Assembly: GCA_006503475.1 (NCBI GenBank)
Contig: RSEH01000196.1
Coordinates: 26,621-90,620, forward strand
Length of the DNA stretch: 64,000 nt
DNA from: Stentor roeselii
Taxonomy: Eukaryota; Ciliophora; Heterotrichea; Heterotrichida; Stentoridae
Reading direction: 5' to 3'
In this document: positions 1 to 64,000 of the stretch, piece by piece
Layout: the number at the start of each line of letters is the position of its first letter
Position numbering within the stretch: position 1 is the first letter of the stretch
Position numbers and translations under genes: made by a program
Notes under the pieces: model-generated
What the model saw: only the letters and a program-made list of their open reading frames with translations
Told to the model about the DNA's origin: nothing
Database searches by the model: none

Positions 1-440
1 ATGATGGTCTGCTGGGAATGGTTTGATTGTAAAGAAAGATGAAGAGATTCTTTGCTGGGTTTAAAAGAAAACGACCGACCCATGTGAGAACTGAGCAAAT
101 TCGCAGTTTCTTTTAAAAACTCCAGCATTTTCTGCCCGCTGTCGTGAATTTCTTTGAAAGATTGCCGGGATAAATCGAGCTGGTCTGTCAGGTCTTTGAT
201 TTGCTTTGCTTCAGCACTGTGTTTTTGCTCTACTTCTTGATGGGCCTGCTTTTGTAAGTCCCATAGTTTTGGGTTCTGTGTCGAAAACCCGATTTTTTTT
301 AGACCTGATTCTCTTAAAAGCATGTACTTCTCAACGAGGTCTGAATTCAAAGGAATTGAAAATAAGAGTTCTTCGGTTATTGTGAATAGGTTGTAAAGGT
401 TTTTCAGCTCTGAACCAGTTGAAATGAAGGAAGAGTCCAT
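1..440 (-). CDS. Hypothetical coiled-coil protein, 3' end beyond the window
   Basis: An open frame reads leftward from an ATG at 440 to the window edge, about 146 residues without a stop, so the C-terminus is missing. I do not recognise the family. The middle part (roughly residues 75-125) is rich in Glu, Gln, Lys and Leu and looks like a coiled coil; the end visible here is Ser-, His- and Gln-rich. The start lies 57 bp from the divergent DYRK kinase start at 498, so the two share a very short upstream region. Sense-strand composition resembles that of neighbouring genes, which supports real coding. Function unknown. Confidence 0.6.
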   Translation of the reverse strand, partial: MDSSFISTGSELKNLYNLFTITEELLFSIPLNSDLVEKYMLLRESGLKKIGFSTQNPKLWDLQKQAHQEVEQKHSAEAKQIKDLTDQLDLSRQSFKEIHDSGQKMLEFLKETANLLSSHMGRSFSFKPSKESLHLSLQSNHSQQTI

Positions 441-497
441 TTATAATATCCGTCTATGAGTCTAAATCCTTCTCTTCATGATCTAAAATAATACAAA

Positions 498-2135
498 ATG
501 AACGGGCCAAAGCCTTCCCCTCGACTAAAACTGATAAAATTTCGGGCAGTGGGTCCAAAATCCTGCAAAAAGTCCTCAAACCAAGCAATAACCCTAAAGT
601 CTCCTAAACTCGGTTCAAGCCTGATCCGTTCTCGTCTTCTGACAGACTCATCCTCTCCAAAGCACCCAGTCTCTTCAAAGCGACGACTAGAAAAGCAGTT
701 CCCATCAATCCTCGAGAAGTCTTCACAGAAGTCGTCCCTGAACTCATCAATGAACACATCGTCCAAATTTAACGGAAGCCTGAACCGAACCCAGCTGTTG
801 CCTTCTCAAGGAACTCCTCGTTCTCAGTTATCAACGACAGAAATCCTCGACAAGGTGAAACTAAAAGAAGAGCTGAAACAAGCCCGGCCGCTTCGAACAG
901 CTTTATCCAGAAGAAAGTCTCGAAGTCGAAGTCATCAAGACCCTGACGCTGTGTTGGCAGCCTTGGGGCTGCCTTTGAAGGTTCCTGCAGTCTTTAAGCA
1001 ATTCGGCAACTTTTTAAGTAAATTCGAGCAAATGGAAATTTTGGACTTCGGCGAAATCTGGTACTTGGGAATGAAAGCGGAAAAAGTGACTGACTTTTCA
1101 AGTGAAAATAACTACGGGTTTGATGATGAGAGGAATGATTATAAAGTTGTCAAAGGAGATCATATTGCTTATCGCTTTGAGGTCTTGGAGGTTCTTGGAA
1201 AAGGCTCTTTTGGGCAGGTTTTGAAATGTTTTGATCATAAGAGTAAAGCTTTCGTTGCTGTGAAGGTCATCAGGAATCAGAAAAGGTTTCATCGCCAAGG
1301 AAAAGTCGAGGTGAAAGTCCTGAACCAGCTGAAAAACAATGATAATTTAGACCAGTTCAACTGTGTGAAAATGCATGAGTACTTCGTCTTCCGCAAACAC
1401 ATCTGCATCACTTTTGAACTGCTCAGTATGAACTTGTATGAACTTCTTAAAGCTAACAATTTCAACGGGTTTTCCTTGACACTCGTCAGAAGGTTCGCAG
1501 TGCAGATCTTGACATGTTTGAACTACATCAAAGAAAACAACGTGATTCATTGCGACTTGAAACCTGAGAACATTCTGTTGAAAGACCCGAATAAAAGTGG
1601 AGTCAAAGTCATCGACTTCGGCTCTTCTTGTCTTGGAAATGAAAAAATTTACACTTATATTCAAAGTCGCTTTTACAGGGCACCTGAAATTATTCTTGGA
1701 ATTGACTACACCACTGCTATTGACATGTGGTCACTTGGGTGCATTTTAGGAGAAATTCACTCGGGATACCCTGTCTTTCCTGGAGAATGTGAAGCTGAAC
1801 AGCTTTTGTGCATCATGGAAGTCAAGGGACTACCTCCTGAGGACATTCTAGAAAATTCTAGTAGAAGGAAATTGTTCTTTGATGGATTGACGCCGAAAAT
1901 TTACACTAATAGTCGAGGAAAGAAAAGACTTCCGAAGACAAGGAATCTTGCGGATAAGGTGAAAAGTTCTGATGAAGACTTTTTGGATTTCTTGGAAAAG
2001 TGCTTTGATTGGGACCCTGCCTCCAGACTTACTCCTGTTGAGGCTTTTAATCATAAGTTTATCACTGATGCTTTTCATGGGCATTTCAAGATGACCAAGT
2101 CACCTGAAATATCGAAGGGTGATGGAAACTTATAA
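498..2135 (+). CDS. DYRK-family dual-specificity protein kinase
   Basis: 545 residues. A Ser/Lys-rich N-terminal tail of about 200 residues is followed by a DYRK-homology-like box (acidic 'GFDDERNDY') and a complete kinase domain from about residue 226. Visible motifs are the glycine loop GKGSFGQV (~232), VAVK lysine (~255), HCDLKPEN catalytic loop (~351), DFG (~373) and the activation segment YTYIQSRFYRAPE, whose Y-x-Y is the autophosphorylated pair typical of DYRKs. HCD in place of HRD is also DYRK-like. All catalytic residues are present, so activity is expected. DYRKs phosphorylate Ser/Thr after autophosphorylating Tyr and regulate growth and cell architecture; the substrate here is unknown. 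No intron is needed. A second DYRK lies at 34.7-36.1 kb. Confidence 0.93.
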   Translation: MNGPKPSPRLKLIKFRAVGPKSCKKSSNQAITLKSPKLGSSLIRSRLLTDSSSPKHPVSSKRRLEKQFPSILEKSSQKSSLNSSMNTSSKFNGSLNRTQLLPSQGTPRSQLSTTEILDKVKLKEELKQARPLRTALSRRKSRSRSHQDPDAVLAALGLPLKVPAVFKQFGNFLSKFEQMEILDFGEIWYLGMKAEKVTDFSSENNYGFDDERNDYKVVKGDHIAYRFEVLEVLGKGSFGQVLKCFDHKSKAFVAVKVIRNQKRFHRQGKVEVKVLNQLKNNDNLDQFNCVKMHEYFVFRKHICITFELLSMNLYELLKANNFNGFSLTLVRRFAVQILTCLNYIKENNVIHCDLKPENILLKDPNKSGVKVIDFGSSCLGNEKIYTYIQSRFYRAPEIILGIDYTTAIDMWSLGCILGEIHSGYPVFPGECEAEQLLCIMEVKGLPPEDILENSSRRKLFFDGLTPKIYTNSRGKKRLPKTRNLADKVKSSDEDFLDFLEKCFDWDPASRLTPVEAFNHKFITDAFHGHFKMTKSPEISKGDGNL

Positions 2136-2341
2136 TTAAAGGATTATGTAATTACTGATTATTGGTTATGAGTTTGGGATGGCAATGAAATTTTGTTTAA
2201 ATGTAGATCTTTAGTAGATTTTGTTTATTATTTTTTTTGTAGTCTTTTGAGGGTTATTAGATGAGATTAGATTAGTTATTCTAGATGAGGTTAAGTTATT
2301 TATAAAGTATGAATAGAGGAACATCAAGTGAAATATAATTA

Positions 2342-4279
2342 ATGGAGATCCGCATTATATCTGAAAAACTCTTTCTAGACAATTCAAGAATTCCTTCAGT
2401 AATTAGAAATTCATTTGATATAGTTACTAAAAGACCTCAATACACATACCTCGTTTACAATAGAAAAAAAAATCATGACCCTAGTGTTATTGATAATCAA
2501 ATAAAGGATTATTATAATCGCACATTAGAAAGTTTAGGCCAGGATGAAAATAGTGAAAATTTGGAGATGAAACTTGATACAGAATATTTAAATTTTAAGA
2601 TTTTAGACACAAAAATCATAGAGATTCAAATAATCCAAAGATTAAACGAATACTTCGGAAAAAAATTCAATTTAATCGAATTTCCTCTCACAAAGTATCC
2701 AAAAATAGATTTTTATTCAAGATTTTCCAAATTCATCCATGAAAACATCATATTTTTAACAAAACAAATACTACATTATATTGTAAATATAGACAAAAGG
2801 TACAAATTTTTAGATTTTAAAGAAAAGATCAAAAGTGTCCCAGAAATTCGAGAAGAATTAACATTCAAATTTCAATTAATCGCGATAAATTGTCCAGATT
2901 TCGAAAACTTAATTGAAATCAATTTTAATGAAAATACTTTTTATGCTAGAGCAGAATTTGAATATAAAGGAAAAAATATTCATACCAACTTAAAAAAAAT
3001 GTCAAAAATACTCGAATATTTGAAGATTGTTGCAGAGTCTGCGAAACTTGTCAAAAATTTTAAAAAACTTGACTTCAGACTAAAATCCTTTAGACTTCAG
3101 CCCGATTCTTATCAAATATTCAGAGAAATTAGTGATATTTTTAATTATTATAGCAAAAATATAGTTGAGATTGAAGAGAGCATTAATTTAATTATGAAAT
3201 ATGATGACTTGAAAACAGCAAATGAACAGAAAAAAATTATGGAAATAATTAAAAATTCAAGTGAAACCATTAAGAGCTCGATGATCAATGAAATTAATTC
3301 AAGTTTACCTAGAAATGAATTAGAAACTATATACGAAAAATTTCATTTTTTCAAGATGATTATGCACCTGGCTCATGAGTTATTTGCTCTTGGAATAACA
3401 TTAAAAAAATCCTCAACTTTATTCAATAATTTTTGCTTAATTAAGCCTTTATCACAGGCAGAAATATGGGTGTCTGCATTCGGAGGAAAGTGTTTAAGTA
3501 TAAATCTTTTAAATTGTTATAAAGTGGTATACAACAAACCATTATTCAATACAGATTTGGCTCTTTCTAATAAATTTACTGATGAGGAAATTTATTTTGA
3601 TTCATTAAAAGAGTTTTTAACTGAGTTTCTCGGACTTCCTACACTTGAAGAGTTTTACGATGAAGAAAAATCTTTACTTTACATTCTACTTGAAATTCCA
3701 AAAGAATCAGCTGAAAAGAGATTTTTTCTATCCAGTCAAAGAAGGTCAAATCAAGTGATTAAATACATTGAAAAAATAGAAAATGAAGCAACCTGCTATT
3801 TATTAATGAAAAACTCTTACACTCCATTAACCGAAACCCTTCATCACATAGACAAAAAAACTACTCCAAAATTTATTTTAAATATCTTCGAAGCCATTTT
3901 CAATTTACATTCAGAATCAGCGCCTTTCATCCATTGTTTAGACCCTTCATGTTTCTACATCTCAAAAACCAACAAGGTTAAAATTTTGTTAAAGGCTCCT
4001 GAAGAAATCGAAGACGAATACAAAGCTCCTGAAATTAATTCAAATCCTTTTCCCGGAAGAGTGTGTTCCAAGTCACTGATATTCTCATTCGGCCAGGTAA
4101 TAGACACGATTTACTTCAAACAAATAAAAGGTTTTAGTGTAAAGCAAGAAATCATCTTCCATTTAACCAAACCTGAAAACTCTTTAAAACAACTGATAAA
4201 AGACTCAACCAATAAAAATCTCAACATTCGTCCAAGTTTTTCAGAACTCTTCAGAAAATTAACGCAAATTATTAAATAA
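2342..4279 (+). CDS. Kinase-like protein with a degenerate C-terminal lobe (probable pseudokinase)
   Basis: 645 residues. The first ~400 are helical and Lys/Glu/Asn/Ile-rich and not recognised. The last ~200 look like the rest of a kinase fold: an APE-like 'YKAPE' at ~560, then 'SLIFSFGQVIDTI' where kinases have DxWSxG, and a final 'RPSFSELFRKL' typical of subdomain XI. The catalytic loop is reduced to 'HCLDPSCFYI' and no DFG is visible, so phosphotransfer is unlikely. Composition is clearly more AT-rich than the neighbours (many AAA, AAT, ATT, TTA codons). The stop codon abuts the stop of the convergent gene at 4280 with no base between. The kinase relationship is inferred from motif order and is moderate; a scaffold role would be a guess. 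Confidence 0.7.
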   Translation: MEIRIISEKLFLDNSRIPSVIRNSFDIVTKRPQYTYLVYNRKKNHDPSVIDNQIKDYYNRTLESLGQDENSENLEMKLDTEYLNFKILDTKIIEIQIIQRLNEYFGKKFNLIEFPLTKYPKIDFYSRFSKFIHENIIFLTKQILHYIVNIDKRYKFLDFKEKIKSVPEIREELTFKFQLIAINCPDFENLIEINFNENTFYARAEFEYKGKNIHTNLKKMSKILEYLKIVAESAKLVKNFKKLDFRLKSFRLQPDSYQIFREISDIFNYYSKNIVEIEESINLIMKYDDLKTANEQKKIMEIIKNSSETIKSSMINEINSSLPRNELETIYEKFHFFKMIMHLAHELFALGITLKKSSTLFNNFCLIKPLSQAEIWVSAFGGKCLSINLLNCYKVVYNKPLFNTDLALSNKFTDEEIYFDSLKEFLTEFLGLPTLEEFYDEEKSLLYILLEIPKESAEKRFFLSSQRRSNQVIKYIEKIENEATCYLLMKNSYTPLTETLHHIDKKTTPKFILNIFEAIFNLHSESAPFIHCLDPSCFYISKTNKVKILLKAPEEIEDEYKAPEINSNPFPGRVCSKSLIFSFGQVIDTIYFKQIKGFSVKQEIIFHLTKPENSLKQLIKDSTNKNLNIRPSFSELFRKLTQIIK

Positions 4280-5497
4280 TTATTCATCTAGCTTAACCCT
4301 CCACTTTTCACTTAATTCAGAAAAGCTGACCCTTTCACTTTCTTCAACTTTCAGCATCATTCTTAGTACATTTTTGAAGTCATCTGAATAAGAAATCGAT
4401 TCAACTTCTTGTTCTATTCTTTGAGTGAGTCTCAATTCACAGTCATTCAAACCAAGTGGAGACTTCAAAGAACTCATGTGAAGAAAAACTAATCCAAGTG
4501 AAAAAACGTCTGACTTTATCCAAGACTGAGGTTTTAACTGTTGTTTATAAGAAGTTAAGTAAAAATTCTCCATCAGTAAAGGACTCAAATAAGGAAATTT
4601 CCATTCTTGCTGAGGAAAAAGATCTGAAAAACAAGGGTTTTCCAAGGACTTGTAAAAAGAACCTGGAAATAAAAGAGCTGCGACTGGACTAACGGTCAGG
4701 TTTAAAGGGTTTATCTCGCCGAAAAAGCAGTCGTTTTTCTCGTATGCTGAGAAAATATCGATGAAAAGCTTTAAAAATGATGATAACTCAAATTCTGACC
4801 ACTTTTCACTTGAATCTTTACGTCTTAGGATGTCTTCGGCAAGAGGCTTTGAGTTCTGAATTGGCTCTAGAATGAATAGGCTGTAAAGAGCGGTTTCTGA
4901 CTTCTTTTCAGTTATTTCTATGAACTTGCAACATCCCGGGACCTTTAGGGTTGATAGAAGGGTTAATTTTTTAGTGTAGGTTTGAAGGAGTATTGAGTTG
5001 TTGAATGAGTTTAACACCATCTGGTAGATTCGGTTGTCATTAAAGAGTTTTCCTGAGAATATCTTTTCATCACCTAGGGATTGAAGTAGGTTTTCTTCTA
5101 TGATTTTAGGGTAAATGTTCATCGGCGTCAACACGTATGGATACAATATGAAGATCAAAGTCAAAGTTCCTTTAAGCTTAGTCTTCGACATGACTGTAAT
5201 GAACTGTTCCATTTTATGCTTCGACCGCAGTTGGTTCAGGTCAACTTGAGATTCAAAAAGGACAGGATCCTTTCTCAAAGTTTTCTTTTCAAGAACTTTA
5301 AAGAAAAAAGTCATCTCATTCGAATAGTTCAAAGTAATCTTTTCCTTCCAATTTGGACTCTGGCTAGAAATAGGTTCCGACTTTTTGGTCTTGTTTCCAA
5401 GAAAGAACTCGAAGTAAATTTTAAAGCTGCTGCTTTTTTTATGAAACTCAGCTTTTGATATCTGGAGTTCTAAAATTCCTTCTAAAGATTTGTTCAT
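4280..5497 (-). CDS. C2 domain plus pseudokinase domain protein
   Basis: 405 residues. Residues 1-125 have the beta-strand pattern of a C2 domain ('LEGILELQISKAEF', later 'LKGTLTLIFILYP'), a fold that often binds membranes or partner proteins. Residues ~140-400 follow kinase order but without catalysis: 'FGEINPLNLTVS' (259-270) stands for HRDLKPENIL, no DFG is present, 'FPYLSPLLME' stands for the APE segment, and 'KSDVFSLGLVFLHM' (~328) preserves the DVWSLG helix. It is therefore read as a pseudokinase. The same two domains occur in reverse order in the gene at 23275. It starts 10 bp from the divergent glutaredoxin-like gene and ends flush with the convergent gene at 4279. Confidence 0.75.
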   Translation of the reverse strand: MNKSLEGILELQISKAEFHKKSSSFKIYFEFFLGNKTKKSEPISSQSPNWKEKITLNYSNEMTFFFKVLEKKTLRKDPVLFESQVDLNQLRSKHKMEQFITVMSKTKLKGTLTLIFILYPYVLTPMNIYPKIIEENLLQSLGDEKIFSGKLFNDNRIYQMVLNSFNNSILLQTYTKKLTLLSTLKVPGCCKFIEITEKKSETALYSLFILEPIQNSKPLAEDILRRKDSSEKWSEFELSSFLKLFIDIFSAYEKNDCFFGEINPLNLTVSPVAALLFPGSFYKSLENPCFSDLFPQQEWKFPYLSPLLMENFYLTSYKQQLKPQSWIKSDVFSLGLVFLHMSSLKSPLGLNDCELRLTQRIEQEVESISYSDDFKNVLRMMLKVEESERVSFSELSEKWRVKLDE

Positions 5498-5507
5498 ATT
5501 ATAAAGA

Positions 5508-5891
5508 ATGGGATGTGTTTGTGCTCATAACTCTCAGATGAACTCAGATTTTTTGAAGACTGAGGGTATTTATGGAAAAATCTTACAACAGCAGCTGACA
5601 GAACACAAAGCTATCCTATTCACTCTATCCACATGTGAAAGGTCAAAATCAGTTAAATCCTTATTTAAACAAAAAGACATTGATTTCGAGTACTTCGACC
5701 TTGACAAAATTCCTGATGGCAAACAGTTCTTATTAATCCTTCAAAAAATGACTTCAACTCGATTAGCGCCTTACTTCTTTTACAATCAGAAATATATTGG
5801 AGGGCACCGTGAAGCAGAAGCTTACTCAAAAAACCCTTCAGTGAGTCCTTTTCCGCTTGTAGAGGCTGAAATCCAAGAAAGTGCTAATTAA
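5508..5891 (+). CDS. Glutaredoxin-like protein with predicted acylated N-terminus
   Basis: 127 residues. Residues ~22-110 follow the glutaredoxin pattern: an active-site-like 'CERS' (43-46) after a beta strand, a cis-proline segment 'LAPYFFYNQKYIGG' (86-99), and the Gly-Gly before the last helix that holds glutathione in the family. The motif has one Cys at the first position and Ser at the fourth, like monothiol CGFS proteins but with different middle residues, so its redox or Fe-S role is uncertain. The protein begins MGCVC, which fits N-myristoylation at Gly2 with palmitoylation at Cys3/Cys5 and suggests membrane attachment. The 3' end overlaps the convergent gene at 5884 by 8 bp. Confidence 0.85.
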   Translation: MGCVCAHNSQMNSDFLKTEGIYGKILQQQLTEHKAILFTLSTCERSKSVKSLFKQKDIDFEYFDLDKIPDGKQFLLILQKMTSTRLAPYFFYNQKYIGGHREAEAYSKNPSVSPFPLVEAEIQESAN

Positions 5892-7197
5892 TACTAGGAC
5901 TTACTAACAAACTTTCTTTCATTGAATCCTGCTGATCAGAAGACTTTCTCTCAAACCGTATTTTTTTCATAAGTTTACTTTCACTAAAATTTTTACTTTT
6001 TCCATCATTTTCTTGCATTTTCTCTCGAAAATCATCATTTTCCTCGTCATCCTCTCTTTTTGAAGTGACCACCCAGCCGCAAGTTCCACTAATCAAAGGA
6101 AAAATCATTGCAAAAACAATGATGAAGACTTCATAATACCCAGGACTAAAATTTTCGATTTGATAAAAAGTGACTTCTTTCTTTTCATAATCAAAAACAG
6201 TGAAATAGTCTTTAAAAAAAGGTTTCCCTAACACCCACTCTTCATCATCACTCTCTTCAAACAAAAGTCTACATTTTTTTCCATCTTTCTCAAGAAGATT
6301 TCTAAACCTAATCGGAAATTTCGTTCTTTGCACCTTAAACACAAAAGTGTCATTCGAGGTAAGATCAAGTAAATCACAGTCAGCAGAAAGATTTTCATCT
6401 AAGACCTGAAAATGCATTCTCAGCATTTCTTTTGTATCGTTAAACAAACTCTTAGGGACCTTCACCTGACCTGAGTTGATATCAAACTTTCCGAAATTCT
6501 TTCCTTTTACCATTAAATTTGCGAGTCCGAGTTGAGTGACGACCAAAGCCCACCTTTCCACATTATCCTGAACACGTTTATGTCTTTTTTTCCCTAAAAA
6601 CCCTTCTGAAGAACTGACAGCTCCAAATTCAATAAACGAATGATTTTTATTCTCATTATAGTCACTACGAATAATCACGGCGAAAATAGGAATTCCAGTT
6701 ACTTCTGCTAAAGAGTCAGTGAAACTCTTGAAAGAATCGTCATTAAACCCCAAGCCGATGATTCCATCTGTCATGAACTTTCCAGAAAAATTCAAAGCTT
6801 TTTCAACTACGAAAACTTGCATCTTTACTTCAGTCGTGCTGTTTTTTTCAGTGTACTTCAGAACCAGAGGGTATTCCCGACCTTGAAGTTCCACATTTTG
6901 CACATTTATTGATTTTGGACTTGAATATTTTATGCTTTTCTCAAAACGCTCTGATGTGATGTTCTCGAAATAAGAGGAACTTTCAGAACAGTTGCAGGAA
7001 ATTGAGAAGATTAGAAGAAAGGGATTCGAGAAATCTAGAGTCATCTTGAAGATTATTTTAGAAAAGTTCAGATTGATGAAAAAAGGCTCGGGTGAATTAC
7101 TTGGGAGTGATGGTAAGTTGCTTTTTGGATTTGTTTCTAGGTTGAAGCGGAAGGAGGAGCTTGGGGAAATGAGGAATAGGAATAGGAAATGTAGCAT
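5884..7197 (-). CDS. Pepsin-like aspartyl protease homologue, single-pass membrane protein, active site degenerate
   Basis: 437 residues. A hydrophobic N-terminal signal peptide (1-15) leads into a pepsin-type fold: 'DGIIGLGF' (144-151) and 'WVLGKPFFKDYFTVFDYEK' (321-339) are characteristic family segments. A membrane helix at ~355-378 and an acidic/basic cytoplasmic tail follow. The two catalytic motifs, normally DTG and DSG, are not intact: the first region reads 'TLDFSNPF' (Asp55 kept, TG lost) and the second 'FDINSGQV' (~238). Catalysis is doubtful. Asn-x-Ser/Thr sites suit a secreted face. TAG stop; the last 8 bp overlap the glutaredoxin-like gene on the other strand. Confidence 0.8.
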   Translation of the reverse strand: MLHFLFLFLISPSSSFRFNLETNPKSNLPSLPSNSPEPFFINLNFSKIIFKMTLDFSNPFLLIFSISCNCSESSSYFENITSERFEKSIKYSSPKSINVQNVELQGREYPLVLKYTEKNSTTEVKMQVFVVEKALNFSGKFMTDGIIGLGFNDDSFKSFTDSLAEVTGIPIFAVIIRSDYNENKNHSFIEFGAVSSSEGFLGKKRHKRVQDNVERWALVVTQLGLANLMVKGKNFGKFDINSGQVKVPKSLFNDTKEMLRMHFQVLDENLSADCDLLDLTSNDTFVFKVQRTKFPIRFRNLLEKDGKKCRLLFEESDDEEWVLGKPFFKDYFTVFDYEKKEVTFYQIENFSPGYYEVFIIVFAMIFPLISGTCGWVVTSKREDDEENDDFREKMQENDGKSKNFSESKLMKKIRFERKSSDQQDSMKESLLVSPSIN

Positions 7198-8011
7198 TTT
7201 TTCAATTTAGTTATTAGTATAATGAAGAAGGTTTTTTTAAATGGGGTAAAGATTGTGTTTTGTTGATTTTATTTATTAGGGTAAAGAGTCAAAGGAATTA
7301 AGATTTTAAAGTGTATGGATTGCGAAAGGGAAATCAACTTAAGAGTTTTATTTGAAAGGATTTAGAAAGGAAATTTTTCACAAAAATATTAGAGTTAGAT
7401 AGACCTTTTTTCAATCACTGAATGAATATAAAACTCAAAATGGTTGAAAATTTTCAAGCAGCATTAATTCCATGAAAATTTGATCAAGGTTTTTGATTAT
7501 TTCTCAACAATTGAAACCTTATGGCAATTATTTTTGCATTCTGCTTTTTCCTTTACGAATAATGATTAGTGCATTCAAGTAAAAAAAGATTTTACCATAA
7601 GAAATATTATACCCCAATTCAAAATTTATCAATATTCAAAAGTAGATCGGCATCAAAATATATTCCTCATTAATAAAAGAGCTTTATATGAATACCTTTC
7701 AAAGAAAAAGTCTTAAAAGAAACGATAAAAATCTAAAAAATCATAAATTTCATCTATTATTCAATCTGAATCAAAATATATATACTCTGGATAAATCCTT
7801 TGAATTTACGCATCCTTCTAAATTTCCTCAACTTCAGAAGCCCATCAAAATTTCCATAAATAATATATACTTAAAATACCTGATTTTCACTAATTCATTG
7901 ACCTAAAAATCTTTATCATCATTTAAATAGAAAGTAACTCGAAAAAAATACGAAATTCATGCAAAATTTTCCAATTTTAGCATGGTTTTATTTTGAGGGC
8001 TAGTTTTATAA
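7198..8011. other. Intergenic region, no gene recognised
   Basis: About 810 AT-rich bases between two genes that diverge from it. A 72-codon ORF at 7688-7906 (+) has no recognisable motif and intergenic-like composition, so it is not called a gene. The stretch just before the ATG at 8012 ends in 'TTTTATAA', similar to the short A/T context before other starts here. Confidence 0.5.
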
Positions 8012-11000
8012 ATGGCGGAAATTCACTTATCTGAGCCGTGGCTGAAGCAAGTGACATCGATCATAACAGACTCTGAGGTGCAAAACACCAAAATGGACCA
8101 ACTTATGAAGAACTTTAGGACTTGGAACCCGTTTTCGAACAAGGTCTTCACAGGACATTCTGGTCCAGTATGGTGCTGCGCAATGACGTCTGACAACTCA
8201 ACAATTTTTTCAGGTTCCGAAGACAAGACGGTAAAAATCTGGGATGCTGAGACCCAAGAGTGTCTTCACACCTTCACCGACCACATCAACACAGTAAACG
8301 GTTTAGAAGTCGTTTGCGATGACAAATACCTCGTAAGTGCTGACTGGAGCGGGAAAATGTTCGTATATGACTTGAAGGCAAGAACTCTATTCAAAGAAAT
8401 AGTCGGTCACACAGCAGGCATTTACACCTTCGCCCTAAGCAGAGCCGGTGACTACCTCATAAGCGGCGGTGGAGACTGCTCAGCTCGCATCTGGAAACTT
8501 CCTGAATTCGAAAGTGCAGGAACTTTAAACACTGACGGGAACACAATCTTCTCTCTCGCTGTAAACAAGGGCTTCACAGAGATCATCTGCGCAGGAATCG
8601 GAGGAGTCGTCCGAATCTTCAACTTTCCAGCCCTGAGCCTAAAAGCAAGTTTTGATGCAAAGTCAGGAGTGATTCAATCTATGGGCATCACCAGCAACGA
8701 CAACTATTTAATCATCGGTACCAGAAATAACGTGATAAAAGTTTACAATTACAATGAAAGAACTGAGTATTGTTCTTTCAATTCTCATGAAAACTGGGTA
8801 AGAAATTTAGTGGTTTCGAAAGATGATAATTATTTCATTTCAGTTTCAGCAGATAAGTCAATTCGTATCTTTAACATTAAGAATAAATGTGAAGAATTGA
8901 ACTTAGAGGGAAGTGAAGGTTATGTCTTTGGAGAGTATCTTTCGAAGGACGGGCAGTATTTGTTGACAGGTGCTTCTGATAAGATTATGAGACTTTGGAA
9001 CTTGGGGAAACCGAATCGAGTGAGTGAGTTAGAAGGACACAGCAAGACCATCATGTCAATCGCTGTCACTTCAGATGACAAGTACCTGGTCACTGGGTCG
9101 GAAGATAAGACTGTCATGGTCTGGGATCTTGTCGAGTTCAGTCAAGCAGCGGTCTTGACTTCTCACAGTGAAACTGTTTGGTCTGTCGCAGTGACCAAAG
9201 ACTCGAAGTACATCGCAAGTGCCTCAGGAGATAAAAAAGTCATTCTATGGGACTTCGCGACTAAAGAGATTTATGCGACGTTAGAAGGACATACTAATCC
9301 TATCTTTTGTGTCACTTTTAACAATCAAGGAACGGTTGCTGTGTCAGGCGCGCAGGATAAAAATCTTATTGTTTGGGACGTGAATGAAAAAAGCTTGAAA
9401 AAAACTCTTAATGGACATACTGATACTGTTTTTGCTGTGAAAATTTCATTTGATGATAATTTTATCATATCAGGAGCTGCTGACTATACTATCAGGATTT
9501 GGAGTCTTAAAGCTTTGGAACAGGTTGAAAAAATTGAAACTAAAGCTGGAATGATTGAAAGTATTTCTTTGAGTAACGATGGAAAGTACCTCGCATTTGG
9601 AGACAGGGCAAACAAAGTGAGCCTTTGGGACTGGACGACCAGAACACCTATCAAAAAGTTCTCAAAACATAACAAGTGGGTCAAATCTGTCAGTTTTTCA
9701 GCTGATAACAACTTATTCGTCTCTGCTTCGAATGACTTTAGTGTCAGGGTCTGGAATGCAAGTGAAGAACGGCAAGAGTTTATTCTTAGAGGACATACTG
9801 CTAGTGTCAGGGCAGCACGCTTCACAAATGACGGAAAATTCGTCATTTCAGCTGGAGAAGACAAGAAGATTAAAGTTTGGAATGTTTTTGATGTTGATTC
9901 TTTTGAATTAACTGATATTTCTAGTAGCTTGGAAAGTTTTCTTTATTTGACAAAAATTAAAACTAAGAGACCCAGCAGCTCTAGTCATGCTGAATATACT
10001 TTTGGACAGCTTCGTATTAACTTGGCTCACTTTTATGCTTATATGAACTATGATGTGCTCTTGCATGATGCTTTTTTTGATGGAGTTGAAATCAAAAGAG
10101 ATATTGAAGGGCATACTCCATTATTCTATGCATTGGCCAGATCTTCTCAAAACTGCATAGATATCATATTGAAGTACATGAACCGGATAAAATTCACAGA
10201 AAATGAGCTGTACCTAAACTACTGCCACGCCATGAGAGACGATTTCGAAAGACTCCTTTGTAATCATTCAGTATACCTGCCTGACTTCTTAGAAGAAATC
10301 TTTTATTCTGTGAACGACCTTCCGAACTTTGCAGTTCCAAAGGTCTCTCTTCCGATACTTCACTTCTCACAGACCAAGGCCATCGATGTCAGTCAGTTCG
10401 TTTACAGCATTGAGGAGACTCCTCCTGGAACTGACGAAATCCCTATTGAGTTCAAAACTCTGCCTTTTCCGATACCTTTCCATGGAGGTTCAACTGAAAG
10501 CATTATTTTGTTGAAAAACATCACGAAATGCCCTAATGATCGAATTTTGCAGACGAAGTTTATTAAGAGTTACATCACAAATAAGTGGGATAATATCTGG
10601 CCATTTATTATGTTTTTGACCTCAATCATGTGGCTTAATATCATTTTGATGTCTGTGGTTATTGTGAGAATGTATTCAATATCATGGGAAACTCACATCG
10701 TATCACAAGTAGTTCCAGAATTGATCTGCTTCATAATCGTAAATCTAGTGCTAGCTTTATACGAGTTATTGCAAGCAATCACGACAGGTTCCACATATTT
10801 CACAGAGTTTTGGAATATGATCGACATCTTGAGGTCCACACTCTGCCTAGCATGGGGTTTCATGAATTTCAGTTTCACCCAAGAAGACTTATTCGTGATA
10901 ACCTGGATCATGGTCGTCCTAAACTTTTTCCGAGGTCTAACCGGTTTCCGAGCATTCAGCACAACCCGCTTTTACACTCGTTTGATTATCAGAGCTTTCA

Positions 11001-11527
11001 GTGACTCTTCTTCTTTCTTATTCATCTTCTTTTACTCAACTTTCGCATTCGGAGTGATTTACTTTGTGTCACAAGAAGGAGTAGAAAAAGATATTTTCAA
11101 GTTGTGGAGCAGTCCTTATCAGTTGAATATGGGAGAAATCTCTGATGCGAATAAAGAAAACCCTGCAACTTACATTTATTTTATGATGGCTTCTGTGATC
11201 AATGTCATTATTATGTTAAATTTATTGATTTCTATTCTTGGAGACTCTTTTGACTCATTCCAGATGGATGCTATGCAAATTGATTTCTTGGAACAGGCTG
11301 AACTTATTCTTGAAATTGAAAGTCTTATGTTCTGGAAACGAGATATGAATGAAAGACTCTTTTTGCAGACTTGTCAGGAACTTACTGTTGAGGAAAATCA
11401 GGCTTGGGAAGGGAAAGTTACTATGATTATGAAAAGCATCAGGAAGATGAAAACTGATGTCAGGAATGATATTGCTGATCTTAAGAAAATGATGCAGAAT
11501 ATTCTTGATAAGATGCCCAAAAAGTAA
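8012..11527 (+). CDS. WD40-repeat / TRP-like cation channel fusion
   Basis: 1171 residues. Residues ~40-640 contain 14 WD40 repeats, counted by their closing dipeptides (KIWD, FVYD, RIWK, RIFN, KVYN, RIFN, RLWN, MVWD, ILWD, IVWD, RIWS, SLWD, RVWN, KVWN), enough for two seven-bladed propellers. A linker holds one ankyrin-like unit ('EGHTPLFYALARSSQNCI'). From ~850 to 1090 is a six-helix ion-transport domain with a pore region containing 'QLNMGEI' and a last helix ending 'MLNLLISILGDSFDSF', which resembles the S6 end of TRP channels. A cytoplasmic helical tail follows. It is probably a membrane cation channel with a large cytosolic sensing or scaffolding platform; ion selectivity cannot be read from sequence. 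No intron with an in-frame stop was found. Confidence 0.9.
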   Translation: MAEIHLSEPWLKQVTSIITDSEVQNTKMDQLMKNFRTWNPFSNKVFTGHSGPVWCCAMTSDNSTIFSGSEDKTVKIWDAETQECLHTFTDHINTVNGLEVVCDDKYLVSADWSGKMFVYDLKARTLFKEIVGHTAGIYTFALSRAGDYLISGGGDCSARIWKLPEFESAGTLNTDGNTIFSLAVNKGFTEIICAGIGGVVRIFNFPALSLKASFDAKSGVIQSMGITSNDNYLIIGTRNNVIKVYNYNERTEYCSFNSHENWVRNLVVSKDDNYFISVSADKSIRIFNIKNKCEELNLEGSEGYVFGEYLSKDGQYLLTGASDKIMRLWNLGKPNRVSELEGHSKTIMSIAVTSDDKYLVTGSEDKTVMVWDLVEFSQAAVLTSHSETVWSVAVTKDSKYIASASGDKKVILWDFATKEIYATLEGHTNPIFCVTFNNQGTVAVSGAQDKNLIVWDVNEKSLKKTLNGHTDTVFAVKISFDDNFIISGAADYTIRIWSLKALEQVEKIETKAGMIESISLSNDGKYLAFGDRANKVSLWDWTTRTPIKKFSKHNKWVKSVSFSADNNLFVSASNDFSVRVWNASEERQEFILRGHTASVRAARFTNDGKFVISAGEDKKIKVWNVFDVDSFELTDISSSLESFLYLTKIKTKRPSSSSHAEYTFGQLRINLAHFYAYMNYDVLLHDAFFDGVEIKRDIEGHTPLFYALARSSQNCIDIILKYMNRIKFTENELYLNYCHAMRDDFERLLCNHSVYLPDFLEEIFYSVNDLPNFAVPKVSLPILHFSQTKAIDVSQFVYSIEETPPGTDEIPIEFKTLPFPIPFHGGSTESIILLKNITKCPNDRILQTKFIKSYITNKWDNIWPFIMFLTSIMWLNIILMSVVIVRMYSISWETHIVSQVVPELICFIIVNLVLALYELLQAITTGSTYFTEFWNMIDILRSTLCLAWGFMNFSFTQEDLFVITWIMVVLNFFRGLTGFRAFSTTRFYTRLIIRAFSDSSSFLFIFFYSTFAFGVIYFVSQEGVEKDIFKLWSSPYQLNMGEISDANKENPATYIYFMMASVINVIIMLNLLISILGDSFDSFQMDAMQIDFLEQAELILEIESLMFWKRDMNERLFLQTCQELTVEENQAWEGKVTMIMKSIRKMKTDVRNDIADLKKMMQNILDKMPKK

Positions 11528-12706
11528 TTAATAGGATTTAGATATTATGGTTATTATTTAGTGGTTATGTAGAAAGGAAGTTATTATATAATTGATCTAT
11601 TTCAGTATAATTACCATCTAGAGGGTGTATTGCCTGTGATTTCATAAATTTTAGTAGGCTAATTTGTTTTAAACTACAATTTTCCGAGAATTTAGTGAAT
11701 TCTTAATATATCAAAAGCTTCAGTAGTTCTTAATCGTCTTTATTCTTTCCTTTTTTTAATTGTGATTGACTTCGTGTCACAGTAAAAACTAGAAAAATAT
11801 TTCATGCAAAGAGAATTTTTTTCATGAAAAATCTCTGAAGTGATAATTAAACTTTATTTATAAGGATTCGGTTATTAATGTCACCATATTTTGAATATAT
11901 TTTTTTTCTCTATAAAGACTCAGTTTGAGATCTCAACATTTTCTTTATTTAATTTTTGATGAAATATCTTATTTTCTTGATAATCTGATAATAAACTTTA
12001 AAACCTCCCATGCGTTTCTTTATCAACCTAAGTTTTATAGAGAGAATAAATTTGTTGATTTAAGTTTGGTTTCCAGAATATCAATTTCAAGAAGTAATTC
12101 TAGTTTATCAAAATGAAAATAAATAAGTTTATTTGAATAGAATTTAATGAGTGTTGAGCAAGAAACGTTTGGAAAGTTTTTAATATAATTATCAGATAAT
12201 CAATAAAATAAGATATTTCATCAAAACAAAAGAAATTAAGATATAAAAGAATTCGAGTGTGATCAGTAATGAGAAATGGCCAATAAGTAATTAAGGGTTT
12301 TGATCTATTAATCACTATTTGTTTGAGATCAGACTCTGAATTTAGATGAAAATGGTTAATTTTGAATAGTTTTACACAAGAACGAACAGTTGAAAAATTT
12401 TAAACTTACTATAGTATTGGCTTATGATTAATTTTTTAAAACTTAACTTTAAACGATGAAAATAATATATATTCAGAAATGGCCCCCTTGATAGAAGCCT
12501 TCTACTTATTATTTCATCAATACAATCTGAATATTCACTTCTAAAATAAATTATGCCCCTAAACTAAAAAAAACCTTAAAGATCCAAAAAAAAAATGAAA
12601 ATTGAAAACAAAAAAATGTTTAAAAATCCTCATTTATCAACTCAACATCCCCATTCATACAAATCCAAATCCACTCCATTGAAATGCATCCAAAAGATCA
12701 TTTAAA
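11528..12706. other. AT-rich intergenic region containing an inverted repeat
   Basis: About 1.2 kb without a supported gene. Two ORFs of 63 and 71 codons at 11925-12116 (+) and 12100-12315 (-) resemble each other because they lie on the two arms of an inverted repeat (separate entry). The last 150 bases before 12707 are unusually rich in A and C on the plus strand, the composition seen upstream of many starts here. Confidence 0.6.
11931..12250. repeat. Imperfect inverted repeat, arms about 115-130 bp
   Basis: The left arm (about 11931-12060) matches the reverse complement of the right arm (about 12121-12250). The best shared core is 'GATGAAATATCTTATTTT' followed by TTGAT.ATCTGATAAT and, further in, an 'AAACTTT...CGTTTCTT' block. 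Identity by eye is about 70-75 percent with a few gaps. The loop is about 60 bp. No terminal target-site duplication or transposase was seen. It could be a decayed palindromic element, a hairpin RNA source, or the residue of an inverted duplication. Confidence 0.7.
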
Positions 12707-12943
12707 ATGGATTCAGATTCAGAATTATCCTCAGTCATCTCATCAGACCTAGAATCAACATGCGAAACTCTATCAAAATCCGAAGACCTTGCACCAAACA
12801 CTAATCCTGAACCCTTTCAAGCGCCTGTCCCATCCGAGGCAGTCCAAACCTTTTCAAACCTTTCAAACTCTTCAGAAGACCCTTGGGAAAGAATCGCATT
12901 CCAAGTCTTCGAAAACAACGAAAAATTTTTTACCCTTAATTAA
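12707..12943 (+). CDS. Small acidic Ser/Glu-rich protein, unknown
   Basis: 78 residues beginning MDSDSELSSVISSDLES, with a Pro-rich middle and a 'WERIAFQVFENNEKFF' end. The ATG is preceded by TTTAAA, like other starts here, and the C/A-rich codon use matches the 5' parts of neighbouring genes. I do not recognise it. It sits 141 bp upstream of the calpain gene on the same strand. Short length keeps confidence moderate. Confidence 0.5.
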   Translation: MDSDSELSSVISSDLESTCETLSKSEDLAPNTNPEPFQAPVPSEAVQTFSNLSNSSEDPWERIAFQVFENNEKFFTLN

Positions 12944-13084
12944 AATCCCTTCAATCCTTCTCTAATCCCTTTTCCCCATAAAGTCCTCTTCCCAATTCCA
13001 AAAACCCATTCCCCTTCATTGAAACAACTTAAAAAATTTAAATCCAGTGGAAGTCGTCTCATATTTACCACAAATAATCGAATA

Positions 13085-14908
13085 ATGTCGTGGTGGAACA
13101 AAGGAGATGCCAGTTCAAGTGAAGAAAGCGAGTCAGAATCAGAGCAGATCTTCCGTGAAAAAGACGACCTTGCAAAGAAAGGTCACGATTTATACTGCGA
13201 AGTGATGAACAAGACTTCAAACAAAAACCAAAAAGAAGACATCCGCAAGTCCCACGAAGCCTCAGGCACCAAGTTCATCGACCCTCAGTTCCCTCCAAAC
13301 GCGACAAGCCTTGCGAAAGACTTCGGCGAATTAGACTATTCAATGCAAAAAGAATGGAAGTCCTTTATTTTCAAAGACATCGACGACATCTACCCCCAGC
13401 CGATCAAAGTCTTCGACAACATCAGTCCAAACGACATTCTTCAAGGAAGACTTGGAGACTGTTACTTTTTATCGACTCTTTCAGCAATTGCGGAATTTCC
13501 CAAAAGAATAGAAAAACTCTTCGACACTCAAGACTACCAACCTTCCGGCTGTTACACCGTCAATATTTACGACATGGGAGTCGAAACTGACTACATCGTC
13601 GACGACTACTTCCCTTGTTCCCCAGATAATCGCATTGCATTCTCAGGGCCGAAAGTGGAAAGTGGCGTCACTGAACTTTGGGTCTTGCTTCTTGAAAAAG
13701 CCTGGGCTAAACGCTTTGGAAGTTACTGGGCAATCGACGCAGGACTCACTGAAGACGTTCTGAGAGACTTGACTGGAGGTCCTTGCGATACAGTCGACAT
13801 TGAAGATGAAAGGCTCTGGGAAAAGGTCCATTCTGCTAATGCGAAAAACTTTATAATGACTGCTGGAAGTGCTGGAGAAGACGGTTGTGGAGATCAGATC
13901 TCAGATGTTGGACTTGTCTCTCTTCATGCTTATGCCATTATCGATGCGCAGGAAGTGAAAGGTAAAAGAGGAGTTGAAAGACTTTTGAATATCAGGAACC
14001 CTTGGGGCGCTACTGAATGGACTGGGGACTGGTCAGACTCTTCTGCTTTGTGGACTCCTGATATCAAGAAAAAACTCGGCTGGGAAGCGAAAGATGATGG
14101 AAGCTTCTGGATGTGCTTAGAGGACTTCAAGCATTATTTCTCAGGAGTGACTATCTGTAGAGTTCATGATGATTTCCACTACCAGGCAATGCATAAGAAC
14201 CAGAAACAAGGAGACTTTTCAGTTTTTAAGGTAAATGTGCAGAAAGCTTCTGAGACTTACTTCATGGTCACTCATGCTGATAGTAGAAGGTTTGGAGGAG
14301 ATGAGTGTTATGAGTACTCACCGCTTAGAATTGTTGTTGCTAAGCAAAATGGAGATGAATATGAAAGAGTCGCTGGAATCGCTTCTGCCTTTCAGAGAGA
14401 TACTTGGCTTCTTGTTAATACCACTCCTGGAGATTATTTGATTTATGTGGAAATCTTGTGGACTACTGAAGAAACTGATCAGTTTGGGTTTTCTGTTTAT
14501 TCTGCTTCACCGGTTACTTTAGCTGATGCCACGTTTAAGGAAAGTACCTTTTTGGAGAAGGTTTATAACTTGAAACTTGCTCAGAAAAAAGGGAATAAAA
14601 GGAATATTGCACCGGGAATGGACTTTTATGAAGTGCTTTTAGATGGGGAAGACCCTGATACTGGAAAGTTCTATGAAGGGATTTACTTTGATATGATCAC
14701 CAACTCGTCGAAGGACCAGGTCTTGGAAATCGAAGTTTTGCATAAAAACTTTGAAAATATCGAACTTTATGGACAGTTCAAGGGAAGGGACTCTTATAAA
14801 CTCAATATTAAACCTGGAAAACATCAGGGTGCTGTCAAGGTTAAGGTTGACCTCACTGAATCGGTTGATGCTCCGGTTAGTATTAGGAAAAACCTGAAAC
14901 CGGCTTAA
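13085..14908 (+). CDS. Calpain-type cysteine protease
   Basis: 607 residues from the ATG at 13085, chosen because 'CGAATAATG' fits the local start context and the in-frame extension upstream has no ATG. A short acidic Ser/Glu N-terminus precedes a CysPc domain: catalytic Cys in 'LQGRLGDCYFLSTLSAIAEF' (~125), His in 'LVSLHAYAII' (~280) and Asn in 'LNIRNPWG' (~304), so the triad is intact. The last ~270 residues form beta-rich C2-like (calpain domain III) modules. No penta-EF-hand domain is present, so it is an atypical calpain. Calpains are intracellular, Ca2+-regulated processing proteases. The next gene (kinesin) starts 30 bp downstream on the same strand. Confidence 0.93.
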   Translation: MSWWNKGDASSSEESESESEQIFREKDDLAKKGHDLYCEVMNKTSNKNQKEDIRKSHEASGTKFIDPQFPPNATSLAKDFGELDYSMQKEWKSFIFKDIDDIYPQPIKVFDNISPNDILQGRLGDCYFLSTLSAIAEFPKRIEKLFDTQDYQPSGCYTVNIYDMGVETDYIVDDYFPCSPDNRIAFSGPKVESGVTELWVLLLEKAWAKRFGSYWAIDAGLTEDVLRDLTGGPCDTVDIEDERLWEKVHSANAKNFIMTAGSAGEDGCGDQISDVGLVSLHAYAIIDAQEVKGKRGVERLLNIRNPWGATEWTGDWSDSSALWTPDIKKKLGWEAKDDGSFWMCLEDFKHYFSGVTICRVHDDFHYQAMHKNQKQGDFSVFKVNVQKASETYFMVTHADSRRFGGDECYEYSPLRIVVAKQNGDEYERVAGIASAFQRDTWLLVNTTPGDYLIYVEILWTTEETDQFGFSVYSASPVTLADATFKESTFLEKVYNLKLAQKKGNKRNIAPGMDFYEVLLDGEDPDTGKFYEGIYFDMITNSSKDQVLEIEVLHKNFENIELYGQFKGRDSYKLNIKPGKHQGAVKVKVDLTESVDAPVSIRKNLKPA

Positions 14909-14938
14909 TTAGATAAGTTAGAATTTCAATAGTTTCAA

Positions 14939-17188
14939 ATGGAAAACAGCGAGCATTTAAAAGTTGCAGTAAGGATCCGGCCATTGTTAGAAATCGACCG
15001 ATCATCAGAATCCTCCACAACATCAGAAGTAACCCTTACTCAGAACAACTCAATAAAAGTCTTCGACGGTATCCAAATGTGGACCAGCACATACGACATA
15101 GTCTTCCCATCAGAATCCACGCAAGACCAAATATTCACCTTCGTTCAAAACAGCGTAGAAGGTGTCTCAAAAGGCTTCAACTGCACAATTCTCGCCTACG
15201 GACAAACCGGTTCAGGAAAGACCTTCACCATGTTCGGAGCGCAATGGGAGATGAACAACCCAGCGCCACAAGTTTATTACAATTCAAAAGCTTCTAAAAA
15301 TTCTAAACCCGCAGTTCCTTCAATAAAAACTGGAGGAATCATCCCAAAAAGCATTTCTCAGATTTTTTCAAGTACTGAAAACAGAGCAGTGACTATTTAT
15401 TGCAGCTTTCTTCAGATTTACAATGAAAAAATCTTCGACCTTCTGCAAAACCCGGCACGTGACAAGCCGCTTAGCATTCGAGAAGAGAAGGAAAGTGGAA
15501 TTTTTGTTGAGAATCTTGCTGAATATGTCGTTGAACGTGCTGAAGACTGCATTTTTTTACTTAGACAAGGCGATAAAAATCGGGTTGTGAGGCAAACTCG
15601 CTTTAATCATCATTCAAGTCGGTCACATACGATTTTTCAGATACTTGTTGAAGGAGATAAGGCGAATAAAAGAGGAGTTCTTAAAAGGGCAAAACTGAAT
15701 TTGTGTGATCTTGCTGGATCTGAAAAGTTTGATAAGGATGGAAGGATGATTAGGGATCATTTGCAGGAGATGAATAGTATCAATAAAAGTTTAACTACTC
15801 TTGGAAAAGTTATTAGTGCCTTGGCAGCTCTAAGTCATCAAAGCACCTCACACGTTCCCTACCGTGAGTCAAAGCTAACCCGTTTACTTCAAGACTCATT
15901 AGGCGTATCAACTCGAACAATCCTAATCGCGACAGTTTCTCCATCTCGTACCTACGTCGAAGAGTCCATAAACACATTGAAATTCGCAGACCGTGCAAGA
16001 CAAGTGATGGTGCGAGTAGTAAAAAACGAGATCTCAGCAACCAACGACAGTCTCGTCTCTCGCCTTCAACGCGAAATCCAGCACCTCAAGGGTCTTTTAA
16101 GCCTCAGCAAGAAAGGCAACCTGCAGGACATCAGCAAAGAGCTCCTTCTTCTTAAAGAAGAAAATGAAAGACTGCGAAAAATCACGAAAAACTTAACAGT
16201 CGAGGAAGTCGAGTCTTTAAAACAAGAAAATAAAAAACTTCGACTGGAACTTCAAGGACTTAAAGAAAAAGACGAGACTGGTGAAGACTTCTGGCATGAA
16301 GAAAGACCTATTTCGACGAAAGAGTCAAAAACAAGCAAAACAAGTAAAATAAGCAAAAATAGTCAGTTTAAAGATAAGAACAGTGTTGAAAAAGAACTGG
16401 AAAGCTGGAAAAATCAAGAAATGGAAGACGCTGTCTTGAATATCAAAGCAAAAATGACTGATAATGGAAGGTGTCCTGTGTGCACTTTGAAAGTCCCTTG
16501 CAAACACTATGAAAGTACTGAAGACCTTCCGAAAAATCATGTCTTTACCAGTAGAAATGTTTCACTTCCTCCTTGTGGAAAGAGGAACTTAAATGAAACG
16601 ATGAAAGATGTGGAAAGTCGCAATTCTTCTTTTGAACAGCCGAGAAAACTCAGCTTTCGCACAAGAGCGAAAAATTCTTATAATGAAGAATCAGCCACTT
16701 TGTTAGAACTCAAAGAAGAACAGGCTAAAAGAGCTAGACTTAAAGAAACTGAAACCAGACTTATTAAGTTAAGCAAAATCGAAGCTTATCGAGAGGAAAA
16801 GTTGAGGAAAGAACTGGAAAACTTGGAAAGGGAAAGAATTAGGGAAGAGGAAGAAATGATGAAAAAACAACAGAAGGAAAGTTATAGGAAGAAATATTTG
16901 GAAAAACAGAAAATTAAACTTGAAGAGTTTCAGAGGTTTAAAGATATGGAGGTTAAGGAATTGAGGGAAAAAATGATGCAGGATGAAGAAAGTAGAAGAA
17001 AAAAAGAGATGAAAAAGAAGCAGTATCTCGAAGAGCAGAAAAAGAAAATCTCAGACTACCAGTCCAAGAAAAAAATGATGGAAGAAGTAACAATGGACCA
17101 AATCGAAGAACTAAGTAATCTCCAAACAGCAAAAGAAGTCTTTTCCAAGAAGCACTTCACCTTCAAGAGAACCGAAGAGTTAAGTTAG
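14939..17188 (+). CDS. Kinesin with N-terminal motor domain
   Basis: 749 residues. The motor domain occupies ~5-365: 'LKVAVRIRPL', P-loop GQTGSGKT (~87), switch I 'NHHSSRSHT', switch II 'DLAGSE' (~257) and 'VPYRESKLTRLLQDSLG'. All nucleotide-binding elements are intact. A coiled coil follows, then a Ser/Lys/Thr tract, a Cys/His cluster 'CPVCTLKVPCKHY' (~513) that could bind zinc, and a long Lys/Glu-rich helix to the C-terminus. Such kinesins move toward microtubule plus ends; the exact subfamily is uncertain. The gene ends 8 bp before the stop of the convergent TRM6 gene. Composition flips sharply near 15,840 inside the motor domain. Confidence 0.95.
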   Translation: MENSEHLKVAVRIRPLLEIDRSSESSTTSEVTLTQNNSIKVFDGIQMWTSTYDIVFPSESTQDQIFTFVQNSVEGVSKGFNCTILAYGQTGSGKTFTMFGAQWEMNNPAPQVYYNSKASKNSKPAVPSIKTGGIIPKSISQIFSSTENRAVTIYCSFLQIYNEKIFDLLQNPARDKPLSIREEKESGIFVENLAEYVVERAEDCIFLLRQGDKNRVVRQTRFNHHSSRSHTIFQILVEGDKANKRGVLKRAKLNLCDLAGSEKFDKDGRMIRDHLQEMNSINKSLTTLGKVISALAALSHQSTSHVPYRESKLTRLLQDSLGVSTRTILIATVSPSRTYVEESINTLKFADRARQVMVRVVKNEISATNDSLVSRLQREIQHLKGLLSLSKKGNLQDISKELLLLKEENERLRKITKNLTVEEVESLKQENKKLRLELQGLKEKDETGEDFWHEERPISTKESKTSKTSKISKNSQFKDKNSVEKELESWKNQEMEDAVLNIKAKMTDNGRCPVCTLKVPCKHYESTEDLPKNHVFTSRNVSLPPCGKRNLNETMKDVESRNSSFEQPRKLSFRTRAKNSYNEESATLLELKEEQAKRARLKETETRLIKLSKIEAYREEKLRKELENLERERIREEEEMMKKQQKESYRKKYLEKQKIKLEEFQRFKDMEVKELREKMMQDEESRRKKEMKKKQYLEEQKKKISDYQSKKKMMEEVTMDQIEELSNLQTAKEVFSKKHFTFKRTEELS

Positions 17189-17196
17189 TGTAAATA

Positions 17197-18171
17197 TCAA
17201 TTCAAAACTTTAATCCCTGACACTAAGTACCCAGCACTAGTGCCAGTCCTAAGTTTCATATCAGGATGAGTTCTCTGCGGAAGAACCTGAAACTCCCGTC
17301 CCCAGATCTCTTCAAAGACGACATTAACAGCACAATTTTCCTTCAAAAGCCAATCACAGACCTCTCCAGCGATGAGGACATCTTGAAAATAAGCCACAAA
17401 AGTTCCAGACCCTTTCAACTTCGCGATCATTTGTTGAAACCCAGCCAAGGTCCTACCCGTATAAATCATTGAGTCGAATTCCTCTGAAACTTCTTCAATA
17501 TTCTTATATTCCAGCAGATCATTGCCCTTTTTCTTAATCCCGAAGTACTTCAAAGCATGGTCCTTCACCTTCTCATTAAAAATGCAAGTCACTGGCAAAC
17601 TAGTCCTTTCCAAGACAGATCCAAGAACGACTCCTCCGGTATGGTCATTAAGAATAACCTTCGAGAAATAATGAACATTAGAAAGTGTCAGAATGTTAAA
17701 CAAAGCCTCAGACTTCAAACTTTTCTGTGGACGGAACTGATACAAAGTATCTGCAATGTTACCTGCTGTTGCTTTTAACACCCTGAAGAGACTTAGATGT
17801 TTATTTTTCTTCTTTTTTATGTACTTTTCTTGTGCGAATGAAGACTTTTTCGCGAAGGTTGATGAGTTCTGGATCAGCTGCTCGACAACTGCCTCACCGC
17901 CTTGCTCGCTCCTGATTTCTAAGACTTGCTCTTGGTTCAGGGTTTGCGCCGTGTTGCTGTCGAAGAAGTCTTTGTTGTTACCTGAACCTGCATCTTCTGA
18001 GGTCAGCAACTCGGCTTCTGCTAGTTCGGCTCGACCGTCCTCGACTTTGTATACTTTGAAGTACTCCATGTCTGGAGAAAGCTGAACTAGTTGCTTGCCG
18101 ATCTTTACTTTTCCTTTGAGCTGGATGAACATCTGCTTACCGCCGAGCTCTTGAAGAATCGCCCAACTCAT
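17197..18171 (-). CDS. TRM6: tRNA (adenine-58-N1) methyltransferase non-catalytic subunit TRM6
   Basis: 324 residues. The ending 'QVLPQRTHPDMKLRTGTSAG' followed by YLVSGIKVLN is a close match to the conserved C-terminus of the Trm6/Gcd10 family, and 'KYIKKKKNKHLSLFRVLKAT' with 'FNILTLSNVHYFSKVIL' matches its central part. Trm6 pairs with Trm61 to bind tRNA and methylate A58; Trm6 itself lacks catalytic AdoMet-binding residues. The protein is shorter than yeast Gcd10. The stop is TGA, right at the expected family end, which is evidence that TGA terminates in this genome. Confidence 0.9.
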   Translation of the reverse strand: MSWAILQELGGKQMFIQLKGKVKIGKQLVQLSPDMEYFKVYKVEDGRAELAEAELLTSEDAGSGNNKDFFDSNTAQTLNQEQVLEIRSEQGGEAVVEQLIQNSSTFAKKSSFAQEKYIKKKKNKHLSLFRVLKATAGNIADTLYQFRPQKSLKSEALFNILTLSNVHYFSKVILNDHTGGVVLGSVLERTSLPVTCIFNEKVKDHALKYFGIKKKGNDLLEYKNIEEVSEEFDSMIYTGRTLAGFQQMIAKLKGSGTFVAYFQDVLIAGEVCDWLLKENCAVNVVFEEIWGREFQVLPQRTHPDMKLRTGTSAGYLVSGIKVLN

Positions 18172-18471
18172 TTTTATAGTTATTGATCATGGTAGATAGG
18201 ATATAGATGAGTTTGAAAGAAAAGGGTATGGTTGGATGATGAGGATTTAGATGGTTTAGGATAATGATGAATGAAAAAAGAAGGATTTCAAGGAAATTTC
18301 TTTTTATTATTGTGATCTGATAACTATTTTATCATCAAATTAAGAATTTTTAAAATCGATAAATTTTCAGTAAGATTAAAGTCTGTAATTTTCTTTGTAT
18401 TCATGATATTACTATTAAAGTCTGATAATTTTCTTAAGTATTCACGAAAATACCATTACATTTATATTAAT
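18172..18471. other. Short divergent intergenic region
   Basis: 300 AT-rich bases between the TRM6 start and the ATG at 18472. An in-frame ATG at 18403 would extend the downstream gene by 23 residues, but that stretch is AT-rich like spacer. No other signal seen. Confidence 0.4.
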
Positions 18472-19182
18472 ATGTCCTGGATTTCTTCGAACCCCGGTTC
18501 AATCATCGAAAAATCGCGAAATATTCCGAAAATTTCTAGACTTTATGACTCAGTCGAAATTTCAGGGAAAAATTTTCAGTCACATTTTCCTAAACCGCCG
18601 AAAAATTCTCCTGTTTCTATTCAAAAATTTCATCAAATGAATAGAAAAATTTTTTATTCAACCAAGACGAGAAATTCGAGTTGCAGTGAAAATAATCCAT
18701 TTAAAAACGAAGAGCTTTCAAAAAAAATAAGTGATTTTCAAGAAAAAAATTTAGATAATTACGTGAAAATCTCAAGAAAATGCGGGAAAAACTCGAAAGG
18801 GTTTTCAAACTTCTCAACTAATAATTCATCGTTTAACTCGAACCAGTCTTACAATAGTCCAGGGTCTAATTCACCGAAAGAGTCGAATTATAAGAATAAC
18901 TCCAAAAAACGACCTAGTCGTGCAGGTGTCCCTGCCCGGTTTTTGTCAGTCAATGAGGATAAACGTGCAAAATCTAGGAACTTGCCTAGTTTTGATCAGA
19001 ACGATCAAGATATACTGAATAAAATACTTGAAAGTGACAAACTCAACTTTAGACTTGAACTTGTTTATAGAGAAAATCGAAAACACAAGTTGATCCAGAA
19101 ATTCGCAAAACTGGAAGATGCCTGGGAGTGGAGTTCATATGGGTCTGTTTCTCCTGAAAGAAAAGTAAGATTTGTTGAATAA
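18472..19182 (+). CDS. Hypothetical Ser/Asn/Lys-rich protein
   Basis: 236 residues from the ATG at 18472, which has the 'TTAATATG' context seen at other starts; the alternative at 18403 is less likely. Much of the protein is low-complexity Ser/Asn/Lys, suggesting disorder. The last ~40 residues ('RENRKHKLIQKFAKLEDAWE' onward) look helical. No family recognised. The end carries 'SYGSVSPERKVRFVE', an arrangement reminiscent of short docking motifs, but this is only an impression. Confidence 0.65.
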   Translation: MSWISSNPGSIIEKSRNIPKISRLYDSVEISGKNFQSHFPKPPKNSPVSIQKFHQMNRKIFYSTKTRNSSCSENNPFKNEELSKKISDFQEKNLDNYVKISRKCGKNSKGFSNFSTNNSSFNSNQSYNSPGSNSPKESNYKNNSKKRPSRAGVPARFLSVNEDKRAKSRNLPSFDQNDQDILNKILESDKLNFRLELVYRENRKHKLIQKFAKLEDAWEWSSYGSVSPERKVRFVE

Positions 19183-19352
19183 AATGTAACTTAGCGTATA
19201 AAAGATCTTTTTACACTATTGAGTTATATCGATTTTCAAATGAAATTGAAAGTTTCCATAAATCCACTTAAAAAATCTCTAAATCAAACAAAAAATCTTT
19301 TAAATCCCTTCTTTTCCCTATTTTTACTCCTTTCTTCTAAAATTTCATATAA

Positions 19353-19838
19353 ATGATCTGGCTGAAGCTTAAACTACATCTAATCCCTTCAATATCTCAA
19401 GAAGTCGACACAGTCTGCAAGACTTACGAGCACCTTCTAAGCGAGTCAAGCAAGAAAGAAAAGCTAAAAGAACTTCTAATTCTTCAAGCATCAATCCGAG
19501 GTCGTATCCAAGAATTCGACGAGCTTTACGAAAAGCACTACGACGACCCTTTGATAGTCCATTTCGAGAAACAAAAGCTTCGTCTTCGGAAACTGCTTCA
19601 AAAGGAGCCTCCGAAGTTAGTGACTCCTTCAGAGCTGATGAAAACTCAGTCAAGTGCGAAGCCGATAACAACTGACGACTTTATAAAAGACATTCTTCAA
19701 AAGCCTGCGAGAAGGACACCGACGCCTCCTCCAGTTTCTCAGAGTGAATGGAAAGAACTGGTCTTTAAGATTAAATTGACGAAGGAAGAATACAGCAGGC
19801 TTTTAACGATGAAAACGAAGAGGTCTCGAATTTTATAG
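19353..19838 (+). CDS. Hypothetical helical protein
   Basis: 161 residues. The ATG at 19353 lies in 'CATATAAATG'. Residues ~15-95 are charged, Leu-rich and probably helical or coiled coil ('KKEKLKELLILQASIRGRIQ'). A Pro-rich linker 'RRTPTPPPVSQSEW' follows, then a charged C-terminus. Codon use is C/A-rich at the 5' end and G/T-richer at the 3' end, like recognised neighbours. Family not recognised. Confidence 0.65.
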   Translation: MIWLKLKLHLIPSISQEVDTVCKTYEHLLSESSKKEKLKELLILQASIRGRIQEFDELYEKHYDDPLIVHFEKQKLRLRKLLQKEPPKLVTPSELMKTQSSAKPITTDDFIKDILQKPARRTPTPPPVSQSEWKELVFKIKLTKEEYSRLLTMKTKRSRIL

Positions 19839-20205
19839 GTGTTAATAGGCTGTTTTTATAAGTGGTGGTTATAAATGAATAAGGAGGAAGGATGAGATTG
19901 CTTTAATTGGATGATAAGTTTAAATTTCTTCAAGAAATTTTTTGCTTATGTCGATTATATAGTTAATTTGATTACGAAACTGCTATTAAAAGATATTGTC
20001 ACCAGTACCTTAAAAACTTCAAATTTCAATCAAACATTTAAATTCTCATGATAAAATCAAGGTAATCACTAAGAACTAAAGACTTACAATAACCATCAGT
20101 TTGAAATTTACCCGAACTTTAATAAAAACTTAAAAATAACTCCAATCTTAAGTATTTTTCCATATTACTCTGAATTCTCCATGATAACCAAGTAATAAAC
20201 GGATA
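19839..20205. other. Intergenic region, nothing recognised
   Basis: About 370 AT-rich bases. The first part is G/T-rich and the last ~200 bases A/C-rich on the plus strand, matching the usual 3'-flank and 5'-flank pattern here. No ORF or RNA gene seen. Confidence 0.4.
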
Positions 20206-23200
20206 ATGCCTACATACGTTATAGGAGCTTACCTAGTCTGCGTGATCCTTTTCATCTTATCCCTAAGCGGGCTTGGTCACCAAAAATCCTCAAAGGGAGG
20301 TGTGATATACGGGATAATCGCAATGACTCTGGCAATAATAGCAACATTTTTCTTAGACGATTTCGAATCCAACTACACAACATTCTTCATCCCCTTCATG
20401 ATCGGTGCACTTCTCGGGACAGTAATGGCAGTGCGAGTGGAGATGATCGACATGCCTCAGATGGTTGCAGCTCTTCATTCTTTCGTAGGTCTAGCAGCAA
20501 CCCTTGTCTCTTTCAGTCATTTCCTCCTGCACACAAACCAAAGCACGTTAGAAATAATTGAAACGAACTTAGGAGTCTTCATCGGCGCAGTGACCTTCAC
20601 CGGGTCAGTAGTCGCTTATGGCAAGTTAAACGGCAACATCCGAGGCGAGCCGCTCATTCTGCTTGGTTGGGGAAGACACGTGATTAACGTGCTTTGTTTG
20701 CTTATATGTCTCGCTCTTGCTATTTATTATGGACTTGAAAGTGAAGTGCTTCATCGGGCTATGATTTTACTTGTCTTCGCCTTCGTCGCTGGCTTTCTTG
20801 GATGGCATCTCGTCATGGCCATCGGCGGCGCGGATATGCCCGTCGTTGTTTCCATGCTCAACTCGTACTCGGGCTGGGCAACCTGTGCCAGCGGGTTTTT
20901 ATTGGAAAATGAACTGCTTGTTATCACTGGAGCACTTGTTGGATCTTCTGGAGCTATTTTGAGTTATATCATGTGCAAGGCTATGAATAGAAGCTTTTTT
21001 AGTGTCATTGCTGGAGGGTTTGGACAGGGAATGAATGATGATGCACCTCAGGATCAACCTGATGGAGAAATTAAAGAAATTTCTAAGGAAAAACTTGTGA
21101 AGACTTTGAAGGAGTCGAAAAGGGTTGTTATTGTACCTGGATATGGAATGGCTGCAGCGAAATGTCAACATGATATTGCTATTTTATGTAATTTTTTGCA
21201 GAAGAGGGGGAAAAAAGTACAGTTTTGTATTCATCCTGTTGCTGGAAGACTTCCTGGACATATGAATGTTTTGCTTGCTGAAGCTGATGTTGATTACAAT
21301 TTGGTTAAAGAAATGGATGAGATTAATGAATGTTTTTCAGATGTTGATGTTGTGCTTATTATTGGTGCTAATGATATCGTAAACCCAGACGCACTCGAAA
21401 ACCCAAAATCCCCGATAGCCGGAATGCCAGTATGCAGAGTATGGGAAAGCAAAAAAGTAGTAGTTTTCAAAAGAGGTAAAGGAACAGGCTACGCTGGTAT
21501 CGAAAACCCTTTATTTTTCAAGCCAGGTACATTCATGTTCTATGGAGATGCAGCGAAATCAGTACAAATCATGCTTAATGCTTTAACTGAAAACGCAGAG
21601 TCCTTCGGAGAAGCAATGCAAATAACTGAAGGAGACGAAAACTTAGAAGATCAACAAGAAAACTTACTTGATGAAGCTTTTCCAGAACCTGTCATGACTT
21701 TAGGAGTTCCAAAAGAAACTTTTAACTTAGAAAAAAGAGTCGCTGTTACACCCAGCACTGTTAAAAAGTTCAGATCTCTTGGATTTCAAGTTCTTGTTGA
21801 GTCATCTGCGGGTGACTTGGCAACTTACACTGATGAACAATATGAACAACAAGGGGCGAAGGTTGTTTCTACTTCAGAAGTATGGAATTGTGATGTTGTT
21901 GTTGCAGTTAGGAAACCTGACCCTATTGATTGTGTTAGTAGTTCAACTAGGTGTCTTATTTCCTATGTTCAGCCTGCTAGTTGTCCGGATTGGCTTTCAG
22001 AAGCTGCTTCTAAGTCTGGGTTGTCGGTTTTGGCGATGGACTGCGTTCCCCGTATCACAAAAGCTCAAAAACTTGACTCTTTAAGTTCCATGGCGAACAT
22101 CGGCGGTTACCGAGCAGTGATGGAAGCTTTTCAATATTTCCAGAAATGTCCAAAGCCGATGATGACTGCTGCAGGTAAACTTCCTCCAGCCCAGGTTCTT
22201 ATAATGGGTGCAGGAGTAGCAGGTCTAAGTGCAATCGGGTACTGCAAGTCCTTAGGATGCGTGGTGAAGGCAATCGACTCTCGCTCCGCAGCTAAAAGCG
22301 ACGCAGAGTCGATGGGAGCCAAATTTCTTCAAGTCAAGGTAAAAGAAGAAGGAGGAACAACAACTGGATACGCGAAAGAAATGTCAGAAGACTACAAAAA
22401 AGCCCAGGCCGAGCTTATTTTAAATGCTTCTAAAAGTGCAGATATTATAATCACAACTGCCTTGATTCCAGGAAGACCAGCTCCAAGACTAATCAGTGAA
22501 AAAGTAGTTCTTTCAATGAAACCAGGAAGTGTTATTGTCGACATGGCAGCTGAAAATGGAGGAAATTGCGAATTAACTAGAAAAGACGAGGTTTTCATCA
22601 GTCCAAATGGAGTCGTTATCGTCGGGTTCACTGACCTGGTCTCTCGAATGGCTCCTCAAAGTTCAGAACTTTATGCAAATAATCTTTTTCATCTTTTAAG
22701 CGACATGGGAGGCGCAGGGGAGTTTAAAGTAAACCAGTCTGATGAGATAATCCAGTCAATGTGCGTGGTGCATGAAGGGAAAGTGACCTGGAGTCCAACA
22801 AAACCCTTGCCTCCAGTATCAGCGAAGCCTGAGGCAATAACTGCTGAGGTGCTCAGACCAAAGGACTCTCCATCATTCTGGAAAGAGTTCGACTATATCT
22901 TCATCGCAGTTCTCTTGATTCTGTTATTTCTAGGCATTAGCTTCGCAACTTACTCTTCATTCATGAGCCTGATAATGACTTTTGTCCTCGCGCTTTTCAT
23001 CGGTTTTATGGTCATCTGGAATGTATCCCCTGCTCTTCACACACCTTTAATGAGTGTGACAAATGCGATTTCAGGAATCATCGTCGTCGGAGCCATGCTT
23101 TGTCTGGAACCTGAAGATGACCCGGTGGACTTCGGAAGTGCTTTAGGGATTCTTTCAGTGTTGTTCACAAGTATCAACATCTGGGGAGGGTTCATCGTGA

Positions 23201-23253
23201 CTTACCGAATGTTGCAGATGTTTAAGACGAGAATGACTGAAGAAAAAAATTAG
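20206..23253 (+). CDS. Proton-translocating NAD(P)+ transhydrogenase, fused in beta-alpha order
   Basis: 1015 residues. Residues 1-~275 are the membrane helices of the beta subunit, including '[20 protein letters not shown]'. Residues ~300-465 are the NADP(H)-binding domain III ('[19 protein letters not shown]', '[14 protein letters not shown]', '[15 protein letters not shown]'). After a linker of ~40 residues the alpha part begins at ~507 ('[20 protein letters not shown]'), with the NAD(H)-binding '[20 protein letters not shown]', and ends in further membrane helices. All three functional domains are present. The enzyme couples hydride transfer between NADH and NADP+ to proton movement, usually in the mitochondrial inner membrane. 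The first residues are already a membrane helix, so a classical cleavable presequence is not evident. Confidence 0.95.
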
Positions 23254-23274
23254 TAGATATTAATAGTTATTCAA

Positions 23275-24927
23275 ATGTCAAGCCGGACTTTCAACAGTAG
23301 CATGAAAAACTTGCCACATGTGCCGAGTGTCTTGAAGGACTTCGAAGTACTTGAGGAAAATAGAGTTTTAGATACTTTTATTTCTTACACTGTCTGTAGC
23401 CGCCTTGATCGCACCAGCCGCTTTCGACTTACGAGGGAAACTGTCGATAAGACACCTGAGACACTTGCAAGGGCTGAAGCGCTGGTTAAAGCTAAAGAAA
23501 TTGGAATTTTAAGAGCGACTTCTGTGACTGTTGAACATGTCAACTCTATGTTCATGGTTTATACTTTAACACCTTTGGAAAAAGATGGGATTTCTTTGCA
23601 TTGTTTACTTTTGCAAGATACTCTTACAAATTCACAGAAAGGGAAAATTTTTAAAAATTTGGCGAATACTTTATGTTCCCTGCAGGAACTTGGAACACCT
23701 TATTTGGAATTATGTCCTGAAAATGTTTTAATTGAAAGCAAGTCTATTGTTTATCTTAAACCTTTTAAGATTGTTCCTGATGTTTACAATGATGATTATT
23801 TCTATGCATCGCCTGAACTTTTATCAGGGATTTCTTATTTTACAACGATTTTTGCGGAAGATGTGTGGAGTTTAGGTTGTATTTATGCGGAACTTTTCCT
23901 GTCACTTACACCTTTATTCCAAGCGCCGTCGATAGATGAAAAACTTCTGAAAATGTTTTTAGTTTTAGGAACACCTTCCTTTACAGATGTTGAAAGTTAC
24001 ATGACTTGGGAGACTTACCAAGAGTTAAAGACTTTAGCTTCTCATAACAAAGAAAACCTTCACAAGATGGTATTTTCTGGAGTGACTTGGAGAGAAAAAG
24101 ACATGATTTTGAACATGCTTTCTTTTTCAGTTGAAAAAAGATGTGATGTGAAAACTGTTGCTTTTTTCAACTGGCAGGATGATGAGAGACTTGAAGTTCT
24201 TGAAGAAAAAACAAGTTTTTTAGATGAAAGACAGAAAACGAATTCGATGATTGACAGAAGTTTCGAGCCGTTGTTTTCAGCGAATTCAGATTTGTGCTCG
24301 GATAATACTTTGCAGGTCACTTTGAAGTCTGCTATCAATCTTGACTTGTTTAAATTTTGTGCTGAGGAGTATTATCTCGTGTTTTCTTATGAGTTGGATA
24401 CAGGGACTGCTATTCAGTCGGTTTCAACACCTGTCATTAAGGCCTCTGTTGCTGTTAATATTGACTTTACTAGAGAGTTTTCTGTTAATTCTAATGATTT
24501 GAAAAGGAAATATAGGACAAGTCCTTTTGTTATTAGACTTAGTCAGTGCATGGTCTTGGGTGATAAGAGGAGGGAAGACTCTTTAGGGGTTTGTGAAGCT
24601 TACTTGGGATTGCTTTTTTCTAGCAATGGAGATAATACTGTTCAGGGGTGGTATAATATCACCTCTGGAAGAGGCATTCTTGGACAGATTTTGATTGAAG
24701 TTAAGACTAAAGCTCCTTTGAAAAAGGAAGATAAAGATATTAGGATAACCATGGACCCTCCAGTCAATCAAGACCGTATCCTAATAAAAGACATAACCAT
24801 GAACCTAGGCAACCTAACATCTCAGCTGCTAAGCCGCGAAGACACCAATCAAAAAAAAGAGCAAGACGACCTTCAATTCGCCGAAACTCTAAAGAAACTC
24901 CGCAAGTTACTATTGGATAAGAATTAA
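23275..24927 (+). CDS. Pseudokinase domain plus C-terminal C2-like domain
   Basis: 550 residues. Residues ~23-300 follow a kinase fold: 'FEVLEENRVLDTFISYTVC' replaces the glycine loop, 'LELCPENVLIESKSIVYLKP' (~144) aligns with the catalytic loop but lacks HRD and DFG, 'YASPELLSG' (~176) is APE-like, and 'FAEDVWSLGCIYAELF' (~194) is well preserved. Residues ~345-480 have the strand pattern of a C2 domain. Catalysis is not expected. It shares its two domain types, in reverse order, with the gene at 4280. It lies 21 bp after the transhydrogenase gene on the same strand and 27 bp from the convergent K+ channel gene. Confidence 0.8.
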   Translation: MSSRTFNSSMKNLPHVPSVLKDFEVLEENRVLDTFISYTVCSRLDRTSRFRLTRETVDKTPETLARAEALVKAKEIGILRATSVTVEHVNSMFMVYTLTPLEKDGISLHCLLLQDTLTNSQKGKIFKNLANTLCSLQELGTPYLELCPENVLIESKSIVYLKPFKIVPDVYNDDYFYASPELLSGISYFTTIFAEDVWSLGCIYAELFLSLTPLFQAPSIDEKLLKMFLVLGTPSFTDVESYMTWETYQELKTLASHNKENLHKMVFSGVTWREKDMILNMLSFSVEKRCDVKTVAFFNWQDDERLEVLEEKTSFLDERQKTNSMIDRSFEPLFSANSDLCSDNTLQVTLKSAINLDLFKFCAEEYYLVFSYELDTGTAIQSVSTPVIKASVAVNIDFTREFSVNSNDLKRKYRTSPFVIRLSQCMVLGDKRREDSLGVCEAYLGLLFSSNGDNTVQGWYNITSGRGILGQILIEVKTKAPLKKEDKDIRITMDPPVNQDRILIKDITMNLGNLTSQLLSREDTNQKKEQDDLQFAETLKKLRKLLLDKN

Positions 24928-24954
24928 TAATAAACTTGACTTAACCTGCCACAT

Positions 24955-26475
24955 TTACTTTGAATATTTTTCAATCAAAGTATCAAGTTTTCCCTGTAAT
25001 TCCTCCAAATAAGCCAAAGAAACAGTAGTAGCATCCAAACTTTCCTCTTGAAACTTTTCCACCCTCTGCAACTGATGATCAATTTCAACAACACTATAAA
25101 TTTTATTCCTCAAGTCCTCCATATCCACATCCAACTTCTCAGTGAGTTGTCTAAGCATCTCCTCAATCGGCAAGTCCCATTGTTTCCACTCCTGCTGTTC
25201 AAGTCTAAACTGTTCCAACACTCTTTTCAAATGATCCGCTAAAATTTTCTTATTCCTCAAATAATCAGGTTCCGTTTTATACTTTGAATTATAAAGATTT
25301 GCTTTTAAAGCCACATAAATTGCTTTAGCAGCTGTTTTCTTAGCTTCTTCTTTTCGGTTTAACCTTGAAAGGATTTCAAAAGCACGAGATTCACTTTTAG
25401 TGAATTCAGAGGATTCAGTGAGAGTGACGACCATCATGGAGATGAGGAAGACTCCCCAGAAGCAAGCGACGACGATGATGATCCTGCCGATGTGAGTTCT
25501 GGGGAAGAAGTCGCCGTACCCGACGGTGCACATGGTGATGATGACGAGCCACATGCTGTTCCAGACATAATCATAGTTCTGTTGATTGTCGTTCTGGTCA
25601 TTGTAAGGCCGCTCGTAGGTCCTCACCGCGAAGCCAAAGATGAGAATGCTGAGACTCATACTCGACGCAAGGATAAAATAAGGCTTATCTTTAAATAAAC
25701 CTTTTAACATGAATAAATGACTCGCTTCACATCCACATGCTTCACAGATTTCATCTGCATCTACTGAACCCCACTTCGTGAAGTACTTCAAAATTCTTAT
25801 CAAGATGTAACAACGAAGTAACATTATCGAAGCCATTACACTCACAAATGAAAGTTTCAAAGTTCCATGAAGTTGATCAGCTTTGAATGTAAAATTTACA
25901 CCTGGGGGACAAATGCAGCAACTTAACAAGATTTCAAAAAGCATCAGTCGAAACTGAGAACTTTTCCAAAAAGACCAACCGACACCTTCAGAAGTTGTTT
26001 GCTTTTCACGAGAGATTTTGTAGTGACCGTGATGATGTCGAATTATGGTGTAAATAAGAAGGAGAGTTGTTATCAGAATAGAAACTCGTAAAAAGTAACT
26101 TAATCGAACTGCGCTGAATGTAGAAGTTGTTTCATATCCGGTGTAGTCTAGCTCGGCATCGATGAAGGCTAAAATGATTCCGAAAATAGAACTTATACCG
26201 CCCAGGGTGTCTGAAATTTTTAAACGGTTGACTATTTTAGTGATTTGTCTTCTTTTCTTTTCCATTAGTTGCTTTTTTACTTCTTTGGCTTGGTTTCGTC
26301 TTGATGCTTCTAGTTTTTCCTCAGGTGTCATTTCGATTGATGATAAACGCTTTAGCTGCTCTTCTTTTAAGATTGCTTCGAGGTTTTCCATTGCTCCTTC
26401 TTGGTAGCCTTGGTTTCGCAGCATCGCATTTCGAATCAGAACTGCCATTTTATATGTATCTTGGGTTTTAATCAC
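24955..26475 (-). CDS. SK-like potassium channel
   Basis: 506 residues. An N-terminal helical region (1-80) precedes about six membrane segments (from ~90). The selectivity filter 'TMCTVGYGDFFP' lies at ~315 after the pore helix 'WNSMWLVII'. After the last helix, 'SEFTKSESRAFEILSRLNRK' and the following helix match in position the calmodulin-binding region of small-conductance Ca2+-activated K+ channels, and a C-terminal coiled coil follows. K+ selectivity is well supported; Ca2+/calmodulin gating is inferred from the SK-like arrangement. In ciliates such channels shape membrane potential and ciliary reversal. Start at 26475 gives a plausible cytosolic N-terminus. Confidence 0.88.
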   Translation of the reverse strand: MIKTQDTYKMAVLIRNAMLRNQGYQEGAMENLEAILKEEQLKRLSSIEMTPEEKLEASRRNQAKEVKKQLMEKKRRQITKIVNRLKISDTLGGISSIFGIILAFIDAELDYTGYETTSTFSAVRLSYFLRVSILITTLLLIYTIIRHHHGHYKISREKQTTSEGVGWSFWKSSQFRLMLFEILLSCCICPPGVNFTFKADQLHGTLKLSFVSVMASIMLLRCYILIRILKYFTKWGSVDADEICEACGCEASHLFMLKGLFKDKPYFILASSMSLSILIFGFAVRTYERPYNDQNDNQQNYDYVWNSMWLVIITMCTVGYGDFFPRTHIGRIIIVVACFWGVFLISMMVVTLTESSEFTKSESRAFEILSRLNRKEEAKKTAAKAIYVALKANLYNSKYKTEPDYLRNKKILADHLKRVLEQFRLEQQEWKQWDLPIEEMLRQLTEKLDVDMEDLRNKIYSVVEIDHQLQRVEKFQEESLDATTVSLAYLEELQGKLDTLIEKYSK

Positions 26476-27044
26476 TTGAGGATATTTTGATTAGAGTTTT
26501 AGGTTTTTGGGTTTTAATTGTTTTTAGATGGGTTGATTGGAGATTTTAGGTGATAGATGTTATTAGGATAATTTTAAGTTTTTGAGGGCCAATTTGAGTT
26601 TGAATTTTGAAGTTTCTTGTATTTTTTTTGATTCGATTGATAAGAATTTGAAGTTTTTTTAAGATTATTTTTTATGGTTATTCATACAAGATTATTAGCA
26701 TATGAGTTCAGAATATCATGGAATTGAATTTGAGAATGATGTGTCCAGTAGTTTAATTTTAATCAGGTAGAGTATAGGAAAGGTTTCATTAATTTACATA
26801 ATTAACAAATATCGATTAGCCAGATTTTAATAAATTTGAGTATTCAATATCAACTTTCAATAAAATCTGTACTATTTCTATTAAGTTACTTAACTCATCT
26901 TCACCAAATATCTATTAAACTGATTTATTATTTATTACTTAAATTACCTTTCCATCTACACCTTAAAGTAACTAAAGAGACTCAACTAAATTCTAAATCA
27001 TTTTGCTAAAATCTCCTAAATCCCATTATTTTCTTTCTATAATA
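26476..27044. other. Divergent intergenic region, nothing recognised
   Basis: About 570 AT-rich bases between divergent starts. The left half is G/T-rich and the right half A/C-rich on the plus strand, so each side is A/C-rich when read toward its own gene. No ORF of note. Confidence 0.4.
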
Positions 27045-28520
27045 ATGGCATCAATTGATTCCCAGGAAGTATGCATAGTGGGAAGTGGAATAACAGGTAT
27101 CCTATCAGCACGTTCATCACTTCGTCAAGGTCTTATTCCATTCATCCTTGAAAAATCCAGTGAAATAGGTGGTCTATGGAACATTAAAAACTCTCTATCC
27201 GTGTGGAACTCATTAAAAGCAAACACCATAAAATTCTCATCAACAATCTCAGACCACCTATGGCCAGAGGACACTCCAGAGTACCCATCACCAACTGAAT
27301 ACCTTTCCTACCTTCAATCATTCATTGAAAAGAACAGAATGACTGAGTACTTTCACTTCAACTGCACAGTGACTTACATTGGCAGACTAGGAGATGACTA
27401 CGAAGTCAAATACACTGAACAAGGTCTTCCTCAAGTAAAAATATTCAAATACGTCATCATCGCCTGTGGACTTTATTCAAAACCAAAAGAAAATCCAAAA
27501 GGTTTCGAATTATTCAAAGGGACTATTATTCACTCAGGATATTATCGAGAACCTTCTTTATTCACAGGGAAAAATGTTGTTATTGTTGGAAATGGGTTCA
27601 GTTCAGGAGATATTGCAGTTGAAGCATTAGAAACAGCGAAGTCAGTCAAGATTTTATATAAAAAAACTCATGGTTATATTAAAAGGAAATTCAACGGTGT
27701 AAGTTTTGAGTTCGATGCTGTAAGTATTGACTTTAAAGATGCACCCATCCCGATATTAACGAATCTTTTTTGTAATTCGATGATGGTCAGTGAAATTATT
27801 AAAAATTGTGGAAATCCTGGAGATTTACATGAAGACTGGAGAATCCTTCCTGAAGATATCGGGAAAAATTTCATCAATGTTTCTATCCAAATAGATGATT
27901 TTTTTAAATCAGTGCAAAATGGCCAGATTTCTCCGATTAAAGGAAAAATTCAAGAAATTACAGAAAATTCAATTATTTTAGAAGATGGTCAAGAAGTTCC
28001 TGCTGATTGTATTGTTCTTGGAATTGGGTATTATATCAATCTTGACTTTTTAAGTGATGAAATAAAAGAAATTATTCAACTGGAGAATAAAAGACCTAAG
28101 TTTCCTTTTATTTGTTTTCGGTCAATGATTCATCCAAATCTTCCTCGTTTTGCTTTTGCTGGGTATTTATACACGATTTTTCCTGGAATTTATGAAATTA
28201 TGGCGGAAGTTTGCTCACAGTGGGTCAGTGGAAGGCTTCAGGTGACTAATGAAGAACTTTGGGAAGGGGTGAGACTTGAAGAAGAGAATAGGTACTTGTT
28301 GGATGAACCAGGATGGACTTATGAACCGATAGGGATTTTAAAGGATTTATTGAGGTTGCTTGGATTGGAAATTAATTATGAGATGTTGAGTGAATTGGGT
28401 TACTCAAAAGGTCCATATTCCCCAGTATTCTACTTCCAAAACCGCGAAGGCCAGCAAGATCTAATAAAAGACTACATCCGTCAAATCAAATCATTTTACC
28501 CATCCTTCTATTCCACCTAA
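27045..28520 (+). CDS. Flavin-containing monooxygenase
   Basis: 491 residues from the ATG at 27045 ('CTATAATAATGG'); the extension upstream has no ATG. It has an FAD-binding 'VCIVGSGITGILSA' near residue 10, a family-typical 'FKGTIIHSGYYRE' segment (FxGxxxHSxxY), and a second dinucleotide motif 'VVIVGNGFSSGDIA' for NADPH. The family oxidises N- or S-containing small molecules with NADPH and O2; the substrate here is unknown. Length is about usual. Its stop lies 4 bp from the stop of the convergent RING/kelch gene. Confidence 0.92.
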   Translation: MASIDSQEVCIVGSGITGILSARSSLRQGLIPFILEKSSEIGGLWNIKNSLSVWNSLKANTIKFSSTISDHLWPEDTPEYPSPTEYLSYLQSFIEKNRMTEYFHFNCTVTYIGRLGDDYEVKYTEQGLPQVKIFKYVIIACGLYSKPKENPKGFELFKGTIIHSGYYREPSLFTGKNVVIVGNGFSSGDIAVEALETAKSVKILYKKTHGYIKRKFNGVSFEFDAVSIDFKDAPIPILTNLFCNSMMVSEIIKNCGNPGDLHEDWRILPEDIGKNFINVSIQIDDFFKSVQNGQISPIKGKIQEITENSIILEDGQEVPADCIVLGIGYYINLDFLSDEIKEIIQLENKRPKFPFICFRSMIHPNLPRFAFAGYLYTIFPGIYEIMAEVCSQWVSGRLQVTNEELWEGVRLEEENRYLLDEPGWTYEPIGILKDLLRLLGLEINYEMLSELGYSKGPYSPVFYFQNREGQQDLIKDYIRQIKSFYPSFYST

Positions 28521-28524
28521 CTAA

Positions 28525-30252
28525 TTAGTTAATTTTAAAAGCCAAAGCACTCGACCAAGAGTCCAGATTATCACTAACCGGATAGTTCGAGAGCTGTGTC
28601 CAAGTATTAGTAACCAAGTTAAAAATCTCAGCCCTGAAGTTATAACCCCCGACACAATAAACCCCTCCTTGAAAATAAGTCAATTTATTCCTCAAGTCCC
28701 TTCCTTCATTCATATGCGAAATTTTAGTCCACGTCAACTTCTCAACATCAAGCATATCAACAGAATGACTAAATCCAGAACTGAAACCTCCTCCTAAAAC
28801 AATGACTTTATTATCAGCAGGTGAAAAACAAGCACAATTTGATAACTGATGCTTTAAAACCGCATCAACCATTACCCAGACGTCATTTTCAGGACTGTAT
28901 CTTTCGATGTTTGCAAGTCTTTGATTGCCGTCGTATCCTCCGAATATGAAAATGTATTTGTTGTTTACACTGGTGGCTGAAAAGGCACAACGAGGAACTT
29001 GCATACTTGCACAGTTGGTCCATTTATTGCTTAAAATGCAGTATTTTTCACATTCGCTCAGAAATAAGTTCTTGACTCCGTCGTAGCCTCCTATTGCGTA
29101 GACGTAGTTGTTTATGAAAACTGCTGCGTGCTCTTTGCGGATCTGGTTCATTGGACAGGCGGGGAAAACTTTTCGCTCGCTGTAGATAAAGACGGAATTT
29201 GAAGAACCCCCTCCTGTTATTAATACGCTTCCGTTTGGAAGAGTAGCGGATGCTGAGTAGTAGTTGAATTCGAAACGGTTGTCGATTTGACGGAGTTCCC
29301 AGGTGTTTTCTACGATTTTGTAAGCCATTATCTTGTTTTTGTCGCCGAAGAAACAGATAGTCGGTTCATAAATATTATCAGTAATCAAATACGAAATTTT
29401 TCCAACCGCCGCAACCAGTTTTTTATCACTTTCCGGCATTTCAAAAGAAGGAGCCATCAGATGAGGTTTAACCAAAACAGGAGTTTCTACATCAAACTTC
29501 TCAACATTTTCCTTAGAACTCCTAACATCACTTAAAACATTCTTAAGCAAAGCAGATCCATCACTCAATCCACTAAGAACCTTAAAAATATTTTCAACAT
29601 TATTTTTCTCTTGTTCCAAAACAATATCAACCTGATTAATTTTGCATCTTTCATCTTCAATAGTTTTTTGAATTTCAGTAACAATCATATTCCGATAACT
29701 CATCTTCAGTTCTTCCTTCCTCCGACTTAAAACAACAAGAAGTTCCTCAAACTCAAAATCAATTTTTTCCAGTTCTTTCTCTAAAGCAAGTTTAAAATTC
29801 TGTCCAGTTTCATCAATTTCCGCTCTTGCAAGTTCATTTTTCCCAAAAATTTTTTGAATCAATTTTTCATTTTCCAAGTTTCTGGAAACCACATAATTAA
29901 CACTTTGTTCAGAGTAAACAAAATGATGTCCTCCATGTGAAATGATGCATTCATTACAGATGCTAGAACTGCAAGTATTACAAAAAAATCTGCAAATTTC
30001 TCGAGTATGGATTTCACAAACAGAGCTAATTCTTTTTTCTTCATGAAATTTTCGAGCAAGGTCAGCGGCAACATAATTAATAGGAAGAGCTCGGGCATGA
30101 GTGGAGCATGCCCTTCGACAAGTAGGGCATTGGCTGATTCCACTAGAAAATAACTGAGAAAGGCACTGTTCACAGAAGGTATGTCCACATTCTAAATTCC
30201 TCGGCTTCTTCTGCAGGTCGCTGTAGACCTCGAAACACAAGGGGCACTCCAT
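28525..30252 (-). CDS. RING / B-box / coiled-coil / kelch-repeat protein (TRIM-like)
   Basis: 575 residues. A RING finger at 3-45 ('CPLCFEVYSD', 'CGHTFCEQCL', 'CPTCRRAC') is followed by a B-box zinc finger at ~78-115 ('CEIHTREICRFFCNTCSSSI'), a coiled coil at ~125-260, and kelch repeats from ~300 ('IGGYDGVKNLFLSECEKY', 'FGGYDGNQRLANIERYSP', 'VGGYNFRAEIFN'). The RING predicts E3 ubiquitin ligase activity, with kelch blades choosing the substrate. The tripartite front end is like animal TRIM proteins, but the kelch end is not the usual SPRY domain. Its ATG lies 25 bp from the divergent ATG at 30278. Confidence 0.92.
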   Translation of the reverse strand: MECPLCFEVYSDLQKKPRNLECGHTFCEQCLSQLFSSGISQCPTCRRACSTHARALPINYVAADLARKFHEEKRISSVCEIHTREICRFFCNTCSSSICNECIISHGGHHFVYSEQSVNYVVSRNLENEKLIQKIFGKNELARAEIDETGQNFKLALEKELEKIDFEFEELLVVLSRRKEELKMSYRNMIVTEIQKTIEDERCKINQVDIVLEQEKNNVENIFKVLSGLSDGSALLKNVLSDVRSSKENVEKFDVETPVLVKPHLMAPSFEMPESDKKLVAAVGKISYLITDNIYEPTICFFGDKNKIMAYKIVENTWELRQIDNRFEFNYYSASATLPNGSVLITGGGSSNSVFIYSERKVFPACPMNQIRKEHAAVFINNYVYAIGGYDGVKNLFLSECEKYCILSNKWTNCASMQVPRCAFSATSVNNKYIFIFGGYDGNQRLANIERYSPENDVWVMVDAVLKHQLSNCACFSPADNKVIVLGGGFSSGFSHSVDMLDVEKLTWTKISHMNEGRDLRNKLTYFQGGVYCVGGYNFRAEIFNLVTNTWTQLSNYPVSDNLDSWSSALAFKIN

Positions 30253-30277
30253 TTATTACTGCGCTGAGTTTAAATAA

Positions 30278-31456
30278 ATGGAAAGTGTGGCAGACAATCA
30301 AGAACCACCTGCTGAAAAACCTGCAGAAGTCCCGGTCGTTCAGGTGGAAAAGCCTTTAGAGCCTTCAGAGCCTTCAGAGCCTTTAAAACCTTTAGAACCT
30401 TTAGAACCTTTAGAATCTTCACAACCTTCACAACCAGAAATCATTGAAAACCAAATCCCTGCCAATCCCCTCGTCGATCATTCAAAAGTCCAACACTTGC
30501 CAGGTCCTCCCCAGCCGTTAGCCGAGGAAGACAAGCGAGTTTCAACGCCTTTACAAAAATGCGAAGTTCTCAACTCAAACCGCTCAGGCCCGGGAAGTCC
30601 AACAGTTTTTATCAGCTTGAAATCAGAAAGTCGAGTACGTTCACCTTGCAATTTCGAAATCGCTGACAGTCTTTTCGACCGAAAACTGCAGAAAGAAGCG
30701 AAAATCAGTAAAATGCGAGTACAAAAAAAAGCAGATGAAATTGGACAACTTCAAAATGTTCCCACTATCAATAAAAAGTCGAAAAAAATAGCTTCTGGGC
30801 AAGTTTCACTTCATCCTGTTGGAAAAGATTTAAAAGAAGGGAAGAATAAGGAAAAAAATGATTCTTCTGAAGATAGTTTTTTGAAACTTATACCTGATAG
30901 TCCCAAGTCACCGACTCAGAGCTTGAAGGCGAAGATTATTCAGGAACATGCGGTTTTTGATAACTCGGAAGTGATGAAAAATGCGGTGAAGATGAGGGAT
31001 AGTCTTCCTGCAAGGATCGCTCCTGAACCTCCTAAAAAACTCAGTCTTACTGAAAGAGGAAGAATTATTAAAGAGAAAAAAATGAAGAAAATTCGGGAAG
31101 CTGAAGAGATTAAAAAAGGGAAAGAGTTGGAAGGATGCACTTTTAAACCTAAGACTATATCGGGAAAGAATCAGGTTAGTGAAAGTGGAACTTGCATTAT
31201 TAAAAGGTCGAACTCTGGAAGTATGATGAAGAATGATTTGAGTAGTCAGACTAGCCCTAGAGCGAATAAAGCGGTTTTAGAGTTTTTTGAGAATTTTCAG
31301 CTTAGTGAACCGAAAAGTTATAGCTTTTTGTATACCCAGATGTCGCCTGTAAACTGCCAACTAAAGTACAAACACGGGTTCAACACTGGAGCGATCGAGT
31401 CAAAAGCGCACCCAATGGTAGACTACAGAGTCATAGGACATAATTTATTAGAGTAG
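30278..31456 (+). CDS. Hypothetical Pro/Glu/Lys-rich protein
   Basis: 392 residues. Residues ~20-50 are a run of LEP/SEP tripeptides made by a 9-bp tandem repeat. The rest is charged and probably disordered, with a helical Lys/Glu stretch at ~260-285 that leads into 'GCTFKPKT', a short motif often seen in repeat regions of protist cytoskeletal proteins. No catalytic domain seen. Followed after 15 bp by a membrane-protein gene on the same strand. Confidence 0.75.
   Translation: MESVADNQEPPAEKPAEVPVVQVEKPLEPSEPSEPLKPLEPLEPLESSQPSQPEIIENQIPANPLVDHSKVQHLPGPPQPLAEEDKRVSTPLQKCEVLNSNRSGPGSPTVFISLKSESRVRSPCNFEIADSLFDRKLQKEAKISKMRVQKKADEIGQLQNVPTINKKSKKIASGQVSLHPVGKDLKEGKNKEKNDSSEDSFLKLIPDSPKSPTQSLKAKIIQEHAVFDNSEVMKNAVKMRDSLPARIAPEPPKKLSLTERGRIIKEKKMKKIREAEEIKKGKELEGCTFKPKTISGKNQVSESGTCIIKRSNSGSMMKNDLSSQTSPRANKAVLEFFENFQLSEPKSYSFLYTQMSPVNCQLKYKHGFNTGAIESKAHPMVDYRVIGHNLLE
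30350..30435 (+). repeat. Short in-frame 9-bp tandem repeat
   Basis: Repeats of GAGCCTTCA / GAACCTTTA-type units encode alternating SEP, LEP and SQP tripeptides in the N-terminal part of the gene at 30278. Units differ by single bases. Expansion or contraction would keep the reading frame. Confidence 0.75.
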
Positions 31457-31471
31457 AGTACCTTCATAAAA

Positions 31472-31984
31472 ATGACGAGCAATCCTAACATGTTCGGCTT
31501 CAATATCGAAGAATCTCCGCCTCCAAACATAATCAACATTCCAAACAATCCAGGAAAAGTTGTTCTTCATCCACAAGAGCCTCCCTTCTCAGGAGTGCAA
31601 AGTGCAGAAAAGTCTTCAAAGTTCTCTTCCATCAAAAAAAGTTTAAAAATCTTGAAATGGTCTTTGATTCCATTATCCTTAATCCAGTTATTATTCATCC
31701 TTCCAAGAGCTTATCCACTTCTAGTGACAATCATTTTCCCACTCCTGGGACTAGTTGGAATCATCAGACAAAGTCATTATTTTCTGAAGCTTTTCGGGAT
31801 TTACTTGATACTTTTGTCCCTTGTGCAGATAATTCTGATGGCAATAATGAAAGGAGTGGCTTACATCGTGATTCAGACGTTTTTTATTATTTTTGAGTTA
31901 ATCTGCGCTTATTATAGTTTGAACTCAGGCTTGCAAATGGCAGGTATGAGTGAATCGGATTTGGTAGATTTAAAGGCTAGTTAA
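31472..31984 (+). CDS. Small membrane protein with about four helices
   Basis: 170 residues. A polar N-terminus of ~50 residues with Pro and Asn ('NIEESPPPNIINIPNNPG') precedes about four closely spaced hydrophobic helices (~58-150), then a short polar tail 'GMSESDLVDLKAS'. The arrangement resembles small tetraspan proteins, but no family signature is clear. It sits 15 bp after the preceding gene and 13 bp before the next, all on the same strand. Confidence 0.75.
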   Translation: MTSNPNMFGFNIEESPPPNIINIPNNPGKVVLHPQEPPFSGVQSAEKSSKFSSIKKSLKILKWSLIPLSLIQLLFILPRAYPLLVTIIFPLLGLVGIIRQSHYFLKLFGIYLILLSLVQIILMAIMKGVAYIVIQTFFIIFELICAYYSLNSGLQMAGMSESDLVDLKAS

Positions 31985-31997
31985 GATAATATTCAAT

Positions 31998-33113
31998 ATG
32001 AAACCAAAAAATTTAGTTCTGCTTGTTTTTTCAGTCTTTACTGCATTTTTTCTTTACAGGTTTCTGCAGCAGATTGACTTCTTTAAACAACATTCTCCTC
32101 ATCATGACCAGCAATGCACAAGAGTTGATTTAGACTTACCTGCTGAAGACTTGGTGATGTTTAATGACTTTGTTATCGGCAGCTCTTCTGATTATCTTTC
32201 ATTGTTTTACAAACACCTTGATGCTGAAAGTGCGATTGAAGGGTACTTGTTCTGGTTTCATGTTAAAAGTAAAAGATTTGGAAGACTTGGGTCAAAGGAA
32301 ATTAAAAATTTTCCTGCTGGGTTTAAACTTAACCCTCATGGCTTGTCTTTGTTCGGAAATTCGACTTTGTATTTCATTAGTCATGGATTTACTCAAGGTG
32401 GGGACAATGTCTTTGTTGTTGAATTGAAAGTGGATGGTGAAGAGGTCAAAGCGACTTATAAGAAAAAAATATTTGTTGGTCCTGAGTACGGGATTTATAA
32501 TAGCATCTATGTTATCAATAATCAGTACTTTTATCTCACTCAGTCCATTGCTGAGTCTTTGGATGTTAGAGGGAAAGATTTGGGAGTTTTTAGTGAATTG
32601 AAGTTGACACTTAAGACTTTCTTTACTAAGTCGAATAGTGTCAAGCTGTGTCTTGTTCTTGTTGATCAGGCGATATGTACTCCGAAGGCTTATGGTTACA
32701 TGCCAAACGGTATCGAAAAATTAAAAAACAATTTACTAGTCGCTGATTCAATATCAAACACAATCGACATCTACTCAATGACGGAAGCATTCGAATTGAA
32801 ACACCTAGAAACAATCCAAGTCTCTCACTCAGCAGACAACCTGCGAGTTAAAGACGATTCAGTCTACGTGAGCGGCATCGAGCGTAAATTTGAGTTCATC
32901 CAATTCAGCGAAGAAGCGAAATCCAACAACACAAATCGAGTAGTTCCAGGAGGAGCGAGCCGTATCTTTAAAAAAGGAAACAAATGGCAAATCGAAGAAC
33001 TTCTAATGACATCCAAGCTGAGCCTTGCCTCAGTAGCCCTTCCTTCATCCTCTCATTTAATCCTCGGGAGTTTCGCAGACCGAGGTCTTTTGTTATGTCC
33101 TAACCTTGGATAA
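31998..33113 (+). CDS. Paraoxonase/arylesterase-like protein with N-terminal membrane anchor
   Basis: 371 residues. A hydrophobic segment at 6-23 could be a signal anchor. The rest resembles the six-bladed propeller of the PON family: 'LNPHGLSLF' (family xPHGIS), 'YGYMPNGIEKLKNNLLVADS' in the PNG...VADS position, 'HSADNLRVKDDSVYV' where the calcium-binding DN lies, and an ending 'LILGSFADRGLLLC'. These Ca2+-dependent enzymes hydrolyse lactones and esters; the substrate here is unknown. Length fits the family (~355). The gene ends 5 bp before the stop of the convergent DHHC gene. Confidence 0.85.
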   Translation: MKPKNLVLLVFSVFTAFFLYRFLQQIDFFKQHSPHHDQQCTRVDLDLPAEDLVMFNDFVIGSSSDYLSLFYKHLDAESAIEGYLFWFHVKSKRFGRLGSKEIKNFPAGFKLNPHGLSLFGNSTLYFISHGFTQGGDNVFVVELKVDGEEVKATYKKKIFVGPEYGIYNSIYVINNQYFYLTQSIAESLDVRGKDLGVFSELKLTLKTFFTKSNSVKLCLVLVDQAICTPKAYGYMPNGIEKLKNNLLVADSISNTIDIYSMTEAFELKHLETIQVSHSADNLRVKDDSVYVSGIERKFEFIQFSEEAKSNNTNRVVPGGASRIFKKGNKWQIEELLMTSKLSLASVALPSSSHLILGSFADRGLLLCPNLG

Positions 33114-33118
33114 TATCA

Positions 33119-34681
33119 TTAATTATAGTCCTTTAAAGTCACTTCAAGGTCCTTTCTGTACTTTTCATTAGCCTGCAAGTAACTGCCTTGGCTTTCCCGG
33201 TTACAACACATGTCATAACAATTCTCAACTTTACTTCTTTTCACGTCTTGAAAGCGATACCCGGCCTTGCTGAGTGTTTCACTCGTTGTTTTCCCAGATA
33301 AGAAGTTCTTCGAATGTGAGTACACCAGAAGACTTACGGGGAAGAAGGCGAAGACCGCGATGAGTCCAACAACAGCAGCTACGAAAATTGAGAAGCTGTA
33401 AGGAACGCCGCTGGTACCACTGGCTTCACTTCCATAGACGTAGACTTCACAAGTGACAATGACGGCCATCACAATAGAAAGCCAAATAAGCCATAGAAAC
33501 AAGTAAAAAAGGCCGAGGTTCTTCGCACCAATGCAGTTGTTGACCCACTGACAGTGATGGTCGAATTTATTCACACATCTGTTGCAGTAGTGACAATGAC
33601 GTGATCTTGGAGGACGGTACAAGCTGCAGTCAGGGCAAATTTCTGAGTATTTTAAATGATTGTAAAGAGACTAGCTGGAAATTACTGAAAGACTGTGAGT
33701 CTTCTCACCTTCCACGTACCCTGGGTTCTTGTTGAGAAGGATAATCACGACTACTATCACGAAGAAAGAACTAGTTGAATAAACATATGCAGGAATCACG
33801 CTGTCTGGTTAGAACTTACAAGGAAAGCAAAACCAGGCCAATAATAGAAAACAAGTCACAACTAAACTGATAAGAGAACCAAATGGCCAATAGTTTCGAC
33901 GAAAAGGACGAAGTAAAGGACGGTACCCGTAAACTTCGAGGATTCCTGGATCTTTCAGCATTTCTTTAAAGTCTGCACTTCCTTTGCTCTTTGCTATGTC
34001 AAGGGCTGTTCTTCCTTTCTTGTCTTTTATGCTTTTGTCGACACCTTTTAGTAAAAGAATTCGACCTACTCTTGAGTTGCCCGAAATTGTGGCAAGGTGC
34101 AGAGGGGTCTCGCCTTCTGAGTCTTGAGCATTTACGTCGACGTTTAAGGCGCAGAGTAAAGAAGTGGTGTAATAAGAACCGAGATATGCTGCCCAATGCA
34201 AGGGTGTACCACCCTTGCTGTCTGGATTGGCAAGTGAGAGGTTGAGTTCGTAAAAATAAGCTAATAGGTTGGGATAGTCTCCCTGTGCAGCAAGATGAAT
34301 AGGATCTAATCCAAGAGGAGTTTTTTGTTGAATATCACATCCCGCAAGCGTGAGAATCTTCACAATAGTCTAAACAAATCTCACATAGTTCCCCTTTGAT
34401 ACAGCCAGATGAAGCGCAGTGTACCCATCATAGTTCTGGGCATTGACCCAGTCAATTAAATGCGAATCAGACCCTCCAGCAGTTTTTTCCTATTTAAACC
34501 TTACAAACTTGAGAAGATGATCCAAAATCTCTCCTCTATCAGCTGAACATGCGAGGTGAATCAATGAATTTCCTTGTTGATCACGAATCAAAGAAACACG
34601 GTCTTGAAAGTGCATCAAAGCCTTGATCAATTCAGTAAATTTTCCTTCATTCACCAACTCAACTAGCTCCTGTGAAGACAT
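33119..34681 (-). CDS. Ankyrin-repeat DHHC palmitoyltransferase, four 15-nt introns
   Basis: Five exons join into 500 codons (exons 34505-34681, 34385-34489, 33820-34369, 33686-33804, 33119-33670). Removing each intron restores both frame and family match. Residues ~1-235 are ankyrin repeats ('[14 protein letters not shown]', '[13 protein letters not shown]', '[13 protein letters not shown]', '[13 protein letters not shown]'). Two membrane helices (~258-308), the Cys-rich DHHC domain ('[20 protein letters not shown]', DHHC at ~354) and two more helices (~375-430) follow. This is the architecture of HIP14/Akr1-type enzymes, which attach palmitate to cysteines of membrane-associated proteins and recruit substrates through the ankyrins. 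The catalytic Cys is intact. Confidence 0.95.
33671..33685 (-). other. 15-nt intron 4 of the ankyrin-DHHC gene
   Basis: Sense sequence GTAATTTCCAGCTAG, phase 0, in-frame TAG if retained. Removal leads directly into the Cys-rich DHHC domain. Confidence 0.92.
33805..33819 (-). other. 15-nt intron 3 of the ankyrin-DHHC gene
   Basis: Sense sequence GTAAGTTCTAACCAG, phase 1, in-frame TAA if retained. Removal joins two membrane segments. Confidence 0.92.
34370..34384 (-). other. 15-nt intron 2 of the ankyrin-DHHC gene
   Basis: Sense sequence GTGAGATTTGTTTAG, phase 0, in-frame TAG if retained. Uses GTG rather than GTA at the 5' end. Removal joins 'VSKGNY' to '[10 protein letters not shown]' and completes an ankyrin repeat. 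Confidence 0.93.
34490..34504 (-). other. 15-nt intron 1 of the ankyrin-DHHC gene
   Basis: Sense sequence GTAAGGTTTAAATAG, phase 0, with in-frame TAG as its last codon if retained. Removal joins 'DHLLKF' to '[10 protein letters not shown]'. Confidence 0.93.
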
Positions 34682-34697
34682 GACTTATTAATATACA

Positions 34698-36062
34698 CTA
34701 CTTCCCTTTCTTCTTTGTTGGACTTTCACTTAACCAGTCATGACGAAGAGCTTCTTCTGGAGTCATTCGACTTCGAGGGTCCCAAACTAAACTTCCTGAT
34801 TAAAAATTACTGCTGATGAAATCAAGAAATTTAGAATCACTGGATTTTAAAAAATCTTCAAGTCGCTTTGAACCTGGCCTTCGAAGTCGCTCGTTTTCGT
34901 CGAAGATCAGTCTTGGACGATTTTCTCTGTCGAAAAAGACTTTTTTTTTTAATGCTTTTTGAATCATTTCGTTTGGAGGGATGTCGAGAAACTCTTGAAT
35001 ACTCGACATCAGCTCTACCTCGTTATTTGATGGGAAAAGAGGCTTCGCAGAATGTAACTCTGCTATTACACATCCGAATGACCACATGTCAATCGCGGTG
35101 GAATAAGGAAGGCCTAGAATCACTTCTGGGGCTCTGTAAAATCGAGCTTGGAGATAAGAATAAACTCTTTCGTGTTCATAACACCCTGACCCTAAATCAA
35201 TTACTTTTACTGCAGAAGATTCGGATGACTTGAGAAGAATATTCTCTGGTTTTATATCTCCGTGAATAATATGACAAGTTTTTAGGAATTTTAAAGCGGT
35301 TAAGATTTGAGTTGCAATTTTTTTTAGTAGTGGTTGAGAGAGACTTTTAAACTGATTTAGTTTAAGTAACTGGTAAAGGTTGATACTGTAAAGATCAAAA
35401 ACAAGACAATTGTGATTGCGAAACTGAAAAGTTTCTTTAAGATGAGAGATATTTGAAGTGTCTTCGTAATCTTTCTGGTTTATGTTTTCTAGTAGTCTTA
35501 CTTCAACTAGTGACTGAGAAAAGAACTCTTTTTTATTTTTAATGATTTTAACAGCGACGATCTCTCCTTTTCTATGATCCAGACATTTACAGACCTGACT
35601 AAAACTGCCTCTTCCAAGTATTTCCAAGATTTCAAATCGATAAGCAAGATGTTCTCCAAGAATCAAATTATAATTTCCTTCTTCATCATCAAAAATCATG
35701 AAATTTTCATCTTTTATGAGCAGTTTAGGAATGTTTAAAGGTAAAAAGAAGATCTTCCCAGTATTCAAAACTTCATTTCTTTCATATTCAGTAAGATACC
35801 CAAAAAACTTCTGTAAAACAATCTCTCCATTAACAGGAAGTTCCATCGAGTCAAATTCCTTCTGCGGGTCAGGATAAGTGAAAATTTTATAAATTTCTTT
35901 CGACTTCTTCATTGTAACTTTCTTCGTAAGTCCCTTAGTCTTCCCCCTGTTAAAGCCTTTGACAACATCAGTCAAGTTAAGTGCCGGGACCATTGCTTTT
36001 TTTCCTCGATTACCAGGAAGAGCAGAGGAGAACCGCATATGAAAAATCGGCTTGTTTTTCAT
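34698..36062 (-). CDS. DYRK-family kinase with one 15-nt intron and altered catalytic motifs
   Basis: Exons 34811-36062 and 34698-34795 give 449 residues. The kinase domain runs from ~145 to the end: 'EILGRGSFSQVCKC' (the third glycine of the loop is Ser), 'VAVKII', 'HGDIKPEN' in place of HCDLKPEN, 'IDLGSG' (DLG rather than DFG), then 'YSYLQARFYRAPEVILG' with the Y-x-Y pair. The second exon supplies 'VWDPRSRMTPEEALRHDWL', the final lobe and a basic tail. The catalytic Lys and both Asp positions remain, so activity is possible. It is related to the DYRK at 498. It starts 8 bp after the stop of the gene upstream of it and ends 16 bp before the ankyrin-DHHC start. Confidence 0.92.
34796..34810 (-). 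other. 15-nt intron of the second DYRK gene
   Basis: Sense sequence GTAATTTTTAATCAG, phase 1, with an in-frame TAA if retained. Removal extends the kinase domain by 32 residues and restores the expected C-lobe motif. Confidence 0.95.
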
Positions 36063-36070
36063 TTATCTAA

Positions 36071-36739
36071 TTAAAAAGGCAGTCGATGAGTGCAGATCGA
36101 CTTAAAAATCGTCTCACTTTGAGGCAAATTCACTTGGTCCAAACTACTGTTCCTTCTTTTTGACTTGGAGACTCTTTTGAGTTTCCACCCCAGAAGACCC
36201 TTATTTAAAGGAACCGTCTCCTGACTCGATTGTTTCTGTTCAAATCTCGTTAAAAAGTCCTGCATTTCTGTTTTTTCACTAAATCCTGCACTTGCACAAC
36301 GACCTGTTGACGGCCGGTTTTCAATTAAAAGTGAAATCGGGTTGTTTGAAGCAGGTTTTCGTGTAAAGTCACGAGAAACACTTCTTTTCTGCTGACTTGA
36401 AAATGCCTGAGGACTGGTCGTTGATGACGGTGAAACTGGTTTTTGAGATTTTTTAGATTTCGAGGTTTTTGGACTGGTGGACTTATGGAAAGACTTAATT
36501 TCGTGAATGTACTTCTGGGTGTTCTGCAGAAGGTCAATTGAGAACTTCGGACGTTTCACTTCAGAAGAAGATTGAAAATAGTTCTCACCTTTCAAATCGA
36601 TCCATTTTTCAGGAATGCTTGTCTTCCAGATGTACTCTTTGGTCTTAGTCCTTTCCCAAGGTTTGGTTTTTTGGGTGAAGAACTCAAAAACTTCATTTTT
36701 CTGTTGAGAAGGTTTTGCTTTGAAAAGTTTTCCTTTCAT
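36071..36739 (-). CDS. Hypothetical Ser/Lys-rich protein
   Basis: 222 residues, rich in Ser, Lys, Thr, Pro and Gln and probably disordered. Short blocks such as 'TKEYIWKTSIPEKWIDLKGE' and 'LIENRPSTGRCASAGFSEKT' could be binding motifs, but I recognise no family. It lies between a coiled-coil gene and a DYRK on the same strand, with 41 and 8 bp between them. Composition matches its neighbours, supporting coding. Confidence 0.7.
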   Translation of the reverse strand: MKGKLFKAKPSQQKNEVFEFFTQKTKPWERTKTKEYIWKTSIPEKWIDLKGENYFQSSSEVKRPKFSIDLLQNTQKYIHEIKSFHKSTSPKTSKSKKSQKPVSPSSTTSPQAFSSQQKRSVSRDFTRKPASNNPISLLIENRPSTGRCASAGFSEKTEMQDFLTRFEQKQSSQETVPLNKGLLGWKLKRVSKSKRRNSSLDQVNLPQSETIFKSICTHRLPF

Positions 36740-36780
36740 TTATACCTCGATTTATGCATTACAGCTAATTATTCCTAACG

Positions 36781-39627
36781 TTAGACTTGGATACGATTTT
36801 TTACTTTTTGAACGATTTTCTTGTTTTTGATGAGACAGTTGATTCCGTTGACCCAGTTTTTAAAGACCGGGTAGGTCTTTGCAATGACTTCGATTCTACC
36901 GCCTTCAGTGAGGGCGATGCTGAAAGGGAACCATTTACAAGAGCTGCATCTTTCAATGAAGACTTTAGACTTGGTATCAAAGAAGCCTCTTTCTTTCATG
37001 GACTCATAAGTGCCTCCTGCAAAAGTACGATCAGTACAGTCAATTTCTCCTTTTCCTATTTTTTTCTGGACTTTTAGTATCGCTGAGGTGGTTTGAGGAA
37101 TAATAATCTTTAAAATCGACTCAACAGGCAAAGAAGAGTCGAAGCCTTGTCTTAGTTGATGCTTGACATCTACACGAGAGAGACACTTGCTTAGTTTAAA
37201 CACTCTTAAACCATACCCACAGGCCTCTGGACTCAGTTTCTTTGAATCTAGAGGGTCGAACTCTTCTTGTTTCAAAGAAGACCTCTGAGAAAATCGCTTG
37301 TAAAGCTCGGCACCTTCAAGTAAAGGAGAAAGTTTCTCAAGAAGTGCTTTTTCAATTGAATTCGGTTCTTCTATTTTAGACTTATAAGGCTTTGGTGAAC
37401 GTTCCAGAAAGGTCTTGGGAAAGTACTTGGAACTTGTAAGGTACTCGTCATTTTGAGGCTTTTCAGGAGTTTCTTGTGAAGAAACTTTGATTTTATTCAT
37501 ACTTTTCGCTCGGGTTCTGTCATTCATGCACTCTGGGATCGGTGCTGCTTCATTTTCCTCGATTTTATGAAGACGTGTTTCGAAGTCTTCTAGTTTTTTT
37601 TGTTCATTTGTAAGAAGTGAAAGAGCTGAAGTGATTGAACGAAGTTTCAGGTTTAGAATGTTTTCTTCTTCTTCTAGTTTTGCTGAAACTGAGTAAAACT
37701 CGTGGTCTAATTGGGAAACTTTCTTGTTTGCGAAGGAAATTTTGTTTGCGATTATCTCGATTTCACTTGTTAGGTCTGATAGGTCCGGCTCGGGGCTTGA
37801 CTCGTTGAAGGAGGTCAGCATGAAACTGTGCTGGTTTTCGAGAACTTTTTCTAGTTGGATTGTTAAACTGTTTTCTTCCTCGCTTAGGTCTTTTAGGATC
37901 ACTTTGCATAGTTGGGTTTCTTTTGATTGGTGCTTTAGGCTTTCGTTACTTGTTTGAAGAGCTGGTTTCAAATAAACATCAATTCTTTCCGAGTACCTCT
38001 GAATAATATCAGACCAAAAGCTAATCATTTTAGACAACCTTTCAACTTGTGAAATAAACCCAGGATCAGAGCTCTTAACAAGAAGTATCAACGACTTTTC
38101 CTTAACCATCAACTTTCCAAGTTTCATCTGTTCCCTGGCTTTAATTTTTTCCAGAAAAAAAAAACCAGATTTACTTTCCTTGACCTTAAACAAAGTCTGT
38201 TCTAAAGCGATTCTCAACTTTGCAATTTTTTTATGATTTTCTTGAATAATCTTTTCCCTGTTAGTGACTTTATCAATATAAGAACTGACAACATTTTCAA
38301 AAGACTTCTGGCTTTGAAGGTTGTCGATTTTCGATATGCAACTATTTCGAAAGGCCAAAAAAACCGCCCGGTCTTTGACCGGGCCTGAATAAGGCTTTGA
38401 CTTTGACAATGCAGCTAAAACTTCATTTTTCCATTGAGAAATTCCAGCAGTTTTATTGTAAAATTCTTTGAATTTTTGCTTGTATATTTTTTCTATTCGG
38501 GACTTTTCATCTTTGTCTTCTGAGAGGATTTTTAAAGTTTCTTGTAAAGAGTTAAGCTCGTTTTGCCAGTGGTCTTTTAATAGAGCTTCTTCAGTTTCGA
38601 CCTTTTGAAGCTGAATTTTCAGGATTTCTTCGTCTAGGTCGAAGTTTTCGAAGGAGTTTAAAGCGAGAATCACGTCTTCTAAAGTGTTGATTCCCATGTT
38701 TTCACAGGTTTCATTTAGTAATTTTTCAAGGTTTGTGATTTCAAGTTCGACCTTCACAGGGACTAGTTGATTCATGATTTTTTCTAAGTTTTCCTCGATA
38801 TTTTTCTGATTTTTTTCAAGATTTTCCAGTTCTTTCTTAGTTTCTTCAAGTTTTACCTGAGTTTCTCTGATTTTCACAAGAGTCGCTTCTTGTTCAGCTT
38901 TAATTTTTTTACTCCCTTCAAAGTAATCTTGCAGTTCTTCACTCTCAACACTTTCAAGAAGTTCTTCTCGAAGTACTTCAAGTTCTTCTTCAGCCTGTTC
39001 ATTTTCAGCGATGAATTCAGCTCTCATATAATAAAGTTGTTGAAGTTCTTCTTTAGTCATAGAGATGCGATTTTTCAGATTTTCGTTAATTTTCAAGTTT
39101 TTTTCACTTTTTTCTCGAAGTTCGTCTTTCTGAGCCGAGATCTGATCGAGTTTCTTTTCCAAGTCCGCCACAGTTTCTTGATAAGACTTCAACTTGGCCT
39201 GAGCTGATTCGTTTTGAAATTTTATTTTGTTCTTGCAAGACTTCGAGATAACTGAGTAGTCCTGTTCAAGTTTGGCGAGTTTATCTTTTAACACCCTGAT
39301 TTCTTCAATGCATTTATCTTTACTTGCTATGATTTTTGCATGTTCTGATTGTTTTTTTCCTTGTAAGAACTGAATTTGTGAATTGATTTCAAGTAACTGG
39401 CTTCTTAATAAACTTTCTTTGCAGTTTGTGGAAAGACTGATCTTTTTTATTTTCTGTTGGAGTTCTTGTTTCTCGTTTTGAACTTGAAGAAGTTTTACTT
39501 CAGGGTCAAAATAGACCTGACTTGAAACTGAACCCATGTCTTGGCTTAGTCCTTCGAGTTCTTCGTCGATTTTGCAGATGTCGCTCGCTAGTTTCGCTTT
39601 TCGCGATCTGGGAGAAAGTTCTTGCAT
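36781..39627 (-). CDS. Long coiled-coil protein with C-terminal PH-like domain
   Basis: 948 residues. From ~20 to ~680 it is almost continuous heptad-rich coiled coil (Glu/Lys/Leu/Gln), with breaks near 400-430. A polar linker follows, and the last ~130 residues look folded: 'FIERCSSCKWFPFSIALTEG' then a final helix 'YPVFKNWVNGINCLIKNKK', which suits a PH-like domain. It is probably a cytoskeletal, centrosomal or cortical structural protein; no named family can be given. No intron was needed across 2.8 kb. Confidence 0.8.
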   Translation of the reverse strand: MQELSPRSRKAKLASDICKIDEELEGLSQDMGSVSSQVYFDPEVKLLQVQNEKQELQQKIKKISLSTNCKESLLRSQLLEINSQIQFLQGKKQSEHAKIIASKDKCIEEIRVLKDKLAKLEQDYSVISKSCKNKIKFQNESAQAKLKSYQETVADLEKKLDQISAQKDELREKSEKNLKINENLKNRISMTKEELQQLYYMRAEFIAENEQAEEELEVLREELLESVESEELQDYFEGSKKIKAEQEATLVKIRETQVKLEETKKELENLEKNQKNIEENLEKIMNQLVPVKVELEITNLEKLLNETCENMGINTLEDVILALNSFENFDLDEEILKIQLQKVETEEALLKDHWQNELNSLQETLKILSEDKDEKSRIEKIYKQKFKEFYNKTAGISQWKNEVLAALSKSKPYSGPVKDRAVFLAFRNSCISKIDNLQSQKSFENVVSSYIDKVTNREKIIQENHKKIAKLRIALEQTLFKVKESKSGFFFLEKIKAREQMKLGKLMVKEKSLILLVKSSDPGFISQVERLSKMISFWSDIIQRYSERIDVYLKPALQTSNESLKHQSKETQLCKVILKDLSEEENSLTIQLEKVLENQHSFMLTSFNESSPEPDLSDLTSEIEIIANKISFANKKVSQLDHEFYSVSAKLEEEENILNLKLRSITSALSLLTNEQKKLEDFETRLHKIEENEAAPIPECMNDRTRAKSMNKIKVSSQETPEKPQNDEYLTSSKYFPKTFLERSPKPYKSKIEEPNSIEKALLEKLSPLLEGAELYKRFSQRSSLKQEEFDPLDSKKLSPEACGYGLRVFKLSKCLSRVDVKHQLRQGFDSSLPVESILKIIIPQTTSAILKVQKKIGKGEIDCTDRTFAGGTYESMKERGFFDTKSKVFIERCSSCKWFPFSIALTEGGRIEVIAKTYPVFKNWVNGINCLIKNKKIVQKVKNRIQV

Positions 39628-40433
39628 TTTTATTATTAATGTTAGAGGATTTTAGTGGTTTTTGGCAGGGATTGGAAGGAGTTTAGGGATGAAGGTTTGG
39701 TTTTTGTATGATTTTTAATGTTTTTTGTTTTGGGTAGGTTGAGTTGGTGGAGAGTAATTGAAGTGTTGAGAAGAAAGGAAAGGTTGGAGTTGGAATAGAG
39801 ATAAGTGGAGAAATTTTAGGAGTTTTTAAGGTTGTTGTAAGGTTGGATGTGATTTGTGGAAATGACTGCAGAGGATTGATACTTATGTTGGGAAAATAAG
39901 GAGATTATTATGAAGAAATATTTTTAAGTATGGAAGAATGGAGGTTTTTGAGAGGAAAATAGTTTTGATCTAGAGAATCTCACAGATTCAAGATAAGTGC
40001 TTTTTGATAAGGTTGAAGAGAATTTCCTAAATTTAATTCTTAAAATTGTTTTTATTTTAATTGAATTACAAGAATTCTGAACTTATGTTGACTAAAATGT
40101 CTATTACTTAATTTATAAATGCATGGCTTATTTTTAAAATTCATTTTATATAGTTTGAAGATTTGTATGGAATACATCGCTGGTTTTTTTTATTTAATAT
40201 CTGTATCGTAGAAGATTTCAAAGTAGTAAAGTCAACTCTCTAAAATTTAGAAATGATAGTAAAGCCTAAATGTGCTTTGGTTTAGCTGAAGGTATTATTT
40301 TGAATAAAAATCATTTAGATCTGATCATAGTGATATTTTAAGCAAAATAAATTCGATTCTTTTATCTTGCCTTAGCTTTACCATTTATTCTACATAATCT
40401 ATATATTAGAATAAAAAAATCAAGACTTTAATA
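39628..40433. other. Intergenic region, nothing recognised
   Basis: About 800 bases. The left 350 are G/T-rich and flank the start of the minus-strand coiled-coil gene; the rest is AT-rich spacer. No ORF or RNA gene seen. Confidence 0.4.
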
Positions 40434-41128
40434 ATGAAGAAAATCCTTTACATGGTGGTTTCGAATTCAAAAGCAAGGAAATACTGTGAGAGTGGAAGAA
40501 TTGATTTCAGTATACAAAGAGATTTTGGTGAAGGGATTTATTTTTTGGAATCTGAAGAAAAATGCAGATATAAAGTTTCTTGTAATGATGATATTATTAA
40601 AGCAAGTGTCACTTGTGGGAAAATACTTCAAATAGATAAACCAACGCAAAAATTAATAAAAATTGGCTTAATAATGAAGGTTATGATTCAGTATTAGGAG
40701 TGTCGCATCCTTTTGTGTATTATGTTATTTATGATACTAAGAATATTGAAATAATTGAAGTTATTATCAAAAGGAAGAAATATTAAAGTATCACTTTCGA
40801 AAAAATCTGTTCAAATAAAAACTGCACTAAATTTTGGTCATTTCATCAAGGATATTGCAATATCAAATGTGGAAATGAACTTTGTGAATCCTTCAACTAT
40901 TTTCACCCAGGATACAAGTGTGCACCAAAAAGTCCCGACATTTATGACTTCAAGTTAGGAAATAATCCAAGAATGACTCATGTAAATAAAAGTATTGAAT
41001 CAAGAGATTCCAATTTTCAAAATCGTGACAATCTATTTTCTAGAAAATCCAATATTTCTAATATTGTCAAAAATACAATGTTCAAAAATGAGAAACTTTT
41101 TATTAATAAAAATCGTTTAGAATTATAA
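40434..41128 (+). pseudogene. Broken ADP-ribosyltransferase-like gene with two Cys/His motifs
   Basis: Frame 1 from ATG 40434 encodes an ART-fold-like start ('FGEGIYFLESEEKCRYK', then 'ASVTCGKILQID'). Near the A-run at about 40648-40652 the similarity moves to another frame, which gives 'NWLNNEGYDSVLGV' and 'YYVIYDTKNIEII', matching the last strands of PARP/Gig2-like domains. That frame meets TAA at 40784-40786 and then continues open to 41128, encoding two similar Cys/His motifs of pattern C-x4-C-x6-H-x3/4-C ('CSNKNCTKFWSFHQGYC' and 'CGNELCESFNYFHPGYKC'). One frameshift and one in-frame stop make a pseudogene likely. A sequencing error could explain the frameshift but not both breaks easily. 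The usual N-terminal His of such enzymes is also not evident. Confidence 0.65.
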
Positions 41129-41193
41129 ACTATGCTTATAATCAACAGCATTCCTCATGATTAACCCTAAAAAATCGCTCTAATAAACATTAA

Positions 41194-43494
41194 ATGCATC
41201 ATAAATCCAATTCATTTTTCCTTACCAGTACTGGAAACACGCCCTCGGAATCCAAGTCAAGAAATTTTAAAATGACTTCAGACTCATTCAAATCATGCCA
41301 AATCCTACCAACTCTAACCCAAGTTCTTCCCCTCGAAACCACTTTCCAAAGCAAATCAAAATTCGTGAATTCCTTCAAAAACCTGTCAAAAATAAAAGAA
41401 ATCCGTTCATTCCACAACCATCCCCAAACACCAATATCTTCATACCTTTCAAAAATCAGTGAAAAGCGTCTTCTTCCTCTTCAACTTCAACTGATCCACT
41501 CTTGCAAGTCCAGTGAAAGCCTTGACCTAAGCAACTTTTCACTAGGTCCAGACTACGCAGAAGCTCTTTCAGAAGGTTTAAAATCACTGAAAATCCGAAA
41601 CCTGATCCTAAAGCGAAACAACATAAAAGACTCAGGCCTAATAAAAATCCTTTCAAGTCTTGACTTCAAGTACCTCTCCCATCTAAACATTTCTGAAAAT
41701 CGTTTGACAAGTGAATCAATTTCTCAGTTTTGTATTTATTTAACACAGTCAAGTTTCAAGTTGCACTCTTTAAACCTAGACAATTGCAACTTATCAGATA
41801 AAAGTATTCAAATTCTTGTGAATAGTCTTCTTCATTTCGATAAACTTCGTGAAGTTGTTTTAAGTAAAAATCAAATCCAAGATGAAGGCGCTTTTTTTTT
41901 ATCTTCTTACTTGTTTTACACGGAAACTCTTGAATCACTTGACCTTAGTTGGAACAAGATCAGAGGTGTTGGTGGAAAAGAAATATGCAAGTCTTTAGGA
42001 GATAATAATTCTTTGAAGTACTTGAACTTGTCGTGGAATTCACTTGGAAGTCCTGCTGAAGCTGCTTGCAGCAAGTTTTTATCTGAGTCACTTGCAAGGA
42101 ACCACAGGTTAATTCACTTGGAACTTTCAAATGTTCGATTTTCTGGGAATGATTGCAGGGTGCTGGAAAATGGACTTGCTTTTAATTCAGTACTTTTAGG
42201 AATTGATTTTGAAGGAAATTCAGGAAAAATCGACGCACAAGGACATGTGAAACCTGCAGGTGCTAAGGAAAAATCTTTGAAGTCCATGGAATGGCCGGAG
42301 GATTTGGAAAAAAATATTAAAATGTGTTGGATCTGTGGAAAGTGGAATGAAGTTGAATTTAAAGTCTCTGAAAGTAAAGGACTTGTTAAAGTTCATCTTG
42401 AAATCGACGATTTTCAACCTTTTTTGATGGAAAAAGGTGAAAGTGAAAGTTTTGTATTTAGAATGTGTCCTCCAGGGCCTATTAGTTTTTTTTTCAGTTG
42501 TGATGGAAAAGTCTTCACTTCTGCTTCTTACCCTTTACAGAGCCAAAAGGTTGAAAAGTACCCAGAAGTCACAAAAGTTAACACCCTGGAAGTACCCGAG
42601 TCTTTTAAAAACATCTGGAAATCTCTCTGTCCAAGGGCAATGCCAAGACCCAGAACTTCAGAAACTCTCCGATTTCGATTGACCCAGTCCTCAATATTTG
42701 AAGGGTTTCATCCAGATTCCTCTGATTTTTTATCTGAATGTCTTGCAGAAGACCTTTCAAAATCCAATTTAAAATCGCTTCTTTCAAAAGACTTCGAAAA
42801 TGTAAGTTTTCATTTAAAACCCAGCTACTCAGCTATTCGAGAAACTTATAAAAAACTTGCATCAAAAGCTTGGCTTGACTGGAATGAATGGCGAGAAGTT
42901 CTTTTTAAGTTCTTGATGAAAGCGCAGATAATAAGTGAAAAAGAAGGCAAGTTCTTGGAAGATCAACTTGCGACTTTTAAATATTGGAACTCGACGACAG
43001 TTATTTATTTCACTCGCAGTAATTTCATTGAACTCATTGTGAAAATTTCATTGAATAAGTACTTCAAAACCCGACAAATAAAAAAAGCTTATCAGGCTGT
43101 TAAAGTCTTTTTTCGTAATTTTTTTGACTCTTTTGATAAAAATAACTCTTTTGAGTTTAGGTCTGAAAAAATATTAAATTGTCAGACTGAAGCTGTTTTC
43201 ATGAAGCATCATAGAGGACTTATGAAAGTTTTTCATCGGGTTGAGATTTTTAATTTTGATGAATTTCAGAAATCCTTGTGTTGTATATCGCTGGATAGGA
43301 AGGTGCTGCAGAAAGCTTTTATTTTGAGTAAAGAGTCGCAGATAACGTTTTCGTTTTTTGATGACCGGCTGAAGTTTACTGAGTTTCTTGAGGCTGTGGC
43401 AAGAGTGGTCGACAAAATCCGGGCGGAAGACTCATCCAAGTCCTTTCAAGACCATCTAGACCTAAACCTATCAAAAATCTGTTTTCCCCAGTAA
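41194..43494 (+). CDS. Leucine-rich-repeat protein (RNI-like) with EF-hand-like C-terminal part
   Basis: 766 residues. After a polar N-terminus, ribonuclease-inhibitor-type LRRs run from ~105 to ~330 ('IRNLILKRNNIKDSGLIKIL', 'LSHLNISENRLTSESI', 'LESLDLSWNKIRGVGGKEIC', 'LKYLNLSWNSLGSPAEAAC'). A beta-rich segment (~370-450) follows. The last ~270 residues are helical, with EF-hand-like pieces ('FDSFDKNNSFEFRSEKIL', 'FDDRLKFTEFLEAVARVVD') whose calcium ligands look incomplete. LRR proteins of this shape are frequent in cilia and the cell cortex. Five bp downstream PACRG begins on the same strand, which fits a ciliary role but does not prove it. Confidence 0.88.
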   Translation: MHHKSNSFFLTSTGNTPSESKSRNFKMTSDSFKSCQILPTLTQVLPLETTFQSKSKFVNSFKNLSKIKEIRSFHNHPQTPISSYLSKISEKRLLPLQLQLIHSCKSSESLDLSNFSLGPDYAEALSEGLKSLKIRNLILKRNNIKDSGLIKILSSLDFKYLSHLNISENRLTSESISQFCIYLTQSSFKLHSLNLDNCNLSDKSIQILVNSLLHFDKLREVVLSKNQIQDEGAFFLSSYLFYTETLESLDLSWNKIRGVGGKEICKSLGDNNSLKYLNLSWNSLGSPAEAACSKFLSESLARNHRLIHLELSNVRFSGNDCRVLENGLAFNSVLLGIDFEGNSGKIDAQGHVKPAGAKEKSLKSMEWPEDLEKNIKMCWICGKWNEVEFKVSESKGLVKVHLEIDDFQPFLMEKGESESFVFRMCPPGPISFFFSCDGKVFTSASYPLQSQKVEKYPEVTKVNTLEVPESFKNIWKSLCPRAMPRPRTSETLRFRLTQSSIFEGFHPDSSDFLSECLAEDLSKSNLKSLLSKDFENVSFHLKPSYSAIRETYKKLASKAWLDWNEWREVLFKFLMKAQIISEKEGKFLEDQLATFKYWNSTTVIYFTRSNFIELIVKISLNKYFKTRQIKKAYQAVKVFFRNFFDSFDKNNSFEFRSEKILNCQTEAVFMKHHRGLMKVFHRVEIFNFDEFQKSLCCISLDRKVLQKAFILSKESQITFSFFDDRLKFTEFLEAVARVVDKIRAEDSSKSFQDHLDLNLSKICFPQ

Positions 43495-43499
43495 TAAAA

Positions 43500-44237
43500 A
43501 TGAGCCGATTCTTCATCACACGGCCAGTGAGTGTGTCTTCACGTCCAATGCCCTTAGTAACCAAAGGCCAGGGTGGATCATCGAGTTCAATAGCTCCAAA
43601 GCCGATAAGAAAGTCATCAAACCCTCCATCATCAAGAGTCTTCAGCCAGCAAAGTTCAAAGGACATTCCCTCAACGACATTCAAACGTTTTTACGATAGA
43701 GGCGACCTGCCATTATCTGTAAATTTTTCAGGTGCTCATCGAAGACTCACTTGGAAAGTAGACATCGAGTTACTCGACTTGCACCATTACCTTCCAATGC
43801 TCTTCGAAGGCCTAAGAGAAGTCAAAGAGCCTTACAAGTTCATCGCTGACAGAGCCATCGACGAAATCCTCGACAAATGTCCTCATAAAGTCCTTCCAGT
43901 CCTTCCCCAACTGATAATCCCTGTGAAACTCGCCTTAACTACCAAGATTCACTCAGTAGTAGTCGTTACTTTAAAAAAACTTCAAAAACTTGTAAGATGT
44001 GGAAATTCAATTGCAGAGTCACTAGTTCCTTATTATCGTCAAATTTTACCGATTTTTAACCTGTTTAAAAATAAAAGAGTCAGCATTGGAGACCAAATCG
44101 AGTATTCTCAATATAAAGACTGTAATATTTCAGATTTGATTCAAGAAACTTTAGAACTTTTTGAGACTTTTGGAGGAGAAGATGCTTATATCAACATCAA
44201 GTACATGATTCCGACTTATGAATCTTGTATGTTTTAG
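43500..44237 (+). CDS. PACRG: Parkin co-regulated gene protein homologue (ciliary inner-junction protein)
   Basis: 245 residues. After a variable ~55-residue N-terminus the sequence matches PACRG throughout: 'FKRFYDRGDLPLSVNFSGAH', 'WKVDIELLDLHHYLPMLFEG', 'YKFIADRAIDEILDKCPHKV', 'LVPYYRQILPIFNLFKNKRV' and 'IQETLELFETFGGEDAYINI' are all family-diagnostic. PACRG sits at the inner junction between A and B tubules of axonemal doublets and is needed for motile cilia. Length and domain are complete. The flanking genes are 5 bp upstream and 7 bp downstream on the same strand. Confidence 0.97.
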   Translation: MSRFFITRPVSVSSRPMPLVTKGQGGSSSSIAPKPIRKSSNPPSSRVFSQQSSKDIPSTTFKRFYDRGDLPLSVNFSGAHRRLTWKVDIELLDLHHYLPMLFEGLREVKEPYKFIADRAIDEILDKCPHKVLPVLPQLIIPVKLALTTKIHSVVVVTLKKLQKLVRCGNSIAESLVPYYRQILPIFNLFKNKRVSIGDQIEYSQYKDCNISDLIQETLELFETFGGEDAYINIKYMIPTYESCMF

Positions 44238-44244
44238 TAATAAT

Positions 44245-46215
44245 ATGGAAAACTTGCCGAGTTTACTTGACAAAGATGATATCAATGGACCTAGCAAGGG
44301 AAACTTTCCAAGAACTGGAAGGTCATTCGCGGCGGACTATGCTTTATTCAAGATTTCCTTGTACATGACAAGTGAGAACGTAAATGATAAACTGAAATTC
44401 GTGAAAGACTTGGATTTGTTAGTGACTCAATTGAACCCTCAAGATTTTCCTTCACTTTTTCCAGTTTTAGAAAATATCGTAAAATTTAATAAGGTTCAAG
44501 AAAGACTTCAACATCGCATCGAGTTTACAAAACAACTGCCGAAGATACTGAATCATGTTCAAAACATTAAAACCTCCGAGTTCTCTGAAGTCCTTCCAAG
44601 GGTTTTAGAGCCGTTGTTTGCTTCAGGAGTAGATGTTTTAAGTCTTTTGTTAAAAGTGTTTTCTCAGATAGTGGAAAGTCTTCCTGATGAGACTAGGAAG
44701 AACTGGCTGGTGACGACTTTACTTCGAATACTACATGAAAATGAAGATAGTGAAAAAAAGATAATTTCTGTGAAAATGCTTGGAAAAACAGTTTTTTTCT
44801 TATCGAGTGAAATTTGTGAAAGTTTTTTACTTCCTGAATTTTTTTCTATGATTTTAGGATCGAGTTTGGAAAAGTGTCTTAGTCTTGAGTTGCTTCCTGA
44901 ACTTTACATGAAAATTTTAACTGTTGAAAATAAGGAAAAAATGATTTCCTCATTTTTGGAACTTTGTAAGGACCAGGATAATGAAGTTAAACTTGCAAGT
45001 CTTCAAATGTTTTCAAGGTTATTTGAAATATGTGAAGATTCTCTTGTTATCCAGAAACTTCAACCTTGCTTTAGAGACTTTTTCAAAGACCCTAATGAAA
45101 AAGTTAGAAATTTCGCATGTTTACAGTTAGGACCCTTGATCCATGCTTCAAAAGCTCCTTTTCCTCATTTTTTACTAGAACTATTTTTAAAACTTGCTAA
45201 AACTGTTCCAGTAAACAAAGAACTTTCATATCATTGCGCGTTTTACTTCCCCGCAGTTCTTGAAAAGGTAGGAAAAGAGAGCTGGAACCTTCTAGGAGAG
45301 ACTTTTCTTTCACTTGCAAGAGGCTCAGACGCCGCTTCTAAAAAAAGCTGTGCTTCAAGTATACATCATATTTTCTCAATAGTCCAAGAAAGTCCAGATC
45401 TTTTCCTAGTCTTAAAAGACTTCTTAACTGAAAAAACGCTTCGACTTTCCGTTCTTCCCAACTTGCCGAAAATCTTCAAAACTTTAACCAAATTCCAAAA
45501 ACTCGAAATAATCGATTCTTTAAAAATTCTCTCAAAAGACAAAACTTTTAGAATCCGTGTTCAAGTCGCTTCAATCCATTCAAATCTCTCTTCAGACCTC
45601 GGACCTTACGAGTCTTACATCCACCTCTGGCCTCTCTCGAAAGCGCTTTGCCTTGACCCAGTGGGTCAGGTGAGGATAGAGGCAATGTCAGGAATTGGTT
45701 TTATTTCCGCTTTGATCATGTCAGAAATTCCTGATTTTTCCAATGAAATCATTAAAGACTTGAAAAAATTTGGAAGATCAGCGAAAAGTATGCATCGACT
45801 TGTTTTTGCTTCTGCTTGTTTTCAGTTAGTTGATTTGGTTGAATTTGAAGCTGCTTTTGGAGATGATTTTATTGCTTTGGCTAAAGATCCTGTTGCTAAT
45901 GTTAGGATTTTATGTGCTAAGGCACTTAGCAAGGTTAAGAGTTTGAGAAGGTTCTGGGTTGAATTGAGGGAAGCTTTGAAAACTGATGATGATCTTGATG
46001 TTAGGAGGGAAATTAATGGAAGTGCTTTTGGATGTTGTGAGAGGGTTTCTGCTTTTGATAGTCAGATGGTTGTTAAGGCTCCTGCTGTTAGGAATAAGGC
46101 TTTGGATGTAGGAGTTGAGGAAATTTGGGAATTTTCTGCAATGGAGAATTGCTTTGAGTACTTGTGTCTTGATTTTAGACCACTTCATGATGGAAGTGTT
46201 AGAGCTGTTGATTAA
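44245..46215 (+). CDS. HEAT-repeat protein, PP2A A-subunit/PP4R1-like
   Basis: 656 residues from ATG 44245 ('TAGTAATAATATGG'), preferred over an ATG at 44218 that would overlap PACRG. Helical HEAT repeats cover nearly the whole length ('KLASLQMFSRLFEICEDSLV', 'KVRNFACLQLGPLIHAS', 'FRIRVQVASIHSNLSSDLGP', 'VGQVRIEAMSGIGFISALI'), in the style of the PR65 scaffold of PP2A or the PP4 regulatory subunit R1. Such proteins hold the phosphatase catalytic subunit. Which phosphatase is bound cannot be told from sequence. A decayed copy of the 3' half lies at ~48580-49150. Confidence 0.85.
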   Translation: MENLPSLLDKDDINGPSKGNFPRTGRSFAADYALFKISLYMTSENVNDKLKFVKDLDLLVTQLNPQDFPSLFPVLENIVKFNKVQERLQHRIEFTKQLPKILNHVQNIKTSEFSEVLPRVLEPLFASGVDVLSLLLKVFSQIVESLPDETRKNWLVTTLLRILHENEDSEKKIISVKMLGKTVFFLSSEICESFLLPEFFSMILGSSLEKCLSLELLPELYMKILTVENKEKMISSFLELCKDQDNEVKLASLQMFSRLFEICEDSLVIQKLQPCFRDFFKDPNEKVRNFACLQLGPLIHASKAPFPHFLLELFLKLAKTVPVNKELSYHCAFYFPAVLEKVGKESWNLLGETFLSLARGSDAASKKSCASSIHHIFSIVQESPDLFLVLKDFLTEKTLRLSVLPNLPKIFKTLTKFQKLEIIDSLKILSKDKTFRIRVQVASIHSNLSSDLGPYESYIHLWPLSKALCLDPVGQVRIEAMSGIGFISALIMSEIPDFSNEIIKDLKKFGRSAKSMHRLVFASACFQLVDLVEFEAAFGDDFIALAKDPVANVRILCAKALSKVKSLRRFWVELREALKTDDDLDVRREINGSAFGCCERVSAFDSQMVVKAPAVRNKALDVGVEEIWEFSAMENCFEYLCLDFRPLHDGSVRAVD

Positions 46216-47338
46216 TTTAAGGGCTAGGGATGAATTTTTATTTAGATTTTAATTGGTATTGAATTTGGAGTTTTGGAGGAATATTTGTGGGGGTTTAGAT
46301 TTAGATCTTTTGAGGATTATGGAATAAATATTTGGCTGTTGGGAGATCTCGATTTTTCACCGATAAATAATATTAGAATTTCAATAAGCTTTGATTTCTG
46401 ATGTTAAACTTTGATTTAATTATTTCAATAGATCTAAGAATAATGATGAAATTTTTTCTATTAATCAAAATATAGCTGGTCGTGAATCAATTGGTTCAAT
46501 GTTTATTTATTTGACTTTGATTCTAGGGTTTCTTCATGTTAATTAGTACAAAATAATTATAATTATAATAAACCTTAATCCATTCATTCTAACAAGAAAA
46601 TTGATTAGAATAATATTTGAAAAATAACATCCATTAAATTGTCTCTTTTTTTGAAATTGACAATCAAAACTTTCTCTATAGATAGGCTTAACTCTATGTT
46701 TAGACTAAACTATCAATGTGACTCGACATAATTATTCATAAACTAACATTATCTACAATTTTTTAGATTTATCATTATAAAGTTTAGATTTTAAAGTTTT
46801 ATTTTCAAATATTGAAATTTTTTAAATTTTAGCAAGTAATACATGATATTGTCTCTGTGATAATTTTAGGACCTCATTTTGTTTTGGTCTAAGTTCTAAA
46901 GAAAATATTTTTTATAGTTCGCTTAGCTGTGAGTACTCTATTATTGAATAAGAAATCTGAAATAAATCTAATTAAATTATATTATTGTAAGCAAACACTT
47001 ATTCTTCAAAAAACAAATTAATCCATCATTATTTAATATTTAAATAAGGCCTTTCAACAAGAGGTACAATTAAAAAGATATGCTATAATATTTCTAAAAC
47101 TCGCACAAATGAATTAAATCAGCTCATAAATCCAGAAATTCATCCCAAAGCTACAAAAATCAAAAAAGACTCTATTCCAACTCACAAAATCAACCCCACC
47201 CTTCCACAAATCTCAAATTAAATCCTTCCAAAAAAATCTCTAATTATTTTTCTTTAAGATCCTCTAAAATCATTTCAAAATTCTAAAATAATATGAAAAG
47301 TACCCAAATTAGAAGAAAAATTCACCATCGATTAAAAT
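46216..47338. other. AT-rich spacer inside a duplicated unit
   Basis: About 1.1 kb without a gene. Parts match the spacer before the second START gene, for example 'TAAACTATCAATGTGACTCG' near 46709 against 'TAAACTATCAAGGTGGCTCG' near 49728, so it belongs to the tandem duplication. Confidence 0.6.
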
Positions 47339-47938
47339 ATGGAAGGCCAAATCAGGGAAAGTGCTGAAAGAGCGATTTCCGAAGCAAAATCATTGAAATC
47401 TCAAATTTCAACTGCTGCTGACTGGCGAAGCCTGGGAGAGTCAAAAGACGTTCAAGGTTTCCAAAGAGAAGATGGTGATGTAGTCTTCGTAAAAGGTGTT
47501 TGCGTCATCAACTTTCCTCCTAATGTGATTGCGGATTTCCTCTGGGACAACTCGAATCGAAGCAAATACGAAGACGACGTCGGTTCACTGAACATTTTGC
47601 ATGATTTCGGAGATACCAGGGTGGAACTCTTACATAAAAAAATGCCTTTGATAGTCGATGATCGAGAATCTCTTTATGCGATAAAAAGAGAAAATGAAGG
47701 TGAAAATATTCTTATCATTGGAAGAAGCATTGAATCTAATGTGCCGGTTACAGGAGGACGAGTCAGAGCCACTACTCATATTCAGTCTTATCATTTGGTT
47801 GATGTTGAGGGCATCGCCACTGAAGTCACTATGATTATGGGAGTCAATCCGAATGGAAGCATTCCTCAGGTACTTATTACTCAACTTGCTGGAAATGCTG
47901 CTTTTCAATTGTCAAGAGTTAGAGATTCACTTCAGTGA
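47339..47938 (+). CDS. START-domain lipid-transfer-like protein, copy 1
   Basis: 199 residues, essentially one START domain: 'GVCVINFPPNVIADFLWDNS', 'NRSKYEDDVGSLNIL', 'SYHLVDVEGIATEVTMIMGV' and the final helix 'FQLSRVRDSLQ'. START domains bind a single lipid in a hydrophobic pocket and often move it between membranes; the ligand here is unknown. About 74 percent of residues are identical to copy 2 at 50476, with no gap. It ends with TGA exactly where copy 2 ends with TAA, good local evidence that TGA is a stop here. No transmembrane or targeting segment is evident. Confidence 0.9.
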   Translation: MEGQIRESAERAISEAKSLKSQISTAADWRSLGESKDVQGFQREDGDVVFVKGVCVINFPPNVIADFLWDNSNRSKYEDDVGSLNILHDFGDTRVELLHKKMPLIVDDRESLYAIKRENEGENILIIGRSIESNVPVTGGRVRATTHIQSYHLVDVEGIATEVTMIMGVNPNGSIPQVLITQLAGNAAFQLSRVRDSLQ

Positions 47939-48579
47939 GTAGTTATTTAGTTAGAAAATTTATTATCATATGTGAATTTTTTTAGATGGGTTGGGATGTG
48001 AAGGTTTTTATGTTTTTTTTTAGGTGAATTAGTGGGATTATTAGATTGATCTTTGGGTTGTTTATATTTTTAGATTTGAATAGGTTAGGGGTAGAATTTT
48101 TTAGTTTTGGGTGATTGAGCAGGTCGTGAAAAGAGCTTTTAAGAGGAGATTTTGAGTAATTTTAAAGTTTGATAATAGAAGTTTAAAATTGTTAGAATGT
48201 TTTAGAGTTATCGATATTTTTACGAAAATTTTATCAATTTTTAGAAAAGGTGTGGCTTAAACCTTGGAGCTACAGTTAGAAGTTGTTTGAATACCAGTGA
48301 AGGAGCTTTTCAATAAGATACACTTAATTGTAACTATTATATCATTCAATTTTCATAGTATATATATTTGGAAATTATTAGATAATATCCAATATTAATA
48401 ATATTAGGACTAAGTTTATATTTAACAAATAATTTCGATTTAAATTGAATACGGTACTAGATAATTATATATAAGATAGGAAAGATTCTCTATCATTTCT
48501 TAAATAATCGTTTATGTAAAAAATGATTTTGTTTAACTTTAACAGATATTGATTATTTAATCCTTGTGCATATACTTCT

Positions 48580-49150
48580 CCTCTTTACTTTAAAAAAGTA
48601 GGAAAAGACAGTTTGAGCCTTCTTTTAAACATTTCAAAAACCTCAAAACATTGAAATAGTCTAAAAAACTCAATTTGATCACTTTTCTCGCAAAAGACAA
48701 AACATTTAAAATTCGTGGCAAATCTCTCGAATCCATACAAAACTCTCTTTATAAATCGTAAGTCAACCTCTGGCCCTTTCCAAAGCGTTTTTCATTGACA
48801 AGCATGTCGATTAGTTAATAGAAATCAGAATCGTTTTAATATGCTAATCGTGTTAGAAATGCAAAATTTTCGAATAAATCGCCAAAGACTTTAAAAATTT
48901 CGGCAAATCAGTGAAAAGTGTTCATTGAATTGTCTTCTCCTCTGCTTGTATTTATTAGGTTAGAGGTTTAGTTTTGATGATGCACCCAGTGCTCTTGAGA
49001 GTTAGGTGGTCTTAAGGTACCTTTTTTAGAAATAATGCTCTTGGTCTTGGAAATGAGGAAATTTAGGAGTTTAGTGTTTGAAGGTTTATTTCAATACTTT
49101 GATTTAAACAACTTGATGATGGAAGTGCTAGAGATGTTCATTAATTAAGG
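48580..49150 (+). pseudogene. Decayed copy of the HEAT-repeat gene's 3' half
   Basis: Fragments align in order with the intact gene at 44245-46215: 'AAAGTAGGAAAAGACAG' near 48594 with its ~45270 region, the stretch near 48705-48800 with 45541-45660, 'GACTTTAAAAATTTCGGCAA' near 48890 with 45757-45780, and the end near 49100-49150 with 46165-46215 ('TTGATGATGGAAGTGCTAGA'). Frameshifts, stops and deletions remove any long frame. Orientation is the same as the parent. Confidence 0.8.
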
Positions 49151-50475
49151 GTATGGGATGGATTATTTATTAAATCTGTTGAATGGCGCATAGTTTTTGA
49201 TTGCAAAGTGTCAAAAAATGAATTTAATTAGTACATCTAATCCCACTTTGTGATATATTTAAATAATGTTTATTGATATTGAAGGTAATAGTTCTTATGT
49301 TTTTGATTCACTTTTCTTTTCAATAAAGCAACTTCTTATTATTACTGTAATAGATTTAATATGAATTAAAGAATTTTTATGGTTGAAGACTTATGAATAG
49401 CACAAAGGATCTTATATTCTAAGGTAGATTGATATTGCCATGATTTACTTGAAATCAATCATTTATCTTCTGGACTAGTAAAACCAAAATATTAAATCAA
49501 AGCCATTTCAATAGATCAATAAGACAATTATCATTTCTTCAGGTTCATTACTGAGAAATAATTATCTTAAAAATTAATCCAAGCTTCCCTATAATGAATA
49601 CCTTCTATTAATCCATATTGTAACTAGTTAGAAGAAATATATGAAATAATCCCAACAAATAATCATCTCTTTCAATCAAATCACCGATCAAACTTATTTC
49701 ATACATCTGTCAGGCATATGGTGAGCGTTAAACTATCAAGGTGGCTCGATAAAAGCGTTCATGAATGATGATTATATGATTTGATCAATTTGACGATATA
49801 ATTATTATATAGATGTCTTTGGGTAATCATAAAAAACTTGAGAATCTAGAGATGTCTTAGATTATTCATGATTAAATCAAGATTTTTAAGTTGGGTTTAC
49901 AAAACCTTGGAATTTTCTTCAAATTTAAGTCACAACTAAACAAGTGACTTTTCTCTAACAACTGCTTAAGATTTAATTTATTAACTTCACCTAGGCGTGA
50001 AATTTCATATTGAATGAATAAAGTTCTAATAAATCTAAATTTCAGGAATCTCAATAAACCTCGTAATTTTTATAAATAATAAAAGATTCTAGAAGGGTTA
50101 TTTTAAAAAGAATTACATTCAAGAAAGATGCTATCAAATTTCTAAAACCTTTCAGAAATTATTCAATCTATTTCAAATCGTTCAAATCATTCAAATCGCT
50201 TCACCCTCTAAAAAACTCTAATAATCAATGCCACAACATCCAGAAATTAAACTAAAATACAAAAGAAATCAAACAAGACCTAATTCCAAATCTCAATAAT
50301 CATTACCACCCTACTTCCATAAATCAATCTCAATAAATTTCCCAAAAACTCTCAACCCTTAAACCAAATTGATTCCAAAGTTGTCCCACAAGCCTTTAAA
50401 ACCCTTGAAAGTCTAAAAATTACTGAATATTATAAGATAATTAATTGTCAAGCAAAATCCACCATTGATTTATAT
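49151..50475. other. AT-rich spacer before the second START gene
   Basis: About 1.3 kb. It matches parts of 46216-47338 at low identity. A 60-codon ORF at 49872-50054 (-) has no support. The last ~300 bases are A/C-rich on the plus strand, as before other starts. Confidence 0.5.
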
Positions 50476-51075
50476 ATGGAAGGTCAAATCAGGGAAAAGG
50501 CCGATCAAGCGATTTCTGAGGCAAAATCACTAAGAACTCAAATTTTAAATGCTCCTGACTGGCGAAGCCTTGGAGAGAATAATGATGTTCAAGGCTTCCA
50601 AAGAGAAGAAGGTGAAAATGTCTATGTTAAAGGTGTTTGCGTCATCAACTTTCCCCCAGATGTGATTGCGGATTTCATTTGGAATAACGCGAATAGAAGC
50701 AAATACGAAGATGACGTCGGGGATATCGATATTTTGCATACTTTCGGAAATACCAGAGTTGAACGCTTCCATAAAAAAATGCCTCTGATGATCGATGATC
50801 GAGAAACTCTTTGTGCGATTAGAAGAGAAACTGACGGTGATAATATCCTTATCATTGGAAGGACTATTGATATTGACGTGCCTGTTACGGAAGGAAGAGT
50901 CAGAGCGATTAATCATATCAATTCGTATCATTTGGTTGATGTTGAAGGCATCGCCACTGAAGTCACCTTTATTTTTGGAGTTGATCCTAAAGGAAATATT
51001 CCTCATTCTTTGATTACCATGCTTGCAGGAAAAGCTGCTTTTCAATTGTCAAAAGTTAGAGATTCACTTCAGTAA
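50476..51075 (+). CDS. START-domain lipid-transfer-like protein, copy 2
   Basis: 199 residues, same length as copy 1 with 51 differences by eye count, spread along the domain and mostly conservative. Conserved blocks are 'RSKYEDDVG', 'ILIIGR' and 'SYHLVDVEGIATEVT'. The absence of gaps, next to a completely decayed HEAT fragment in the same duplicated unit, suggests this copy has been kept by selection. Differences include pocket-candidate hydrophobics (Leu68Ile, Met165Phe, Met167Phe), so ligand preference may differ. Ends in TAA. Confidence 0.9.
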   Translation: MEGQIREKADQAISEAKSLRTQILNAPDWRSLGENNDVQGFQREEGENVYVKGVCVINFPPDVIADFIWNNANRSKYEDDVGDIDILHTFGNTRVERFHKKMPLMIDDRETLCAIRRETDGDNILIIGRTIDIDVPVTEGRVRAINHINSYHLVDVEGIATEVTFIFGVDPKGNIPHSLITMLAGKAAFQLSKVRDSLQ

Positions 51076-51689
51076 TTAGGAAATAGTTAGAATTCGTTTT
51101 CAGATGGCTTTTTATTAGATTATGAAGGTTGAGAAAGAAGGGCTAGGGTTTTAGTTTTTTTAGGGGTTAGGTATAGTGATATTTATAGAATATATGTTTG
51201 AGTTTTTAATTCTACAGCTTAGAATGGGAAGGGTTAAATTTTTTAGTTAGGTTGTTGATTTATAATTATAGCGTAAGTGATATATAGAGAAGAAATCGCA
51301 GGAATATTTCATGTAATGAGAATAGAAGTCAACTGTTATTTAGATTCTTATGAAAGAAATTGAAGATTTTATGAAAATTTAATCATTTTTATAAGAAGTT
51401 TATATATAAGGTTTGGAGATAGTTAAATATGCTTTATTATCACTTATACCCAGTTTAGAATTTTTAATTAGACACTCTTGATATTAATTTTATGATTTAT
51501 ATCACTCAATTTTTCTTATATATAATTTGGTAGTTATTTTGATCACTTACCCTAAAAATTACAAACTGATATGATATAATAAAATCTAAAACAAGTCAAA
51601 TATTCTTTCAAAAACTAAAAAATTATCCAAAAAACTCCAAAAAAAATATCATCATCTTTAAACTTTTTGCTAATTTGACAACCTTATAA
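51076..51689. other. AT-rich intergenic region, 3' flank of the duplication
   Basis: About 610 bases. The first ~460 resemble the 3' flank of START copy 1; the rest is the short A/T-rich leader of the WD40 gene. No gene seen. Confidence 0.5.
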
Positions 51690-53744
51690 ATGTTTTGTTC
51701 TATTTGCAGAAATGAGGCATCATTCATTTGCAATTGCAGTGCTCTAGCTCTATGTTCCTCCCATCTCGGAGACCACATGAAGGAAAAATGCGGAGGCCAA
51801 TTCGACCACATAGACCAAACTCTCGATCCGCAAGATAATTCATTCTTAAAACAAAGAATCATTCAAACCTCAGAAAAAATCTTAAAACTCATCAAAAAAA
51901 TTCAAAAACAATCCAAAATTTTAATCCTAAAAATCGAAAACGAGTCGAATCAACTAATTCTCTCATTAACCAGCCATCTCTCAAACATACAGAAATTCTC
52001 TGAAAGAAAAAAATTCTCAAAATCAGAACTTCCTTCACTTAAAACCTTTTTGAAAGCCCATCACGAGATACATCTTCCTGACTTCAAGTCAATTGAAGAT
52101 CAAATAACCATCTGCTATCGGCAAGAAATAATAAAAGAAGCAGGAGAAGAAGACTGGCAAACTTTTTCTCTTCGAAACTTTTTTGCAGGTCATCAAGGAG
52201 GTCTTTGGTGCGGGGTAATCGACTATTCTCGAGATCTTCTAATAACCGGTTCTTACGATTCAATAATCCGTATCTACGACCTTCAAAAGCATTCTCTTAT
52301 CACCACGATTGAAGGCCACAAGTCCGACATTCGCTGTTTGGCCCTGGCAGGTGAAAATTTTCTTTCAGGGTCAAACGACAAGACAATCAAGATCTGGGAG
52401 ACTGACTCCAGTTTCCATAAAGGAGAACTTTTAGGCCATCGAGGATGTGTTTATTCTATTCAAGTCTTTCAGTTAAATACAAAAGTTCTCTCAGCTTCCA
52501 GGGCCAAGGAGATTATTTGTTGGGACTTAAAGTTGAGGACTCAGATTTTTCGAGTTGAAACTGAAAATGTTTGTTGGTGCTTGAAGGTTATTAAAGACTC
52601 TAGTCTTGCTTTTGTCTCGGTTGGGACTAGTGTCAAGATTTTAAAGATTTTTAATGCTGAGATTGGAGGATTCATTGATGGGTTTGAAAGAAGTGTTAAA
52701 TGTTTTGAAGTCACTGATGATGAGAAGTTTATTGTCTGTGGGAATTTTGATGGGTCGGTGAAGGTCTTTGAGGTTGATCATGTGGAAAATAGCTTTGAAT
52801 TGGGAAGTCATAAGAAACTGGTGAACTCACTTGTTTTTATCAATAATGACTTGAATTTAGTCTCTGGTTCGGATGATCAGACTGTTGTGTTTTGGGACTT
52901 TTTGAATAGAACTATTGAGATGAAATTTGAAGTTCATTATAGCTTTATTCATGCTGTACTTCCTTATAAAAATTATTGCATTTCACTATCTGAAGATGCT
53001 TTAATACTCTTCAATAATTTAAGCACATTTGAGACTGAAGAAAAATTACAGACAAATTACTATTCTTCATTTATCCAGAATGCTTTATCTGATGTTTTCT
53101 ATGTCAAAAGTAATTCAGTTTTTTATTGGAATTCACAAAATAATCAAGAAAAACTTATTTTAAAGGAAAAAAAGGAGATCAGCTGCATTTCACTTTCAAG
53201 AAATAATTCTTTTATTGCTGTTGGTTTGATTACTACTCAAGAAAATATTGCTTTCTGGGATGTTAATAATAGTGCCTTGATCTCAAGGCTCCAAGGACAT
53301 CAAAGCGATGTGAAAGGAATTATTTTTATTAGTAACGACTCGAAAATTTTATCATCATCTTCAGATAAAACTGTGAAAATTTGGGATTTTTCAAGTTTTT
53401 CACTTCTAAAAGTAATCCACTATAACTCTGGAAATCTGAAAAATTGGGTCTACTTGGATTCAAGACAAATCGCAGTTTGCTCTTCAGGGAGAAATTTAGT
53501 GATTTTTGACTTAAACAAGTATACTGCAGATTCTGAACTCACTAGTAATTCAAATATTATAAAATTTGTTGAGGTCACATTTGATGAGAAGTATATTGTG
53601 AGCTCTGATATTTATACTGGGATTTTAGTGTGGAATGTCAGTGAGAAAAAAATTGAATTTTCTTTTAAAAGTTTAGAAGAATCTAGAGAATTTATTGGAT
53701 TTTATCCTCAACTGAGAATGAAATTAGAAAAATACTTGTTTTAG
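51690..53744 (+). CDS. B-box-like zinc finger plus WD40-repeat protein
   Basis: 684 residues. The first ~40 hold a Cys/His cluster typical of a B-box ('MFCSICRNEASFICNCSALA' then 'CSSHLGDHMKEKC'). A helical, probably coiled-coil region follows (~50-155). From ~165 to ~665 are WD40 repeats ('ITGSYDSIIRIYD', 'LSGSNDKTIKIWE', 'VSGSDDQTVVFWD', 'LSSSSDKTVKIWD'), with less regular ones between, enough for about two propellers. A role as a scaffold or adaptor is likely; there is no RING, so ligase activity is not indicated. A decayed fragment of the same gene lies just downstream. Confidence 0.88.
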   Translation: MFCSICRNEASFICNCSALALCSSHLGDHMKEKCGGQFDHIDQTLDPQDNSFLKQRIIQTSEKILKLIKKIQKQSKILILKIENESNQLILSLTSHLSNIQKFSERKKFSKSELPSLKTFLKAHHEIHLPDFKSIEDQITICYRQEIIKEAGEEDWQTFSLRNFFAGHQGGLWCGVIDYSRDLLITGSYDSIIRIYDLQKHSLITTIEGHKSDIRCLALAGENFLSGSNDKTIKIWETDSSFHKGELLGHRGCVYSIQVFQLNTKVLSASRAKEIICWDLKLRTQIFRVETENVCWCLKVIKDSSLAFVSVGTSVKILKIFNAEIGGFIDGFERSVKCFEVTDDEKFIVCGNFDGSVKVFEVDHVENSFELGSHKKLVNSLVFINNDLNLVSGSDDQTVVFWDFLNRTIEMKFEVHYSFIHAVLPYKNYCISLSEDALILFNNLSTFETEEKLQTNYYSSFIQNALSDVFYVKSNSVFYWNSQNNQEKLILKEKKEISCISLSRNNSFIAVGLITTQENIAFWDVNNSALISRLQGHQSDVKGIIFISNDSKILSSSSDKTVKIWDFSSFSLLKVIHYNSGNLKNWVYLDSRQIAVCSSGRNLVIFDLNKYTADSELTSNSNIIKFVEVTFDEKYIVSSDIYTGILVWNVSEKKIEFSFKSLEESREFIGFYPQLRMKLEKYLF

Positions 53745-53869
53745 TTAGTTAAGATTATGATTTTAAGAGAGGGATTTTAATTAAGTTTCCGTTTTACAGA
53801 ATCATTTTTGTAAAAATATGTATAGATTTAACTTGTATCAGTGGAATAAGATTTTTTGAGATGATAAAT

Positions 53870-54130
53870 TTTTTTAGTGCTTAAAAAATCAAAACTTTTT
53901 TTAGTCTGTTTTGCAAATATGTGAAGGTTTTGAGGATTTAACTACTTAATTGCTTAAAGTCTTTAATGGTTTTGCTAGGTGTGTAAAATGATTCAATTAC
54001 TTATGATGTGAAGTTGATTATCTGTGGATTGATAGATAGGTAAAAGTGTTAGAAGTTGATATTGTGGCAAATAGTTTGATTTAGAAAGTCTCAAGAAGTT
54101 GAAAACTCACTTATTTTAATTTATCATATG
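53870..54130 (+). pseudogene. Decayed fragment of the B-box/WD40 gene
   Basis: This stretch aligns with about 52570-52850 of the intact gene in the same orientation. Examples: 'AGTGCTTAAAAAATCAAAAC' near 53876 with 52576 onward, 'TGAAGTTGATTATCTGTGG' near 54009 with 'AGAAGTTTATTGTCTGTGGG', and 'GAAGTTGATATTGTGGCAAA' near 54053 with 'GAGGTTGATCATGTGGAAAA'. About 70 percent identity by eye, with indels and stops. Confidence 0.75.
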
Positions 54131-55469
54131 AGTTTATACATCAAATCACAATTTTTAATAAGAATCACAAGGCAAACAATGGAATAGATAAAGAAAAATA
54201 TTACATTAAAAAAGAAACTAAAATTATTACAAAGATTTATAAAACTACTGATAAATCATTAAACTTCAGTGAAATAAATTAACGATTAGAAAGTTTCTTT
54301 AAATTATTTAGATAAATGATAAAATTTAATAAGCTGATTTCTGGTCACCTTCTTCTGTATTGAAAATCTAAATTGAATGGGAATTATGGAAATATCTAGA
54401 AAACTATTATTGATCAACATTTCATAGGACTTCGTTGAAAATAAGGGAAATATAATGATGAATTAAAATTAAAGTTAGAGGTAGAGGAAAAAATACAAAT
54501 CTACCATCAGTATATAGTTTGATTGAAATAAATAAAGGAAGCTATTTCATGTATGATAATGATTGAAACATAGAAGGAAATTTGATCTTACTTATGTCTT
54601 CAGACATGGTTGTTTAAACAAGCATTGAATTAATTAAAATTTAGAAACTATATATCTCTAAATCATTAATTATATATCAGCAAATATTTGAGAATTGAGG
54701 ACTACTCATTATATAAATCAATACAAATTTTCAAGATCATACTGATGAATGATGTGAATTTCTAGATATAAAATATAGAGTATATTAGGCTTAGATATTA
54801 TTTATAAGATTATCCTAATGAAGCACCAATATAATTTTGTTAGTAGTTTTAAAAATAAATCAAAGCCATAGTGATTTATTTGAAAAATATATTTCAAATA
54901 CAATATCAAAGCATACTCAGTGATACCCAGTTTTGATATGTTTACTATGATTGAAATTTCATCTTAGTCGAACTTAAATAAAAAGTGTTAAAACTTTTAT
55001 AATAAGATGTAAACTCCAAATTAATAGAAATTTAGATAATTTTGATAAATAAAATATAGCCAATATAGTATACCAATTTATCAAAATACCTGAATAGTTT
55101 ATTATTATTTGAGAATCATCATTTAATAAAATAAAATCCAATTTAAGTTTGAGATATGTATGAATTTTCTTTTCCAAAAATATTAAAAATCTATAAAAAC
55201 TGTAATATTTTTAGATTCTGTAAATAATATTACTAAAATCATAGAAGTAACTTATCTTTATAGATACATCACTTATTTAGATAGCTAGGATTTTCATCTT
55301 AGATGAAAAGTTAATTTAGTCGATTTATTAATTATCTAAGCTTAAGGTATATTGATAGTGAGGCTTAGAACTTAAATAACATAATTATTTCAGGAATTTC
55401 TAATAAATTAAGAATATCTATAAGTTGTTCAAATAAAGAAGCTGATATATGACTTAATATAAAATCTAA
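54131..55469. other. Very AT-rich intergenic region
   Basis: About 1.3 kb with no supported gene. A 67-codon ORF at 54974-55177 (-) is AT-rich and Ile/Leu-rich and is regarded as chance. More worn remnants of neighbouring genes may be present but I could not align them by eye. Confidence 0.45.
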
Positions 55470-58400
55470 CTAACCTGTCAAATCTAACTGCTTTAGAGAT
55501 TTTTCATTATGCTCAGTTGGACCAATTCTTTCATTTTTATTCCTGCGCGCTCTCCTTTTGAAAATTTGCTCAAATTTCTTTTCAAATTGCGCCATAACAA
55601 ATCCTGCTATCCCGAAAAGCCCTGAAATCGTTCCAAGTAAACTTCCAGCAAAGAAAATGAATGTTTGTTTCATGTATCTGTAAGTCAAAAGTCCAGTAGA
55701 GCTTTTCTCAATGAAAATTTTTAGGTTGAAATAAGACGCTGAAGACAGCTCCTCAGCTTGATACTGATTCCCAGCTTTGGGGCTGCTTCTTTCTGAGATA
55801 TGATAGCCCGTTAAATCATTTTCCCACTTACTTGACTCAGATTTGAACAATGAAGGAGTTGCTGTGAAGTAGAACTCACTTGCACTTGATCCAATAAATA
55901 CTGAGTTTTTATCAGCTTCAATAAATGAAGAAACTGAACTTATTTGATCAGGAATCGAAGAACTTGAAGTCAAGTTTACTTCGATTCCTGAAGAATAACT
56001 AAGGCTTTCAATCATTTGTAAAGAAATATAAGCTCCTACATTTATGACTCCATTTTTCAAGTGAATACTGATTTTGCATGAATGGTTTTCAACAAGTTTA
56101 CATAAGGTTATATTTTGAGAGAACTTGATATTGGTAAAGTTTAGTTTAAGAGATTCAAGACATGTTTCTTTATATTCGCATTCGCCTCCATATGAATTGA
56201 GTAAAACCTTTATAATTATATCTGATTCAAATTTTATATTATCTGATTCTAGAACTACCAATGTAACGAGTCCTTTAGATTCTTGTATATTGGAGAGAAA
56301 GTACTGAAGGATTGATGTGCATGTAAAAAGTAATGATCCAATTATAAATAGAATAGAAAATAAACCACCTATTTTAGTCTTTTTTCTTATCATATGTTCA
56401 CTAAGGAGATTTACATGTTTTAAATCAAAAAAATCAATGACATGCAACTTATTCCTAAACCTCTTGACTGAAATGACCACAACTAATAAAAGAACAAGAG
56501 GAACACTTGCCAAAATCTGAAAAATAAGTAAATAAGTCCCAAGATAAGGATCATGAAATAAAGGAGGTTGTACAGATTTACTATTTTCATTTTTTACCTC
56601 ATTAGAATACCCCACACTTCCAATTGGACAATTCTTCTGATCAGGGCAATATTCACATTCCCCAGCGCCACTCTTATTACTAAACATTCCTTCAGGGCAA
56701 GGCAGACACTGACTTGAACTACTTGACCCGAAATTCCTATTAAAACTTCCAGATCTGCATTTTTTACATTTAAAGTTTCCAAGTCCATCAGCGTAACTTC
56801 CAGGTTGACAGACTTCACAAGAGTCTCCTTTTTCTTCAGTTCCACTCGAGCATGACACACTACAATCAGACAATTCACAAATTTCTTCTACTTTAATTTC
56901 AAATAATCTGTTATTAGCAGCATTAAAAAGAACATATCCATCAATGTAACTCCCTCCTCCAAATATAAACAGAGACTTCTTGAAATAAACTGAAGCAGAG
57001 CCAATAAAAAAAACATCAAATTCCGGAAATATCGTCTTTTTTTTGTTACCTTCGCCAAGTATCGATATCTCATTCCAAGCAATATACCCTCCATAATGAC
57101 CTCCAATAGTAATAAGATTTTCATTCATGAAAAGTTGAACAGATTGAGACATATCCTTCACGCTAAAAATACTAGAGTGAAAAACATGCCAAGTTTTCAA
57201 AGTCAAGTTAAAAAAACTAATTGAATTCGAACTAAGTCCAGAAAAAGTCATTCCTAAAGACACATAAAACGCATGATCATTAATCCAGCAATGAGAATAA
57301 GCCAAAAATTTCAATCCTTCAGAAATTTTAAAAAATTCATTACTTCCCAAATTGTATTGCCAAAGTTCATTAGAAAAATTTGATTGAGTCATTCCACCGT
57401 AAAGGTAAATATTAAAACCCTTCATCACTAGACAAGCACCCTTCGCAGCCCGAGGCTTCAAAGACTCTGAATGAAGGACTGTCCATGTTTCAGTCATTGA
57501 ATTGAATAAAAACATGTCATCTTTCAATTCGTTCTGGTCTTGACCTCCCCAGATAACGAAAGAGTTTCCTTCACTACCTGCGGCATGCGAGTGTCGGGGA
57601 GAAGGGTTGGCTCCTTTCGCAGGAACTTGAAGCCATTCGCTTGTTGTGATGTCAAAAGTCCAGACGTCATCTAAGGGGGTTCCGTTTTTAACTCCTCCGA
57701 AAAGATAGAGTTTTGAGTTTATTAGAGTTAAAGAGTGAAATACTCTTTGTTTTGGGAATGTTATTTTTGGATTCATTTCTAGTAGGTGCATTGATTCTAA
57801 GTCTACTTGAATGAGATGGTTTGATCGAAGTTGTTGATAAGCGAAACCTCCTCCAAAAAAATAAGCTGAATTATTCACTTTCGTTAAAGAATACTCAGCT
57901 CCTCTCAGATCTTGAAGTATTTCCATTTTTTCCCATACCTTTACTGTACTTTTCAAGTTGATTTTCAGAAATTCTTCAACATAGAAATTATCTTCAAAAT
58001 CCCAACCATGAAAGACAAACAACTGATCACGATGCACAAGTCCCATACAATAAAATCTACATGAAAACTGACTACTTCTCTGAGAAACGACAGTCCATTT
58101 AAATTTCTCCAAAGAATACTGATACAAATAAGACGAACAATTATAAAAACTCGAAAGTCCCGTTGCCAGATAAAAATTTTCCTGAAAATAAGCTAAAACA
58201 GGTGCTCTTACAGGCAAAGGACCTTCTCCATCAAACGGCAAAAGAGTCCATGTAAATTCACTAACATTCATTCTTTTTACCTCTTACCTCCACAGATCAT
58301 TTGTCAGTCCTTGCACTGTAGATCCTCCAAAAATCATAAAAAATTCAAAGTTTCCTTCAATGTAACATGTCGAGCCGAAAAGACTTCTAGGAGAAGGAGC

Positions 58401-58793
58401 TTGATTTGTTAATTTTTTTTCCCATTTTAAGATTTCGAAGTCAAATTCCCAGAAATCATTCTCAGGACCTGAAGATGTTTGACCTCCGAAGATAAATAAC
58501 TTGGATTTAAATGAACTTGTTAAACCTCCCGGATGATGACGAGGCTCTGAATGATGGTTACTTGGAATTTCTTCTGATATTGGAATTATTTCTTCCCAGG
58601 TTAAAGATTTCAATGAAAATCCCCAAAGGTCATTTGTTAAGCCTGAATCTTCTTGACCTCCGAAGACTATTAAAGAGTTCTTTGTAAGTAGATAACCCAT
58701 GAATGCCCCGGATCTACTGCTTGGAGGTGTTCTTGTTTTGGGAATTGAGATTAAGGTGACTGACTCGCAGATTTTCAGAATAAGTAAAAACAT
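55470..58793 (-). CDS. Kelch / cysteine-rich / multi-pass membrane protein, copy 1
   Basis: Exons 58288-58793 and 55470-58272 give 1102 residues. The start at 58793 aligns with copy 2 and gives a signal peptide (MFLLILKICESVTLISI); an in-frame ATG at 58874 would add 27 residues. Kelch repeats fill ~30-600 ('FIFGGQTSSGPENDFWEFDF', 'YLFGGVKNGTPLDDVWTFDI', 'VIWGGQDQNELKDDMFLFNS'). A Cys-rich ephrin-receptor-like stretch follows at ~630-710 ('CQPGSYADGLGNFKCKKC', 'CLPCPEGMFSNKSGAGECE'). Membrane helices lie at ~746-770, ~803-826 and ~1040-1065, with a beta-rich domain between the last two. The tail is basic, then acidic. It is probably a surface receptor or adhesion-type protein; ligand unknown. 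Confidence 0.88.
58273..58287 (-). other. 15-nt intron of kelch membrane protein copy 1
   Basis: Sense sequence GTAAGAGGTAAAAAG, phase 2 (AG|A gives Arg), with TAA as the first complete codon if retained. Same position as the intron of copy 2. Confidence 0.94.
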
Positions 58794-58874
58794 TTTTAAT
58801 ATTATCAGGAAAAATCTGGTTAAGTTAGAAAATTTTTGGTAAAAATTATGAAGAGTTGTGTTATTTATGTTCAT

Positions 58875-60447
58875 TTGAGATTATTAAATAATTCTTGATT
58901 TTTTTAAGATTTATCATTCCCTAGAGTGTGGTTTTACTAGGAAAAATCATAGAGTTTTCGGTTTATTTCTTGAAAAATCTGTAGAAATTTTTATTGGATT
59001 GAAAATTATTGTTATGTATTATTTTCATATATACAAATTATCAAAATATTGATAATTAATCAGTTTTGTTAACTTATATTTGAATAGATTCGAAGCTTTA
59101 TTATTGAATTACAAAATAAATCGACTTATTGATTTGATTAAACGTTCAATACCAAATATATAAGATTTTAAGTTAGTTTTTATTTGTTATTCTATGTTTA
59201 CTTCATTCAAGATATATTAAACTTGAAGAATTAAATGGAGATAATCTGAATTTGAAATTAATGATTTTATATATTTTAGAATAAGTTTATGTTGAAACTT
59301 TTTTGACTTAGCTCAGTTCATAAATCAAAAACTGATTCGCATAATTGAATTAAAAAATTTGATATAATCCAATAATTGTGCACTAATTTTTCATCAAAAT
59401 TTTAAAGATTATATATATTTATAAAATTCTGCTTATTCTTAATTTTTGACTCAAATAATAAGAATTTACAAAAGAATTAGAGCAATACTTAAAAACCTAA
59501 AAAATAAGAAATTCGGTACAATTATCAGGAGAATCCAATAAATGAGAATTGATCCATATTACACTATGAGATTTCAACTCTTCTAAATACGCTTTACTTC
59601 CAATTAGACAATTTTTATGTTGAGGGAAATCATCATATTATCTAGGGCCGCTCTTGTTGCTCAACTACCCTAAGGGCAGGGCAGACCATTGAATTTGTTC
59701 TTTTAATGATTTTTGCTCTTTTATTTAGAAAAGAGCTTTATTTAATTTTTTGAAAATGATAATTTTTCATGTCTACTTTGTGAACTGTTTGATTGGAGGC
59801 TTAGTTATTCAATATCTTATCAGCTTGTTAACTTTTGTAAGGAAGATTAAAGAGGTACGGTAGAAGGTTTTGAAGAAGGATAGTCAAATAATTGATAATA
59901 GGATAATAGGAAAAGTGAAATTTTTTATGTAAGATCATAATTAGAACAAAAATTTAAGATTTATGTTAATATGGAAAGCTGAAATACTTTATAATTAGGA
60001 ATTTAATCAGAAACTTATCGTCAAGATCATAAAATAGCTAATTGAAAATCAGATAAAAGTAGTTTAAGCTAAAGAAAGATGATATTGTTACAATTTGATA
60101 TGTTTCTATTAAGCTATTGCTTTAGACTATTACTAAATAAAATTTGAGTTAAATAATATATCCTGAGTAATATTAAATAATTGATGATTTATCTAATAAA
60201 GAGTACTTTTCGAACCAATTCTGTTCATAAAATTTCTAAAATAGCTCTAATTAATGGCTTTTACTGTAAAATATGCATATCATGTATTAGAAATCAAATA
60301 TTGATAGAGTGAAAAATAATTCTTTATAGTATATGAGAATTCTATTTATTGTCTAGGTTATTTTACAATTACTAATTTGAATGGCCTCCAGGCCAACTTT
60401 TGCTTACAGTCAAAAGTCCATAATGCTGATTTTAAACTCCAATCTAA
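58875..60447. other. Intergenic region with kelch-gene debris
   Basis: About 1.6 kb, very AT-rich. A recognisable decayed fragment of the kelch membrane-protein gene is at ~59420-59700 (separate entry). A plus-strand 62-codon ORF at 60377-60565 overlaps the 3' end of copy 2 and is not supported. Confidence 0.6.
59420..59700 (-). pseudogene. Decayed third copy of the kelch/cysteine-rich gene (fragment)
   Basis: The plus-strand text near 59600-59695 ('CTTCCAATTAGACAATTTTT', then 'AGGGCCGCTCTTGTTGCT' and 'AAGGGCAGGGCAGACCATTG') matches 56610-56720 in copy 1, which encodes the last cysteine module. Weaker similarity extends left to about 59420, matching the membrane helix region near 56440-56600. 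Orientation is the same as both intact copies. Indels and substitutions destroy the frame. Confidence 0.75.
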
Positions 60448-63400
60448 CTATCTAGTTATATCTAACTCCTTTAGAGCTTTTTCATTATATTCAGTTGCTC
60501 TTTCATCTTTATTCTCTTTCAATATTTCATCTTTATTCTCACTCACTATTTCATCCTTATTATGATGCACTCTACTTTTTAAAATTGGTTCACATCTCCT
60601 TTCAAATTGTTTCATTATAAATCCTGTAACTCCAAAAAGCCCAGAAATTGTTCCAAGTAAACTCCCAGCAAGGATGATAAATGTTTGTTTCAAACTTTTG
60701 TAAGTTAAAAGTGCAGTAGAGGTCTTTTCAATTGAAATTTTTAAGTTGAAATTAGACACTGAAGACAGATCCTCAATTTGATACTGATTACCAGCTTTAG
60801 GGCTGCTTCTTTCTGAGATATGATAACCTGTTAATAAATCTTCCGTTCCACTTGTAAAAGATATAAATAATGACGAAGTTGCTGTGAAATAGAACTCACT
60901 TGCACTTGATCCAATAAATACTGAGTTTTTTTCAGCTTCAATAAATGAAGAAATTGAACTAATCTCATCAGGAATCGAAGAACTTGAAGTCAAGTTTACT
61001 TCAATTCCTGAAGAATAACTGAGGCTTTCAATCATTTGTAAAGTAATATAAGCTCCTACATTTATGACTCCGTTTTTCAAGTTGATAGTAATTCTGCATG
61101 AATGGTTTTCAACAAGTTTACATAAGGTTGTATATTTAGAAAACTTGATATTGGTCAAGTTAAGTCTAAGAGATTCAAGACACTGATCGTTAGATTCGCA
61201 TTGGCCACCATATGAATTGAGTAAAACTTGAATAATTATATCTGATTCAAATTTTATACCATATGATTCCACAACAACCAAGGGCATAAGTCCTCTATAT
61301 TCTTCTATATTGGACAGAAAATACGGAAGAATTGATGTGCATGCAAAAATCAACGATCCAATAACAAACAGAAAAGTAAATATACCACCTATTTTAGTCT
61401 TTTTTCTTATCATATATTCACTAAGGAGATTTACATGTTTTAAATCAAATAAATCAATGACATGCAACTTATCCCTGCACTTTTTAACTGAAATAATCAG
61501 GATTAATAGGATAGTAAGAGCGGTGCTTACCGAAATTTGACAAATCAACAAAGTAAAACCAATATCATGCTCATGAAACAAAACAGGTTGAATAGATTTA
61601 CTTGTTTCAGTAATGAACTCATCAGAATATCCCACACTTCCAATCGGACAATTTTTCTGATCAGTGCAATTTTCACATTCAGCAGCACCACTTTTATTAC
61701 TAAACTTTCCTTCAGGGCAAGGCAGACACTGACTTGAACTACTTGACCCAAAATATCGATTAAAAGTTCCAGGTCTGCATTTTTTACAATTTAAATTTCC
61801 GAGCCCATCAGCGTAACTTCCAGGTTGACAAATTTCACAAGTGTCTCCTTTTTCTTCAGTTCCACTTGAGCAGAAAACTTTACATCCTGCCTCTTCACAA
61901 ATTTCATCAACTTCAATTTGGAATAGTCTGTTATTAACTGCCTTTGAAAAGGCATACCCTAGAATACAGTTTCCTACCCCTCCAAATATATACAAAGATT
62001 TATTGAAATATACTGAAGCAGAGCCAATAAAACAAACATCAAATTCCAAACTGATCGTTATTTTTTTATTATTTTCTCCTAAAATTGACATCTCATTGTA
62101 AGCAATGTACCCAGCGTATTGTCCTCCAATAGTGATAAGATGGTCATTCATGAAAAGTTGAACAGATTGAGACATATCTTTGACGCTAAAAGTATGGGAA
62201 TGGAAAACATGCCAAGATTTTGAAGTAAAATTGTAAAAAACAATAAAATTTGAACTTAAATCAGAAAAAGTTGACCCTAAAGACACATAAAAAGCCTCAT
62301 CTTTAATCCAGCAATGTGAATAAGCTAAATAATGCTCTGCTTTAGAAATTTCCAAAAATTCATTACTTCCCAAATCATATTCCCAAAGTTCATTTGAAAT
62401 ACTAGATTGAGTGATTCCTCCAAACACAAAAATTTTTTTTCTATTCATCACAAGACAAGCTCCTTTAGCAGGGCGAGGTTTTGAATTTCCAGATACGAGT
62501 TCAGTCCAAGTTTCAGTGATCGAGTTGAACAAGAACAAGTCATTTTTCAGTTCATTCTTGTCTTGGCCTCCCCAGATGACAAAAGAATTTCCTTCACTTC
62601 CAGCAGCATGTAAACATCGGGCAGTTGGAAGGTCCCCTTTAACTGGAACTTGCAACCACTGACTGTTTAAAACATCAAATGCCCAAACATCATTTAAAAA
62701 GTTTTCGTTGTTAACTCCTCCGAAAAGGTAAAGTTTCGAGTTTATTCCAGTCAAAGAGTGAAACATCCTTGGCATAGGAAAATTAACTTTCGGGTTTATT
62801 TCGCTCATTTTCATTGAGTTTAAATCGACTTCACTCAGCTGGTTTGATCTTTCAGCCTTACCCATAAAACCTCCAAAAAAATAAGCTAAATTTTTTATTT
62901 TCGTTAAAGAAAACTCAGTAGCGATGAGACTTTCTAAGATTTCCATCTTTTCCCAGACCTTATTCTCACTTTTCAGGTTGATTTTTAAAATGTCCCTTGC
63001 ATAAGTACTTTTTTCAAAATTAGTGCCAAAAAAGATAAAAAAATTCCCATCATATATGAGTCCATTTGTCAGAAGCCTACATAAAAACTGGTCACTTTCC
63101 CCAGAAACAACAAACCATCGAAGCAGATTTAAAGAATACTGATACAAGATAGACGTGCAGCTATAATTTTGTGAATACCCAGCTGCCAAATAAAAACTTC
63201 CCTGATAATATTGTAAAACAGAGCTTAATAAAGGCAAAGGAATTTCTCCTTGAGAAGGCATTAAAGTCCATGTAAAATCACTGATATTCAATCTTAATAT
63301 ATCTTACCTCCAAAGTTCGTTAGTAAATCCTTTGATAGTCAATCCTCCAAAAATCATTAAAAATTCAAAATTTTCCTCAGAATAACTCATGTACGTAAAA

Positions 63401-63813
63401 TAAGCTCGATGAGAAGGGACTTGCTCGATAATTCTTTTTTGCCATGTTAAGTTATCGAAGTCGAATTCCCAGAAATCATTTTCGAAACCTGATAATGTCA
63501 GGCCACCAAAGATGAAGAGTTTCGAAATGAATGAACTTGTAAGACCTCCGACATGTTGGCGAGGTGCTGAATGAAGGTTACTTGGGAAGTCGTTTGATAT
63601 TGGAATGGTTTCTTTCCAGGTAAAGGATTCCAGGGAAAATTCCCAGAGGTCGTTGGTTAAGCCTGAATTGTCTTTGCCACCGAATACTATCAAAGTGTTC
63701 TTTGATGGAAGATGGCCCATGAATGCTCCTGATCTACCGCTTGGAGGGGTTCTTGTTTTTGGAATTGAGATTAGGGTGACTGATTCGCATATCTGAAAAA
63801 GCAAAAAGAGCAT
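60448..63813 (-). CDS. Kelch / cysteine-rich / multi-pass membrane protein, copy 2
   Basis: Exons 63308-63813 and 60448-63292 give 1116 residues. Architecture is the same as copy 1: signal peptide (MLFLLFQICESVTLISIPKT), kelch repeats, cysteine modules ('CQPGSYADGLGNLNCKKCRP'), then three membrane helices around a conserved 'KLHVIDLFDLKHVNLLSEYM' segment and an extracellular-like beta domain. The exon 1 lengths of the two copies are identical (506 nt). The C-terminal tail has gained repeats of an ENKDE unit that copy 1 lacks. The two genes form a head-to-tail tandem array with debris between. Confidence 0.88.
60500..60570 (-). repeat. In-frame short tandem repeat in the copy 2 tail
   Basis: Plus-strand units like 'TTTCATCTTTATTCTC' recur three times with small changes, encoding ENKDEI-type hexa- to octapeptides near the C-terminus. 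Copy 1 has only a single short equivalent. Confidence 0.65.
63293..63307 (-). other. 15-nt intron of kelch membrane protein copy 2
   Basis: Sense sequence GTAAGATATATTAAG, phase 2, with TAA as the first complete codon if retained. Position conserved with copy 1, but the internal bases differ. Confidence 0.93.
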
Positions 63814-64000
63814 TTATTATAAACTTATAGAAAATTGATAGTTAAAGAAGGATTTGTTGAGAAATTTTTATGATCATCTTCAAACAATTATATATTCTAT
63901 ATTTCTCATATTTACGTTTTAGCAGAAGTGTAAATTAAATGGCAAAATATTGAAGTTATAATTATTTTAGATTTTATTTCATAAAGATTGAGGTAATATT

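What the first reader, a model, noticed from the sequence alone, without database searches (positions are those of the whole stretch)
14939..24927. Blockwise switching between A/C-rich and G/T-rich sense strand inside single ORFs
Within intact genes the sense strand drifts from A/C-rich to G/T-rich and then resets abruptly. Counts made by hand: in the kinesin motor, 15721-15780 has 2 C in 60 bases and 15841-15900 has 20 C in 60. In the transhydrogenase, 21301-21360 has 2 C in 60 and 21381-21420 has 16 C in 40. Other visible resets are near 22,040, 24,745, 28,395 and 32,700, and in the WD40-channel gene near 9,030, 9,570, 10,140 and 10,690 (spacing about 550 bp). Flanks follow the same rule: A/C-rich before starts, G/T-rich after stops. 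Protein families are unbroken across the resets, so the change is mostly at synonymous sites. This looks like a strand-asymmetric mutational or positional process with sub-gene units. I know of no standard explanation.
Basis: partly seen in the sequence, partly recalled or inferred. Interest (0 to 1): 0.78.

Follow-up and report, generated by a model that had tools for sequence, protein, structure and literature searches.

The report
Sawtooth strand bias inside ciliate genes
In a stretch of ciliate DNA, the silent letters of genes drift from A/C-rich to G/T-rich and snap back at sharply defined points, as if each point were a lasting focus of strand-specific mutation, perhaps the scar of DNA cut out of the germline.

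Summary
At synonymous sites the + strand's G/T excess rises slowly and falls abruptly. Seventeen falls steeper than -0.4 occur at w=100, against a mean of 2.8 (at most 9) in 200 codon shuffles. The sawtooth direction within reading frames is +122 log units, positive in 27 of 32 frames, against 8.9 +/- 9.6 in 30 shuffles.

Around chosen resets the two sides are mirror images fading over a few hundred bp (clean in + genes, rougher in - genes). The strongest resets behave like points with a spread of at most about 10 bp. They are not enriched at gene junctions. A strict 550-bp period is not general.

The host is probably a Stentor-like heterotrich ciliate. My best explanation is mutational: the strand running 5'->3' into each fixed point loses C and A, the sign reported at human meiotic breaks (PMC7615360). 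The points may be junctions of germline DNA excised from the macronucleus. No germline sequence was available, so that identity is inference.

The parts
21372..21381 (.). Sharpest reset, inside the fused NAD(P) transhydrogenase gene; G/T-ending codons change to A/C-ending codons within one or two codons
   Evidence: (2-log-unit interval 21375-21377)
22028..22054 (.). Reset inside transhydrogenase gene
   Evidence: (22032-22040)
24728..24766 (.). Reset near 3' end of kinase-like gene 23275-24927
15776..15877 (.). Reset inside kinesin motor gene 14939-17188; broad, a blurred step fits slightly better than a sharp one
17024..17076 (.). Reset near 3' end of kinesin gene
14907..15008 (.). Reset at junction of calpain-like gene (13019-14908) and kinesin gene
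25552..25650 (.). Reset inside minus-strand SK-type channel gene 24955-26475
28393..28422 (.). Reset near 3' end of FMO-like gene 27003-28520
29348..29372 (.). Reset inside minus-strand RING/kelch gene 28525-30252
31317..31355 (.). Reset inside gene 30278-31456
32694..32712 (.). Reset inside gene 31998-33113
   Evidence: (32696-32698)
37945..37977 (.). Reset inside minus-strand gene 36781-39627
43394..43410 (.). Reset near 3' end of LRR gene 41194-43494
   Evidence: (43395-43400)
8987..9041 (.). Reset in WD40-channel gene 8012-11527 (weaker, posterior 0.81)
9528..9603 (.). Reset in WD40-channel gene
10073..10179 (.). Reset in WD40-channel gene
10662..10696 (.). Reset in WD40-channel gene
51537..51562 (.). 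Sharp intergenic reset
57807..57855 (.). Reset in kelch paralogue A; a weaker, broader one (posterior 0.63, 62777-62901) covers the homologous place in paralogue B, and a one-codon indel between the paralogues lies at 57854
58273..58287 (-). 15-nt in-frame intron with A at position 10; used to identify the host
63293..63307 (-). 15-nt in-frame intron in the paralogue

Best explanation
Shown: the sequence carries many fixed reset points (17 coding falls beyond -0.4 at w=100; 61, about one per kilobase, in a model whose prior affects the number). Left of each point the + strand is poor in C and A; right of it the - strand is, with roughly mirror-image fading over a few hundred bp, and the strongest points have a spread of at most about 10 bp. 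Put simply, the strand whose 3' end points into the site has lost C (to T) and, more weakly, A (to G). Inferred: this is the equilibrium left by long-lasting, strand-specific mutagenesis at places where that strand is repeatedly exposed as single-stranded DNA, as in a double-strand break with 5' resection and refilling. Inferred further: because mutations must be inherited through the germline micronucleus, and because the points are precise, dense, often inside genes and indifferent to gene layout, they most likely are, or were, junctions of internal eliminated sequences (transposon-derived DNA present in the micronucleus and removed from the macronucleus). Two gradients that end at such an insert are brought together when it is excised, which gives the abrupt reset.
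For: Sawtooth direction +122 log units, 27 of 32 frames, sign-flip 0 of 100,000; 30 codon shuffles give 8.9 +/- 9.6, max 26.8; +95.5 (23 of 32) with 150 bp and +77.7 (18 of 22) with 300 bp trimmed from frame ends. Mirror profile in + genes: upstream .26 .21 .22 .19 .13 .12 .06 .02, downstream -.26 -.21 -.21 -.14 -.11 -.16 -.10 -.03 (24 chosen coding falls, same data as used to find them); in held-out sites, both strands pooled, about +.10 to +.12 and -.13 to -.15 at 60-200 bp (60 falls). Spread of at most about 10 bp after calibration, 40 bp excluded. T at NNY sites 0.23 to 0.83, G at NNR sites 0.20-0.25 to 0.56 with local level. Human break flanks: C>N and A>N on the forward strand to the left, complement to the right (PMC7615360). 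No excess at gene junctions. Kelch paralogues: overlapping resets at one homologous place, and 2 of 3 listed indels within 40 bp of a reset called in copy A. Blepharisma, a heterotrich: about 40,000 IESs, about 70% intragenic, 41-Mbp somatic genome, about one per kb by my division.
Against: No germline sequence was available, so no IES was seen. TA, the usual Blepharisma boundary, is only 1.8-fold enriched at 17 sharp points, GA, AC and GG rise 1.4- to 1.6-fold, and two sharp points (22038, 43400) have no TA in their interval. In humans the central +/-100 bp shows no asymmetry, whereas here it is greatest at the point. NNR sites alone show no significant sawtooth (6.9, 16 of 32 frames, p=0.22; about the level that shuffles of all sites give), and A/G before C shifts the opposite way (odds ratio 0.53). 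A reversible jump-and-diffuse model fits as well overall (-9746.5 vs -9748.9), so the case for direction rests on forward versus reversed data. In the third-moment test only 20-24 of 41 blocks are negative. Split-half detection found as many rises (65) as falls (60). At w=150 steep rises also exceed shuffles (4 vs 0.23). Minus-strand genes have a less clean mirror. One of three paralogue indels (55520) is far from any called reset. Higher GC3 near points is about what the skew itself produces, so it is not evidence of biased conversion.
Confidence: 0.4

Rival explanations
1. Meiotic double-strand-break hotspots of ordinary (SPO11) kind, with resection and error-prone refilling, fixed in place for a long time; no link to eliminated DNA.
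For: Same sign of asymmetry as human hotspots; mirror symmetry and fading; 2 of 3 listed kelch indels near resets.
Against: Human SPO11 breaks spread over ~100 bp while the strongest points here have a spread of at most about 10 bp; a density near one per kb would be very high for hotspots; not enriched at gene junctions.
Confidence: 0.2
2. Replication: converging forks end at fixed barriers; the lagging-strand template entering each barrier stays single-stranded and gains C>T and A>G, and initiation is dispersed, giving slow rises.
For: A G/T-rich leading strand is the common sign in bacteria (PMC3174206, abstract in the listing); gives gradual rise and abrupt fall; indifferent to gene layout.
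Against: Needs a terminus about every kilobase; no motif shared by most of the sharp points was found.
Confidence: 0.12
3. Transcription-coupled mutation or sense-strand selection, with internal resets at cryptic starts or ends.
For: Sense A/C-rich before starts and G/T-rich after stops.
Against: Falls are no more frequent at gene junctions than expected (15 of 29 vs 13.8, low power); the sharpest resets are inside genes; the ciliate germline nucleus is largely silent (recalled).
Confidence: 0.1
4. MDS inversion: pieces of each gene lie in alternating orientation in the germline, so a uniform germline strand bias appears in blocks.
For: Blocks of opposite sign with sharp edges.
Against: Predicts square blocks with equally sharp rises and falls; steep falls outnumber steep rises 17 to 6 and 12 to 4 and reversed data fit worse.
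Confidence: 0.06
5. Translational or codon-level selection, or protein composition.
For: Signal is strongest at third positions; first positions outside Leu, Arg, Ser lean the same way but not significantly (z 1.3-1.6).
Against: Flanking non-coding DNA follows the rule; NNY and NNR choices shift together although each pair is usually read by one tRNA (recalled); the sharpest switch lies inside the conserved PNTB domain.
Confidence: 0.05

Closest known systems
Strand-asymmetric mutation around human PRDM9 meiotic break hotspots (PMC7615360)
   Same: C and A mutate on the strand pointing into the site on each side; sign flips at the site
   Different: Human signal is mutation rate over about 2 kb with no asymmetry in the central 100 bp; here it is base composition, greatest at a point with a spread of at most about 10 bp, and roughly one per kb
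Replication skew N-domains of vertebrate genomes (recalled)
   Same: Sawtooth of strand skew
   Different: There the upward jump is abrupt and the decline slow, on megabase scale; here the fall is abrupt and the rise slow, on kilobase scale
Intrastrand base-composition bias at ends of hypotrich, Nyctotherus and Halteria gene-sized chromosomes (Prescott & Dizick 2000, not read, cited in PMC3558436; PMC2633312; PMC7858049)
   Same: Ciliates; Nyctotherus skew is symmetric between the two ends of a unit
   Different: Those biases are described for subtelomeric regions, in Nyctotherus on the purine axis; here internal to coding sequence on the keto axis, with no purine sawtooth at fourfold sites
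Blepharisma internal eliminated sequences (PMC9942856)
   Same: Heterotrich; density about one per kb and mostly intragenic
   Different: The word 'skew' does not occur in that paper's main text; IES presence at our resets untested

Membership tests
Recurrent break with 3' single-strand mutagenesis | C and A depleted on the strand pointing into the site, mirrored on the other side | tested here: met
   clean in + genes, rougher in - genes
Recurrent break with 3' single-strand mutagenesis | Excess of small indels at the site | tested here: inconclusive
   2 of 3 indels beyond codon 40 of one paralogue pair lie within 40 bp of a called reset
Recurrent break with 3' single-strand mutagenesis | Breaks detected at the site | not testable with these tools
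   Needs END-seq or similar
IES excision junction | Germline insert at the position | not testable with these tools
   No germline data; no genome held
IES excision junction | TA at the junction | tested here: inconclusive
   1.77-fold TA at 17 sharp points, GA and AC similar; 22038 and 43400 lack TA by eye
IES excision junction | Nucleotide-precise position | tested here: met
   For 15 chosen falls together, spread 0 to about 10 bp after calibration; 5122, 15810 and 57836 taken singly are not sharp
SPO11 hotspot | Break positions spread over ~100 bp | tested here: not met
   Simulated spreads of 40 and 80 bp do not reproduce the observed likelihoods
Transcription unit boundary | Resets concentrated at gene junctions | tested here: not met
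   15 of 29 junctions, 13.8 expected, p=0.35, low power
Heterotrich ciliate with standard code (Stentor-like) | 15-nt GT..AG introns with A at position 10 | tested here: met
   Two introns against Stentor features in PMC9505925; a pattern count found no excess of such introns window-wide
Heterotrich ciliate with standard code (Stentor-like) | TGA used as stop, not read as Trp | tested here: met
   2 of 30 frames end in TGA; with TGA as stop, frames still cover whole families such as kinesin 1-327/327

The most novel reading that the evidence does not exclude
The reset points are a fossil map of germline DNA-elimination junctions: each former or present internal eliminated sequence has acted as a fixed, nucleotide-precise focus of single-strand mutagenesis for so long that its position can be read from the silent sites of the somatic genome alone, without germline sequencing.
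Probability: 0.3. Interest if true: 0.88.

Novelty: new variant of a known kind. Interest (0 to 1): 0.72.

Why it matters
A strong base-composition asymmetry centred on points defined to a few bases would mean that this germline has had fixed foci of strand-specific mutagenesis over long evolutionary times, dense and inside coding sequence. If the foci are elimination junctions, programmed DNA elimination (or the transposons behind it) carries a measurable mutational cost and its map is readable from somatic sequence; published Blepharisma data could test this at once. It also warns that codon usage in such genomes reflects position, not only translation.

Tried and rejected
A common motif: GCCAA/TTGGC lies within 12 bp of 4 of 18 sharp points (0.15 expected) and 4 of 43 others (1.23 expected, p=0.03); TGCCA and CGACAA did not replicate in the 43. 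A lead only, found by scanning many k-mers. Hairpin potential at 18 resets is like that of flanks (MFE -11.97, sd 4.4, vs -10.70, sd 5.1). A biased-gene-conversion signal (GC3 0.39 at 0-30 bp, 0.31-0.33 at 300-600 bp) is about what symmetric logit shifts give by my arithmetic, so not used as evidence. A strict universal period is not supported; a weak, broad one near 850 bp is not excluded. Split-half detection was too noisy for a count: 60 falls and 65 rises; in the held-out half the fall passes within about 70 bp and the rise over about 300 bp. Tiny-intron pattern counts showed no excess; the two introns were found from in-frame stops. More heterotrich sequence was sought with the kinesin in viral contigs and genome contigs (no relatives) and the transhydrogenase in viral contigs (5 contigs, not examined further). 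Rfam (gathering threshold) and ARAGORN found nothing in the window.

Selections made: 15 falls for sharpness were picked from the list; 24 coding falls for the mirror profile from the 38 coding among 61 called (intergenic, boundary and weaker ones left out); 17 and 18 of 61 for the dinucleotide and motif tests, the other 43 tested. These choices favour strong falls. The 61 depends on a model prior (posterior expectation 89 large falls). onward used 25, 30 and 32 frames; the last counts two kelch genes in two pieces each and includes frames without a checked start (31472-31984, 33119-33670, 33809-34369). In one search gaps before codon 40 of copy A were dropped before printing.
Full report
What the window is. 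Gene content is eukaryotic: kinesin, calpain, kelch, WD40, SK-type channel, DHHC and START proteins and a beta-alpha fused NAD(P) transhydrogenase. The reading frames I used fill 76% of the window. Two tandem kelch paralogues each carry one in-frame stop in a 15-nt GT..AG stretch with A at position 10; with it removed each frame has only its final stop. In Stentor coeruleus, introns are 15-16 nt, the branch-point A of 15-nt introns is nearly always at position 10, and the code is standard (PMC9505925, passages). Blepharisma reads UGA as Trp (PMC9942806, passages); here 2 of 30 frames end in TGA. I take the host to be a Stentor-like heterotrich and the sequence to be macronuclear; both are inference. 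No whole genome was held, so everything rests on 64 kb.

At synonymous sites, T/(C+T) in NNY codons and the G+T fraction at fourfold sites vary between blocks more than in codon-shuffled genes and correlate with each other (0.51 against 0.08 +/- 0.04 at 40 codons). NNY and NNR sites also shift together, more weakly (0.108 against -0.08 +/- 0.04); plain GC variation would push them apart. Abrupt falls exceed shuffles strongly (17 vs mean 2.77, max 9, at w=100; 12 vs 0.15, max 2, at w=150). Steep rises exceed them less (6 vs 3.42, max 9; 4 vs 0.23, max 2).

Shape. A hidden-state model with slow rise and sudden fall was run on data in true and reversed order. Within frames the true order wins by 122 log units, in 27 of 32 frames (two kelch genes count as two pieces each), in both orientations (+85.9 over 18 plus-strand, +36.0 over 14 minus-strand frames). 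Two other settings give 100.6 and 105.2 (26 of 32 each). Codon-shuffled frames give 8.9 +/- 9.6, max 26.8, in 30 shuffles. Trimming 150 or 300 bp from frame ends leaves 95.5 (23 of 32) and 77.7 (18 of 22). By site class: NNY 67.7 (25 of 32), fourfold 49.6 (25 of 32), NNR 6.9 (16 of 32, p=0.22), about the level that shuffles of all sites give. On fourfold sites the purine axis shows nothing (-10.5) and the GC axis little (20.9, p=0.015). A model with reversible moves and jumps fits the true data equally well, so the sawtooth claim is about direction, not overall fit. A separate third-moment test over 41 blocks gives p=0.005 at w=80 and 100, and 0.016-0.045 at w=60, 150 and 200; only 20-24 of 41 blocks are negative, so large falls carry it.

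A slow rise and sharp fall on the + strand is the same shape on the - strand. The pattern is therefore centred on the reset points and needs no knowledge of gene direction. Around 24 chosen coding falls the two sides are mirror images in plus-strand genes, from 0.26 at the point to half by about 150-200 bp and 0.02-0.03 at 400-600 bp (read off the table, not fitted); minus-strand genes are rougher, with the downstream side stronger near the point. These falls were located with the same sites, which inflates values near the point; held-out sites give about +0.10 to +0.12 and -0.13 to -0.15 at 60-200 bp around 60 falls. First codon positions outside Leu, Arg and Ser lean the same way but not significantly (z 1.3-1.6).

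Sharpness. For 15 chosen falls together a step fits better than a blurred step (total -18 log units at 10 bp, -39 at 40 bp); 5122, 15810 and 57836 singly do not clearly prefer a sharp step. Because the position was optimised, I calibrated with simulations (60 simulated points, top 15, 8 runs per spread). The observed values are closest to a true spread of 5 bp, compatible with 0 to 10 bp, 1-2 sd from 20 bp, and 3-4 sd from 40 bp at the telling widths; the largest simulated steps were somewhat larger than the largest observed. The best points are fixed to a few bases: 21375-21377, 32696-32698, 43395-43400, 22032-22040.

Bases involved. From A/C blocks to G/T blocks, T at NNY sites goes from 0.23 to 0.83, G at NNR sites from 0.20-0.25 to 0.56, and fourfold C from 0.26 to 0.06, A from 0.38 to 0.21, T from 0.25 to 0.58, G from 0.10 to 0.145-0.18. 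The strongest C/T contrast is before G (odds ratio 21), as for CpG; among NNR codons it is after T or G (6.9, 6.4) rather than A (1.9), and A/G before C goes the other way (0.53). On the strand pointing into a reset, C has gone to T and, less, A to G.

Relation to genes. Resets do not prefer gene junctions (15 of 29, 13.8 expected; low power). Sense A/C before starts and G/T after stops is nevertheless significant, which I do not fully explain. Called falls number 61 (38 in coding sequence), median spacing 952 bp, CV 0.52; the number leans on the prior, and minimum spacing is imposed by the caller, so regularity is not established.

Paralogues. The kelch pair (764 of 1101 aligned residues identical) shares the block pattern (r=0.74 over 28 blocks of 25 sites; partly shared ancestry). 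The reset of copy A at 57834 has a weak counterpart in B (posterior 0.63) whose midpoint maps 7 bp away but whose interval is 124 bp wide. Other resets differ: in codons 820-900, transitions run 6 to 0 towards A/C in A, in 330-470 19 to 8, and in 36-160 the other way, 2 to 14. Beyond codon 40 there are three indels, at 57854, 56954 and, near the C terminus, 55520; the first two lie within 40 bp of resets called in A (57834, 56916), the third does not. By my arithmetic two of three has about 3% chance.

Mechanism. Human meiotic break flanks gain C>N and A>N on the forward strand to the left and the complement to the right (PMC7615360, section 4 read in full). That is the sign seen here. In humans the central 100 bp, where breaks scatter, lacks asymmetry; here the points are sharper, which favours a positionally exact cause. 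In Blepharisma about 40,000 IESs, about 70% intragenic, sit in a 41-Mbp somatic genome (PMC9942856 abstract and passages; PMC9942806 passages). Exact position, comparable density and indifference to gene layout are what an IES junction predicts. Steps shown: asymmetry, mirror symmetry, sharpness. Steps inferred: mutational origin, single-strand exposure, germline timing, IES identity. Fork convergence remains compatible.

Literature. Five searches of the held library for ciliate or strand-asymmetry combinations showed, among the titles and abstracts listed, no report of such a sawtooth; lists were capped: 15 of 2,163, 8 of 8, 12 of 15, 10 of 117, 20 of 1,072. Halteria and Nyctotherus papers describe subtelomeric skews (passages). 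Prescott and Dizick 2000 is not held and is cited only as referenced in PMC3558436 (passages). The Stentor genome paper is not held either.

Noticed in passing
55470-58880 and 60448-63813, minus strand: Two tandem kelch/ephrin-receptor-like paralogues, each with a 15-nt in-frame intron at the same place containing an in-frame stop.
   Followed up: yes
47336-47938 and 50323-51075, plus strand: Two START-domain genes in tandem; by eye each looks like a single A/C-to-G/T unit.
   Followed up: no
20206-23253: NAD(P) transhydrogenase fused in beta-then-alpha order in one frame.
   Followed up: no
8012-11527: WD40 repeats followed, by eye in the translation, by an ion-channel-like membrane region in one 1171-residue protein; the channel part was not tested.
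   Followed up: no
Sharp resets near 15821, 22038, 31349, 32698 (identified by eye): GCCAA/TTGGC within 12 bp of 4 of 18 sharp resets (0.15 expected) and 4 of 43 others (1.23 expected); lead only.
   Followed up: partly
57480-57756 (paralogue A): Third-site identity between kelch paralogues falls to about 0.5 downstream (sense) of the 57834 reset; not seen at 56351 or 56916.
   Followed up: partly
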